DNA of 46,099 nt, taken from NCBI GenBank assembly GCA_017526445.1, contig JAFXRI010000096.1:1-46099 (forward strand), read 5' to 3'. This DNA comes from Ruminococcus sp. Lineage in GTDB: Bacteria > Bacillota > Clostridia > Oscillospirales > Ruminococcaceae. How positions within the stretch are numbered: the stretch's first letter is position 1; every line of letters starts with the position of its first letter. Under the pieces are notes generated by a model. That model was not told the origin of the DNA. It worked only from the letters and a program-made list of their open reading frames with translations, and ran no database searches. This document shows, in pieces, positions 1 to 46,099 of this stretch. The translations under genes were made by a program, and so were the position numbers.

Positions 1-138
1 CAGTCAGATTTTTCGTCAGAGTGCATAAATTTGACGCAGGCGGGCTGACGCCCGGCAAGGAAAATTTGTGTGCTATGACGGGAAATATGCAAGCAGATGA
101 CGTGCAGAGGCGCAAGCCGCGGGTTGTGCGGTGTTGCC
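1..138. repeat. Hairpin repeat family, copy A (cut by the window edge)
   Basis: The sequence matches the interior and right end of the copy at 11528-11738 nearly base for base, ending in the same right arm TTGTGCGGTGTTGCC at 124-138. The left arm lies outside the window. Copy A differs mainly in its central hairpin, where a short CGGGC/GCCCG stem replaces the longer stem of the other copy. It sits just beyond the 3' end of the aldo/keto reductase gene. The identity of the family is unknown to me. Confidence 0.8.
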
Positions 139-144
139 TTATAT

Positions 145-182
145 AAAAAGATCTCCCCGCTCTGTCCTGAGCCGGGAGATCT
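145..182 (-). terminator. Intrinsic terminator of the aldo/keto reductase gene
   Basis: Read on the minus strand, the arms AGATCTCCCGGC and GCGGGGAGATCT form a strong stem followed directly by TTTTTATAT. It lies 11 bases past the stop codon of the gene at 193. Confidence 0.85.
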
Positions 183-192
183 GTCAGTTCTG

Positions 193-1176
193 TCAAAGTA
201 TGTTTTCCAGGAATGCCGCTGTCTTGGCATCGTAGCGGAGGTCCTGAGCCTCCATATCCTCCTCCAGCTGCCAGAGCTTGGAGGCCGCGAATACAGACGA
301 TACAAAGAACTGCTGGCTGTTCAGATAGCCCAGAGGCACTACTGCGGGAGGTACTCCCGTCTCCTGGCTGATCTTCTTTACCCTTGCAAGACGCGCCAGG
401 TTCGCCGTCGAGGTGAACTGCCCGTCTACCGGTATGGTGGCATCGCCCTTGGCAAACCTCGCAAAGAAGCCCTTGGCCTGGGGAGAGAATGCCATTACCG
501 GCATATCATGCTTGCGGTACCAGTTGTACTCCCACATATTCATACATACCAGCGTAGGATCCCCGAAGGTGTCCGTGGAGGAGTGCGCAAGGCTGTAGTT
601 TATCTGACTCACCGAGAATGGCTCGGCACCGTGCTGCAGCGCCCACTTGTTGGCTGCCTCGATGCGGGATGTGGTCCAGTTGGATGCACCGATGAACCTT
701 ACCTTTCCGCTCTGCACAAAATCGTTGAGTATGGGCATTATCTCGCTCACCGGGATCTGCTCGTCATCCCGGTGCAGGAAGTATATGTCGATGTAATCTG
801 TCTGAAGACATTCCAGGCTCTTCTCCAGATCTCCCGTCAAAGACTCCCTGTCAAGCCTCGATACCGTCATATCGCTGATGTCGGGATGACCGCCCTTCGT
901 GGCGATTATGATCCTGGAGCGGTTGCCCCTCGCCTTCATCCACCTGCCTATCACCGACTCGCTGGCATCTCTGCCGTTCTCCAGCCACTCGCAGTAAACT
1001 CTCGCAGTGTCAACACAGGTCCCTCCCAGCTCAACATACTTGTCAAGCAGCGAGAAATAGAACTCGTCATTGTCCTGTGTCTCAAAATTCGCTGTGCCGA
1101 GAGTAAGACATGGCAGCTCCAGCGCATGGCGCTTGTTTTTCAGAGTATATTTGAACAATCTTATCACCCCATACAT
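193..1176 (-). CDS. Aldo/keto reductase family oxidoreductase
   Basis: This 327-residue protein is probably a cytosolic NADPH-dependent reductase of the aldo/keto reductase superfamily with a TIM-barrel fold. The usual catalytic residues are visible in order: Asp and Tyr in CVDTARVY, Lys in IIIATKGGH and His in IYFLHRDD. The stretch GASNWTTSRIEAA is the typical GxSNW strand-helix of the family. The substrate cannot be deduced. The listed ATG has only a weak ribosome binding site. A TTG at 1158 is preceded by GGGGTG at good spacing and would give 321 residues starting MFKYTLKN, so it is a real alternative start. The gene is monocistronic, with its own terminator, and divergent from ylxM. Confidence 0.85.
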   Translation of the reverse strand: MYGVIRLFKYTLKNKRHALELPCLTLGTANFETQDNDEFYFSLLDKYVELGGTCVDTARVYCEWLENGRDASESVIGRWMKARGNRSRIIIATKGGHPDISDMTVSRLDRESLTGDLEKSLECLQTDYIDIYFLHRDDEQIPVSEIMPILNDFVQSGKVRFIGASNWTTSRIEAANKWALQHGAEPFSVSQINYSLAHSSTDTFGDPTLVCMNMWEYNWYRKHDMPVMAFSPQAKGFFARFAKGDATIPVDGQFTSTANLARLARVKKISQETGVPPAVVPLGYLNSQQFFVSSVFAASKLWQLEEDMEAQDLRYDAKTAAFLENIL

Positions 1177-1305
1177 TCTCGTCCCGCCGCTGCAAAAAGC
1201 AGCAGCAGCGCATTATACATATAAAACATCATATTAATTTTAACACAATTCTATTCCCGATTTCAAGGGGTTTCGTGAAATTTTTATATATTTTTAAAAA
1301 AGTGC

Positions 1306-1334
1306 TTGACAAGGACTGCAACTTGATATATAAT
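1306..1334 (+). promoter_or_regulatory. Sigma-A-type promoter of the ylxM-ffh-rpsP operon
   Basis: TTGACA (1306-1311) and TATAAT (1329-1334) are separated by 17 bp. A small perfect hairpin, GTAAAGT/ACTTTAC (1347-1366), lies in the leader before the TTG start of ylxM. Confidence 0.9.
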
Positions 1335-1403
1335 GATTAAAGCAGCGTAAAGTCTGCAAACTTTACAGCTGTACAAAAAAACAGACACAATGGAGGGACA
1401 GGC

Positions 1404-1793
1404 TTGAACAAAAACCTTGCAACGAGCGATCTGCTCGACATCTACGGACAGCTTCTTACCGAAAAGCAGCGCGATATGCTGGAGCTTTACTATAACGACG
1501 ACCTCTCCCTCTCGGAGATAGCCGAGCACTACGAGATCTCACGCCAGGGCGTGCACGACTCGATCAAGCGCGGCGAGGAGACTCTGGAGGAGTACGAGAA
1601 GATCCTCGGTCTGAAAGCACAGCAGGAAAACTACAAGCAGGAGCTTATGCATTACAAGGAACTGGCTCTTGCCGTGTTTGAGGAGTGCAAGAAGGTCTCC
1701 TTCGGACGCAACATCGCCGAAAAGACCATCACTCTGCTGGAGACTCTCGATGAGAAGCTCGAGGCTTTCGACAACTCCAAATTCTTAGAATAA
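1404..1793 (+). CDS. ylxM: YlxM family DNA-binding protein, SRP-associated
   Basis: This 129-residue helix-turn-helix protein is of the YlxM/p13 family, nearly always encoded next to ffh. In other Firmicutes it binds the signal recognition particle. The N-terminal half has the sigma-factor-like helices: [19 protein letters not shown], then [19 protein letters not shown], a typical HTH. The C-terminal part is charged and helical. The start codon is TTG; GGAGGG at 1392-1397 is well placed for it and no ATG fits. Only 18 bases separate it from ffh, so the two are cotranscribed from the promoter at 1306. Confidence 0.93.
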
Positions 1794-1811
1794 GTTTCAA
1801 AGAGGTGCAAA

Positions 1812-3182
1812 ATGGCATTTGAAGGACTTTCCGAAAAGCTGGGTTCAGTCTTCAAAAAACTGAAATCCCGCGGCAAGCTTTCCGAAAGCGACGTCAAGGA
1901 GGCAATGCGAGAAGTCAAGATGGCTCTCCTCGAGGCCGACGTCAGCTATAAGGTAGTTAAGGAATTTATCGCAAACGTGACCGAGCGTGCAGTCGGTGAG
2001 GAGGTTCTCAAGAGCCTTACCCCCGGCCAGCAGGTCATAAAGATAGTTAATGACGAGCTCATCAAGCTCATGGGTGAAGCCAATTCCAAGATCAACTTCC
2101 CCAACAAGCCCCCCTGCATCATTATGATGTGCGGACTCCAGGGTTCAGGTAAGACCACCCATGCCGCCAAGCTCGCCAAGCATTTCAAGTCCCAGGGCAA
2201 GCGCCCGCTGCTGGTCGCCTGCGACGTTTACAGACCTGCCGCTATCGAGCAGCTGAAAGTCGTCGGTGCCAAGGCCGATGTCTCGGTGTTTGAGATGGGA
2301 CAGATCGATCCGAGAAAGATCGTCAGGGAAGGCATCAAGCACGCAAAAGACTACGGCAATGACCTTGTGATACTCGATACCGCAGGACGTCTCCATATTG
2401 ACGAAGCGCTTATGAACGAGCTCAAGGATATAAAGAAGATAGCCGAACCCAATGAGATCATGCTGGTCGTTGACGCCATGATCGGTCAGGATGCCGTTAA
2501 GGTGGCATCCAGCTTCGACGAGGCTCTCGGCATCGACAGCGTTATCCTCACCAAACTCGATTCGGATACAAGAGGCGGTGCGGCTCTGTCCGTGCTTTCT
2601 GTAACGGGTAAGCCCATCAAGTTCGTCGGAATGGGCGAAAAGCTTGACGAGTTCGAGCCCTTCCACCCCGAGAGAATGGCTTCGCGTATCCTCGGTATGG
2701 GCGATATGCTCACGCTTATAGAAAAGGCTCAGCAGACAGTGGATGAGAAGGAAGCCGAGAAGCTGGCCAAGAAGGTCAAGGAAAAAGGCTTCGACCTGAA
2801 CGACCTGTTGGATCAGATGAAGTCGATCCATAAAATGGGATCTATGCGCTCAATAATGAGACTGATACCCGGCGCCTCAAAGATAACCGATGAACAGCTC
2901 GAGGCCGGCGAGATACAGCTCAAGAAGACCGAGGCCATAATCAACTCTATGACCAAGCAGGAGCGCGAGAAGCCTCAGATCATCGATCCCAAGCGCAAGA
3001 GAAGGATCGCTGCCGGCAGCGGCACCCAGGTATCCGATATCAACAACCTGCTCAAACAGTTTGAACAGATGCAGCAGATGATGAAGAAGTTCGGAGTCGG
3101 CGGAAGTCTCCACGGCAAGAAATCCAGACGCAACCGCGCCGCCCTGCTGAAAGGCCTCGGCGGAAAAATGCCCCCGGAATAA
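1812..3182 (+). CDS. ffh: Signal recognition particle protein Ffh (SRP54)
   Basis: This is the 456-residue GTPase of the signal recognition particle, which binds signal sequences and 4.5S/6S RNA and delivers ribosomes to FtsY at the membrane. An N domain (about residues 1-85) precedes the G domain. The G domain has P-loop GLQGSGKTT, box DTAGRL and TKLD. The C-terminal M domain is rich in methionine (GSMRSIMRLIPG, then QFEQMQQMMKKFG). Length is normal for the family. AGAGGTGC precedes the ATG. It is the second gene of the ylxM-ffh-rpsP-khpA group. Confidence 0.98.
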   Translation: MAFEGLSEKLGSVFKKLKSRGKLSESDVKEAMREVKMALLEADVSYKVVKEFIANVTERAVGEEVLKSLTPGQQVIKIVNDELIKLMGEANSKINFPNKPPCIIMMCGLQGSGKTTHAAKLAKHFKSQGKRPLLVACDVYRPAAIEQLKVVGAKADVSVFEMGQIDPRKIVREGIKHAKDYGNDLVILDTAGRLHIDEALMNELKDIKKIAEPNEIMLVVDAMIGQDAVKVASSFDEALGIDSVILTKLDSDTRGGAALSVLSVTGKPIKFVGMGEKLDEFEPFHPERMASRILGMGDMLTLIEKAQQTVDEKEAEKLAKKVKEKGFDLNDLLDQMKSIHKMGSMRSIMRLIPGASKITDEQLEAGEIQLKKTEAIINSMTKQEREKPQIIDPKRKRRIAAGSGTQVSDINNLLKQFEQMQQMMKKFGVGGSLHGKKSRRNRAALLKGLGGKMPPE

Positions 3183-3244
3183 CAGCTATCAACGGCGAAA
3201 GCCTTGATCATACACAACTTCAGAACAAGTGAGGTGAATGTAAA

Positions 3245-3487
3245 ATGGCAGTAAAGATCAGACTCAGAAGAATGGGCGCTAAGAAGGCTCCTTTCTACAG
3301 AGTAGTTGTTGCTGACTCGAGGTATCCGAGAGACGGCCGCTTCATCGAGGAGATCGGTTACTACGATCCCACCAAGGATCCCGTAGTTCTCAAGATCGAC
3401 GACGAGAAGGTAAAGAGCTGGATCGCTAAGGGCGCACAGCCTACCGATACTGTAAAGGCTCTTTTAAAGAAGAACGGCACCCTCTGA
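3245..3487 (+). CDS. rpsP: 30S ribosomal protein bS16
   Basis: This 80-residue protein is clear bS16: it opens [19 protein letters not shown] and contains [22 protein letters not shown]. It binds 16S rRNA early in 30S assembly. The ribosome binding site is GAGGTGAA. The gene lies 62 bases after ffh and upstream of khpA, the usual Firmicutes order. The expected rimM, trmD and rplS do not follow in this window. Confidence 0.98.
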
Positions 3488-3499
3488 TGCGCGTCCTTC

Positions 3500-3536
3500 A
3501 TCGGCAGAACACCTATCCCACCACCGTTCTGCCGAT
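3500..3536 (+). promoter_or_regulatory. Hairpin between rpsP and khpA
   Basis: ATCGGCAGAAC (3500-3510) and GTTCTGCCGAT (3526-3536) form a perfect 11-bp inverted repeat. There is no T-run after it, so it is not a normal terminator. It may mark or stabilise the rpsP 3' end. Function is inferred only. Confidence 0.6.
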
Positions 3537-3593
3537 AAAACAGGTGGGGCTCTGCCCTGCCGGTTTCCGTGGGAAAACTAAGGAGGTCATCAT

Positions 3594-3827
3594 ATGGAAC
3601 AGCTTCTGAAAACAATCGTCACCGAGCTCGTCGAGGATCCGTCTGCCGTAGAGGTAACGGTCGATGAGCCCAATGAAGAAGGCGAGGTCGTTTATCATCT
3701 GCACGTCGCTCCCGAGGATATGGGAAGAGTCATCGGCAAACAGGGACGTATCGCAAAGGCGATACGCACCGTTATGAGAGCCGGCTGCTCCCGCATCGGT
3801 CAGAAGATCAGAGTAGAGATAGACTAA
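3594..3827 (+). CDS. khpA: KH domain RNA-binding protein KhpA (YlqC family)
   Basis: This 77-residue protein is a single KH domain with the GxxG loop in GRVIGKQGRIAKAIRTV. KhpA proteins bind RNA, in streptococci as a heterodimer with KhpB, and influence cell division and translation. Position after rpsP is typical. The ribosome binding site AAGGAGGTC lies just before the ATG. A strong terminator nine bases past the stop closes the operon. Confidence 0.95.
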   Translation: MEQLLKTIVTELVEDPSAVEVTVDEPNEEGEVVYHLHVAPEDMGRVIGKQGRIAKAIRTVMRAGCSRIGQKIRVEID

Positions 3828-3836
3828 GATACTATG

Positions 3837-3859
3837 AGCTCGCTTCGGCGAGCTTTTTT
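3837..3859 (+). terminator. Intrinsic terminator of the ylxM-ffh-rpsP-khpA operon
   Basis: AGCTCGC, a TTCG tetraloop and GCGAGCT are followed by a T-run. Confidence 0.93.
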
Positions 3860-3884
3860 ATTTCAGGTGAGAGGAGGTTTCCTG

Positions 3885-4394
3885 ATGGACTGTATCATAA
3901 GGGAACTGAAAAGAAAAGAATATCCCCTGCTTGACGATCTGCTGTATGAGGCGATCTTCATTCCCGAGGGAACTGCCCCGCCGCCGAGAGACATCATCCT
4001 CCGGCCCGAACTGCAGGTCTATGTCGAAGACTTCGGCTCCCGCAGAGGGGATCTTGCCCTCGCTGCCGAAGTGAACGGCCGCATCGCCGGTGGTGTGTGG
4101 ACGAGGATAATGAACGACTACGGCCACATCGACGACGAGACGCCGTCCTTTGCCATATCGCTCTTTAGGGAATACCGCAGCCGCGGCATAGGTACGGAGC
4201 TTATGAGAGAGATGCTCCGGCGGCTGTCCGGGGAGGGTTTCCGGCAGGCCTCCCTTGCTGTGCAGAAGGATAACTATGCCGTAAGGATGTACCGCCGCGT
4301 CGGCTTTGAGACCGTCGGCGAAAACGACGAGGAGTATATTATGCTGTGCCGGCTCGATAAAAATGGAAGACGCAAAAATGTAATCGGAATGTAA
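3885..4394 (+). CDS. GNAT family N-acetyltransferase
   Basis: This 169-residue protein is an acetyl-CoA-dependent acyltransferase of the GNAT superfamily. The acetyl-CoA loop is REYRSRGIGTELMREML, preceded by a beta strand and followed by ASLAVQKDNYAVRMYRRVGF, the usual motif B. The reading frame is open further upstream. The start chosen is the ATG behind GAGAGGAGG, because the upstream codons run through the preceding terminator. The substrate (small molecule or protein N-terminus) is unknown. It ends at the promoter of the next gene. Confidence 0.9.
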   Translation: MDCIIRELKRKEYPLLDDLLYEAIFIPEGTAPPPRDIILRPELQVYVEDFGSRRGDLALAAEVNGRIAGGVWTRIMNDYGHIDDETPSFAISLFREYRSRGIGTELMREMLRRLSGEGFRQASLAVQKDNYAVRMYRRVGFETVGENDEEYIMLCRLDKNGRRKNVIGM

Positions 4395-4423
4395 TTGATT
4401 TTTTTACATAATTATTGTATAAT
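4395..4423 (+). promoter_or_regulatory. Promoter of the cytidylate-kinase-like gene
   Basis: TTGATT (4395-4400), a 17-bp spacer and TATAAT (4418-4423). It begins one base past the GNAT stop codon. Confidence 0.8.
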
Positions 4424-4460
4424 TATTAACAGCGAAATATATCAGAACGGAGGGCTGACT

Positions 4461-5057
4461 ATGTCAAGGATAAATGTTGTCGCGATCGAAAGACAGTACT
4501 GCAGCGGAGGAAGCGAGATCGGCCGCAAAGCCGCCGAGATGCTGGGTGTTCCCTGCTATGACCGCGAGATCGTCGAAATGGCCGCGGAAAGGATGAACCT
4601 GTCCGTCGATGAGATACGGAAATTTGAGGAATCGGTCATCAACCCCTTCAAGGCGCCCATACACCTGCGCCGTGAAAGACAGCTGGATACCTTTGAAAAG
4701 GTGTTCGCCGCCGAGACCGAGATCATCACAGATATCGCCCGCCAGGGGCGCTGCATCATCGTCGGCAGATGCGCCGGCTATATTCTCAAAAGTGTTACCC
4801 GCACACTGAAGGTGTATATCTGCGCCACTGCGGAGAGCCGTACAGCCAGAGCAGTCGATGAGCATAACATCGCCTTCGAGGACGTTGACAATATCCTGAA
4901 GCGCTACGACAAGAAGCGGGGAGATTACTTCAACGTCAATACCAGACAGAACTGGTCCTCGATGCTGACATATGACATCTGCCTCAACAGCACCGTACTC
5001 GGCACCGACGGCTGCGCAAGAACGATCTGCGATATAGTAAGAGCCTCCGAGGGCTGA
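4461..5057 (+). CDS. Cytidylate kinase-like family protein
   Basis: This 198-residue P-loop protein is of the cytidylate-kinase-like family common in Clostridia, distinct from Cmk. The nucleotide loop is RQYCSGGSEIGRKAA near the N-terminus, and GRCIIVGRCAGYIL is the second Rossmann strand. A kinase role on a nucleotide is inferred from the family; the true substrate is unknown. The start is the ATG after CGGAGGGCTG. The frame is open upstream, but that part overlaps the promoter. It is a single-gene unit, since the next promoter begins 22 bases after its stop. Confidence 0.85.
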   Translation: MSRINVVAIERQYCSGGSEIGRKAAEMLGVPCYDREIVEMAAERMNLSVDEIRKFEESVINPFKAPIHLRRERQLDTFEKVFAAETEIITDIARQGRCIIVGRCAGYILKSVTRTLKVYICATAESRTARAVDEHNIAFEDVDNILKRYDKKRGDYFNVNTRQNWSSMLTYDICLNSTVLGTDGCARTICDIVRASEG

Positions 5058-5078
5058 TTTTGCAGCTCAGCGTTCTAC

Positions 5079-5107
5079 TTGACAAAAGTCTTTTCCTGTG
5101 TTATAAT
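5079..5107 (+). promoter_or_regulatory. Promoter of the T-box / tyrS operon
   Basis: TTGACA (5079-5084), a 17-bp spacer and TATAAT (5102-5107): perfect consensus hexamers. Confidence 0.93.
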
Positions 5108-5113
5108 CAGTAC

Positions 5114-5361
5114 GATATCCAAATGCTGTGACATCGGACAAGTAAGCTGCATTGCAGAGCAAAGAGAGCGCCCGGGTGGTGTGAGGGCGCGGAAGTGTGC
5201 AGACGAATACACCGAAAGAGCAGGCTGCCGAGAAAGCGTTCAGCAAAGGCAGCACGGCGGCGTGCCGTTACAACGCATAAGGCAGCGCGTGTTCAGATGC
5301 GCTGTGAACGAGGTGGTACCGCGATATATTCGCCCTCCGGTCTGTGATCGGAGGGCTTTTG
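5114..5361 (+). promoter_or_regulatory. T-box riboswitch, tyrosine type (UAC specifier)
   Basis: A T-box leader senses uncharged tRNA and switches between terminator and antiterminator. Stem I shows the AGUA loop-E element at 5141-5144 and the opposite GAA-UAC-A at 5205-5211, which gives the specifier codon UAC (Tyr) at 5208-5210. The T-box core GAACGAGGTGGTACCGCG spans 5306-5323. Its UGGU bulge would pair with an ACCA tRNA end, fitting tRNA-Tyr. The terminator GCCCTCCG/CGGAGGGC (5332-5339 and 5349-5356) is followed by TTTT. The first tyrosine gene downstream is tyrS, three genes away, which supports the specifier reading. Confidence 0.92.
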
Positions 5362-5381
5362 TTCTGTTTGGGGGTGAGGAT

Positions 5382-6245
5382 ATGAATGGCTGGAAATCGA
5401 CGCTGCTGGTCACAGTCGTCGTCGGAGCGGGCGGAGCCGTTATGCTATCCACGCAGGACGTCCCTCCCTACTGGGCAATACTGATCGCCGCAGCTGTGGC
5501 ACTGATAATGTTCCTGATGGACTGGTGGGAGCGCCGCGACGACAAGAAATCCTTTGAGGAAGCCAGGAAATTTGAAGCAGGCTATGCCTTCAAGGATCAG
5601 CGGGAGGAACAGAAGTATTACGCCTGGGCAGAAAGTCATCCTCCACGCCAGCCCTCAAAGAATATGCTCTCAGACCTGATCGCAAGGTACCGGACGCCCG
5701 GATGCGCCGCCGAGTTTCTCGGAGTGGTGGCTCTGGGGCTCATCGAGATAATCCTGTTCAAGGAAAAAGCCGAGGGCAAGGGCGAACCGGCTGTTATCTA
5801 TATCGTTATGGGAGGTATGATAATACTTCTTTATCTCGGGCTCTCGAACCTGTTCGGCTTCAAGGCAAGACGGCTCTACGGCAAGCTGGAGGAGCTGCCG
5901 AACTTCGAGCATATCCGCCGAAGCTATGCCGACGGGCTGATGGTCGGACGTCCGATGAACCGTATAGGCTACATAAGCATCGGCAGCGAGTATATCACAC
6001 TTATCGCCTCAAAGGGCATTGCCCCGATAGACCGCAGCCTTATAACACGGGTGTGCCGTGCGAATATGCTGACAGCCTACTATACCAACGATGTATATAC
6101 CGGCAGGAAGGAAAGCTATTTCATAAAGGTATATGCCGCCTCCGGCCAGTACCGCGTCCAGCTGACCAAATTCCAGATGGTGCAGGCTTACGAGCTGTTA
6201 AAGCGTGCGGGCCTGCCCTGTGATGACACCATTGAAATGAGGTAA
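5382..6245 (+). CDS. Unrecognised membrane protein, first gene of the Tyr T-box operon
   Basis: I do not recognise this 287-residue protein. Two N-terminal hydrophobic segments (LLVTVVVGAGGAVML and YWAILIAAAVALIMFLM) are followed by a charged stretch of about 75 residues. Two more segments come next (AEFLGVVALGLIEIILF and VIYIVMGGMIILLYLGL). The last 110 residues or so are probably cytosolic and mixed alpha/beta (IGYISIGSEYITLIASKGIAP). The start is the ATG behind GGGGTGAGGA, immediately past the T-box terminator, so its transcription should follow tyrosine supply. Confidence 0.75.
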   Translation: MNGWKSTLLVTVVVGAGGAVMLSTQDVPPYWAILIAAAVALIMFLMDWWERRDDKKSFEEARKFEAGYAFKDQREEQKYYAWAESHPPRQPSKNMLSDLIARYRTPGCAAEFLGVVALGLIEIILFKEKAEGKGEPAVIYIVMGGMIILLYLGLSNLFGFKARRLYGKLEELPNFEHIRRSYADGLMVGRPMNRIGYISIGSEYITLIASKGIAPIDRSLITRVCRANMLTAYYTNDVYTGRKESYFIKVYAASGQYRVQLTKFQMVQAYELLKRAGLPCDDTIEMR

Positions 6246-6281
6246 CAATGAAACCTTACCGTATTGAAAGGTCGTGATAGA

Positions 6282-6306
6282 AATGAAAACGCCCGACGTT
6301 TTCATT
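6282..6306 (+). promoter_or_regulatory. Intercistronic hairpin
   Basis: AATGAAAACG (6282-6291) and CGTTTTCATT (6297-6306) are a perfect 10-bp inverted repeat with a 5-base loop. No T-run follows, so it is more likely an mRNA stability or processing element than a terminator. Confidence 0.5.
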
Positions 6307-6329
6307 CATTATGGAAGGGATGACAGGAT

Positions 6330-6824
6330 ATGAGTTTCGGGTTCTCCTATGTGGGACTCATCTATCTTGTTATGCTGTTTACACCGAATATCATCTGGAG
6401 CAGGAACCTGCCGGAGAATTACGAAAAATACGCCGCCGATGAGAACAGGGTGCTGCTCGCCCTTGAGCGCACCGGAGAGTTCCTGGTGAGCGGGCTCTGC
6501 CTGATATTCTCGGACTTCAACATCCGGGAGATAAGGCCGTGGAGCGCCGTGCTTCTGGTCTCCTTCCTGCTTATGGTGCTTTATGAGATCTACTGGGTGC
6601 GCTATTTCCGCAGCGGGAAAACGATGAGGGATATGTATTCTTCTATCCTCGGCATACCTGTTGCGGGGGCAACGCTTCCTGTGCTTGCGTTTGCGCTGCT
6701 TTCGGTTTACGGCGGAAATCTGCCGATGCTGATCGCTTCCGTTATTCTCGGCATCGGACATATCGGGATACACCTCTGCCACCGGAAGGAAGCCCTTGCA
6801 GAAGAAAATGAAAGGAGCGCATAG
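6330..6824 (+). CDS. Unrecognised multi-pass membrane protein
   Basis: This 164-residue integral membrane protein has about five hydrophobic segments: SYVGLIYLVMLFTPNI, EFLVSGLCLIF, AVLLVSFLLMVLYEIYW, GATLPVLAFALLSVYG and MLIASVILGIGHIGIHL. The opening with MLFTPNIIWSRNLPENY resembles an unannotated family I associate with Clostridia, but I cannot assign a function. GGAAGGGATGAC lies before the ATG. It is the second gene of the T-box operon; two bases separate its stop from the next start. Confidence 0.75.
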   Translation: MSFGFSYVGLIYLVMLFTPNIIWSRNLPENYEKYAADENRVLLALERTGEFLVSGLCLIFSDFNIREIRPWSAVLLVSFLLMVLYEIYWVRYFRSGKTMRDMYSSILGIPVAGATLPVLAFALLSVYGGNLPMLIASVILGIGHIGIHLCHRKEALAEENERSA

Positions 6825-6826
6825 AT

Positions 6827-7408
6827 TTGTTTTTGGCCTTAGAGATCGCCTGGGCGGTCTTTCTGGGACTCGTGTCACTGTTCGGTTATCCTCCCCTTGT
6901 GCACAGCCTGATGATCAGGAAAAGGACAGCCGACAGAAGGATAAAGCTTGAACTTACAGGCAGCAGCGGCTCGGTACTGTATCCTTATATCGCTGCTGTG
7001 TTCGCCGCAAGCGGGATATACTGCATAGTGGAGTATATAAGGAACAAAGATCCTTACCGCCTTGCCCGGATATTTACAGATCTTTCCGCTGCGCTTTATT
7101 TCTTCCTGCTGTGGCTCAACCGGAAGAGCTGTTATCTTACCGGGACACACCTTATCTTGCCCGAAAGCGCAGGCAAAGCCGGGAGCTATGCTTATCTGCT
7201 CGGTGAGGATTCGCTGAAGCTCAGCCGCAATTCCAATCCCGGAAAAACGCTGAAATTCCGTATTCCCGAGGACAGGGCCCTGCTGGAAAAAATGCTCCTC
7301 GAACATTACAAGCCCATGGAGGGGCTGATCCAGTGTATGAAGCATTACCCCGTGATATACTTAATTCAGCACAGCAATAATAAACCAATCAGAAAAAACA
7401 TTATATAA
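6827..7408 (+). CDS. Unrecognised membrane protein with TTG start
   Basis: This 193-residue protein has three likely membrane segments (AWAVFLGLVSLFGY, YPYIAAVFAASGIYCIVEY and FTDLSAALYFFLLWL). A soluble C-terminal part of about 85 residues follows, with YLLGEDSLKLSRNSNP. The start is TTG: AAAGGAGCG precedes it at proper spacing. It is the third membrane gene between the Tyr T-box and tyrS, with 13 bases to tyrS. The last residues (SNNKPIRKNII) overlap the region just before the tyrS ribosome binding site. Function unknown. Confidence 0.7.
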   Translation: MFLALEIAWAVFLGLVSLFGYPPLVHSLMIRKRTADRRIKLELTGSSGSVLYPYIAAVFAASGIYCIVEYIRNKDPYRLARIFTDLSAALYFFLLWLNRKSCYLTGTHLILPESAGKAGSYAYLLGEDSLKLSRNSNPGKTLKFRIPEDRALLEKMLLEHYKPMEGLIQCMKHYPVIYLIQHSNNKPIRKNII

Positions 7409-7421
7409 AGGAGTAGTAAAA

Positions 7422-8639
7422 ATGACATTGTATGAAGAACTGGTAAGGCGCGGCCTTATCGCACAGGTAACTGACGAAAAAGAGATCAGCGATATGATCA
7501 ACAACGGAAAGGCCACTTTCTACATCGGCTTCGATCCCACAGCCGACAGCCTGCACGTAGGCCACTTTATGGCACTCTGCCTGATGAAAAGGCTCCAGAT
7601 GAACGGCAATAAGCCTATCGCCCTTATCGGCGGAGGCACCGGAATGATCGGCGACCCCTCGGGCAAGACCGATATGAGAAAGATGCTCACCAAGGAAACT
7701 ATCGAGCACAATGTTGAGTGCTTCAAGAAGCAGATGAGCCGCTTCATCGACTTCTCTGACGGCAAGGCTCTTGTTGTCAACAACGCAGACTGGCTGCTCT
7801 CGCTCAACTATATCGACGTGCTCCGCGAGGTCGGCGCCTGCTTCTCGGTGAACAAGATGCTCACCTTCGAGTGCTACAAGCAGAGAATGGAGCGCGGCCT
7901 TACCTTCCTTGAGTTCAACTATATGATAATGCAGAGCTATGACTTCTACAAGCTCTACACCGACTACGGCTGCAATATGCAGTTCGGAGGCGACGACCAG
8001 TGGGCCAATATGCTGGGCGGTACCGAGCTCATCAGAAAGAAGCTGGGCAAGGATGCCCACGCAATGACCATAACCCTGCTGCTCAACTCCGAGGGCAAGA
8101 AAATGGGCAAGACCGAAAAGGGCGCCGTCTGGCTCGATCCCGAAAAGACCAGCCCCTACGACTTCTTCCAGTACTGGAGAAATGTCGGTGATGCCGATGT
8201 TATCAAGTGCCTGAAAATGCTCACCTTCGTTCCTATCGAGGAGATCGAGGAAATGGAAAAGACTATGGAGGGCGCACAGTTCAACAAGGCCAAGGAGCTG
8301 CTGGCGTTTGAGCTCACCAAGCTGGTACATGGCGAAGAAGAAGCCACCAAGGCTCTCGAAGCTGCAAAGGCTATCTTCGGGGCAGGCTCCGACAGCGCGG
8401 ATATGCCCACCACCGTTATCCCCGCCGCAGACCTCACCGACGGAAAGATCGGCATACTCGATCTGCTGGTGCGCACAAAGCTCGCCCCCTCCACCAGCGA
8501 AGGCAGAAGGCTCGTTACTCAGAACGGCATCTCGGTCAATGACTCCAAGTTCACCGATCCCAAGGGTATGGTGGATCTCTCCCAGCCTGTCATCATCAAG
8601 AAGGGCAAAAAGGTGTTCCATAAGGTAACCGCAGAATAA
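7422..8639 (+). CDS. tyrS: Tyrosyl-tRNA synthetase
   Basis: This 405-residue class I aminoacyl-tRNA synthetase charges tRNA-Tyr. The ATP-binding HIGH motif is HVGHF in the early Rossmann fold, and the KMSKS loop is KMGKT in GKKMGKTEKGAVW. The tyrosine-pocket strand FLEFNYMIMQSYDF and the helix GGDDQWANM are present. An S4-like RNA-binding domain closes the protein (RTKLAPSTSEGRRLVTQNG). Length is normal. AAAGGAGTAG precedes the ATG. Regulation is probably by the tyrosine T-box 2 kb upstream, because no promoter or terminator is visible between the two. Confidence 0.97.
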   Translation: MTLYEELVRRGLIAQVTDEKEISDMINNGKATFYIGFDPTADSLHVGHFMALCLMKRLQMNGNKPIALIGGGTGMIGDPSGKTDMRKMLTKETIEHNVECFKKQMSRFIDFSDGKALVVNNADWLLSLNYIDVLREVGACFSVNKMLTFECYKQRMERGLTFLEFNYMIMQSYDFYKLYTDYGCNMQFGGDDQWANMLGGTELIRKKLGKDAHAMTITLLLNSEGKKMGKTEKGAVWLDPEKTSPYDFFQYWRNVGDADVIKCLKMLTFVPIEEIEEMEKTMEGAQFNKAKELLAFELTKLVHGEEEATKALEAAKAIFGAGSDSADMPTTVIPAADLTDGKIGILDLLVRTKLAPSTSEGRRLVTQNGISVNDSKFTDPKGMVDLSQPVIIKKGKKVFHKVTAE

Positions 8640-8642
8640 TCA

Positions 8643-8671
8643 TTGACAAACTCAAAAATATTGGGTATAAT
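8643..8671 (+). promoter_or_regulatory. Promoter of the Bax-inhibitor-1-like gene
   Basis: TTGACA (8643-8648), 17 bp and TATAAT (8666-8671). The leader can fold into an imperfect stem (about 8680-8714, arms CCGTTT/AAACGG) before the ribosome binding site GGGAGG. Confidence 0.9.
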
Positions 8672-8757
8672 ATATGATGACCGTTTTGTCTGCATCAGTG
8701 CAGCAGATAAACGGCAGATCAGAAGCTTCGTAAACAGATAATCAGGGAGGTAACATT

Positions 8758-9585
8758 ATGGCTCTAAACAATCAGAGAAACTCCTTTGCGAACCCGGCTC
8801 TCAACCGTGCGATGAATTTCGAGGATTCCTTCGGAATGTCGGAGAGCAGGGCGACCTATTTGGGCATCTATGCAAAGGTAGGCTATTTCCTCATCATAAC
8901 CATGCTGGGCGTCGGTGCATTCTTCTATATGCATAACTACTTCGGCACCCAGGGCTATACCGTGAGCAAAGTGATCGCTGAGGGCTTTGTCATCTATGCC
9001 AACGAAACGGCGATAATGGCAGGCGCCTGGATAGTGACCTTGATCGCAGGACTTGTGGCGGCATTCGCTATAAAGACCATTCCCGTCAGCGGAACGATCT
9101 ACTGCGCGGCAATGGGATATTCGATAGCTATAACATCTTATATGTATGCAGGCTGGTACAGCGGTATCGTTGTGGAGGCTCTCGTGCTGACAGTTCTCAT
9201 CATAGCGGCAATGGCTGTTCTCTACTACACAGGCATCGTCCATGTGGGCGAGAAGTTCAAGACTGTCGTTCTGGCAGGACTGGCTGCTTCCGTCATCGGC
9301 GGACTGATCTTTATGCTTATAAGGATGATCGCTCCTAACAGCATGATCGTCACCTCAATACTGAAGATACAGAACGGACCTCTCGGAATACTCTTTGCAG
9401 TACTGGGAGTTATGCTGGCGGCTGCTCTGCTGCTCATTGACTTTGAGACCATCGGCCAGGCCGTTGAGAACGGCGTCAACAAGAAGTACGAATGGTACTG
9501 CGGCTACAGCCTGATGCTGAGCGTTATACTTCTTTACCTGAAGATCCTCCAGCTGCTGGCAAGGATGCAGAACAACAGATCGTAA
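8758..9585 (+). CDS. Bax inhibitor-1 / YccA family membrane protein
   Basis: This 275-residue protein of the Bax1-I type has a polar N-terminus with the typical NPALNRAMNFEDSF. Seven hydrophobic segments follow, from YFLIITMLGVGAFFYM to MLSVILLYLKILQLLARM. Family members are linked to ion (calcium or proton) leak and membrane proteostasis; a precise role here cannot be read. The acidic residues late in the protein (LLLIDFETIGQAVENG) fit the di-aspartyl pH sensor region described for the family. It has its own promoter and a downstream hairpin terminator. Confidence 0.9.
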   Translation: MALNNQRNSFANPALNRAMNFEDSFGMSESRATYLGIYAKVGYFLIITMLGVGAFFYMHNYFGTQGYTVSKVIAEGFVIYANETAIMAGAWIVTLIAGLVAAFAIKTIPVSGTIYCAAMGYSIAITSYMYAGWYSGIVVEALVLTVLIIAAMAVLYYTGIVHVGEKFKTVVLAGLAASVIGGLIFMLIRMIAPNSMIVTSILKIQNGPLGILFAVLGVMLAAALLLIDFETIGQAVENGVNKKYEWYCGYSLMLSVILLYLKILQLLARMQNNRS

Positions 9586-9593
9586 TAAGTGCA

Positions 9594-9620
9594 GGGGCTG
9601 TTTTCCGACAGCCCCCATTT
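9594..9620 (+). terminator. Probable terminator after the Bax-inhibitor-like gene
   Basis: GGGGCTGT (9594-9601) and ACAGCCCC (9608-9615) form a perfect stem. The following T-stretch (CATTTTG) is short, so read-through into the two-component genes is likely. Confidence 0.65.
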
Positions 9621-9645
9621 TGTATCATATCAAGGAGCTGATCTT

Positions 9646-10308
9646 GTGATCGACATTCTTATCACAGAGGACAATACCGAGATCTCGGGCGTGCTGAGCG
9701 ACCTGCTCAGGGCCGAGGGCTATACTGTGACCGTTGCCGACAGCGGCGAGAAGGCAGTCTCCGCCTTCGAGAAGTACGGCGCAAAGCTGGTGCTGCTGGA
9801 TATAATGCTGCCGAATATGGACGGCTTTGCTGTATGCGATAAGCTGAGAAAGCACAGCGATGTGCCGATATTCATACTCAGCGCCCGGATAGACAAGAAC
9901 GATAAGCTCAACGGCCTGCTTACCGGAGCCGATGACTATATCGAGAAACCCTTCGACATAGATCTGCTGCTGGCCAAGATCTCCGGCCTGTTTAAAAGAA
10001 GATACTCGATAGACGAGCTGAGGTGCGGCGAGCTGACTCTCAACCGTGCCGAGCATACCGCTTCGCTGTCGGGGACGCGGCTGGACCTGACCGCCAAGGA
10101 GTACGAGCTTCTTCTGCTGCTGTGCGAGAACGCCGGCAAGACACTTGCAAAGGAGTACCTTTTCTCCTATATATGGGGCAGCGATTCGGAATCGGAGCTG
10201 CAAACGCTGACGGTACATATCAAGCGGCTGCGTGAAAAGATCGAGCGGGATCCCAAAAAGCCCGAACATATTCTGACCGTGTGGGGAGTGGGATATAAGT
10301 TCGTATGA
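9646..10308 (+). CDS. OmpR/PhoB family response regulator
   Basis: This 220-residue regulator has an N-terminal receiver domain and a C-terminal winged-helix DNA-binding domain. The phosphoacceptor is Asp52 in LVLLDIMLPNMDGF, and the switch lysine is in YIEKPFDID. The winged helix carries LDLTAKEYELLLLLCEN and the recognition region SELQTLTVHIKRLREKI. The start is GTG: AAGGAG at 9632-9637 is well placed. The upstream codons in frame read through the preceding terminator. It overlaps the histidine kinase by four bases (ATGA), so the two form a cognate pair. Confidence 0.95.
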   Translation: MIDILITEDNTEISGVLSDLLRAEGYTVTVADSGEKAVSAFEKYGAKLVLLDIMLPNMDGFAVCDKLRKHSDVPIFILSARIDKNDKLNGLLTGADDYIEKPFDIDLLLAKISGLFKRRYSIDELRCGELTLNRAEHTASLSGTRLDLTAKEYELLLLLCENAGKTLAKEYLFSYIWGSDSESELQTLTVHIKRLREKIERDPKKPEHILTVWGVGYKFV

Positions 10309-11528
10309 AAAGCTTCAACAGACTTATCTTTGCAGTGATTGCGGCCTTTGTCCTGCTGTTCATCGGGGCTCAGGCGCTTTACTCCGGGGGCATCGACAAA
10401 AACAGCCGCAATTACATAGTCGAGGCCGAAAGACTGTGCGCCGGGATCTCCAGGGGAGAAAAGCCCGACATATCCGGCTGTGAATACATCACCTCGGTCA
10501 TGGAGTACGACGGCAGCGAGGAATTTTACAGTGCCGGCGGAAAGGCTCTCTTCCGCGAGGTCGGCGGAAAGGTATATCGCTTTGACTATGATGAGCACAG
10601 CTCCGAATACCGCGGCAGGATCATCGTCAGCATAGCGATCGTTTTCTCAGCGATGCTGAGCATCGGGCTGCTTATGTATGTAAAATTCAGAATAATCAAG
10701 CCCTTCAACCGTATGAGCGAGCTGCCCTATGAGCTGAGCCGGGGCAATCTCACAGTGCCCCTCGAGGAAACAAAGAACCGCTACTTCGGCAAGTACATCT
10801 GGGGGACCGATATGCTGAGGGAGAGCATCGAGCAGCAGAAGGCTCGGGAGCTGGACCTGCTCAAGGACAGGCAGACTCTGCTGCTTTCCATTTCCCACGA
10901 TATAAAGACTCCCCTGTCCGCAATAAAGCTCTGCTCAAAGGCTCTGAGCAAGGGCATATATACCGACAGCGGAAAGCTGGAAGAGGTGTATGCTTCCATA
11001 AGCACCAATGCCGATGAGATCGAGCGCTATGTGGTGCAGCTCACCCGCTCTGCCGGGGACGACTTCCTCACCTTCACCGTCGGGAACGGTGAGTGCTATC
11101 TGAGCAGTCTTGCCGAGAGTATCAGATCCCATTACACCGACAGGCTGGGGATCCTGCATACCGAGCTGGAGATCGGGGAGTTCACTGACTGCCTTATCTC
11201 CTGCGATCCCGACCGCGCCGAGGAGGTGCTCCAGAACCTTATGGAGAACGCGATCAAGTACGGCGACGGCAGGCGCATAAGCCTTAGCTTTTCCGAGGAG
11301 GAGGACTGCCGCCTGATAACCGTATCCAATACAGGCTGCACCCTCACCGACGAGGAGACGATACACATATTCGACAGCTTCTGGCGGGGCTCAAACTCTT
11401 CACAGAAGCCCGGCAGCGGACTGGGACTGTATATCTGCCGACAGCTGATGAGCCGTATGGGCGGCAGCATATTCGCCCGCACCGAGGGCAGCATAATGAA
11501 CGTTACGGCAGTATTCAGGAAAGCATAG
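10305..11528 (+). CDS. Sensor histidine kinase
   Basis: This 407-residue membrane kinase is the partner of the response regulator. The first membrane segment is about residues 5-27. A short extracytoplasmic sensor of about 75 residues follows, then a second segment near residues 105-127. A HAMP-like linker follows. The phosphorylated residue is His198 in LLLSISHDIKTPLSAIK. The ATPase domain has the N box ENAIKYGDG and the G box GSGLGLYICRQLMSRMGG. The stimulus is unknown. Its TAG stop codon abuts the left arm of hairpin-repeat copy B. Confidence 0.95.
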   Translation: MKSFNRLIFAVIAAFVLLFIGAQALYSGGIDKNSRNYIVEAERLCAGISRGEKPDISGCEYITSVMEYDGSEEFYSAGGKALFREVGGKVYRFDYDEHSSEYRGRIIVSIAIVFSAMLSIGLLMYVKFRIIKPFNRMSELPYELSRGNLTVPLEETKNRYFGKYIWGTDMLRESIEQQKARELDLLKDRQTLLLSISHDIKTPLSAIKLCSKALSKGIYTDSGKLEEVYASISTNADEIERYVVQLTRSAGDDFLTFTVGNGECYLSSLAESIRSHYTDRLGILHTELEIGEFTDCLISCDPDRAEEVLQNLMENAIKYGDGRRISLSFSEEEDCRLITVSNTGCTLTDEETIHIFDSFWRGSNSSQKPGSGLGLYICRQLMSRMGGSIFARTEGSIMNVTAVFRKA

Positions 11529-11738
11529 GCAATACCGCACAACCCCTGTGCGTCAGATCACGCGCAAGCTCAATAAAGTTGAGCTGAGATTTTTCGTCAG
11601 AGTACATAAATTTGACGCAGGCGGGCGAGCGAAGACCAATTCGCTTTTCGCCCGGCAAGGAAAATTTGTGTGCTATGACGGAAAATATGCAAGCAGATGA
11701 CGTGCAGAGGCGCAAGCCGTGGGTTGTGCGGTGTTGCC
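11528..11738. repeat. Hairpin repeat family, copy B (complete, about 211 bp)
   Basis: The element has imperfect terminal inverted repeats, GGCAATACCGCACAA (11528-11542) and TTGTGCGGTGTTGCC (11724-11738), with one wobble-compatible mismatch. Inside are further nested arms: ATTTTTCGTCA against TGACGGAAAAT, AAATTT against AAATTT, and a central GCGAA/TTCGC-type stem. There is no reading frame of its own. It fills the gap between the histidine kinase stop and the next ribosome binding site. It resembles a MITE or a structured RNA-like repeat. Confidence 0.85.
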
Positions 11739-11766
11739 CATAGTCCAATGGAATGGAGGACTTGAA

Positions 11767-12795
11767 ATGGAAGGAAGATATATCCCCTGGGACTGGGATA
11801 TGGTGCTGAACGAAGGAACTGAAAAGATGTGGCTCGAACCCTGCGAGGAAAGCTATTACTATGCGGCAAAGTGGCACAGGGAGGGCAGGAAAAGCGTCCT
11901 CGACCTGGGCTGCGGGCTGGGAAGACACGCGCTGCTGTTTGCAAAATGCGGCTTCAAGGTCACTGCTGCGGATATTTCCCGGGAGGCCATAGACTATCTC
12001 AAAAAGAGCTGCCGCGAAACAGGTGCCGAGCTTACTGCCGCGGTGGCGGATATGAACTCTCTGCCCTTTGCGGACAACGCCTTCGACTGCGTATTTGCTA
12101 TGCACTCTGCGGGACACTGCGACACTGAGGGTATGAAGCGCATCCTCGCTGAGACTGCCCGTGTGCTGAAACCGGAGGGAACCGTGTTTATGACTCTCTG
12201 CTCCAAGGAGACCTACACCTATCAGCAGGGCGGACTGCCGAGGATAGACGAGAACACCCTCGTTAAGACTGACGGCCCCGAGAAGGACGTCCCCCATTTC
12301 TTTGCGGATCCGGAACTTATCAGGGAGCTGTTTGCGGATTTCGAGCTGGTCAGGATCAGGATGATCGATGACTGCTACGGCAGGGGAAGGTGGAAAAATG
12401 AGAAGCACTACTTTATCGAGGCCGTTATACACAAGGAACCGTCACGCCCTGATTACTCCGGGATAATCGGCAAAGAAGTGAACTGCACCGTGGACAGGCC
12501 CCTGGGCACGGCTCATCCCAGGCACCCGAATATCGTCTATCCGATAAACTACGGCTATGCCGACGGCATCATCGGCGGCGACGGACACTGGCAGGACGTA
12601 TATATCGTCGGCGTGGACAGACCGCTAAGTCACTTCAAGGGTAAAGTCATTGCGGTATATCACAGGCTAAACGACACAGAGGACAAATGGATCGCGGCTC
12701 CGGCAGATGCGGAAAAGCACTTCTCTGCCGACGAACTGCTTGACCTTATCGACTTTCAGGAGAGATTCTTTGACGGCGAGCTTTTCACAGACTGA
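11767..12795 (+). CDS. Class I SAM methyltransferase fused to an inorganic-pyrophosphatase-like domain
   Basis: This 342-residue protein has two domains. Residues about 1-235 are a Rossmann methyltransferase. Motif I is VLDLGCGLGRH (44-54), the acidic strand is VTAADIS, and NAFDCVFAMHSAGHCD is the motif IV region. Residues about 236-342 resemble the family I pyrophosphatase-like proteins of Clostridia: YPINYGYADGIIGGDG, then QDVYIVGVDRPL and VIAVYHRLNDTEDKW. In the metal motif Asp272 and Asp277 remain, but the middle Asp is His274. It may therefore be altered or inactive as a pyrophosphatase. The start is the ATG after GGAGGACTTGAA, 28 bases past repeat copy B. Confidence 0.85.
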   Translation: MEGRYIPWDWDMVLNEGTEKMWLEPCEESYYYAAKWHREGRKSVLDLGCGLGRHALLFAKCGFKVTAADISREAIDYLKKSCRETGAELTAAVADMNSLPFADNAFDCVFAMHSAGHCDTEGMKRILAETARVLKPEGTVFMTLCSKETYTYQQGGLPRIDENTLVKTDGPEKDVPHFFADPELIRELFADFELVRIRMIDDCYGRGRWKNEKHYFIEAVIHKEPSRPDYSGIIGKEVNCTVDRPLGTAHPRHPNIVYPINYGYADGIIGGDGHWQDVYIVGVDRPLSHFKGKVIAVYHRLNDTEDKWIAAPADAEKHFSADELLDLIDFQERFFDGELFTD

Positions 12796-12811
12796 ATATG
12801 AAACTATCGAA

Positions 12812-12851
12812 AGGGCATCTCTGCTCCCGCAAGGGCAGGGATGCCTTTTTT
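12812..12851 (+). terminator. Intrinsic terminator
   Basis: GGCATC...GATGCC arms with an inner CTGC/GCAG stem, followed by TTTTTT. Confidence 0.9.
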
Positions 12852-12870
12852 GTCTTGGATGGCGTCGCTC

Positions 12871-12899
12871 TTGACAAAAAACGGAAAATATGTTACAAT
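12871..12899 (+). promoter_or_regulatory. Promoter of the secreted repeat protein
   Basis: TTGACA (12871-12876), 17 bp and TACAAT (12894-12899). Confidence 0.85.
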
Positions 12900-12954
12900 C
12901 AAGTTACTCAAATGTGTAATTTTTTGAGGCACATTAACGAATGGAGGTAGGGAT

Positions 12955-15906
12955 ATGACACTATACAAACGAACGGCAAAGGCTGCAGCGTTCGCAGTCT
13001 TCTTGCTGATGATCACGGCCCTGATGTCCTTCAGGGCGGGAGCCGATGTGACCGCCTACGACCTCAAAGTAGGGGGCGTAAGGGTAACGGAGTTGAACAA
13101 GGACGACATACTCGGGAACGGCGAGGCTTCTTTTGATCCCGAAACCAATGTCCTCACTCTGTACAAGAACATAACCTGCTCGGACGAAAACCCCACCGGC
13201 TGCGTTGAGAACAACATCAGCGGACTGACTGTTAAGGCTGAGAACCGTATCACCCTGCTGAGGGAGAATATCGGTGCAGCCATAGTTTCCGGCTCAGACA
13301 TAACTGTCACCGGGAAAATGGATATAATCGGCGGTGCCGGACTGATGATACTGGACAGCCAGCTCACCTTGAAAGATGCCGACCTTGATATCCACGGTAC
13401 CGGCTGGGGCATAATGGGCGGCCTTTCCGAACAGGAAGCTTCGCTGGTCATTGACAATTCGTCGGTCCATGTCAAGGGCGAGGAGGACGGAGCTATAGTC
13501 GGCTTCAAAGGCGGCATAGATCTGAAAAACTGTGATTTCTCGATCGTTGAGTGCGAGATAACATCAAGCGGCGACGTTGTGCGCACTGACGAAGAAACAC
13601 CCATGTCCGAGATCTCCTTTACCAACAGCACCATCTATCCTCTGGAGATCAGCGGCGTAAAGGTAACTGAGGGGAACAAGGACGACATACTCGGGGACGG
13701 TGAGGTCTCTTACGATCCCGAGAGCAATACTCTTACACTGAACAAGGATATACTCTGCACCGCCGACAACACTGTCGGAGCTACCCCCTGCATCGTAAAC
13801 CGGATCCCCGGACTGACAGTCAAGGGCGGCAGCGGCGATAAGAAGCGGCTTCTTTTCAGAGCGAACTTCGGCGCGGCGATATACTCCGAGAAGGATATAA
13901 CTCTTACCGGGAACATCGTCGTTATGGGCGGCGCGGCCATCGTTATGCAGAACAGCACGCTTACCGTGAAGGATGCGGACATACTTGCAGGCGGCAGCGG
14001 CAATACCATAATAGGCGGTATGACCGGCAGCTCGAACACCTCGAAGCTTGTAATAGACAATTCCGTATTTGACGCATACAGCGAAGAAGAGGCAGCTGTT
14101 GTAAACTTCGGCGGCGGCATAACCCTCACGAAGTGCGGGATCGCCACAGTTGACTGTTACAACGTGAACGGAAGCATCGTCGGTGCTGACAGAGAGACAC
14201 CCGTAAGAAGTGTGAGCATCTACAACGGCGAGATCTATGAGCTGGAGGTTGCCGGCATCAAGGTACAGGACAGGAACTGCACCGACATACTCGGTAACCA
14301 AGAGGCTTCTTACGATCCCGTGAGCAACACTCTTACTCTGAAAGATGACATCGTCTGCGACGAGGATAACACCGAGGGGGCTACTCCCTGCATCGCTAAC
14401 CGTATCCCCGGACTGACCGTCAAGGGCGGCAGCGGATCGGAAAGCGTTCTCCTGTACAGAGTGAATTTCGGTGCGGCGATATACTCCGAAGCGGATATTA
14501 CTCTTACCGGCAACATCATCGTTATGGGCGGCGCGGCCATCGTGATGCAGAATAGCACGCTTACCGTTAAGGATGCAGACATCACTGCTTTGGGCAATGC
14601 CAACGCCGTTATCGGCGGAATGACCGGCGCTGCGAACACCTCGAAGCTGGTTATAAACAATTCCGTATTTGATGCATCCAGTTATGAAGAAGCGGCTGTT
14701 GTAAGCTTCGGCGGCGGCATAACGCTTACGGGATGCAGCATCGTTGAACCCTCCGGAGGAAAGATCTCGAAAAACGCGGACAGCAATTACGGGATCACCG
14801 ACAGCGCTGGCGCTTTGGCAAAAAGTGCTGTCATCAAGCCCTCCGTCAAGAGCATTTCGCTGAAATACTCGGCATACACCTATTCGGGAAAACCGATAGA
14901 TCTGGACAAGTATATGACTGTCAAGGGCTCTGACGGCAAGGTGCTGACTAAGGACAAGGACTACACAGTCACCTACGGGAACAATGTCAAGATAGGCTAT
15001 CAGACCGCATCGGTCACCGTCACGGGCACAGGAGCCTACGCCGGCACAGTCACCAAGAAGTTCACGGTCAAGCCCACCAGACTGGCCGCTCCCAAACTCG
15101 TCACCAAGAACGGGACGATCACCGTGAAATGGAATAAGGCGACCGCAGGCTCCCTCGCTTATCAGATCATCTATGACCAAAAGGAAGACTTCGATACTTC
15201 CTCGGCCAATCATACCAAGAAGTATCACACCCACACCGTGACGGACCTTGATACTCTTTCCAAAACTCTTCCCCCGCAGAATCTCTGGCCCGGCGAGATC
15301 TGGTATGTAAAGGTCAGGGCGTTCATCACCTCGGACGGAACAACCGGCGGCACACGCTACGGCACGTTCAGCCCCGCAGCAAAGATCACCGTTAAGGGCA
15401 ACGTCGGATCTGTTTCGATCCCGTTTGGTTCCTACACCTATACAGGCTCGGCAATCAAGCCGGAGCTGACCGTCAAGGACAGCAGAGGCATAAGCATCTA
15501 CAGCAAGACCTGTTACACAGCAACATATACAAACAACACCAAAGTCGGCAAGGCAACGATCACAATAAAGGGCATCGGGGATTATCAGGGAACCCTGACC
15601 AAGACATTCGTTATCAAGCCCAAGCCCGGGACACTTACTCTCACGACAACGTCCGGTGCTTTCAAGGCTTCCTGGACGAAGGATGCCTCGGCCACAGGCT
15701 ATCAGGTACAGTACTCCAAGAACAAGGAATTCAAGGAAGGGACTGTGAACACCTACACCGTATCGAAGAATACCACCACCAGCGTGAACTTCTCCTCCAA
15801 ACCCAAGAGCGGTGAGACCTGGTACGTCAGGTACCGTGCATATGTCACCGTTGACGGCGTGAAGTACGGCAACTACAGCACAGCAAAAAGCATAAAAGTG
15901 AAATGA
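12955..15906 (+). CDS. Large secreted protein with three ~195-residue repeats and Ig-like/Fn-like C-terminus
   Basis: This 983-residue exported protein begins with a signal peptide (KRTAKAAAFAVFLLMITALM, likely cut after FRAGA). Three tandem repeats follow, starting DLKVGGVRVTELNKDDI, LEISGVKVTEGNKDDI and LEVAGIKVQDRNCTDI. Each carries a beta-helix-like stretch such as GGAAIVMQNSTLTVKDADI. The C-terminal third alternates MBG-like Ig modules (AYTYSGKPIDLDKYM, GSYTYTGSAIKPELT) with Fn3-like modules (NGTITVKWNKA, GAFKASWTKDAS). No dockerin, LPxTG or SLH anchor is seen. Similar modular proteins occur at the ruminococcal cell surface; binding of polysaccharide or host material is only a guess. The ribosome binding site is GGAGG, and it has its own promoter. 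Confidence 0.85.
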   Translation: MTLYKRTAKAAAFAVFLLMITALMSFRAGADVTAYDLKVGGVRVTELNKDDILGNGEASFDPETNVLTLYKNITCSDENPTGCVENNISGLTVKAENRITLLRENIGAAIVSGSDITVTGKMDIIGGAGLMILDSQLTLKDADLDIHGTGWGIMGGLSEQEASLVIDNSSVHVKGEEDGAIVGFKGGIDLKNCDFSIVECEITSSGDVVRTDEETPMSEISFTNSTIYPLEISGVKVTEGNKDDILGDGEVSYDPESNTLTLNKDILCTADNTVGATPCIVNRIPGLTVKGGSGDKKRLLFRANFGAAIYSEKDITLTGNIVVMGGAAIVMQNSTLTVKDADILAGGSGNTIIGGMTGSSNTSKLVIDNSVFDAYSEEEAAVVNFGGGITLTKCGIATVDCYNVNGSIVGADRETPVRSVSIYNGEIYELEVAGIKVQDRNCTDILGNQEASYDPVSNTLTLKDDIVCDEDNTEGATPCIANRIPGLTVKGGSGSESVLLYRVNFGAAIYSEADITLTGNIIVMGGAAIVMQNSTLTVKDADITALGNANAVIGGMTGAANTSKLVINNSVFDASSYEEAAVVSFGGGITLTGCSIVEPSGGKISKNADSNYGITDSAGALAKSAVIKPSVKSISLKYSAYTYSGKPIDLDKYMTVKGSDGKVLTKDKDYTVTYGNNVKIGYQTASVTVTGTGAYAGTVTKKFTVKPTRLAAPKLVTKNGTITVKWNKATAGSLAYQIIYDQKEDFDTSSANHTKKYHTHTVTDLDTLSKTLPPQNLWPGEIWYVKVRAFITSDGTTGGTRYGTFSPAAKITVKGNVGSVSIPFGSYTYTGSAIKPELTVKDSRGISIYSKTCYTATYTNNTKVGKATITIKGIGDYQGTLTKTFVIKPKPGTLTLTTTSGAFKASWTKDASATGYQVQYSKNKEFKEGTVNTYTVSKNTTTSVNFSSKPKSGETWYVRYRAYVTVDGVKYGNYSTAKSIKVK

Positions 15907-16082
15907 TGCCGGGTACTGTTCCCGGTGTCCGCAGCATGACCCCTTCACTTATAGTCGAAAAAGCGCAAAAAGTTGCATACAAAATATGCAACTCAAACGA
16001 AATATGTCTAAATTAAAATATAAATCGTATTAATGCACAACTACTGAACTGTAAGTTCGTGCATTATCACGGAGGAAACGGT
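15907..16082. other. Non-coding stretch with two inverted repeats and an orphan ribosome binding site
   Basis: No gene is supported here. GTTGCATA (15972-15979) and TATGCAAC (15985-15992) form a perfect 8-bp inverted repeat with a 5-base loop. TAATGCAC (16031-16038) and GTGCATTA (16059-16066) enclose a second small stem, GAAC/GTTC. A GGAGG at about 16071 has no start codon after it and runs into the terminator hairpin. It could be an untranslated RNA or a gene remnant. Confidence 0.5.
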
Positions 16083-16177
16083 AAAAAACAAGGGCAGCGC
16101 ACAAGCCGGGCAATACCCGCCGTATCCGGAGGCCGCATCAGCCCCCGGCGGGTATTGCCTTCTTTGTACACTGCCCT
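16083..16177 (-). terminator. Long nested terminator hairpin of the diguanylate cyclase gene
   Basis: On the minus strand an outer stem AGGGCAG/CTGCCCT (7 bp) encloses a perfect 13-bp inner stem, GGCAATACCCGCC/GGCGGGTATTGCC (16109-16121 and 16147-16159). A run of six T follows at 16088-16083. The inner arms start with GGCAATACC, like the hairpin repeat family. Confidence 0.85.
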
Positions 16178-16199
16178 GCATTTTTCTCTGCGGTATCTT

Positions 16200-17687
16200 T
16201 TATCGCGAGGTACCGCCGTGCTCAGCTTTGAACTTGGATTTGTGCTCATACATCGCCTTGTCGGCCCGCTTGAACACAAGCTCTACAGTAAGGTCGTCCG
16301 AGGCGTTCTCAGCCATGCCGACTGCGGCGGAGTATCTCTGCCAGGCTTCGGCAGAGGTATTGCTCCAGCACTGTTCATAGTCCTGCTTGAGCTTTTCAAC
16401 GATACGCTTGCGGTCGTTGTAATCGGGGCCCTGGAGAATGACAACGAACTCGTCGCCGCCTATCCTGTACACGGGAGAGTGCTTGAATGCCTCGCATACC
16501 ATCCGGCAGCAGCCCTTGATATAGAGGTCTCCTGCTCTGTGGCCGTAATCGTCGTTGACGCGCTTCAGGTTATTCATATCCACCATAACAAAAGCGAACT
16601 CTGCGCCGCCCCGTCCGAGCTGCTCGTTGAGCTCCTCGGCCTTCTTTATATAGGCAGCCTTATTGTTCACGCCGGTAAGTGCGTCACGGTATGTCTCGAT
16701 ACTGAGACGGCCGATCTGCTCATCCTTATCCCTGGCCTCGTTCTCAGCTTTGAGCTTGGCCTTGATAAGGTCGGCCATTTCGTTGATACGGTCGGTAATA
16801 TCCGTTTCCAAAGAGCGGATGCCGTTATAGATCTCGCCGATCTCGTCACGGCTGCGGATATCAAGGTCGATAACACCCGCCTGGTCATAACTCATATTCT
16901 CGGAGGGGTTGAACTTCTTCATCTCGGTGGTCATGGCATTAAGAGGCTTGACAACAACTTTATTTATAAACAGCATCGAGCCGGCAAGCACCACCACGGT
17001 GAAAATGACAGAGCCTATCACAAGTAAGATCAGCAGGCGTGTTCTTTCCTTCATAACATCATCCATACCGAAGTCACAGCCTACGATGCAGACACACTCG
17101 CCGGCTGAGTTATAAACGGGCTTAAAGGCCGAACACAGCCAGCCCCAGTCGCCGTGGGAGATCATAGGCTCGTCAAGAGCCGCGATGTCCTGTCCGAGGA
17201 GTTCCTCCTCCCTGTCCTCATAATAGCCTGTCTCAGTAAGCTCGATACTCTCATCGTCAATGAGGTACATATCCTGTTCGGCATCAGCGCTGCCGTGGGC
17301 AACGATATAGAGATACTTTATATCGTCCATATTCTCGAGATAGCGGGTGATCTTGGACCGTATCTCAGAATACTTATCCCAGAGGCCGTGGCTTATGAGG
17401 TACTCCTTCACAGGCTCATCGTCCCCGGCCTCTTCTGCCCTGGCACGGAGCTGCTGGAACTCATCCGACGCCACCTCTGCTTTGAGCTTTTCCAGGAAAT
17501 CTCCGTCCACCATAGAAGCAAAATTTTTAGCGTTATCGTTGGCGCTGTTTTTATAATAACGTTCTATCTGATCGGCGCTGGTACGGAATGCTATCACAGA
17601 TGTACCTACTGCGACCACAATTACGGCGATCACGACGAATATGTACATTTTCATCTTGATAGAAAACCGTCTTCCCTCTTTCTTCAT
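16200..17687 (-). CDS. Membrane-bound diguanylate cyclase (GGDEF)
   Basis: This 495-residue protein is predicted to make cyclic di-GMP. An N-terminal membrane segment (YIFVVIAVIVVAVGTSVIAF) is followed by an extracytoplasmic sensor of about 200 residues. A second segment (LLILLVIGSVIFTVVVLAG), a HAMP-like linker with a coiled stretch, and the GGDEF domain follow. The intact catalytic motif GGDEF is at residues 410-414. No RxxD inhibitory site is seen just before it. The longer upstream ATG at 17720 lies inside the -10 box and lacks a ribosome binding site. I therefore start at the ATG preceded by AGAGGTGAT. Confidence 0.92.
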   Translation of the reverse strand: MKKEGRRFSIKMKMYIFVVIAVIVVAVGTSVIAFRTSADQIERYYKNSANDNAKNFASMVDGDFLEKLKAEVASDEFQQLRARAEEAGDDEPVKEYLISHGLWDKYSEIRSKITRYLENMDDIKYLYIVAHGSADAEQDMYLIDDESIELTETGYYEDREEELLGQDIAALDEPMISHGDWGWLCSAFKPVYNSAGECVCIVGCDFGMDDVMKERTRLLILLVIGSVIFTVVVLAGSMLFINKVVVKPLNAMTTEMKKFNPSENMSYDQAGVIDLDIRSRDEIGEIYNGIRSLETDITDRINEMADLIKAKLKAENEARDKDEQIGRLSIETYRDALTGVNNKAAYIKKAEELNEQLGRGGAEFAFVMVDMNNLKRVNDDYGHRAGDLYIKGCCRMVCEAFKHSPVYRIGGDEFVVILQGPDYNDRKRIVEKLKQDYEQCWSNTSAEAWQRYSAAVGMAENASDDLTVELVFKRADKAMYEHKSKFKAEHGGTSR

Positions 17688-17718
17688 AGATAGGATCACC
17701 TCTGAAAAGCTTTTTTTC

Positions 17719-17747
17719 ATTATATCACATTATGACTCTTTTTTCAA
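17719..17747 (-). promoter_or_regulatory. Promoter of the diguanylate cyclase gene
   Basis: On the minus strand, TTGAAA (17747-17742), 17 bp and TATAAT (17724-17719). It is divergent from the promoter at 17796. Confidence 0.8.
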
Positions 17748-17795
17748 TAGTATCTTTTTATTCATCAAGGTTTTGGCAGGGGGACGGGAGATGCA

Positions 17796-17824
17796 TTGAC
17801 TTCCCGCACAGATAGTGGTATAAT
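17796..17824 (+). promoter_or_regulatory. Promoter of the patatin-like gene
   Basis: TTGACT (17796-17801), 17 bp and TATAAT (17819-17824). Confidence 0.85.
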
Positions 17825-17873
17825 AAGTTCCGGGATATTCCCGCATTCTGAGAGGAAAGGCGAATATACAGAT

Positions 17874-18743
17874 ATGGAAAATACATACAAGAAGGGGCTC
17901 GTGCTTGAGGGCGGGGCTATGCGCGGATTGTTCACCGCGGGAGTGCTGGATATTTTTCTTGAGAACGATGTACGCTTTGACGGGATGGCGGGCATCTCTG
18001 CGGGGGCGGTGTTCGGGTGCAATCTGAAAACCCGCCAGATAGGCAGAGCCATCAGGTACAACAAGAGGTTCTGCCGGGACAAGAGGTACTGCAGCTTCCG
18101 CTCGCTGATAATGACGGGAGATCTGTACGGAGTCAAATTCTGCTACGATGTGATACCCAAGCAGCTGGACGTTATGGACACCAAGACCTTCGCAGCTGAT
18201 CCGCTGAAATTCTACATCGGGGCAACTGATGTGGCGACCGGCAAGGCAGTTTACCACCTTTGCAGCGACGGAGGAAAGCGGGATATGCAGTGGATGAGGG
18301 CATCGGCATCTATGCCTATGGCTTCCCGGCCTGTGAACATCGGGGGCAGGAAGCTGCTGGACGGAGGCATCTCCGACTCGATACCCTTTGCGTTTATGGA
18401 GCGTCAGGGCTACAACAGGAACGTTATCATACTCACTCAGCCGGAGGGCTATGTCAAAAAGCCTGCCGGTGCCGGTGCCAGGCTGATGTTCAGGCTGGGA
18501 CTGCACAGGTACCCGAAAATTGCTGAAGCGATGATCCGCCGGAGCGATATGTACAATGAACAGATCAGACAGATCAGAGAACGTGAGGAGGCCGGGAGCA
18601 TTCTGGTCATCCGTCCGCACGAGTCACTGGGCATCAGCCGCACCGAGAGGGATCCTGAGGAACTGGAGCGGGTTTATCAGACCGGGCGTCAGGTGGGACT
18701 GGAAAGGCTCGCGGAGATCAAGGCTTTTCTGGAAGAAGACTGA
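17874..18743 (+). CDS. Patatin-like phospholipase (YjjU/RssA type)
   Basis: This 289-residue protein has the patatin fold: the oxyanion loop GGAMRGLFTAGVLD near the N-terminus, the nucleophile elbow GISAG and the Asp of the dyad in LDGGISDSIPF. These fit an active serine acyl hydrolase. The late segment RSDMYNEQIRQIRE and length resemble the YjjU-like family, mostly housekeeping or of unknown substrate. The start is the ATG about 13 bases after AGAGGAAAGG. The longer open frame begins inside the promoter. It precedes the TIR gene but has its own promoter, so a joint function is not established. Confidence 0.9.
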   Translation: MENTYKKGLVLEGGAMRGLFTAGVLDIFLENDVRFDGMAGISAGAVFGCNLKTRQIGRAIRYNKRFCRDKRYCSFRSLIMTGDLYGVKFCYDVIPKQLDVMDTKTFAADPLKFYIGATDVATGKAVYHLCSDGGKRDMQWMRASASMPMASRPVNIGGRKLLDGGISDSIPFAFMERQGYNRNVIILTQPEGYVKKPAGAGARLMFRLGLHRYPKIAEAMIRRSDMYNEQIRQIREREEAGSILVIRPHESLGISRTERDPEELERVYQTGRQVGLERLAEIKAFLEED

Positions 18744-18826
18744 CGGGACATGAGCAACTCCTTAACTGTTTATTAAAGCTTTGTTAAATATGCGTTTATA
18801 TTACTGTGATAGAATAAAAATATATA

Positions 18827-18842
18827 GGCTGCTTCGGCAGCC
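18827..18842 (+). promoter_or_regulatory. Small TTCG-loop hairpin in the TIR gene leader
   Basis: GGCTGC, TTCG, GCAGCC, followed by GGGGG. It lies 37 bases before the TIR start codon. No clear promoter is seen upstream; TAGAAT near 18810 is a possible -10. Confidence 0.45.
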
Positions 18843-18879
18843 GGGGGACTGCAAATCTATATCGAAAGGATAGTTATAT

Positions 18880-21273
18880 ATGTCAGACGTTTTTATCAGC
18901 CACAGCTCAAAGGATAAGGGTATTGCCGATCAGGTCTGCAAGTTTATGGAAGACAAGGGACTTACCTGCTGGATAGCTCCGAGAGATATCGTACCCGGTA
19001 CTGACTGGGCCGCTTCGATCACTACAGCTATCACGGCCTCCCATGTTTTTCTGCTGATATACAGCGCCAACAGCGCAGCCTCCGATCAGGTTGCAAGGGA
19101 GCTCAGCCTTGCCGAGACCAAGAAAAACGTTTATATAGTTCCCTACAAAGTGGACGATACCGAGCTTTCAGGCTCCTATGAATACTACCTTATCGGCGCC
19201 CACTGGATAACCGCAAACTATAACAAGGGCGACTACAAGCTGGAGGAGCTTTACAACAACATTGCAGGCATCCTTGGCAAGGGCATACAGAACATCACCA
19301 ACAACACCTATATAGATCATCTGCACATTGAGAACGGTGCAGACCTGAACAAGAGCATACAGGACGCGGTCAAGGCACAGGCTCCCGCAGCGAGTCAGGC
19401 GCCGGGATATGCTCCCATGCCGTCACCTGTACCGGTGCAGCCTCCGGCAGCGAAGTCGAAGAAGCCGCTTATCATAGGATTATCCTGCGCGGCAGCGGCT
19501 GTTGTCGCGGCGGCGGCCATTATCATTGTGATGTCCGGCAATAATGACAGCAAGACAGTCTCCACAGCCGACTCCTCTGTTTCCGCAGTTTCCTCTGCGG
19601 CGGAGACTCCCATATCCTCTGCGGCGGACACTCCCGCTTCTTCGGCGGCTGATGTATCGGAGGCACCCTCCGGACAGGGCGTTGAGCTTACGAATGTGGA
19701 AATGCTTTACCATAAGGATAAGTACACCGGCACATACAAGGGCGAGGTCAATGAGAATAACGTCCCGGATGGACAGGGAGAGTATTCCGGCACATCGACC
19801 GATAAGGACGGCAAGGAGTGGAAAATAGAATGCAAGGGTGGATTCATCGGCGGAAAGCTCAACGGAAAGAACACCGTGCATATCGTCAACCCCAAAGGCT
19901 TTGACTATACCGTCGAATGTGACTTCAACAACGGTTATGAGAACGGCGAAGGAAAACTAACAGCGAATGCATCTGAAAATCTTGATGCAACTTACAGTGA
20001 AAAGATTTACGAGGGCAGCTTCAAGGACGGCAATTTTGATGATGAGGACGGCGTTCAGGTAATTACCTTCAAAAGCAGTGCCGACAACGAAATAGCCACC
20101 AAAACTTATACCGGCCAGTTCTCTGATAACACTTGGAACGGAAAGGGCAAGCTTGAGATCAAATATATCGAAAGCAGTAAGTACCTCGAAGAGGCGGTCG
20201 AGAGCACGGGATGGAAGAACGGAGCTTTGAACGGTCAGGGCAAGGAAGAACTGAAATTCAAAAACGGTGACATCAAGACCTACGAAGGCGAATACAAAGA
20301 CGGCAAATGGAACGGCAGCGGTTCCTGCAAGCTCACCTATGCCAACGGCGAATATGAGATATCCTCAGGTACATACAAAGAAAACAAGCTCGTCAGCGGT
20401 GAGACCGTGACATTCGACAAGGACGGCAATGAGCTCTCAAAGAAAACTGTGGGCGATGACAGCAGTCAGGGTGATGACAGCAGCAAGAGCAGTGATCCTG
20501 ACAAGAAGGGCAATGAGATCTCGCTGGCTTATATGAAAGACATCTACACCGGCACCTACAAGGGCGAGGTCAATTCAAACAAACTCCCCGAGGGCAAGGG
20601 CGAGTTCACAGGCACTTTGAAAGGCCAGGACGGCGAGTGGAAGATGACCTGCAAGGGCGAGTTCAAGGATGCCAAAATGAACGGCAAGTGTACCGTCACC
20701 ATCGAGAATGCTTCGGGAGATATATTCACCTATGATTGTGTTTTCCAGGACGGTTACCAGGAAGGCAAGGGCAAGCTCACCAAGGAATTCAACCCAGGCT
20801 CTGACAGCGAATACACCAAGCTGACCTACGAGGGCGGCTTCAAAAACGGAGAATGGTCCGACACCAAGGCCGTAGAGACATACTACTACAAGGACGGAGA
20901 CAAGAACGGCAGGCTCACCAAGACCTACACAGGCGGCTTTGAGAAAAACTCCTGGAAAGGCACCGGCACCTGCGTGACCGTTTACGGCGAGGGCAGCAAA
21001 TACAAGAAATTTACCACCACCAGCAGCGAATGGGAAGCAGGTCAGGTAAACGGCAAGGGCAAGGAAACTCTTGAATATGCTAACGGCGACGTCAGGACCT
21101 ATGAGGGAGACTATATTGCAGGCATATGGGCAGGCGAAGGCGTTGTCACCTCCATATACGCAAACGGCGAGAAGGTCGTTGAGACAGGAACATTTGCGAA
21201 CGGCTCGATGATAAGCGGAGAGACTGTCAAGTATGACAAGGACGGCAAGGAAGTTTCACGGGATAAGAAATAA
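18880..21273 (+). CDS. TIR domain - transmembrane - MORN repeat protein
   Basis: This 797-residue protein has an N-terminal TIR domain (about residues 1-135) opening MSDVFISHSSKDKGIADQV, with WIAPRDIVPG in the BB-loop region. Glu74 in SDQVARELSLAE matches the position of the catalytic glutamate of NAD-cleaving TIR domains. After a Pro/Ala linker, one membrane segment (LIIGLSCAAAAVVAAAAIII, about 197-218) and a Ser/Ala-rich spacer follow. About 520 residues of MORN-like units come next (YTGTYKGEV, YEGSFKDGNF, YEGEYKDGKWNG). The MORN part is duplicated: a second copy starts near 20,520. TIR in the cytosol and MORN outside is an inference. The ribosome binding site is AAAGGATAG. Confidence 0.9.
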   Translation: MSDVFISHSSKDKGIADQVCKFMEDKGLTCWIAPRDIVPGTDWAASITTAITASHVFLLIYSANSAASDQVARELSLAETKKNVYIVPYKVDDTELSGSYEYYLIGAHWITANYNKGDYKLEELYNNIAGILGKGIQNITNNTYIDHLHIENGADLNKSIQDAVKAQAPAASQAPGYAPMPSPVPVQPPAAKSKKPLIIGLSCAAAAVVAAAAIIIVMSGNNDSKTVSTADSSVSAVSSAAETPISSAADTPASSAADVSEAPSGQGVELTNVEMLYHKDKYTGTYKGEVNENNVPDGQGEYSGTSTDKDGKEWKIECKGGFIGGKLNGKNTVHIVNPKGFDYTVECDFNNGYENGEGKLTANASENLDATYSEKIYEGSFKDGNFDDEDGVQVITFKSSADNEIATKTYTGQFSDNTWNGKGKLEIKYIESSKYLEEAVESTGWKNGALNGQGKEELKFKNGDIKTYEGEYKDGKWNGSGSCKLTYANGEYEISSGTYKENKLVSGETVTFDKDGNELSKKTVGDDSSQGDDSSKSSDPDKKGNEISLAYMKDIYTGTYKGEVNSNKLPEGKGEFTGTLKGQDGEWKMTCKGEFKDAKMNGKCTVTIENASGDIFTYDCVFQDGYQEGKGKLTKEFNPGSDSEYTKLTYEGGFKNGEWSDTKAVETYYYKDGDKNGRLTKTYTGGFEKNSWKGTGTCVTVYGEGSKYKKFTTTSSEWEAGQVNGKGKETLEYANGDVRTYEGDYIAGIWAGEGVVTSIYANGEKVVETGTFANGSMISGETVKYDKDGKEVSRDKK

Positions 21274-21281
21274 GGCACAGT

Positions 21282-21322
21282 ACAATAAAAAAGCGGGGCT
21301 TGCAAGCCCCGTTTTTTATTGT
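21282..21322. terminator. Bidirectional terminator between the convergent TIR and RyR genes
   Basis: The core CGGGGCTTGCAAGCCCCG (21294-21311) is self-complementary and flanked by an A-run on the left and a T-run on the right. It can therefore end transcripts from both sides. Confidence 0.92.
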
Positions 21323-21344
21323 CAGGCCGGCTTCCCGGCTGTTA

Positions 21345-23303
21345 TCAGGTCCTGCCGAGATATTCTGCCATAAGCGGCATCAGGTCATATATTATCGTGC
21401 TGCGTCCGCGCTCATCCTTCAGGAGAGATTCAAAATCCATAAGGCAGTCGTGTATCTTCAGGCCGTCATCACGCTTTTTGCCGTATCTCCAGCCGTCGGC
21501 AGCCACAAAGCAGCACCAGCGTCTGTGCTCGAGTTCTGCTGCCGCAAGGGCAAACTCATCGGCCTGCAGGGCTTTCAGGAAGCCATCCTCGTCATCGTTG
21601 AGGCGCCATACGCTGCCGTCGTAACGCATAAGCGAGCCGTTCGTTCCAATAAGCTGATCTATCTTCTCCGAGGCGCTGCTGCTTCCCGTCTCGCGGGCGA
21701 GGCGGTCAAATATGAGCTTCTTCACAGGACTGTGGGCAGCCAGGGCCTTACTGGAGCGGCGCTTGAACATAGTATTCTTTCGCCAGAGAGCATCTGCATC
21801 GGCGGCATCGGTGCTCCAGGGGGTACCGTCCTTCGGGATGACTTGTATCGTCGAATAAAAGTAATGGAACTGCTTGGCTGCGCGGTCAAGTTTTTCGGCG
21901 AGGATATATTCAAGAGTAAGGACCTTATTTCTGTCCTCGAGGAGATGTACGTCCGCAAAGGCGCTGGAGTTATCGTTGATATACTGTGCAAGCCGGCGGT
22001 CGATATCCATTCTCAGTACTGTGGGGACTCCCCTGCTGCCGTAGGCAGAAAAGAGCCTGCTGAGACGCATTGCGCATCCCACGGCATAATTTACATTGTT
22101 TATGCCTATCATCGCATATGTATATGGCTGTTTCAGATGCTCTGCCATTATGGTATCATAGAAATCCTTGAAGGTCACATCCGTATCGTGACAGTTTATC
22201 ACCAGCTCGCCGTCGGCGGCGGAGCCGGAGAGCCTGACGGTACTGCCCTCATACAGGAAAGTCTCGGAGCTGAACCGGTTGGCGAAGAGTTCAAACTTAC
22301 GCTTGATATTGGTGTCATACAGGTCTATGATGATCTTATTGTTCTTATGCACTGCGGCCTGCTCTATTGTACGTATAAGGGCCTGTCTGCCAAGGGCGCC
22401 GAATCCAAGTATTAGCATACGGGTATCCCATTGTGCAAGCGGTACATCGGAAGCGGCATAATATGAATGCAGGGGGACAGTCTCAAACATCTTTCTGATC
22501 TGGAGCTCGGGTATGCTGACTATATCAAGGTCATATCTGCACTGTGCGCCGCCGCAGGTATTGTAGTAATCGGATATGATCTCCGAGATATTGTCGTCGT
22601 CACAGCGGCAGGTTATCTTGGCGCCGTTCCTGAGCTGGAACTTGCCGTCTCCGTCTCTGCTGCTGAACATCTGCAGCAGGGAGAAGTTGGTGACGGAATT
22701 ATCGCTGAAAAGTATGATATTCTCGGCGATCTCGGCCTGGGCCTTTAAAAGCAGACGAGCGGCAGTTTTATCATCGGCTGAGAGAATGTCAAAGTTATGT
22801 ATGACGAAGCCCCTTTTGCCGAGGGAATATCTCATATCCGAGGACATTTCGCTGCTGGTGATGATATGGACACAGCTCTTGATATCGCCGGCGTCGGGGA
22901 CATAGTTGTCAAGCATAGCCTTGACATCGCTGCCGAAGCCGAATATCAGCACGTGGCGCCATTTTTTATTCTTCCTGAACCTGAACATCACCCGGAGGAT
23001 ATTCTCCAGCAGTCTGTAAACTGCTGCCACGGTACAGTACGGGGCAGTGAACACAGCCACGCCGTACATATATCCCGCGACATTGTGGAGTATATCGTTG
23101 TTCTGCTCGATAAAGTTCATAGCGTCTGTCAGTGAGATAGAGGGCTTGAACATAAAGGCGTTGATGCCGTTCTGGAAGATCAGCAGGGTATTGAAGAACA
23201 GGTTGCTGTTGGAATAATACAGCGCACCCTCGAACACTGCTGCTATAAATGAGCCGATAGCCAGGAAGAGTATCAGCTTGCTTGAAAAGAAATTTTTTCT
23301 CAT
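21345..23303 (-). CDS. Membrane protein with two TrkA-like Rossmann domains and a C-terminal RyR-like domain
   Basis: This 652-residue protein has membrane segments near residues 8-27 (LILFLAIGSFIAAVFEGALY) and 75-100 (GYMYGVAVFTAPYCTVAAVY). A TrkA/RCK-like strand-loop HVLIFGFGSDV (loop at 122) follows, then a second Rossmann motif, RMLILGFGALGRQAL (GxGxxG at 300). The C-terminus carries LEHRRWCCFVAADGWRYG near His593, followed by KKRDDGLKIHDCL, a good match to the RyR domain pattern. Such domains are suspected nucleotide-ligand sensors. The start is the ATG behind AGAGGGGC. The upstream ATG overlaps the -35 box. It is convergent with the TIR gene. Confidence 0.8.
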   Translation of the reverse strand: MRKNFFSSKLILFLAIGSFIAAVFEGALYYSNSNLFFNTLLIFQNGINAFMFKPSISLTDAMNFIEQNNDILHNVAGYMYGVAVFTAPYCTVAAVYRLLENILRVMFRFRKNKKWRHVLIFGFGSDVKAMLDNYVPDAGDIKSCVHIITSSEMSSDMRYSLGKRGFVIHNFDILSADDKTAARLLLKAQAEIAENIILFSDNSVTNFSLLQMFSSRDGDGKFQLRNGAKITCRCDDDNISEIISDYYNTCGGAQCRYDLDIVSIPELQIRKMFETVPLHSYYAASDVPLAQWDTRMLILGFGALGRQALIRTIEQAAVHKNNKIIIDLYDTNIKRKFELFANRFSSETFLYEGSTVRLSGSAADGELVINCHDTDVTFKDFYDTIMAEHLKQPYTYAMIGINNVNYAVGCAMRLSRLFSAYGSRGVPTVLRMDIDRRLAQYINDNSSAFADVHLLEDRNKVLTLEYILAEKLDRAAKQFHYFYSTIQVIPKDGTPWSTDAADADALWRKNTMFKRRSSKALAAHSPVKKLIFDRLARETGSSSASEKIDQLIGTNGSLMRYDGSVWRLNDDEDGFLKALQADEFALAAAELEHRRWCCFVAADGWRYGKKRDDGLKIHDCLMDFESLLKDERGRSTIIYDLMPLMAEYLGRT

Positions 23304-23327
23304 ACAGGGCCCCTCTTTACAGATATT

Positions 23328-23363
23328 AAGGCAGCACCGCCCGATACACAGCGGTGCTGCCTT
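23328..23363. repeat. Short hairpin of the repeat family in the RyR gene leader (copy F)
   Basis: AAGGCAGCACCGC (23328-23340) and GCGGTGCTGCCTT (23351-23363) form a perfect 13-bp stem. They differ from the arms of the larger repeats by paired changes (AT to GC). It begins about where transcription of the RyR gene should start. Confidence 0.7.
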
Positions 23364-23364
23364 G

Positions 23365-23393
23365 ATTATACCATACTGGCAGAAAAATTGCAA
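23365..23393 (-). promoter_or_regulatory. Promoter of the RyR-domain gene
   Basis: On the minus strand, TTGCAA (23393-23388), 17 bp and TATAAT (23370-23365). Confidence 0.8.
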
Positions 23394-23414
23394 GATGATC
23401 TCTAAAAGCTCGTG

Positions 23415-23846
23415 CTAAAAAAGATCATCTGCCGGGGGCTCGCCCTCTATACTGAGTGTCATCATATCGTCCACGGCTATCCTTGTGCCGTCGGTGAAGA
23501 CGAGCTCACGGGTATAGCTGTCGAAGATACGCGGCCTGCCGGTCTTTGTTACATATCTGCCGCCGGACTTGCGCCCGTCGGGGATGAAGTATGTAACACT
23601 TATCTCAGGCTGCTCGGAGATGATCTTCAGGAGGCGGCCCAGGGCGGCGTTGAGCTCGTTGGCCTCGTCCTCGCACAGTTCGAGCTTACGGTCGGTGAGC
23701 CTGGCGGTCTCGTCAACGGCCTCGCCGTAGCCCACCAGCGCCGCAAAGGGTGAGAACTGAGCTGCCCTGTCGGCAGCAGACATCTGCGGGAGATCGTCAT
23801 ACTGCGGACGGAAAAGGTACAGTATATCGTTGTAATCGTCGGGCAT
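23415..23846 (-). CDS. YolD-like protein, partner of the Y-family polymerase
   Basis: This 143-residue protein has the motif MSAADRAAQFSPFAALVGYG, typical of YolD-like proteins. These are encoded beside UmuC/DinB-type polymerases in Firmicutes and phages. The second half is beta-rich (GGRYVTKTGRPRIFDSYTREL). The family is suspected to modulate the polymerase, as UmuD does in other bacteria. It follows the polymerase gene by 58 bases in the same direction, so it is probably cotranscribed. The ribosome binding site AAAGGAGTAAGC precedes the ATG. Confidence 0.8.
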   Translation of the reverse strand: MPDDYNDILYLFRPQYDDLPQMSAADRAAQFSPFAALVGYGEAVDETARLTDRKLELCEDEANELNAALGRLLKIISEQPEISVTYFIPDGRKSGGRYVTKTGRPRIFDSYTRELVFTDGTRIAVDDMMTLSIEGEPPADDLF

Positions 23847-23904
23847 AGCTTACTCCTTTCGCTGGGCGGTCAGGTCTTCTGATGCTTTTCACACCGCCTT
23901 ACTG

Positions 23905-25389
23905 CTACGCCTTATGTCCGCCGATCTGGCGGTTGCGGTCTTTGGCGGTGGCGCCTTTGAAATAATTCTTTCCTTTGAGCACCGAGTTCTTGCCGTACTT
24001 ATGCTTGATGCCGAGGAGTGCTCTTTGCAGGGCTTTTTCCTTTTCCATAGCTATATCGTCCTCCTCGGGGGATCTGTTCATATCGAAAAGGCTCAGCTGC
24101 TCACAGCACTCGCTCTCGGGTATATCCTCTTCGCGGATAACATTGCAGGCAACGAGGGCGATACGCCTCGCGTAAAGCTCCTCATCGAAGATGCGGTCAA
24201 ACAGCTCCATCACCGCATCGCACAGCATATGGGTAGAAGCGGTATGCCTTTTGAGATTCCGGGTGCCGTGGGCGTGTTTGGGAACGCTCCTGCCGTAGTA
24301 GTCCCTGACGATCTCGCCGTGATAGTTCCCGCCTGCAAGGCTCTTGCGGTCATAGCCCACTGTCAGGACCAGCTGATCGGTGACGACGCCCTTATCCACC
24401 AGATCGAGGGAGAGCATATCCGCCATTTCCCACACGATGAGCCGTGTGCGGTCACGGTCACAGGGCTCGGACAGGACCTGCCCCGAGGTAATGCTCCTGC
24501 TGGAAGGCTTATAGGCTTTTACGTCGGCTATGGAAGCAGGTTCGATGCCCCAGGCGTGATCAATGAGCAGTTCGGCATTCTTGCCCAGCGCCTTATAGAT
24601 CTGGCTGATCTGGAAGCGGTCGAGAGAATGCCGGGCGATATCTCCCATAGTACGGATGCCCAGCTTTTCCAGACGTGCGGCAATGCCCTTGCCCACCCGC
24701 CAGAAGTCGGTGATCGGCATATGGGACCACAGCTTTTTCTTATAGCTCTCCTCATCGAGAAAGGCGATCCGCACTCCGTCCTTATCGGCGGGGATATGCT
24801 TTGCCACAATATCCATAGCGACCTTACAGAGATACATATTGGTGCCGATGCCTGCTGTGGCGGTGATGCCGGTGGTATCCAGCACGTCCTTTATGAGCAT
24901 CCTTGTAAAGCCGTAGGCGTCGGTATCATAAGTCCTGAGATAACCTGTGGCGTCGATGAAGACCTCATCCACCGAATAGGCGAAGATGTCCTCGGGGGCG
25001 ACATATTTCAGATAGATGCCGTAGATCTGTGCGCTGACCTTCATATAATTAGACATCCGGGGAACTGCCGTGATATAGTCGAGTTCGAGGGAGCTGTCGT
25101 TCACAAGCTCCGAATATATAAAGCTCTTGCCGGAGAACTGTCGGCGGGGGGCTTTGCGCTTACGCTCCTCATTTACCTCCCCGACACGCTGTATCACCTC
25201 GAAGAGTCTTGCCCGCCCGGCGATACCGTAGCTTTTCAGGCTTGGTGAAACGGCAAGGCAGATAGTTTTCTCGGTACGGCTGAGATCGGCCACCACCAGA
25301 TTGGTATTCAGAGGATCGAGCCCGCGCTCCACGCACTCACAGGAAGCATAGAATGATTTCAGATCTATGGCTACATATACCTTGTTCAT
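23905..25389 (-). CDS. Y-family DNA polymerase (UmuC/DinB-like)
   Basis: This 494-residue protein is a translesion DNA polymerase. The first catalytic segment is YVAIDLKSFYASCECVERG, with the metal Asp and the steric-gate region. The second is YSVDEVFIDATGYLRTY, with the SxDE-type acidic pair. A helix-hairpin-helix region (GIAARLEKLGIRTMGDIARH) and a little-finger domain follow. The C-terminus is longer than DinB and resembles the UmuC/YqjW group. It is preceded by a promoter with a LexA-like site, suggesting DNA-damage induction, and followed by the YolD-like gene. Confidence 0.93.
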   Translation of the reverse strand: MNKVYVAIDLKSFYASCECVERGLDPLNTNLVVADLSRTEKTICLAVSPSLKSYGIAGRARLFEVIQRVGEVNEERKRKAPRRQFSGKSFIYSELVNDSSLELDYITAVPRMSNYMKVSAQIYGIYLKYVAPEDIFAYSVDEVFIDATGYLRTYDTDAYGFTRMLIKDVLDTTGITATAGIGTNMYLCKVAMDIVAKHIPADKDGVRIAFLDEESYKKKLWSHMPITDFWRVGKGIAARLEKLGIRTMGDIARHSLDRFQISQIYKALGKNAELLIDHAWGIEPASIADVKAYKPSSRSITSGQVLSEPCDRDRTRLIVWEMADMLSLDLVDKGVVTDQLVLTVGYDRKSLAGGNYHGEIVRDYYGRSVPKHAHGTRNLKRHTASTHMLCDAVMELFDRIFDEELYARRIALVACNVIREEDIPESECCEQLSLFDMNRSPEEDDIAMEKEKALQRALLGIKHKYGKNSVLKGKNYFKGATAKDRNRQIGGHKA

Positions 25390-25415
25390 ATTTCACCGCC
25401 TTTGTTCTGTTTAGC

Positions 25416-25427
25416 GTACATATGTTC
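25416..25427. promoter_or_regulatory. SOS (LexA) box-like operator
   Basis: GTACATATGTTC matches the Gram-positive LexA site GAACATATGTTC at 11 of 12 positions. It lies 8 bases downstream of the -10 box of the Y-family polymerase gene, where a bound repressor would block initiation. Confidence 0.7.
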
Positions 25428-25435
25428 TTTTTCTT

Positions 25436-25464
25436 ATTATAGCACACTCTTTTCAAAAATGCAA
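25436..25464 (-). promoter_or_regulatory. Promoter of the Y-family polymerase gene
   Basis: On the minus strand, TTGCAT (25464-25459), 17 bp and TATAAT (25441-25436). Confidence 0.8.
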
Positions 25465-25492
25465 GCCCCTGAGAAAAATTTTTTTTCGGATA

Positions 25493-25563
25493 GGCAATAC
25501 CGCACAATCCCTGTGCGGCAGACGATGTGCAAATGCATCAGCTGCGGGCTGTGCGGTGTTTCC
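25493..25563. repeat. Hairpin repeat family, copy C (short, 71 bp)
   Basis: The left arm GGCAATACCGCACAA (25493-25507) is identical to copy B. The right arm CTGTGCGGTGTTTCC (25549-25563) has two changes. The interior is a shortened version, keeping only the ends of the long copies. It lies between the polymerase promoter and the dapL terminator. Confidence 0.8.
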
Positions 25564-25610
25564 CTGCAATAAGGTGAAAAGGCGCGGGAGGCTCAGCAGT
25601 CTCCCCGGAC

Positions 25611-25652
25611 AAAAAGGGCCGTCTTTCTCTGCTCAGGAGAAAAACGGCCTTT
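25611..25652 (-). terminator. Intrinsic terminator of the glnN-asnB-pyrG-purF-dapL operon
   Basis: On the minus strand the arms AAAGGCCGTTTTTCTC and GAGAAAGACGGCC enclose a short loop and are followed by CTTTTTG. Confidence 0.88.
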
Positions 25653-25679
25653 GGTATATCGTTACAGCGCTGCGGACTG

Positions 25680-26870
25680 TCATATCTCAGCCAGGCGCTT
25701 TGCTATCATTTCTGCGGCGATGCGGGTGTCTTCCGGGCTGCCGAAAGTGGAGAAACGGAAGTAGCCTTCGCCGCATTTGCCGAAGCCCTCGCCGGGTGTG
25801 CCTACGACCTGCACCTCGTTGAGCAGGAAGTCAAAGAACTCCCAGCTGCCCATGCCGTTCGGGCATTTCAGCCAGATATAGGGCGCGTTCTTTCCGCCTG
25901 TGTACCAGATACCCAGCTTATCCAGCGCCTGCATTATCGTGCGGGCATTATTCTTGTAGATCTCAATGTTTGCGTGTATCTGCGCCTGCCCCTCGGAGGT
26001 GAAGACCTCGCAGGCTGCCCTCTGGATGATATAGGACACACCGTTGGTCTTGGTGGTGCGGTTGCGCACCCACATTGCATTGAGGTTCATGCCGCAGCGC
26101 TCCAGCTCGGCAGGTATCACTGTATAGCCGAGACGTGTTCCGGTGAAGCCTGCGGTTTTGGAAAGCGAGCATATCTCGATCGCACAGGTCCTTGCTCCCT
26201 CGATCTCGAAGATGGAACGGGGAAGGGTGTCGTCCTCGATGAAGGCCTCGTATGCTGCATCGAAGAGTATGACCGAGCCGCGGGCGTTGGCAAAGTCCAC
26301 CCACTTCTTCAGCTGCTCCTTGCTGAACACTGCGCCTGTTGGATTGTTGGGAGAGCACAGATAGATAAGCTCGGCGCTGATGCTGTCGTCAGGCAGGGGC
26401 AGGAAGCCGTTTTCCTTCGACGATGGCAGATGAACGATCTCACGGCCGCCCATAACGTTGGCGTCAACATAGGCGGGGTAGGCAGGCTCGATTATCAGCG
26501 AGCGGTTCACACGGTCGAAAAGGTCGAGGACGTCTCCCAGCTCGTCAGAGGCTCCGCTGGAGATGAAGACCTCCTCGTCGGTAAGCTGCACTCCCCTGCT
26601 GCGGTAATGGTCTGCGACGGCCTTTCTGAGAAAGGGGGCTCCGCATTCGGGCATATATCCGTTGAATGTTGCGGGATCAGCCTGATCGTCGGCGGCCTTG
26701 TGCAGGCCATTTATCACTGCATCGCACAGCGGCAGGGAAACATCGCCGATACCGAGACGGTATATATGCTCATCGGGGTGAGCGGCAGAATAAGCCTTTA
26801 CCTTCTGGGCGATATTGTAAAAGAGATATGAGTCCTTCATATGGGAATAGTTCATGTTCGGTATAAGCAT
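25680..26870 (-). CDS. dapL: LL-diaminopimelate aminotransferase
   Basis: This 396-residue PLP enzyme converts tetrahydrodipicolinate to LL-diaminopimelate in one step with glutamate as amino donor, for lysine and cell-wall synthesis. Typical DapL sequence includes IYRLGIGDVSLPLCDAVI, FISSGASDELGDVLDLF and YLCSPNNPTG. The PLP-binding Lys238 is in SLSKTAGFTGTRLG. Length fits. It starts 6 bases after the purF stop, with AAAGGAGTGAT spanning the purF end. It is the last gene of the glutamine operon. Its use of glutamate links it to nitrogen supply. Confidence 0.95.
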   Translation of the reverse strand: MLIPNMNYSHMKDSYLFYNIAQKVKAYSAAHPDEHIYRLGIGDVSLPLCDAVINGLHKAADDQADPATFNGYMPECGAPFLRKAVADHYRSRGVQLTDEEVFISSGASDELGDVLDLFDRVNRSLIIEPAYPAYVDANVMGGREIVHLPSSKENGFLPLPDDSISAELIYLCSPNNPTGAVFSKEQLKKWVDFANARGSVILFDAAYEAFIEDDTLPRSIFEIEGARTCAIEICSLSKTAGFTGTRLGYTVIPAELERCGMNLNAMWVRNRTTKTNGVSYIIQRAACEVFTSEGQAQIHANIEIYKNNARTIMQALDKLGIWYTGGKNAPYIWLKCPNGMGSWEFFDFLLNEVQVVGTPGEGFGKCGEGYFRFSTFGSPEDTRIAAEMIAKRLAEI

Positions 26871-26876
26871 ACCTTA

Positions 26877-29920
<3,044 letters not shown>

Positions 29921-29941
29921 TCAGATGGGATAATAATTCAA

Positions 29942-29952
29942 GGCAATACCGC
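29942..29952. repeat. Possible fragment of the hairpin repeat left arm
   Basis: GGCAATACCGC is identical to the first 11 bases of the repeat arm, but no matching right arm is close by. It overlaps no gene, lying between asnB and pyrG. It may be a degraded copy or chance. Confidence 0.35.
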
Positions 29953-29959
29953 GTGCGAT

Positions 29960-31543
29960 TCATTCTGCGCTGGCGCCGTAGTTTGAGAGCACCCTTGCTG
30001 AGGGATCACTGACGTTGCAGCCCTCCCAGCTCCTGTTGGGCATCCAGAAGTCCGCGATCATCTCTCCCTGTCCGGGGTAGTATTTTTCAAAGATCTCCCG
30101 GTAGAGGAGGGATTCCTTAGTAAACGGCTGAGCGTGGATATATTTCTGTCTCAAAGTCTCATATTCTTCATCGGTGTAGTAATTCTCGGCATATTCTTTC
30201 AGATAGTTTACGAGGGAGTGTCCCACAGCATCGGAGAAGGCGGCCTTTTCGCGCCAGAGTATGCTCTCGGGAAGGATGCCGTCGGGCTCGAATGCCTTTC
30301 TCAGGAGATACTTGCCCTTGCCGTAGGTGTTGAGCTTCTTTTCGGGATCTATGGCCATGACATACTTCACGAAATCAAGATCGCCGAAGGGCACGCGGGC
30401 TTCGAGAGAGTTTACGGAGATACATCTGTCAGCACGAAGAACGTCGTACATATGCAGCTCATGCACACGCTTCTCGGCTTCCTTCTGGAATTCCTCCGCC
30501 GAGGGGGCGAAGTCGGTGTACTTGTATCCGAACAGCTCGTCGGAGATCTCGCCGGTGAGGATAACGCGGATATCAGTCTGTTCGTGTATCGCCTTGCAGA
30601 CCAGATACATACCGATGCTGGCTCTGATAGTAGTGATGTCGAAGGTCCCCAGCAGTTTTACCACGTCATCGAGGGAATCTATGACATCATCCTTGGTGAT
30701 GACGACCTCGGTATGATCGGAGCCGATGAAATCTGCGGTCTCCCTGGCATATTTAAGGTCGATGGCATCTTCGTTCATTCCGATGGCAAAGGTGCGGATC
30801 GGTCTTGAGGAGAACTTCTGTGCAACGGCGCAGACGAGGGATGAATCCAGTCCTCCCGAGAGCAGGAACCCGACCTTTGCGTCGGCAACAAGGCGCTTCC
30901 TTATGCCGGAGACCAGCTTGTCGTGAATGTTCCTGTATATCTCCTCGTGGGTATCATAGCAGACCTTCCCGGCGTGAGCGATATCGCAGTAGCAGCGGAA
31001 CTCGCCGTCGATATAATAGTGTCCCGGGGGGAAAGGCATTATCTTGTCACAGATGTCCACAAGGTTCTGGGGCTCGCTGGCGAACACGACGGCTCCGTCG
31101 CTGTCATAGCCGTAATAAAGGGGGCGTATGCCGATCGGATCTCTTGCTGCGATGAACTTCCCGCTCATCCCGTCGTAGATCACACAGGCAAACTCCGCAT
31201 CCAGCATAGCGAACATATCGGTGCCGTATTCGTTCCACAGCGGAAGTATGATCTCGCAGTCAGAATCGCTGTTGAAGCGATAGCCTTTGGCTATGAGATC
31301 GTCCCTGAGGCTGGCGAAACCGTAAAGCTCGCCGTTGCATACCACATAGCTCTTCCCCAGTGAAAAGGGCTGCATCCCCTCGGGAGTCAGGCCCATTATC
31401 GACAGCCTGTGGAACCCGAGCAGCCCTTCGCCTACATCAGCGAAGCGCGTACTGTCGGGGCCTCTCGACTTGGTCCTTTCAAAGCATCTTTCCATAAGCT
31501 CTCTGTCGGCCTTAGCCGAACACCAGCCCATAATACAGCACAT
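29960..31543 (-). CDS. asnB: Glutamine-dependent asparagine synthase
   Basis: This 527-residue enzyme converts aspartate to asparagine with ATP and glutamine. The N-terminal glutaminase starts MCCIMGWC, so Cys2 becomes the nucleophile after Met removal; SRGPDS and CNGELYGF follow. The synthetase domain has the PP-loop SGGLDSSLV. The usual MCGI start is MCCI here, as in some clostridial AsnB. The start is the ATG behind GGAGGAATAATT; the further upstream frame has no ribosome binding site. It is the second gene after glnN, so it draws on freshly made glutamine. Confidence 0.95.
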   Translation of the reverse strand: MCCIMGWCSAKADRELMERCFERTKSRGPDSTRFADVGEGLLGFHRLSIMGLTPEGMQPFSLGKSYVVCNGELYGFASLRDDLIAKGYRFNSDSDCEIILPLWNEYGTDMFAMLDAEFACVIYDGMSGKFIAARDPIGIRPLYYGYDSDGAVVFASEPQNLVDICDKIMPFPPGHYYIDGEFRCYCDIAHAGKVCYDTHEEIYRNIHDKLVSGIRKRLVADAKVGFLLSGGLDSSLVCAVAQKFSSRPIRTFAIGMNEDAIDLKYARETADFIGSDHTEVVITKDDVIDSLDDVVKLLGTFDITTIRASIGMYLVCKAIHEQTDIRVILTGEISDELFGYKYTDFAPSAEEFQKEAEKRVHELHMYDVLRADRCISVNSLEARVPFGDLDFVKYVMAIDPEKKLNTYGKGKYLLRKAFEPDGILPESILWREKAAFSDAVGHSLVNYLKEYAENYYTDEEYETLRQKYIHAQPFTKESLLYREIFEKYYPGQGEMIADFWMPNRSWEGCNVSDPSARVLSNYGASAE

Positions 31544-31568
31544 AATTATTCCTCCGATAACAGAACGG

Positions 31569-31590
31569 GGCTGCCGCAATAACGGCAGCC
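31569..31590 (-). promoter_or_regulatory. Intercistronic hairpin between glnN and asnB
   Basis: GGCTGCCG and CGGCAGCC with a 6-base loop. No T-run follows on the minus strand, so partial termination or mRNA processing is more likely than a full stop. Confidence 0.55.
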
Positions 31591-31610
31591 ATAGTTCGTA
31601 TTTTTATTTA

Positions 31611-33707
31611 TCATTTAACTCCGAACAGCAGCTCGTCGTAGGTCGGGAACGGCCAGAACTTCGAGGCGGTGATCGTCTCGGCTTCGTCGCAGGAAGCGCG
31701 GAGCTTTTCCATTACGCCCAGCAGCTCGTCGCGGATGAGGTAGCCTGTCTCGATAACGTTGGGTGCAGACTGGACTTTTTCAAGTGCGGAACCCAGCTCG
31801 TCGAGGCTCTTGTAGGCATCCGATGCAAGCTGAGAGAGACGTCTGACTGTCTCGGTCTCATAAGTGCAGGCCAGGTCTGTTGCAAGAGATTTCTTGGCGT
31901 TGGCGGTCTTGGCTACGAAAGCCGCATACTCCTCGATAGCGGGAAGGATCTCGCGTCTTGCAAGCAGCTCCATGGTATGCGCCTCGATAACGACTGCTTT
32001 GCAATAGTTTTCGAGGGTGATCTCGGTACGGCTGCGAAGTTCGGCTTCGGTGAAGACCTTATGCGAGGTGAGCATCCTGACGTTCTTCTCGTCCATAAGA
32101 TGAGGGATAGCATCCGGTGTGGTGCGGTAGTTGAGCAGGCCCCTTACCTCGGTAGCTTCCTTGATCCAGGCATCGTCGTAACCGTTGCCGTTGAAGATGA
32201 TGCGCTTGTGATCGGTGATGGTCTTCTTTATCATCTCGTGAAGCTTTTCCTCAAAGTTTTCGGCTGTCTCGAGACGGTCGGCATATATCTTCAGGCTCTC
32301 GGCGACAGCAGTGTTGAGCATAATGTTTGCACAAGCGATAGAGTTGGAGGAGCCAAGCATCCTGAACTCAAACTTGTTGCCGGTGAAAGCAAAAGGAGAG
32401 GTGCGGTTCCTGTCTGTGGTATCACGGGTGAATCTGGGAAGGACACTTACGCCCAGCCTCATGGTCTTCTTCTCGATGCCCTCGTAAGGTGTGTCAGTCT
32501 CGATAGCCTTGAGGATACCCTCCAGCTCCTCGCCGAGGAAAATAGAGATAACGGCGGGAGGTGCCTCGTTGGCGCCGAGTCTGTGATCGTTGCCGGCGGT
32601 GGCGACGGAGATACGCAGCAGATCCTGATAATCGTCAACAGCCTTGATAACGGCACAGAGGAACAGCAGGAACTGAGCATTCTCATAGGGTGTGTCACCG
32701 GGAGTAAGGAGGTTTACGCCGGAATCAGTGGAGATCGACCAGTTGTTATGCTTGCCGGAACCGTTCACTCCTGCGAAGGGCTTCTCATGGAGGAGGCATA
32801 CAAGGCCGTGCTTCTTGGCGACCTTCTGCATGATCTCCATTGTCAGCTGGTTATGATCGGTGGCGATATTTGTGGTGGCGTAGATCGGTGCCAGCTCGTG
32901 CTGAGCGGGAGCGACCTCGTTATGCTGTGTCTTGGCAAGGATGCCCAGCTTCCAGAGCTCCTCGTTAAGATCGTTCATATAGGCCTCGACTCTGGGCTTG
33001 ATAACGCCGAAATAGTGGTCATCCAGTTCCTGTCCCTTGGGAGGCTTTGCGCCAAAGAGGGTGCGTCCGGTATAGATAAGGTCCTTTCTCTTATTATAGA
33101 GCTCCTGGGGGATAAGGAAGTATTCCTGCTCAGGGCCGACGGATGTGGAAACGTGCTTTACCTGATCGTTGCCGAAGAGCTTCAGGATACGCAGAGCCTG
33201 TTTGTTGAGGGCCTGCATCGAGCGGAGCAGCGGAGTCTTCTTGTCAAGAGCTTCGCCGCCGTAGGAACAGAAGGCTGTGGGGATGCAAAGAGTCTTGCCC
33301 TTGATGAAAGCATAGGATGTGGGATCCCAGGCTGTATAGCCTCTGGCCTCAAAGGTGGCTCTCAGGCCGCCGGAGGGGAAAGAAGAAGCATCCGGTTCGC
33401 CCTTGATGAGCTCCTTTCCGGAGAAATCCATTATGACTCTGCCGTCGGGGGAGGGAGAGATAAAGCTGTCATGCTTCTCGGCTGTGATCCCGGTCAGGGG
33501 CTGGAACCAGTGAGTATAATGTGTAGCTCCCTGCTCGACTGCCCACTCCTTCATAGCCTGTGCAACTGCTTCGGCCACTGAGGGATCAAGCTTGGTGCCG
33601 AGGTCTATGGTATTTTTCAGCGAATTATAAACTTTAGAAGATAACTTCGATTTCATCACTCTGTCATCAAAGACTTTGCTTGCAAACATTTCGGGTACTG
33701 TGCTCAT
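31611..33707 (-). CDS. glnN: Glutamine synthetase type III
   Basis: This 698-residue enzyme forms glutamine from glutamate and ammonia. The length and [43 protein letters not shown] and GSGKHNNWS are hallmarks of GSIII, the large form found in Bacteroides and ruminococci. The start is the ATG behind GGAGGAAACGATC; the longer open frame has no support. It heads the glnN-asnB-pyrG-purF-dapL operon. The leader carries a promoter, a terminator and two copies of a hexaloop motif, so antitermination control is likely. Confidence 0.97.
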
Positions 33708-33748
33708 GATCGTTTCCTCCGTTTTCATTTTCAATCTTAAAGCAGCAA

Positions 33749-33795
33749 TGTCTCCGGCACCTGAGCTTTCGCCCTGTGCCGGAGACACCGTTGCC
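33749..33795 (-). promoter_or_regulatory. Second leader hairpin of glnN with hexaloop motif
   Basis: On the minus strand GGCAACGGTGTC (33795-33784) can form the hairpin GGC-AACGGT-GTC. It overlaps the 5' arm of a perfect 12-bp stem, TGTCTCCGGCAC/GTGCCGGAGACA (33787-33776 and 33760-33749). No clear T-run follows the stem. The motif matches those in the other nitrogen leaders. Confidence 0.6.
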
Positions 33796-33837
33796 CCCAT
33801 CTAAAATCAGGAAGGAGTCTTCCCCTTTCCTTACACT

Positions 33838-33894
33838 AAAAAAAGACAAGTCCGTCGGAAGACAGCTGAGCTGCTTCCGAGACGTCCTTGCCTC
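33838..33894 (-). promoter_or_regulatory. glnN leader: hexaloop hairpin competing with an intrinsic terminator
   Basis: On the minus strand GAGGC-AAGGAC-GTCTC (33894-33879) forms a 5-bp stem with a six-base loop carrying A at position 1 and G at position 4, as in ANTAR target RNAs. The same bases GGCAAG also pair with CTTGTC (33850-33845) as the outer arm of a long terminator, followed by seven T (33844-33838). The two folds exclude each other, an attenuator layout. It starts 10 bases after the -10 box. Confidence 0.7.
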
Positions 33895-33904
33895 TATGTT
33901 TCGT

Positions 33905-33933
33905 ATTATACACCGCATTGACGGATTTGTCAA
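33905..33933 (-). promoter_or_regulatory. Promoter of the glnN operon
   Basis: On the minus strand, TTGACA (33933-33928), 17 bp and TATAAT (33910-33905). Confidence 0.93.
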
Positions 33934-34005
33934 GCACATTTCCGACAAATATCTGAATATTGGTGTATCAAATCTTGCAAATTCTCACAAATTTGCGCAT
34001 TTTAC

Positions 34006-34034
34006 TTGACAGATATGAATTTTTAAGCTATAAT
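34006..34034 (+). promoter_or_regulatory. Promoter of the split glutamate synthase operon
   Basis: TTGACA (34006-34011), 17 bp and TATAAT (34029-34034). It is divergent from the glnN promoter 72 bases away. Confidence 0.93.
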
Positions 34035-34044
34035 ACTTGCAAAT

Positions 34045-34116
34045 GGGCAATGGCGTTCATTCTTTTGGTGCCACCGGAGCGATTCCGGGCGGTACGAAAG
34101 GGATGTACGCCTTTTT
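34045..34116 (+). promoter_or_regulatory. Glutamate synthase leader: hexaloop hairpin overlapping a terminator
   Basis: GGGC-AATGGC-GTTC (34045-34058) forms a small stem with a six-base loop, A1 and G4. GGCGTTCATTC (34052-34062) overlaps it and pairs with GGATGTACGCC (34101-34111), with one T-T mismatch, to give a terminator before TTTTT. An inner stem CCGGA/UCCGG lies between the arms. The layout matches the glnN and amt leaders. Confidence 0.65.
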
Positions 34117-34138
34117 ATTTTATTAAGGAGTGAGCACC

Positions 34139-35230
34139 ATGAAAAGAGAAGGAGAAGTCCGTATCCCGTCGGGCTGCGCGATAGCGGCTGTTATTTCAAG
34201 GGAGGGCAAGGGCATTACGGGCAACGTCATCTACAATGCGATGAAGCCGATGCACGACCGTTCCAACGGCCTCGGGGGAGGCTTTGCGGCATATGGCATC
34301 TATCCCGAATACAGGGATCTTTTTGCTTTCCACATTTTCTTCGATCACCGTTCTACCCGCAAGGACTGCGAGGCTTATTTAAAGGAGCGCTTCGAGATCG
34401 TCAAGGGAGAACTGATCCCCACCCGCAAGATACCTCAGATCACCGATGAGCCTATAATATGGAGATACTTCTGCAGACCTCTCAGCTCTCAGGTGGCGTC
34501 TGAGCAGGTGGATGAGAACGAGTTCGTTGCACATACCGTTATGAAGATCAACACAGGTATGAAGGGTGCTTACGTCTTTTCCAGCGGAAAGAACATGGGC
34601 TGCTTCAAGGCTGTGGGCTATCCGGAGGATGTGGGACTGTTCTACAGGCTGGAGGAATACGAGGGCTATTCCTGGACGGCACACGGACGCTATCCGACCA
34701 ACACACCGGGCTGGTGGGGAGGAGCTCATCCTTTTTCGCTTCTGGACAGCTCAGTGGTACACAACGGCGAGATCTCCAGCTACGATGCGAACCGCCGCTT
34801 TATAGAGATGTTCGGCTACAAATGTACATTACAGACCGACACCGAGGTCATCACCTACATCCTGGACTATCTGGTAAGAAGGCAGGGACTCACTCTTGAG
34901 GAAGCTGCATCCGTCATTGCAGCGCCCTTCTGGTCCACCATTGCATCCAGGCCGGAGAAGGAAAAGGAAAAGCTGACCTATCTGAGGCAGATCTTCCCGA
35001 GCCTGCTCATTACCGGGCCCTTCTCTATCGTTTACAGCTGGAACGGAGGGCTCATGGCTCTCAATGACCGTCTGAAGCTGCGCTCGATGATAACCGCAGA
35101 GAAGGACGACAAGGTATTCATCGCCAGCGAGGAAGCAGCTGTCAGAGTAATGGAGCCGGAGGCTGAGAACTTCTACGCTCCGGCGGGCGGCGAGCCCGTT
35201 ATAGTTCGTGTCAAGGAGGGCAAATTCTGA
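34139..35230 (+). CDS. Glutamate synthase, glutamine amidotransferase subunit (GltB N-terminal domain homologue)
   Basis: This 363-residue class II glutaminase releases ammonia from glutamine for glutamate synthase. Cys13 in RIPSGCAIAAV is the likely nucleophile after propeptide removal. SWTAHGRYPTNTPGWWGGAHPF and VVHNGEISSYDANRRF shape the glutamine site. In Bacteria with a single long GltB this domain is N-terminal; here it is a separate gene, as in Archaea and some Clostridia. The ATG at 34139 sits behind AAGGAG; a GTG at 34130 is possible but too close. It overlaps the next gene by one base. Confidence 0.92.
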   Translation: MKREGEVRIPSGCAIAAVISREGKGITGNVIYNAMKPMHDRSNGLGGGFAAYGIYPEYRDLFAFHIFFDHRSTRKDCEAYLKERFEIVKGELIPTRKIPQITDEPIIWRYFCRPLSSQVASEQVDENEFVAHTVMKINTGMKGAYVFSSGKNMGCFKAVGYPEDVGLFYRLEEYEGYSWTAHGRYPTNTPGWWGGAHPFSLLDSSVVHNGEISSYDANRRFIEMFGYKCTLQTDTEVITYILDYLVRRQGLTLEEAASVIAAPFWSTIASRPEKEKEKLTYLRQIFPSLLITGPFSIVYSWNGGLMALNDRLKLRSMITAEKDDKVFIASEEAAVRVMEPEAENFYAPAGGEPVIVRVKEGKF

Positions 35231-36735
35231 TGAGAGAGCACTTTATATATCCTGAATTTGAAGTTGTCAGGAACGATAACAGATGCATACAGTGCCGCGT
35301 CTGTGAGAGACAATGTGCCAATGAGGTACACCGCTTCGACACAGATCTGGGACTGATGATCTCCGACGAGACAAAATGTGTGAACTGCCAGCGCTGCATA
35401 TCCCTGTGTCCCACAAGGGCGCTAAAGATAGTCAAGAGCGACTGCCGTCTGCGTGAAAACGCCAACTGGTCGGACGAGACGATCAAGGAGATCTACAAGC
35501 AGGCCAACAGCGGAGGCGTACTGCTGTCGTCCATGGGCAATCCCAAGCCGCTGCCGGTCTATTGGGACAAAATGCTCATAAATGCATCACAAGTGACCAA
35601 TCCGCCTATCGATCCGCTGCGTGAGCCCATGGAGACCAAGGTGTTCTTAGGCAAGAAACCGGACAAGATCCGCCGTGATGAGAACGGCGAGCTCATCACC
35701 GAGACAGCCCCTCAGCTGGAACTGTCAATGCCGGTGATGTTCTCGGCAATGAGCTATGGCTCGATCAGTTACAACGCTCACGCCTCCCTGGCAAGAGCTG
35801 CGACAGAACTGGGCATCTGCTACAACACCGGTGAGGGCGGTCTGCACGAAGACTTCTACATTTACGGCCCCAACACTATCGTTCAGGTAGCGTCGGGACG
35901 TTTCGGAGTACACAAGAACTATCTCGAGGCTGCTGCTGCGGTGGAGATCAAGATGGGACAGGGCGCGAAGCCCGGCATCGGCGGACATCTGCCGGGGGCG
36001 AAGATCGTCGGAGACGTTTCCCGCACGAGGATGATCCCGGAGGGCTCGGATGCTATATCCCCTGCACCGCATCACGACATCTACTCGATAGAGGATCTTA
36101 GACAGCTGGTATTCTCGCTGAAAGAGGCGACGGAATACAAGAAGCCTGTGATCGTAAAGGTAGCGGCGGTGCACAACATCGCAGCTATCGCCAGCGGCAT
36201 CGCTCGCAGCGGAGCGGATATAATCGCAATAGACGGTTTCAGAGGCGGTACGGGAGCTGCTCCAACGCGCATCAGGGACAATGTGGGCATCCCCATAGAG
36301 CTTGCGCTGGCGGCTGTGGACCAGAGACTCAGGGACGAGGGCATCAGGAACAATGTCTCACTGATAGTCGGCGGGAGCGTTCGCTCGGCGGCTGATGTGG
36401 TAAAGGCAGTTGCTCTGGGTGCTGATGCAGTATATGTAGCAACAGCTGCTCTGCTGGCTCTCGGATGTCATCTCTGCCGCACCTGTCAGAGCGGCAAGTG
36501 CAACTGGGGCATCGCCACACAGAATCCGGAGCTGGTCAAGAGACTGAACCCGGACATCGGTTCGAGAAGGCTGGTCAATCTTATGGATGCATGGCGTCAC
36601 GAGATCAAGGAGCTTATGGGCGGTATGGGCATCAACTCCATCGAGAGTCTCAGAGGCAACAGGCTTATGCTGAGAGGCGTCGGACTGACTGCCAAGGAGC
36701 TGGAGATACTGGGTATCTCCCACGCGGGCGAATAA
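35230..36735 (+). CDS. gltB: Glutamate synthase, FMN/Fe-S catalytic subunit (GltB central domain homologue)
   Basis: This 501-residue subunit reduces 2-oxoglutarate plus ammonia to glutamate. Its N-terminus carries two 4Fe-4S motifs: CIQCRVCERQC, then CVNCQRCISLCP. The FMN-binding barrel follows, with MPVMFSAMSYGSIS, NTGEGGLHEDF, KPGIGGHLPG and IIAIDGFRGGTGAAP. The late cluster CHLCRTCQSGKCNWG fits the 3Fe-4S site of glutamate synthase. It starts as TGATG with the previous stop, giving translational coupling. The ammonia arrives from the preceding glutaminase subunit. Confidence 0.95.
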   Translation: MREHFIYPEFEVVRNDNRCIQCRVCERQCANEVHRFDTDLGLMISDETKCVNCQRCISLCPTRALKIVKSDCRLRENANWSDETIKEIYKQANSGGVLLSSMGNPKPLPVYWDKMLINASQVTNPPIDPLREPMETKVFLGKKPDKIRRDENGELITETAPQLELSMPVMFSAMSYGSISYNAHASLARAATELGICYNTGEGGLHEDFYIYGPNTIVQVASGRFGVHKNYLEAAAAVEIKMGQGAKPGIGGHLPGAKIVGDVSRTRMIPEGSDAISPAPHHDIYSIEDLRQLVFSLKEATEYKKPVIVKVAAVHNIAAIASGIARSGADIIAIDGFRGGTGAAPTRIRDNVGIPIELALAAVDQRLRDEGIRNNVSLIVGGSVRSAADVVKAVALGADAVYVATAALLALGCHLCRTCQSGKCNWGIATQNPELVKRLNPDIGSRRLVNLMDAWRHEIKELMGGMGINSIESLRGNRLMLRGVGLTAKELEILGISHAGE

Positions 36736-36748
36736 GGAGGACATCACG

Positions 36749-37180
36749 ATGAAAAGAGTATATGTTAACGAGCAGTGGTGTCTCGGATGCCACCTCTGCG
36801 AATACAACTGCGCATTCGCCAACTCGGGGATCGACGATATGGTCAAGGCGCTGAAGGGCAAGGACATCTTCCCGCGGGTACATATCGAAGACGGAGAGGA
36901 TGGGATACACTTCGCCGTTTCCTGCCGTCACTGCAAGGATCCAATGTGCGTCAAGAGCTGCATCGCAGGCGCTATATCTATAGAGGACGGTGTCGTTAAG
37001 ATCGACAGGGACAAATGCGTGGGCTGTCTGACCTGCGTGCTGGTATGTCCCTACGGGGCTGTAGCTCCGGGACCGAACGGCGCTGCACAGAAGTGCGAGC
37101 TTTGCTTACAGAACAGCTGCGGGGCTCCCGCCTGCGTAACAGGCTGCCCCAACAATGCGATCGTATATGAGGAGAGGTGA
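36749..37180 (+). CDS. Multi-cluster 4Fe-4S ferredoxin subunit
   Basis: This 143-residue electron-transfer protein has four cysteine groups: CLGCHLCEYNC, CRHCKDPMCVKSC, CVGCLTCVLVCP and CELCLQNSCGAPACVTGCP. This is the pattern of HycB/CooF-type ferredoxins that carry several 4Fe-4S clusters. Its place between the FMN subunit and an FAD oxidoreductase suggests that it wires electrons from NAD(P)H to glutamate synthase, replacing the usual GltD. AAGGAGGACATC precedes the ATG. Its end overlaps the start region of the next gene. Confidence 0.92.
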   Translation: MKRVYVNEQWCLGCHLCEYNCAFANSGIDDMVKALKGKDIFPRVHIEDGEDGIHFAVSCRHCKDPMCVKSCIAGAISIEDGVVKIDRDKCVGCLTCVLVCPYGAVAPGPNGAAQKCELCLQNSCGAPACVTGCPNNAIVYEER

Positions 37181-37185
37181 TCGGG

Positions 37186-38421
37186 ATGTCTGAATATGTT
37201 ATCATCGGAAACGGAACGGCAGCTGTGGGCTGCATCGAAGGCATAAGGAGCGCTGACTCCGAAAGCAGCATCACCGTCATCTCGGCGGAGGAGCATCACG
37301 TTTACTCACGCCCGCTGATCTCCTACTATCTGGAGGGCAAGACCGATCTTGAAAAGATGAAGTACCGTCCGGAGGATTTTTATACAAAGAACAATGTAAA
37401 GCTCATCTACGGTAAGGCGGTAAAGTGCGACAGCAAGAAGCAATTCATCACCCTTGCAGACAAGCAGAAGCTGCACTATGACAAGCTGTGCCTGTGCACC
37501 GGATCGTCGCCTTTCGTACCGCCCTTTGAGGGGCTTGACAAAGTAAAGAACAAGTTCAGCTTTATGACTCTTGACGATGCGCTCGCCCTTGAAAAAGCTC
37601 TTGACAAAAAGGCGAAGGTGCTTATCGTGGGAGCGGGACTTATCGGACTTAAATGTGCCGAGGGCATTGCTGAGAGAGTGGGCAGCATCACAGTCTGTGA
37701 TCTTGCAGACAGGGTGCTCTCCTCCATACTCGACAGCAAATGTGCAGCTGTGATGCAGAAGCGTCTCGAAGAACACGGCATCAGCTTCCTGCTGGGAGAC
37801 ACGGCGGTGCGTTTTGAAAAGGACAAGGCTGTTATGAAAAGCGGCAAGGAAGTCAGGTTTGACATCCTTGTGCTGGCAGTGGGCGTCAGAGCTGAGACAG
37901 AGCTTGCCAGGCAGACAGACTGTGAAGTGAACAGGGGCATCGTCATTGACACCTCTATGAAAACGAGCACTGATAGCATATACGCGGCAGGCGACTGTGC
38001 GGAGGGGTATGACAGCTCGATCGGTGCGAACCGTGTGCTGGCGATACTGCCGAACGCTTATATGCAGGGACGCTGCGCAGGCATAAATATGGCGGGCGGC
38101 AGCTCGGTATTCGATGATGCAGTGCCGATGAACTCTATCGGCTTCTTCGGACTGCACTGCGCGACGGCGGGCAGCTATCCTGAGGACGGCGAGGTCTGTG
38201 AGGAACAGGTCTGCGGAGGCATCAGGAGACTGTACATCAAGGACGGAAGGCTTTACGGATATATGCTCATCGGAGACGTGAACAGAGCCGGTATCTACAC
38301 CTCTCTGGTAAGAGAGCAGACCGTGTTTAATGAAGAAGATATAGATAAATTGAAAAAATTTCCGACTCTGGCAATTTTTTCTTATGAAAGCCGTAGAAAA
38401 AAACTCGGAGGTGTGGTATAA
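37186..38421 (+). CDS. FAD/NAD(P)-dependent oxidoreductase subunit
   Basis: This 411-residue flavoprotein is of the pyridine nucleotide-disulphide oxidoreductase fold, close to NADH oxidase/rubredoxin reductase types. The FAD loop is VIIGNGTAAVGCIEG, the NAD loop is VLIVGAGLIGLKCAEG, and the second FAD motif is SIYAAGDCAEG. It most likely feeds electrons through the neighbouring ferredoxin to glutamate synthase. The start is the ATG behind GAGAGGTGATCGGG. A GTG at 37177 has no room for a ribosome binding site. The stop overlaps the next ATG. Confidence 0.92.
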   Translation: MSEYVIIGNGTAAVGCIEGIRSADSESSITVISAEEHHVYSRPLISYYLEGKTDLEKMKYRPEDFYTKNNVKLIYGKAVKCDSKKQFITLADKQKLHYDKLCLCTGSSPFVPPFEGLDKVKNKFSFMTLDDALALEKALDKKAKVLIVGAGLIGLKCAEGIAERVGSITVCDLADRVLSSILDSKCAAVMQKRLEEHGISFLLGDTAVRFEKDKAVMKSGKEVRFDILVLAVGVRAETELARQTDCEVNRGIVIDTSMKTSTDSIYAAGDCAEGYDSSIGANRVLAILPNAYMQGRCAGINMAGGSSVFDDAVPMNSIGFFGLHCATAGSYPEDGEVCEEQVCGGIRRLYIKDGRLYGYMLIGDVNRAGIYTSLVREQTVFNEEDIDKLKKFPTLAIFSYESRRKKLGGVV

Positions 38422-39152
38422 TGAATATCAATGCGACAGGGCTCGACTACAGGGAGCTAAATGAAACGCTCCGCCAGGTCAGGGGCAGCTGTACCATTAC
38501 TGACTGTCTCGGGCAGAGGTTCATTGCAGCAGGCATCTCCGACAAGACGCTTACCATAAGCGGTATCCCCGGAAATGCACTGGGGGCATATCTCAACGGT
38601 GCAAAGATCGAGGTCAAGGGCAATGCTCAGGACGCGGTGGGCGACACTATGAATGACGGGACTATCGTCATCCACGGGAATGTGGGAGATGCTGTGGGCT
38701 ACGCTATGCGCGGCGGCAGGATCTACGTTCAGGGAAATGCGGGATACCGTGCGGGCATACATATGAAGGCCTACAAGGAAAAGCAGCCGGCGCTGGTCAT
38801 CGGCGGGAGAGCGGGAAGCTTTCTCGGTGAATACCAGGCGGGCGGCACGATCATCGTACTGGGTATGGACGGCAGCGGGAAAGACGATCAGCGCCCCATA
38901 GTCAGCAATTTCCCTTGCACGGGGATGCACGGAGGCAAGATGTACCTGCGCTCGGACTGCAAGGGGATACACTTCCCGCATCAGGTACACACACGCCCCG
39001 CCAACAGCGCCGATCTTGACGATATAGCTCATTATCTCAGGCGCTTCTGCTACTACTTCGGGCACAAGCTGGAGGAACTACTGGATCACCCTTTCACCGT
39101 TGTCACACCTGACAGCAGCAACCCGTACAGACAGATGTACGTAGCAAACTGA
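38421..39152 (+). CDS. Glutamate synthase C-terminal GXGXG domain subunit
   Basis: This 243-residue protein is the beta-helix domain that ends classical GltB, here as its own gene. Gly-rich turns repeat: ISGIPGNALGAYLNGA, VKGNAQDAVGDTMNDGT, IHGNVGDAVGYAMRGG and VQGNAGYRAGIHM. The domain forms part of the core and channel of the enzyme rather than a catalytic site. It overlaps the stop of the FAD subunit by one base. All three GltB parts therefore lie in one operon. Confidence 0.93.
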   Translation: MNINATGLDYRELNETLRQVRGSCTITDCLGQRFIAAGISDKTLTISGIPGNALGAYLNGAKIEVKGNAQDAVGDTMNDGTIVIHGNVGDAVGYAMRGGRIYVQGNAGYRAGIHMKAYKEKQPALVIGGRAGSFLGEYQAGGTIIVLGMDGSGKDDQRPIVSNFPCTGMHGGKMYLRSDCKGIHFPHQVHTRPANSADLDDIAHYLRRFCYYFGHKLEELLDHPFTVVTPDSSNPYRQMYVAN

Positions 39153-39159
39153 CCGATAC

Positions 39160-39197
39160 CGGATAGCCTGACGGTCTGACTGACCGCCGGCTGTCCG
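39160..39197 (+). promoter_or_regulatory. Hairpin before glnA
   Basis: CGGATAGCC (39160-39168) and GGCTGTCCG (39189-39197) enclose an inner CGGTC/GACCG stem. There is no T-run, so it may tune expression of glnA within the operon rather than end it. Confidence 0.5.
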
Positions 39198-39228
39198 TTC
39201 TCTGCTATTAAACTAAACGGAGGTCACT

Positions 39229-40437
39229 ATGGATTATACTGCTGAAGAGATAATACAATACTGCTCCGAGGAAGATGTCAAGTTTGTCAGACTGGCTTTC
39301 TGCGATGCTTTCGGAGCACAGAAAAATATATCCGTGATGCCGTCGGAACTGCGGCGGGCTTTTGAGCAGGGCATCGGGTTCGATGCTTCGGCTGTCAAAG
39401 GCTTTGCCAATGAGGCAAAGTCGGATCTGCTGCTTTATCCGGATCCGGACACACTTTCGGTACTCCCCTGGAGGCCGGAGCACGGCCGCGTTGTAAGGAT
39501 GTTCTGCTCGATCAGAGAACCGGGAGGCAGGAACTTTGAGTGCGACACTCGCAGTCTGCTGGAGAAGGCTATCGGGGATGCTGCTGACGAGGGGCTGGAG
39601 TTCTCTTTCGGCTCGGAGCAGGAGTTCTATCTGTTCAAGCTGGATGATAACGGCGTACCCACATCTATCCCTTATGACAGGGCCGGATATATGGACATCG
39701 CCCCAGATGACAGGGGCGAGAACATCAGACGGGAGATCTGCCTGACGCTGGAGCAGATGGGCATAAGCCCCGAAAGCTCCCACCACGAAGAAGGTCCGGG
39801 ACAGAACGAGATAGATTTCCACTATGCCTCGGCAATGAAGGCGGCAGACGATGCTATGGCCTTCCGCACCGTGGTGAAGACAGTCGCTCATGCCAACGGG
39901 CTGTATGCCGACTTCTCTCCCAAGCCGCTGAACGATCAGCCGGGCAACGGCTATCACATCAACCTTTCGGTAAAGGACGACAAGAACCACATCATCCTGC
40001 CATCGGTGATCGCAGGCATCCTCGAGCACATCAGGGACATTACGGTATTCCTGAACCCGACGGAGAACAGCTACAAACGCTTCGGCAGGAATAAGGCTCC
40101 GAAATACATCTCCTGGTCCAGCGAGAACCGTTCTCAGCTGGTGCGCATACCTGCCGCGGAGGGCGAGTACCGGCGCGCCGAACTGCGCTCGCCGGATCCG
40201 ACGGCAAATCCTTATCTGGCCTTTGCGCTTATCATAAGAGCGGGACTGTACGGGTACAAGAATGGGCTGTTCCTGCCGCCTGTTGCAGACATTGATCTGT
40301 TCAGGGCAGACAGCTCCGAGACGGACAAATACGAAAGGCTCCCCGCTTCGCTCGACGAAGCCAAGTCTGCCGCGGCCGCGAGCTGTTTCGTGAAGGAACA
40401 TCTTCCCGGCCGTCTGATAGACATATACTGCAAATAA
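39229..40437 (+). CDS. glnA: Glutamine synthetase, type I
   Basis: This 402-residue enzyme is a second glutamine synthetase in the same island. GSEQEFYLF, the metal-binding HHEEGPGQNEIDFHY, NGYHINLSV and RAELRSPDPTANPYLAFA are GSI signatures. It is shorter than most GSI (about 440-470). It seems to lack the adenylylation-site Tyr context, because the C-terminus is trimmed. The ribosome binding site is CGGAGGTC. It lies between the split glutamate synthase and the ANTAR regulator, and completes a GS-GOGAT cycle. Confidence 0.95.
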   Translation: MDYTAEEIIQYCSEEDVKFVRLAFCDAFGAQKNISVMPSELRRAFEQGIGFDASAVKGFANEAKSDLLLYPDPDTLSVLPWRPEHGRVVRMFCSIREPGGRNFECDTRSLLEKAIGDAADEGLEFSFGSEQEFYLFKLDDNGVPTSIPYDRAGYMDIAPDDRGENIRREICLTLEQMGISPESSHHEEGPGQNEIDFHYASAMKAADDAMAFRTVVKTVAHANGLYADFSPKPLNDQPGNGYHINLSVKDDKNHIILPSVIAGILEHIRDITVFLNPTENSYKRFGRNKAPKYISWSSENRSQLVRIPAAEGEYRRAELRSPDPTANPYLAFALIIRAGLYGYKNGLFLPPVADIDLFRADSSETDKYERLPASLDEAKSAAAASCFVKEHLPGRLIDIYCK

Positions 40438-40452
40438 AGGAGGGCTGTGCCC

Positions 40453-41043
40453 ATGGATCTGAAACAGCGGCAGTACAATCTGCTGATAGTATCGGCACAG
40501 CCGAAGTTCAACGAATCTCTGGCGGAGATGCTCGGTATGCGAAGATACTATGAACATTCGTTTGAAGACAGCATAAGCTCCGCCAGGAGGATACTGAATG
40601 AGCAACACTTTGATATGATCCTGATAAACGCACCGCTGCCTGATGAAGACGGTGTGCGTTTTGCTGTTGACAAGTCTGTGGGAAAATGCTCGGTGCTGCT
40701 CATGGTAAGGAACGAATACTATCCGGAGATCTTTATGAGAGTCTGTCCCTATGGGGTATATACTCTGCCGAAGCCGCCCGCAAGGCAGCTGGTGGCTCAG
40801 GCCTTTGACTGGCTGGAAAGCAGCTGTGAACGTCTCAGAAAGCTGGAAAAGAGGTCTGTGACGCTTGAAGACAAGATGGCTGAGATCAGACTCGTGAACC
40901 GCGCCAAGTGGCTGCTGATCTCCAAAGAAGGGCTCACTGAGGACGAGGCTCATCACCGCATAGAAAAGCTTGCTATGGACAAATGCGTCACCAAGCGTGA
41001 GATCGCTGAGGAGATACTCGGCGTTTACGGCACTACCGCATAA
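40453..41043 (+). CDS. ANTAR-domain RNA-binding response regulator (GlnR/NasT-like antiterminator)
   Basis: This 196-residue protein has an N-terminal receiver-like domain and a C-terminal ANTAR domain. The receiver opens YNLLIVSAQPKFNESL, but the phosphoacceptor position is Asn59 (MILINAPLPDEDGV), so phosphorylation is unlikely. A coiled-coil linker leads to the ANTAR helices VNRAKWLLISKEGLTEDEAHHRI and CVTKREIAEEIL. ANTAR proteins bind RNA hexaloop hairpins and block terminators; a clostridial GlnR of this type controls glutamine genes. The start is the ATG behind GGAGGG. The last codons and stop lie in the left arm of hairpin copy D. Confidence 0.92.
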   Translation: MDLKQRQYNLLIVSAQPKFNESLAEMLGMRRYYEHSFEDSISSARRILNEQHFDMILINAPLPDEDGVRFAVDKSVGKCSVLLMVRNEYYPEIFMRVCPYGVYTLPKPPARQLVAQAFDWLESSCERLRKLEKRSVTLEDKMAEIRLVNRAKWLLISKEGLTEDEAHHRIEKLAMDKCVTKREIAEEILGVYGTTA

Positions 41044-41061
41044 CGCTTGTGCGGTGTTGCC
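41029..41061. repeat. Hairpin repeat family, copy D (minimal, 33 bp)
   Basis: GGCACTACCGCATAA (41029-41043) and TTGTGCGGTGTTGCC (41047-41061) are the two arms of the repeat family with only three bases between them. The left arm encodes the last four residues and TAA stop of the ANTAR gene. The right arm is identical to copies A and B. Confidence 0.75.
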
Positions 41062-41078
41062 TATACTCCCTCACACTC

Positions 41079-41116
41079 AAAAAACAGCACCTCTGCCAAC
41101 CATAGCAGAAGTGCTG
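41079..41116 (-). terminator. Terminator of the amt gene
   Basis: On the minus strand CAGCACTTCTGC and GCAGAGGTGCTG form a 12-bp stem with one mismatch or wobble, followed by TTTTTT. It may also serve the convergent ANTAR gene. Confidence 0.88.
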
Positions 41117-41140
41117 CTTTCAAACTCTGTGTCTGTACGT

Positions 41141-42868
41141 TTACTCGTCCTGGAGGGCTTCGTATCCCTCTTCGCCGGTACGTACCTTGATGACGTTCTC
41201 AACATCGTAGATGAAGATCTTACCGTCGCCGATATGTCCGGTATAGAGTGCCTTCTTGGCAGTCTCGACTACGCTTCTGACAGGCACCTTGCTGACAACT
41301 ATATCGACCTGTACCTTAGGCGTAAGACTGGTCTCGACCTGAACGCCGCGGTAGAACTCGGGGTGGCCCTTCTGAGTGCCGAAGCCCATAACGTGAGATA
41401 CTGTCATACCTGTTATGCCAAGCTTGCTCATAGCGTTTCTCAGCTTGTCGATCTTAGCCTCGCGGCAGATGATCTCGATCTTGGTGAGCTTAGGTCTGCC
41501 CTCATCCACAAGGCTGGGCAGCTTCTGTACGGTGACAGCCTCGGCCTCGGGTGTCTCGCCAAGTACGACTGATGCATCATTGTATTCCTCATAGGTAGTG
41601 TACTTATGTACAGCAGGCATAAAGTCAGGATAAGCGCTGGGGAGACCATGCTCGGAGATATCCAGTCCAAGGATCTCGTCCTCGGCTGAAGTGCGCAGGC
41701 CGTTGGTCTTTTTGATGATCATAAAGGTGACCGTCATCATGACCGCAGTATAGAAAGCTACGGAAGCAAAGCCTGTGAGCTGGAGCCCGAGCTGCTTGAA
41801 CTCGCCGGTATAGAACAGACCGTGAAGGCCTGCGGGAGCATCGGGGTTTGCAAAGAGACCGACTGCAATAGTTCCCCAGATACCGTTTGCACAGTGAACG
41901 CCAACAGCGCCCACGGGATCGTCGATGTGAAGCTTGAGGTCGATAAACTCGACTACCCAGACAACGAGGAAGCCTGATACAAGACCTACGCCTGCTGCAC
42001 CGATAGCGTCAAAGGCATCGGTACCGGCTGTAACTGCAACGAGTCCTGCAAGGGATGCGTTGAGACACATAGAAACATCGGGTTTGCCGTTGCGAATCCA
42101 GGTGAATATCATCGTCACGCAGGTAGCGACTGCGGGTGCGATCGTTGTGGTCATAAAAATGGATGCGAGCTCGGAAACGCTTGTGGCAGCAGCACCGTTG
42201 AAGCCGTACCAGCCCAGCCAGAGGATGAACACACCGAGAGCGCCGAGGGTGATGGAATGTCCGGGGATAGCGTTTACCTTGATGACATTGCCCTTCTCGT
42301 CACGCTCGTATTTACCGAGACGGGGACCAACGAAGATCGCTCCGATGAGGGCTGCGATACCGCCCACCATATGGATAGCGCAGGAGCCGGCGTAATCGTG
42401 GAAGCCCAGCTCAGAGAGCCAGCCGCCGCCCCAGATCCAATGAGCCTCGATGGGGTAAACTATCAGCGAGATGATACCCGAATAGATGCAGTAGCTGGAG
42501 AACTTGGTGCGTCCTGCCATTGATCCGGAAACGATAGTGGCTGTGGTCGCACAGAACACCAGGTTGAAAACGAATGTGGATGCGCCCGTAAAGCTGCCGT
42601 CAGCGGGGCTGGTGATGAACTCCTTGAAGTGAGTGAACATATCCATGTTCGGGAGTCCGATAAGACCGAACAGTGTATCCTCGCCCATCATAATGGTATA
42701 ACCCAGCAGCGAGAAAACGACTGTACCGATACAGAAGTCCATTAGGTTCTTCATAATGATGTTGCCGGCGTTCTTGGCACGGGTGAAGCCTGTCTCCACC
42801 ATTGCAAAGCCTGCCTGCATCCAGAAAACAAGTGCGGCTCCGATCAGAAACCAGAATTCGACTGTCAT
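41141..42868 (-). CDS. amt: Ammonium transporter fused to a C-terminal P-II domain
   Basis: This 575-residue protein joins two partners that are usually separate. Residues about 1-410 are an Amt channel: MQAGFAMVETGFTRAKNAGNI, SYCIYSGIISLIVYPIEAHWIWGGG in two parts, and the pore helix IHMVGGIAALIGA. After a linker, residues 461-575 are a P-II nitrogen sensor: LTKIEIICREAKIDKLRNAM, the T-loop HPEFYRGVQVETSLTPK and the signature TGHIGDGKIFI. A built-in P-II would gate ammonium uptake by 2-oxoglutarate and ATP/ADP. AGAGGG precedes the ATG. The leader has tandem terminators with the hexaloop motif. Confidence 0.95.
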   Translation of the reverse strand: MTVEFWFLIGAALVFWMQAGFAMVETGFTRAKNAGNIIMKNLMDFCIGTVVFSLLGYTIMMGEDTLFGLIGLPNMDMFTHFKEFITSPADGSFTGASTFVFNLVFCATTATIVSGSMAGRTKFSSYCIYSGIISLIVYPIEAHWIWGGGWLSELGFHDYAGSCAIHMVGGIAALIGAIFVGPRLGKYERDEKGNVIKVNAIPGHSITLGALGVFILWLGWYGFNGAAATSVSELASIFMTTTIAPAVATCVTMIFTWIRNGKPDVSMCLNASLAGLVAVTAGTDAFDAIGAAGVGLVSGFLVVWVVEFIDLKLHIDDPVGAVGVHCANGIWGTIAVGLFANPDAPAGLHGLFYTGEFKQLGLQLTGFASVAFYTAVMMTVTFMIIKKTNGLRTSAEDEILGLDISEHGLPSAYPDFMPAVHKYTTYEEYNDASVVLGETPEAEAVTVQKLPSLVDEGRPKLTKIEIICREAKIDKLRNAMSKLGITGMTVSHVMGFGTQKGHPEFYRGVQVETSLTPKVQVDIVVSKVPVRSVVETAKKALYTGHIGDGKIFIYDVENVIKVRTGEEGYEALQDE

Positions 42869-42960
42869 AATAATTCCCTCTTTCGATAATGAAAATAGTT
42901 GTCGGCTATATCATTGTCCGTGTTCATACCGCACCGCCTCCGATCACTTACAAAGGAAAT

Positions 42961-43007
42961 AAAAAAGCGCCTTTCGGGACAGTTACATCCCAAAAGACAC
43001 CATTGCC
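42961..43007 (-). promoter_or_regulatory. amt leader, second hexaloop motif and terminator
   Basis: On the minus strand GGC-AATGGT-GTC (43007-42996) repeats the hexaloop motif. It overlaps GTGTCTTTTGGGA (43000-42988), which pairs along 13 positions, including wobbles, with TCCCGAAAGGCGC (42979-42967). TTTTTT follows. Confidence 0.68.
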
Positions 43008-43026
43008 TTGAAAATATTGATGAAAT

Positions 43027-43080
43027 AAAAAAACAGAGACGGAGCGTGAAGAAATATCTTCATTGACATCCTTGCCTCTG
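43027..43080 (-). promoter_or_regulatory. amt leader, first hexaloop motif and terminator
   Basis: On the minus strand GGC-AAGGAT-GTC (43076-43065) is the hexaloop motif, starting 12 bases after the -10 box. CAGAGGC (43080-43074) overlaps it and pairs with GTCTCTG (43040-43034) as terminator arms, with an inner TGAAGA/TCTTCA stem and seven T after it. Confidence 0.7.
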
Positions 43081-43088
43081 ATGTTTGT

Positions 43089-43117
43089 ATTATACTCCAT
43101 CGTGACCGATATGTCAA
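43089..43117 (-). promoter_or_regulatory. Promoter of the amt gene
   Basis: On the minus strand, TTGACA (43117-43112), 17 bp and TATAAT (43094-43089). Confidence 0.93.
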
Positions 43118-43259
43118 GTAGTTTTGAAAGATTTTTGCATTTTTACATTTTATTTTGTGCATTTTGGGGCGATTTGTGCTATTTTCCACAAATATTATGA
43201 ATTATCGCATGAGCTCTCCTGCATTTCCCGGCATATTACTGTGCAGGAACGCAGCAAAA

Positions 43260-43288
43260 ATGACCTTACCGGCAAACGGCAAGGTCAT
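43260..43288 (-). terminator. Terminator of the small phage-type gene
   Basis: ATGACCTTGCCG and CGGTAAGGTCAT on the minus strand, followed by TTTTTG. Between it and the amt promoter (43118-43259) I see no gene or site. Confidence 0.85.
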
Positions 43289-43314
43289 ATCTGTTTATTA
43301 GTCCTGATGCGGCA

Positions 43315-43563
43315 TCAGTCAGCTGCGATGAAGCCGTACATCTTCATTCTGATCTCAAGGAAATACAGATAATCATGCATAGCTGTGCTCTGAGCCTGAA
43401 GCACGTCGATACTGTCATCGACCTCAGCCTCGCCGCCAGCATTGAGCTTGGAGATATAGGCATTGAGCTTTTCGAGCCTGAGCTTGGTCTGCCAGTATTC
43501 AGCCTTGAGTCTCTCTTTTCTGTTCTCCGACAGCATCAGATCAACAGTTTCTTTCAGTTCCAT
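43315..43563 (-). CDS. Small phage-type hypothetical protein
   Basis: This 82-residue, highly charged helical protein (MELKETVDLMLSENRKERLK, then EYWQTKLRLEKLNAYISKL) has the build of a family of small proteins common in Firmicutes phages. I recall that family only by pattern. Function unknown. It has a full transcription unit of its own: promoter at 43635-43663, AGGAGGGC before the ATG and a terminator at 43260. No other phage gene is next to it. Confidence 0.7.
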   Translation of the reverse strand: MELKETVDLMLSENRKERLKAEYWQTKLRLEKLNAYISKLNAGGEAEVDDSIDVLQAQSTAMHDYLYFLEIRMKMYGFIAAD

Positions 43564-43634
43564 AGATAGCCCTCCTTATTGCTTTTAAAGTCGCCGGCGT
43601 ATTTCCGGCGGCTTATATTTCTTCTAAGACTTAC

Positions 43635-43663
43635 ATTATACCACTTTTTCTCTCAAATGTCAA
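43635..43663 (-). promoter_or_regulatory. Promoter of the small phage-type gene
   Basis: On the minus strand, TTGACA (43663-43658), 17 bp and TATAAT (43640-43635). Confidence 0.92.
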
Positions 43664-43763
43664 TACTTTTTGTGAACCTTGCCAAAAGGAAATGGGCGTT
43701 GCGGGATGAAAAAGTTCATTTTCGGTGGCTGCGGCCTGTGGAGATAATGCTCAAAGCGCAGTA

Positions 43764-44936
43764 TCACGCGCTTTCCCTGTTCTGCCTGATCCTGCGGTAT
43801 GCAAGCTCAAGCAGGCCGATATTCATTGCTGCGAAAACGATAAGATACACCGGCATTATACCTATGCCTGTTTCCTGCTGGATCACGCCGAACGCCATAG
43901 GCATAAAAGTGCTGCCGACATAAGCTGACGCCATTTGCAGGCCGATGACTGCGGCGCTGTTTCTCTTGCCGAAATTGGCTGGGGCCATATGCTGTATGGC
44001 GGGATAGACAGGTCCCATACCCGTCCCGGTGACCAGAAAGCCGGCGACGGCAAGGATATAATTCTCCGTGGGGAGCATTATCAGTACAATACCGGCAAGC
44101 TCTACGGCTATGCCGATGCGGATGAGCAGCTTATCGCCGAGACGGTCAGAAACGAATCCGGAGATAAGTCTGCCGAGCATAAGCCCTCCGAAGATCAGAG
44201 ATCCGAAGGCGGCAACTGTCTCCTCGCTGAGGCCGGACTTAGTGCCTGCGAAATAGCTGGATGTCCACAGGAAGCAGGTGGCCTCGCCGGCGCAGTAGGC
44301 AAAGAATGCGATCAATGTGAGGACGACACCCGGCGTCTTCATAGCCTCGGTTATCCCAGCGGAGCCGCTCTCGTCCCCGCTGCCTTCTGTGTCCTTTTTC
44401 TTCCAGAGCGGCAGCGAGAATATGCATACCAGCAGTATCCCGATCTGTATAAAAGCTGTCCACCTGTAGCCCTCGTTCCACCTTGCGTGTTTAAGTGCGA
44501 GGGCCATGATATTGGGGCTTATGACGGCGCCGACTCCGTAGAAGCAGTGGAGAAAATTCATCACCGAGCCGGAATAGTTATTAGCGACGTAGTGGTTTAC
44601 TGCTGCATCGACAGCGCCTGCACCGAGTCCGTAAGGCACGGCGAACAGGAACAGCATAAAGTAATGCTCTGACACTGAAAATCCGACGAGTCCGAGAACG
44701 GTCATAGCGATGGATACAATGACGATCCATCTGGTATGAAATCTTCTTATCATCCGCGGACTGAGCAATGCAGAGATTATGGTCATAAAGGAGATCGTCA
44801 TTGCCACATACCCGGCATATGAAGACGGCACTCCGAAATCGTCCTGCATAACGGGCCAGCCGGAGCCCAGCAGCGAGTCAGGCAGACCGAGACTTATAAA
44901 AACAAGATATATCACTGCAATGAGAAGAGATCCCAT
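43764..44936 (-). CDS. MFS family transporter
   Basis: This 390-residue transporter has about 12 hydrophobic segments, starting LLIAVIYLVFISLGLPDSLLG and ending near VYLIVFAAMNIGLLELAY. The loop between segments 2 and 3 (SPRMIRRFHTRW) and the repeat at mid-protein (GRLISGFVSDRLGDK) are typical MFS A-motifs. It resembles the FucP/sugar-like MFS group, but the substrate cannot be assigned. The ATG at 44936 is chosen because GGAGG lies seven bases before it. An ATG five codons upstream has no ribosome binding site. No clear terminator follows. Confidence 0.9.
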   Translation of the reverse strand: MGSLLIAVIYLVFISLGLPDSLLGSGWPVMQDDFGVPSSYAGYVAMTISFMTIISALLSPRMIRRFHTRWIVIVSIAMTVLGLVGFSVSEHYFMLFLFAVPYGLGAGAVDAAVNHYVANNYSGSVMNFLHCFYGVGAVISPNIMALALKHARWNEGYRWTAFIQIGILLVCIFSLPLWKKKDTEGSGDESGSAGITEAMKTPGVVLTLIAFFAYCAGEATCFLWTSSYFAGTKSGLSEETVAAFGSLIFGGLMLGRLISGFVSDRLGDKLLIRIGIAVELAGIVLIMLPTENYILAVAGFLVTGTGMGPVYPAIQHMAPANFGKRNSAAVIGLQMASAYVGSTFMPMAFGVIQQETGIGIMPVYLIVFAAMNIGLLELAYRRIRQNRESA

Positions 44937-44979
44937 AGCCTGATCCTCCATAAATAATGATCCTGACGGATACTGTTAT

Positions 44980-45018
44980 AAAAAACATCCCCCCGAAGTA
45001 ATCCTCCCCGGAAGGATG
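44980..45018 (-). terminator. Probable terminator of the gene at 45036
   Basis: On the minus strand CATCCTTCC pairs with GGGGGGATG (two wobbles), followed by TTTTTT. Confidence 0.7.
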
Positions 45019-45035
45019 CCTGTAACTGATCATTC

Positions 45036-45455
45036 TTACAGCAGACGCACCTTATTGACTTCCTTTTCGATGTCCTGGCAGCCCTTTTTATTCGACTTGA
45101 ACACGAACATATCCTCATTGGTCTTGACATCGATCTCGGATTTCAGGAGCTTGATCTCCGACTGGACGACGCGGATGCCCTTCTTATCTATGAACATAGT
45201 TATCGGAAGGTCGGTAGTGGACGGACAGATGATGAGCATACCCTGCTTTGCGCTGAGAAAAAAACCCGGACGGTCAGAGATCTTCGTCGAGCCATTGATA
45301 CTTTTGAGTGCAAACTTACACGGCAGGCATTTATAATAGTCCAGCTTATCAACATCAATGGTCATCTGGATATGGAGCTGTCTTAAGACGCGCTGCCACT
45401 CGGGAGAATCGAGGTTGATCGAACTGTCTGTTTTCAAAACTTCAAGTAATTCCAT
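45036..45455 (-). CDS. Hypothetical protein
   Basis: I do not recognise this 139-residue protein. It has no signal peptide or membrane segment. Alternating strands such as GFFLSAKQGMLIICPST and ITMFIDKKGIRVV suggest a small alpha/beta fold. A charged tail follows (SNKKGCQDIEKEVNKVRLL). The start is the ATG behind AAAGGGCGG; codons further upstream have no ribosome binding site. It is monocistronic, with the same orientation as the MFS gene, and no clear promoter was found. Confidence 0.65.
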   Translation of the reverse strand: MELLEVLKTDSSINLDSPEWQRVLRQLHIQMTIDVDKLDYYKCLPCKFALKSINGSTKISDRPGFFLSAKQGMLIICPSTTDLPITMFIDKKGIRVVQSEIKLLKSEIDVKTNEDMFVFKSNKKGCQDIEKEVNKVRLL

Positions 45456-45558
45456 ACTTACCGCCCTTTCTTTTTGGGAGTCTGCTCCCCGCACAGTTTT
45501 ATATTTTTTTGTGAATACGCGGGATATCAGGATCCGTTTGTTATCTGCCGCTCAAAAA

Positions 45559-45635
45559 TGGTCGGGGCGACAGGACTTGAACCTGCGGCATCTTGCTCCC
45601 AAAGCAAGCACTCTACCAAACTGAGTTACGCCCCG
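45559..45635 (-). tRNA. tRNA-Pro (anticodon TGG)
   Basis: The acceptor arms CGGGGCG and CGCCCCG pair fully. The anticodon stem CTTGC/GCAAG encloses the loop TTTGGGA, giving TGG. The T arm contains GGTTCAAGTCC. The discriminator is A and CCA is encoded, followed by TTTTT. Confidence 0.96.
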
Positions 45636-45649
45636 TTTCATTCTAATAC

Positions 45650-45678
45650 ATTATACACTTTTTTCAGGGATTTGTCAA
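45650..45678 (-). promoter_or_regulatory. Promoter of tRNA-Pro(TGG)
   Basis: On the minus strand, TTGACA (45678-45673), 17 bp and TATAAT (45655-45650). Confidence 0.93.
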
Positions 45679-45797
45679 GCAACTGCACAGATTGTTAACT
45701 AATTCATATATATGGCTTCACAATGGATCGCTGCGATCAAGATGTTGTATGCTCTGCGAGAAGCTATGAATAAATTATAAAATGCCCATACAAAGAC

Positions 45798-45826
45798 TTG
45801 ACAACGGGAGTTAATAGTGATAAAAT
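45798..45826 (+). promoter_or_regulatory. Promoter of tRNA-Pro(CGG)
   Basis: TTGACA (45798-45803), 17 bp and TAAAAT (45821-45826). Confidence 0.85.
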
Positions 45827-45840
45827 ATTATAGTGGATTT

Positions 45841-45917
45841 CGAGGTGTAGCTCAGTTTGGTAGAGCACTACGTTCGGGACGTAGGGGCCGTGGGTTCAAG
45901 TCCCGTCACCTCGACCA
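45841..45917 (+). tRNA. tRNA-Pro (anticodon CGG)
   Basis: The acceptor arms CGAGGTG and CACCTCG pair fully. The anticodon stem CTACG/CGTAG encloses TTCGGGA, giving CGG. The T arm has GGTTCAAGTCC, the discriminator is A and CCA is encoded. The 3' end overlaps the last codons of an opposite-strand recombinase-like frame. Confidence 0.96.
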
Positions 45918-46099
45918 TAAATCTCCGCAGTAAGGGCATAAACGCCCTCGCTGCGGAATTTTTTTATGAGCTTTTGCCTTATGTAATCGGGAAGTGCATT
46001 GATATACACTTCCACATAGTCGTCATAGACCAGTACCTTGTCAAGATAAAGGTTTATGAGCTGACGTTTGGTCTCGTAATCGCCCTGCAGGAACAGCTC
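45896..46099 (-). CDS. C-terminal end of a probable serine recombinase (partial, continues past the window)
   Basis: A frame open from the window edge encodes 67 residues and ends in TGA inside the tRNA-Pro(CGG) gene. The residues ETKRQLINLYLDKVLVYDD, followed by YVEVYI, resemble the end of large serine recombinases of mobile elements, where a KR-x-LI...V-x-x-YDD pattern precedes a final strand. The last residues are encoded by the tRNA terminator and the tRNA 3' end, read backwards. If right, it is the integrase of an element inserted at this tRNA. Only the tail is visible, so the family call is moderate. Confidence 0.6.
   Translation of the reverse strand, partial: ELFLQGDYETKRQLINLYLDKVLVYDDYVEVYINALPDYIRQKLIKKFRSEGVYALTAEIYGRGDGT
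45924..45965 (+). terminator. Terminator of tRNA-Pro(CGG)
   Basis: TCCGCAG (45924-45930) and CTGCGGA (45951-45957), with inner GGGC/GCCC arms, are followed by seven T. It lies inside the opposite-strand recombinase frame. Confidence 0.9.

Follow-up and report, generated by a model that had tools for sequence, protein, structure and literature searches.

Probable single-hexaloop attenuators before nitrogen genes in Clostridia, with a glutamine synthetase-linked ANTAR protein as predicted antiterminator

In a contig of Ruminococcus sp., a short hexaloop motif recurs in the leaders of nitrogen genes next to a gene for an ANTAR protein. This raises the question whether the protein controls these genes and whether one hexaloop per terminator could be its target. 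The window (the whole stretch of DNA analyzed) comprises 46,099 nt of the forward strand of contig JAFXRI010000096.1, assembly GCA_017526445.1, with the following genes at the locus:

26877..33707, minus strand: glnN (glutamine synthetase III), followed in the same direction by genes for asparagine synthase, CTP synthase and a PurF-like protein
34139..39152, plus strand: GOGAT operon, encoding a class-II GATase, the glutamate synthase core, a 4Fe-4S ferredoxin-like protein, a pyridine-nucleotide oxidoreductase and a GXGXG subunit
39229..40437, plus strand: type I glutamine synthetase, immediately 5' of the ANTAR gene; putative sensor partner
40453..41043, plus strand: ANTAR regulator with a degenerate receiver domain (Pfam ANTAR, 4.9e-17; Response_reg under the cut-off)
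41141..42868, minus strand: ammonium transporter (amt) with a C-terminal P-II domain (profile match)

A pattern scan located five leader copies of GGCAAnGnnGTY, each where the sequence-only reading had put it. The whole window holds 8 matches (0.76 expected), the remaining three of which (18240, 21244 and 37843) overlap ORFs. For the two intergenic regions (~660 bases), 0.011 copies are expected, against the five found (Poisson P(≥5) about 1e-12), which rules out chance recurrence of the 12-mer. The leaders contain these elements:

33905..33910, minus strand: -10 box TATAAT of the glnN transcript
33879..33894, minus strand: glnN hexaloop 1, GAGGC-AAGGAC-GUCUC (-6.0 kcal/mol)
33838..33895, minus strand: glnN terminator 1 with U-run, overlapping hexaloop 1 (-30.4 kcal/mol, z -4.8)
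33780..33799, minus strand: glnN hexaloop 2, UGGGGGC-AACGGU-GUCUCCG
33740..33796, minus strand: competing stem across glnN hexaloop 2, without U-run (-40.6 kcal/mol, z -7.9)
34029..34034, plus strand: -10 box TATAAT of the GOGAT operon
34042..34061, plus strand: GOGAT hexaloop, AAUGGGC-AAUGGC-GUUCAUU
34052..34116, plus strand: GOGAT terminator with U-run (-37.3 kcal/mol, z -5.5)
43089..43094, minus strand: -10 box TATAAT of the amt transcript
43065..43076, minus strand: amt hexaloop 1, GGC-AAGGAU-GUC, 3-bp stem (-1.6 kcal/mol)
43027..43080, minus strand: amt terminator 1 with U-run (-18.9 kcal/mol, z -4.2)
42994..43009, minus strand: amt hexaloop 2, AAGGC-AAUGGU-GUCUU
42960..43001, minus strand: amt terminator 2 with U-run (-21.9 kcal/mol, z -4.4)

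The first copy in each leader had been described as starting 11-12 bases past the -10 box, and we measured distances of 12 (glnN), 12 (amt) and 11 (GOGAT) bases from a perfect TATAAT, with 15, 15 and 14 bases, respectively, from the box to loop A1. All five copies fold into hexaloop hairpins with A1 and G4, as had been proposed, and all have at least the 3-bp stem of ANTAR-target RNAs, amt copy 1 with 3 bp only. The loops are AAGGAC and AACGGT (glnN 1 and 2; stems of 5 and 7 bp), AATGGC (GOGAT; 7 bp), and AAGGAT and AATGGT (amt 1 and 2; 3 and 5 bp). The claim that each copy overlaps a terminator or stem held, with four copies lying in stems followed by a U-run; the stem at glnN copy 2 (-40.6 kcal/mol) lacks one and is therefore not a clear terminator. 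According to folding, each hairpin in the window is mutually exclusive with a far stronger competing stem. Thus, as in ANTAR-target RNAs, the hexaloop overlaps and excludes an intrinsic terminator, with the U-run absent at glnN unit 2 and the terminator doubtful in an asnB leader of the same genome.

We propose that each leader works by transcription attenuation. Unless prevented, the nascent RNA would form an intrinsic terminator some tens of bases past the start. Alternatively, its first ~20 nt could fold into a single small hairpin whose six-base loop reads A1-A2-n-G4 and whose 3' half would be part of the terminator's 5' arm. The glutamine synthetase-linked ANTAR protein is predicted to bind this single hexaloop and to block the terminator, and read-through would then reach glnN, the GOGAT-glutamine synthetase-ANTAR operon, amt and other glutamine genes, presumably under nitrogen limitation. 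Some leaders hold two of these units one after the other, and each unit has a competing stem of its own. A riboswitch or leader peptide was set aside by size only, because a ~20-nt hairpin is too small for the usual aptamer. No described Rfam element was found: at gathering score, the whole window yielded two tRNAs and no leader family, and the three matches obtained between 33700 and 34140 at a permissive threshold were all far under that score.

Relatives were searched with covariance models, a check that the sequence-only reading had called for. The earlier model R1 matched 22 of 197 family genomes. A broader model, R2, for which mostly ANTAR-positive leaders were used, took its place and matched 115 of 245 genomes of the order. 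In the window's own genome, R2 detected five elements at E ≤ 0.05, all 5' of nitrogen genes (glnN, GOGAT, amt, a second glnN and asnB, the last in a leader without a convincing terminator). At named loci, 63 of 73 matches lie before window-type genes, namely those for GlnN (30), GATase (27), Amt-PII (2), GS (2), PyrG (1) and GXGXG (1). Carriers of the element at such loci include Suipraeoptans intestinalis 68-1-5 and Mediterraneibacter glycyrrhizinilyticus. Simple patterns discriminated less well: in 396 family genomes, the exact pattern gave 91 matches in 68 genomes versus 31 control matches in 29, so roughly a third of its matches may be chance, and an own-genome scan for -10 plus core with up to three mismatches gave 100 matches versus 100 in the reversed control.

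Conservation of the structure was analyzed in an alignment of 68 of 82 elements; the 14 left out comprised three asnB leaders from congeners and eleven elements in which the -10 box has an uncommon distance or sequence. In this alignment, 86.0% of the cells were paired versus 27-54% when slid, and stem double changes numbered 85 versus 34 in shuffles. Most rows had been found with a core fixing A1, A2, G4, the closing pair and the type of the next pair; the alignment evidence therefore concerns the outer pairs, and that for the loop comes from a tally with free letters. With loop letters left free, 55 glnN leaders yielded 46 hairpins with six-nt loops between a -10-like box and the terminator, of which 41 had A1, 43 had A2 and 44 had G4. 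The same rule also yielded 4-nt (15 candidates) and 8-nt (29) loops; 5 and 21 of these, respectively, share their centre with an A1/G4 hexaloop, and the other 10 and 8 do not. The terminator form was more stable than the hairpin in 81 of 82 leaders (median -27.0 versus -5.2 kcal/mol). Among GATase leaders, a tally of 39 of 42 by a script with a wider core found a hexaloop directed at the gene and followed by a T-run in 28 and no hexaloop in 11. It is conceivable that the 5' hairpin is a by-product of terminator design, its 3' half being constrained by the terminator 5' arm, or a transcript-stability hairpin, and that termination is constitutive. We consider this very unlikely in view of the covariation between the two stem halves, the nearly constant A-A-n-G loop in the free-letter tally, and the glnN leaders of ANTAR-negative genomes, which mostly lack the hairpin (2 of 21 pass the fixed rule described below).

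The hairpin at the transcript start had been noted as a single one, differing from the usual paired target. PMC8164766 defines the dual motif as two hexaloops on a linker of about 2-25 nt. Such an arrangement was not found: a second A1/G4 hexaloop starting at most 20 nt downstream was present in 2 of 125 elements, with 1.2 expected from shuffled flanks that preserve single-base content only, and 123 of 125 had none. The classic dual motif was therefore rejected. One of the two chance-level cases has its second hexaloop at 16 nt. Furthermore, the hairpin starts a median of 10 nt (maximum, 20) past the -10 end, so a further hairpin upstream hardly fits, and second units, where found, lie 58-127 nt away without fixed spacing. 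Published target models, in the parts accessible, are dual, and some leaders do hold two hexaloops; hence the leaders could be ordinary dual-hexaloop targets in which a second hairpin for recruitment or antitermination was overlooked. The chance-level frequency, the scant upstream room and the variable distance make this quite unlikely.

The ANTAR protein carries a C-terminal ANTAR domain (Pfam PF03861, 4.9e-17, above cut-off), and alignment shows that the RNA-contact positions of EutV are kept: Met172 and Tyr164 of EutV correspond to Met175 and His167, both of which are unchanged across 19 proteins. The phospho-acceptor Asp was found in 0 of 19 aligned ANTAR sequences, the receiver position being N in 17 and T in 2; in this feature the proteins differ from phosphorylation-dependent regulators of the EutV type. 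At 67 of 68 loci, a glutamine synthetase gene is located immediately 5' of the ANTAR gene.

Motif and glutamine synthetase-linked ANTAR co-occur across the order: 94 of the 245 genomes have both, 21 the motif only, 30 the ANTAR gene only and 100 neither (p = 7e-21, counting related genomes as independent). Genomes without a typed E-value were counted as passing stricter thresholds; the E ≤ 0.1 table is unaffected. Thus, 30 of 124 ANTAR-positive genomes lack an R2 match, and 21 of 115 motif-positive genomes lack a GS-type ANTAR match; a Pfam recheck of 8 of the latter revealed some ANTAR gene in 5 and none in 3. Three further carriers (one R1 match, two rule matches) lack an ANTAR gene, one of them on a contig that stops within the operon; absence in the remaining carriers may reflect draft gaps or be real.

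Relatives with the same genes and no motif would speak against the proposal, and here the outcome was mainly favorable. A fixed rule (-10, A1/G4 hexaloop and overlapping terminator), applied to glnN leaders from 55 of 85 ANTAR-positive and 21 of 34 ANTAR-negative genomes, was passed by 39 of 55 versus 2 of 21 (Fisher p = 1.3e-6), a contrast that is not clean, because many ANTAR-negative genomes carry a more distant glnN paralogue. The 16 ANTAR-positive leaders that failed include the window's own, whose terminator is bulged. Real attenuators could also be controlled by another factor, either the second, distant ANTAR protein encoded in the window's genome or an unrelated RNA binder, and some motif-bearing genomes indeed lack a glutamine synthetase-linked ANTAR gene. 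This appears unlikely, given the co-occurrence across the order, the location of the linked ANTAR gene within a regulated operon and the A1/G4 loop. Co-occurrence and the glnN-leader contrast thus support the predicted control of all three units by the protein at 40453. We consider it probable that the leaders are a widespread class of single-hexaloop attenuators with the glutamine synthetase-linked ANTAR protein as predicted antiterminator.

That ANTAR proteins control nitrogen genes in Clostridia is already known in outline. For nitR of C. acetobutylicum and Clo1313_2030-2036 of C. thermocellum, ammonia-sensitive ANTAR antitermination was proposed in the accessible part of PMC4676874; a GS/GOGAT cluster with an ANTAR gene is common to both systems, whereas the RNA target defined here, single and preceding several operons, is not described in that part. 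Similarly, Ramesh 2012 (PMC3369931) predicts nitrogen ANTAR regulons in Desulfotomaculum and Pelobacter, with several attenuators distributed across nitrogen operons and 13 or more in one organism, based on a dual-hairpin model, by definition not built to report single-hexaloop elements. A single A/G4-type hexaloop as possible ANTAR site is hinted at in PMC8934654 by the extra hexaloop of EutX RNA and by mycobacterial targets not always obeying the dual motif; these are proposed there for situations in which no moving polymerase limits the time and not as stand-alone terminator switches. We recognized no description of single-hexaloop nitrogen leaders in a literature search with thin coverage of subscription journals that excluded supplements, including the 2012 predicted-target tables.

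The EutV/eutP-type system of Enterococcus faecalis, in which two close hexaloops are reported to be required, shares with our leaders the ANTAR protein, the A1/G4 hexaloops, the hexaloop in the terminator stem and the position before metabolic operons. In contrast to its P1+P2 arrangement, there is one hexaloop per terminator here, at the transcript start and without a recruitment hairpin, and, unlike EutV, the regulator lacks a phospho-acceptor. AmiC-AmiR and NasS-NasT likewise combine an ANTAR protein with a separate sensor protein, and AmiR has a pseudo-receiver resembling the degenerate receiver here; the putative partner in our case is instead glutamine synthetase. Possibly, the signal to the ANTAR protein comes from this adjacent enzyme and not from a kinase. 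The fuller proposal, that Clostridia at large use ANTAR attenuators with one hexaloop at the extreme 5' end and no recruitment hairpin, and that glutamine is sensed by the co-encoded glutamine synthetase, which holds or releases the ANTAR protein, is tentative, and we would put it somewhat short of even.

According to the 2022 EutV structure paper, the dimer must touch each of two hexaloops to stop termination, and single sites are allowed where the transcribing polymerase sets no time limit; the paper calls for bioinformatics on single hexaloops. The leaders are candidate single-hexaloop switches acting against a moving polymerase, in large numbers, and make this question directly testable. 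If the proposal is true, the two-hexaloop rule would be a property of EutV-like systems and not of ANTAR antitermination generally. The leaders also point to a way in which ammonia assimilation may be regulated in many gut and rumen Clostridia: these bacteria appear to turn on ammonia-capturing genes via one 5' hairpin per message, which a regulatory protein probably keeps open.

The leader elements of the glnN, GOGAT and amt units behave like ANTAR attenuators and, as a prediction, very probably belong to them. The motif GGCAAnGnnGTY occurs eight times in the whole window, versus 0.76 matches expected; five of the eight matches lie within approximately 660 intergenic bases, for which the expectation is 0.011. 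All five copies that the sequence-only reading had placed in the leaders of the three units were present, each with A1 and G4 in the loop. Its spacing claim also held, since in each unit the first copy starts 11 to 12 bases past a perfect TATAAT box. The claimed overlap with a terminator or stem likewise held: folding revealed a far stronger competing stem for all five copies (z -4.2 to -7.9). A U-run ends this stem in four of them, the exception being the second glnN stem. The stem of the first amt hairpin has 3 bp only. The window, contig 25 of a 2.14-Mb draft genome (78% complete), contains the following features.

26877-33707, minus strand: glnN (type III glutamine synthetase) and, after it in the same orientation, genes for asparagine synthase, CTP synthase and a PurF-like protein
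Plus strand: GOGAT-type operon, whose last genes are a type I glutamine synthetase gene and the ANTAR gene
41141-42868, minus strand: fusion of an ammonium transporter (Pfam, 5.3e-113) with a P-II domain (Pfam, 3.1e-25) at the C terminus
18880-21273: TIR-domain protein (Pfam TIR_2, 1.5e-20)

The three genes after glnN all encode glutamine users, and in certain relatives a separate hexaloop leader stands before a pyrG- or purF-like gene. The transporter and its regulator P-II are joined in one protein. By eye, the long, repetitive C-terminal part of the TIR-domain protein resembles MORN repeats, for which a Pfam search at E≤1e-5 returned nothing. A second, distant ANTAR protein of the genome (contig 59, fetched locus L002, 1471-2046) lies next to PP2C-type phosphatase-like and AAA ATPase-like genes, named from translations alone. 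Among named records, those closest to the window are MAGs of Ruminococcus and Clostridia, of which several come from rumen samples.

A search for the -10 box plus core yielded four exact matches in the own genome, and the reversed pattern yielded zero. The fourth match is located upstream of an asparagine synthase gene; three congeners have a similar leader ahead of a protein sharing the same first residues. The pattern matched 68 of 396 family genomes, with 91 matches by manual count versus 31 in the control. Of 20 fetched regions, many have the element upstream of glnN, the GATase-GOGAT operon or amt, and it was also found ahead of pyrG, gdhA and purF (genes named by first residues). In relatives, the GOGAT version AAAUGAGC-AAAGGC-GUUCAUUU and the glnN version AAAGGC-AARGGC-GUCUUU share the loop type and differ in stem sequence, with pairing kept. 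Further family members frequently have ACAGC-AAAGGC-GCUGU ahead of glnN, and AUGAAC-AAAGGC-GUUCAU as the GATase leader; a gene-directed hexaloop was present in 28 of 39 GATase leaders of the family sample. The asnB-type leaders (loci L083, 2691-2770; L084; L088; L090) carry the hexaloop on a 4-bp stem with a very small possible terminator, and therefore the mechanism there may differ from that at the other leaders. In more distant relatives, hexaloop-terminator units are located inside operons, between glnN and amt (L291, 997; L294, 561; L295, 3112; L307, 1655; L310, 1857).

Across 68 elements, 86.0% of the helix cells were paired, compared with 27-54% when the helix was slid, and double changes affected 85 cells versus 34 in shuffles. 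The pair beside the closing pair was G-U in 36 elements, G-C in 31 and A-U in 1, and the third pair was A-U in 38, G-C in 29 and G-U in 1. Since these rows were selected partly on the core, we also applied a rule without fixed loop letters, which asks for a hairpin with a 6-nt loop and 4 bp or more, placed right after a -10-like box and overlapped by a terminator. It returned 46 hairpins in 55 glnN leaders (A1 in 41, A2 in 43, G4 in 44). With other loop sizes, there were one candidate for 3 nt, none for 5 nt, three each for 7 and 9 nt, 15 for 4 nt and 29 for 8 nt; 5 of the 15 and 21 of the 29 are the same hairpins under another loop reading. The terminator form was the more stable one in 81 of 82 leaders.

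The observation that a single hairpin at the transcript start is unlike the usual paired target was borne out. Among the 125 elements with a -10 box (128 inspected), only two are followed by a second A1/G4 hexaloop that begins no more than 20 nt downstream; shuffled flanks give an expectation of 1.2. From the -10 end to the start of the hairpin the median distance is 10 nt (5-95%, 6-15; maximum, 20), so that there is hardly any space upstream. In 12 of 82 elements a second match was detected at a distance of up to 170 nt, once at 16 nt (one of the two chance-level cases) and otherwise at 58-127 nt. Paired hexaloops are one of the features that define the described ANTAR-target RNA family, and the elements lack it. 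For EutV of Enterococcus faecalis, PMC3369931 reports a strong drop in induction upon mutation of either loop or when the linker, whose natural length is 5-12 nt, was set at 3 or 14 nt, and PMC8934654 reports that a linker 20 nt longer abolished antitermination in vitro. The latter paper also allows for single sites where the moving polymerase sets no time limit. It points to an additional hexaloop in EutX RNA and to targets in mycobacteria in which the dual motif is not always followed, and it voices a need for further analysis.

The motif largely accompanied the regulator. The search of related genomes called for by the sequence-only reading was made with R2, a broader covariance model of the leader element, which matched 115 of the 245 genomes from the order (E≤0.1) and 34 of 148 across the class (E≤0.05). 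The profile of the ANTAR protein linked to glutamine synthetase (GS) matched 124 of the same 245 genomes (E≤1e-20). At motif E≤0.1, both were present in 94 genomes, the motif only in 21, ANTAR only in 30 and neither in 100; at E≤0.005, the counts were 73, 8, 51 and 113. A recheck of these eight motif-only genomes and of the sampled genomes G035, G052 and G072 with Pfam PF03861 detected an ANTAR gene in five of the eight, and none in the other three or in G035, G052 and G072. As for relatives having the genes and lacking the motif, the rule of -10 box, A1/G4 hexaloop hairpin and overlapping terminator was passed by 39 of 55 ANTAR-positive glnN leaders versus 2 of 21 ANTAR-negative ones in the family sample. 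In 80 named loci, 63 of 73 R2 matches (E≤0.01) stand ahead of a window-type gene. The own genome gave five matches (E≤0.05): besides those at glnN, GOGAT and amt, one precedes asnB and one a second glnN, on contig 26.

In the window regulator, an ANTAR domain (4.9e-17) is accompanied by a receiver-like domain under the Pfam cut-off; in the alignment, the phospho-acceptor Asp column holds N in 17 of 19 proteins and T in the other 2. Met172 and Tyr164 of EutV, reportedly key contact residues, aligned with a Met and a His, respectively, both of them invariant (numbering by an offset of two that we derived). In 67 of 68 named loci with enough sequence, a GS gene ends at most 600 nt upstream of the ANTAR gene, and in 43 of 68 GOGAT is upstream within 9 kb. 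The alignment of the window GS (39229-40437) to the best-matching solved GS I stops at residue 404 of 442, its C terminus being shorter, and PGNGYH replaces NGSGMH of that enzyme. The receiver without Asp, the kept contact positions, the adjacency and the C-terminal difference together suggest, without proving it, that GS itself transmits the glutamine signal, much as AmiC and NasS pass signals to their ANTAR partners.

ANTAR control of clostridial nitrogen assimilation is already known. Work on nitR in C. saccharobutylicum reportedly exists. PMC4676874 cites nitR for C. acetobutylicum and a similar role proposed in C. thermocellum, and nitrogen regulons under ANTAR were predicted in 2012, according to PMC3369931 and PMC3369936. 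As far as our literature search reaches, with subscription journals mostly outside it, the novelty lies in the architecture of a single hexaloop at the start of the transcript, in the covariation of this element and in how broadly it occurs.
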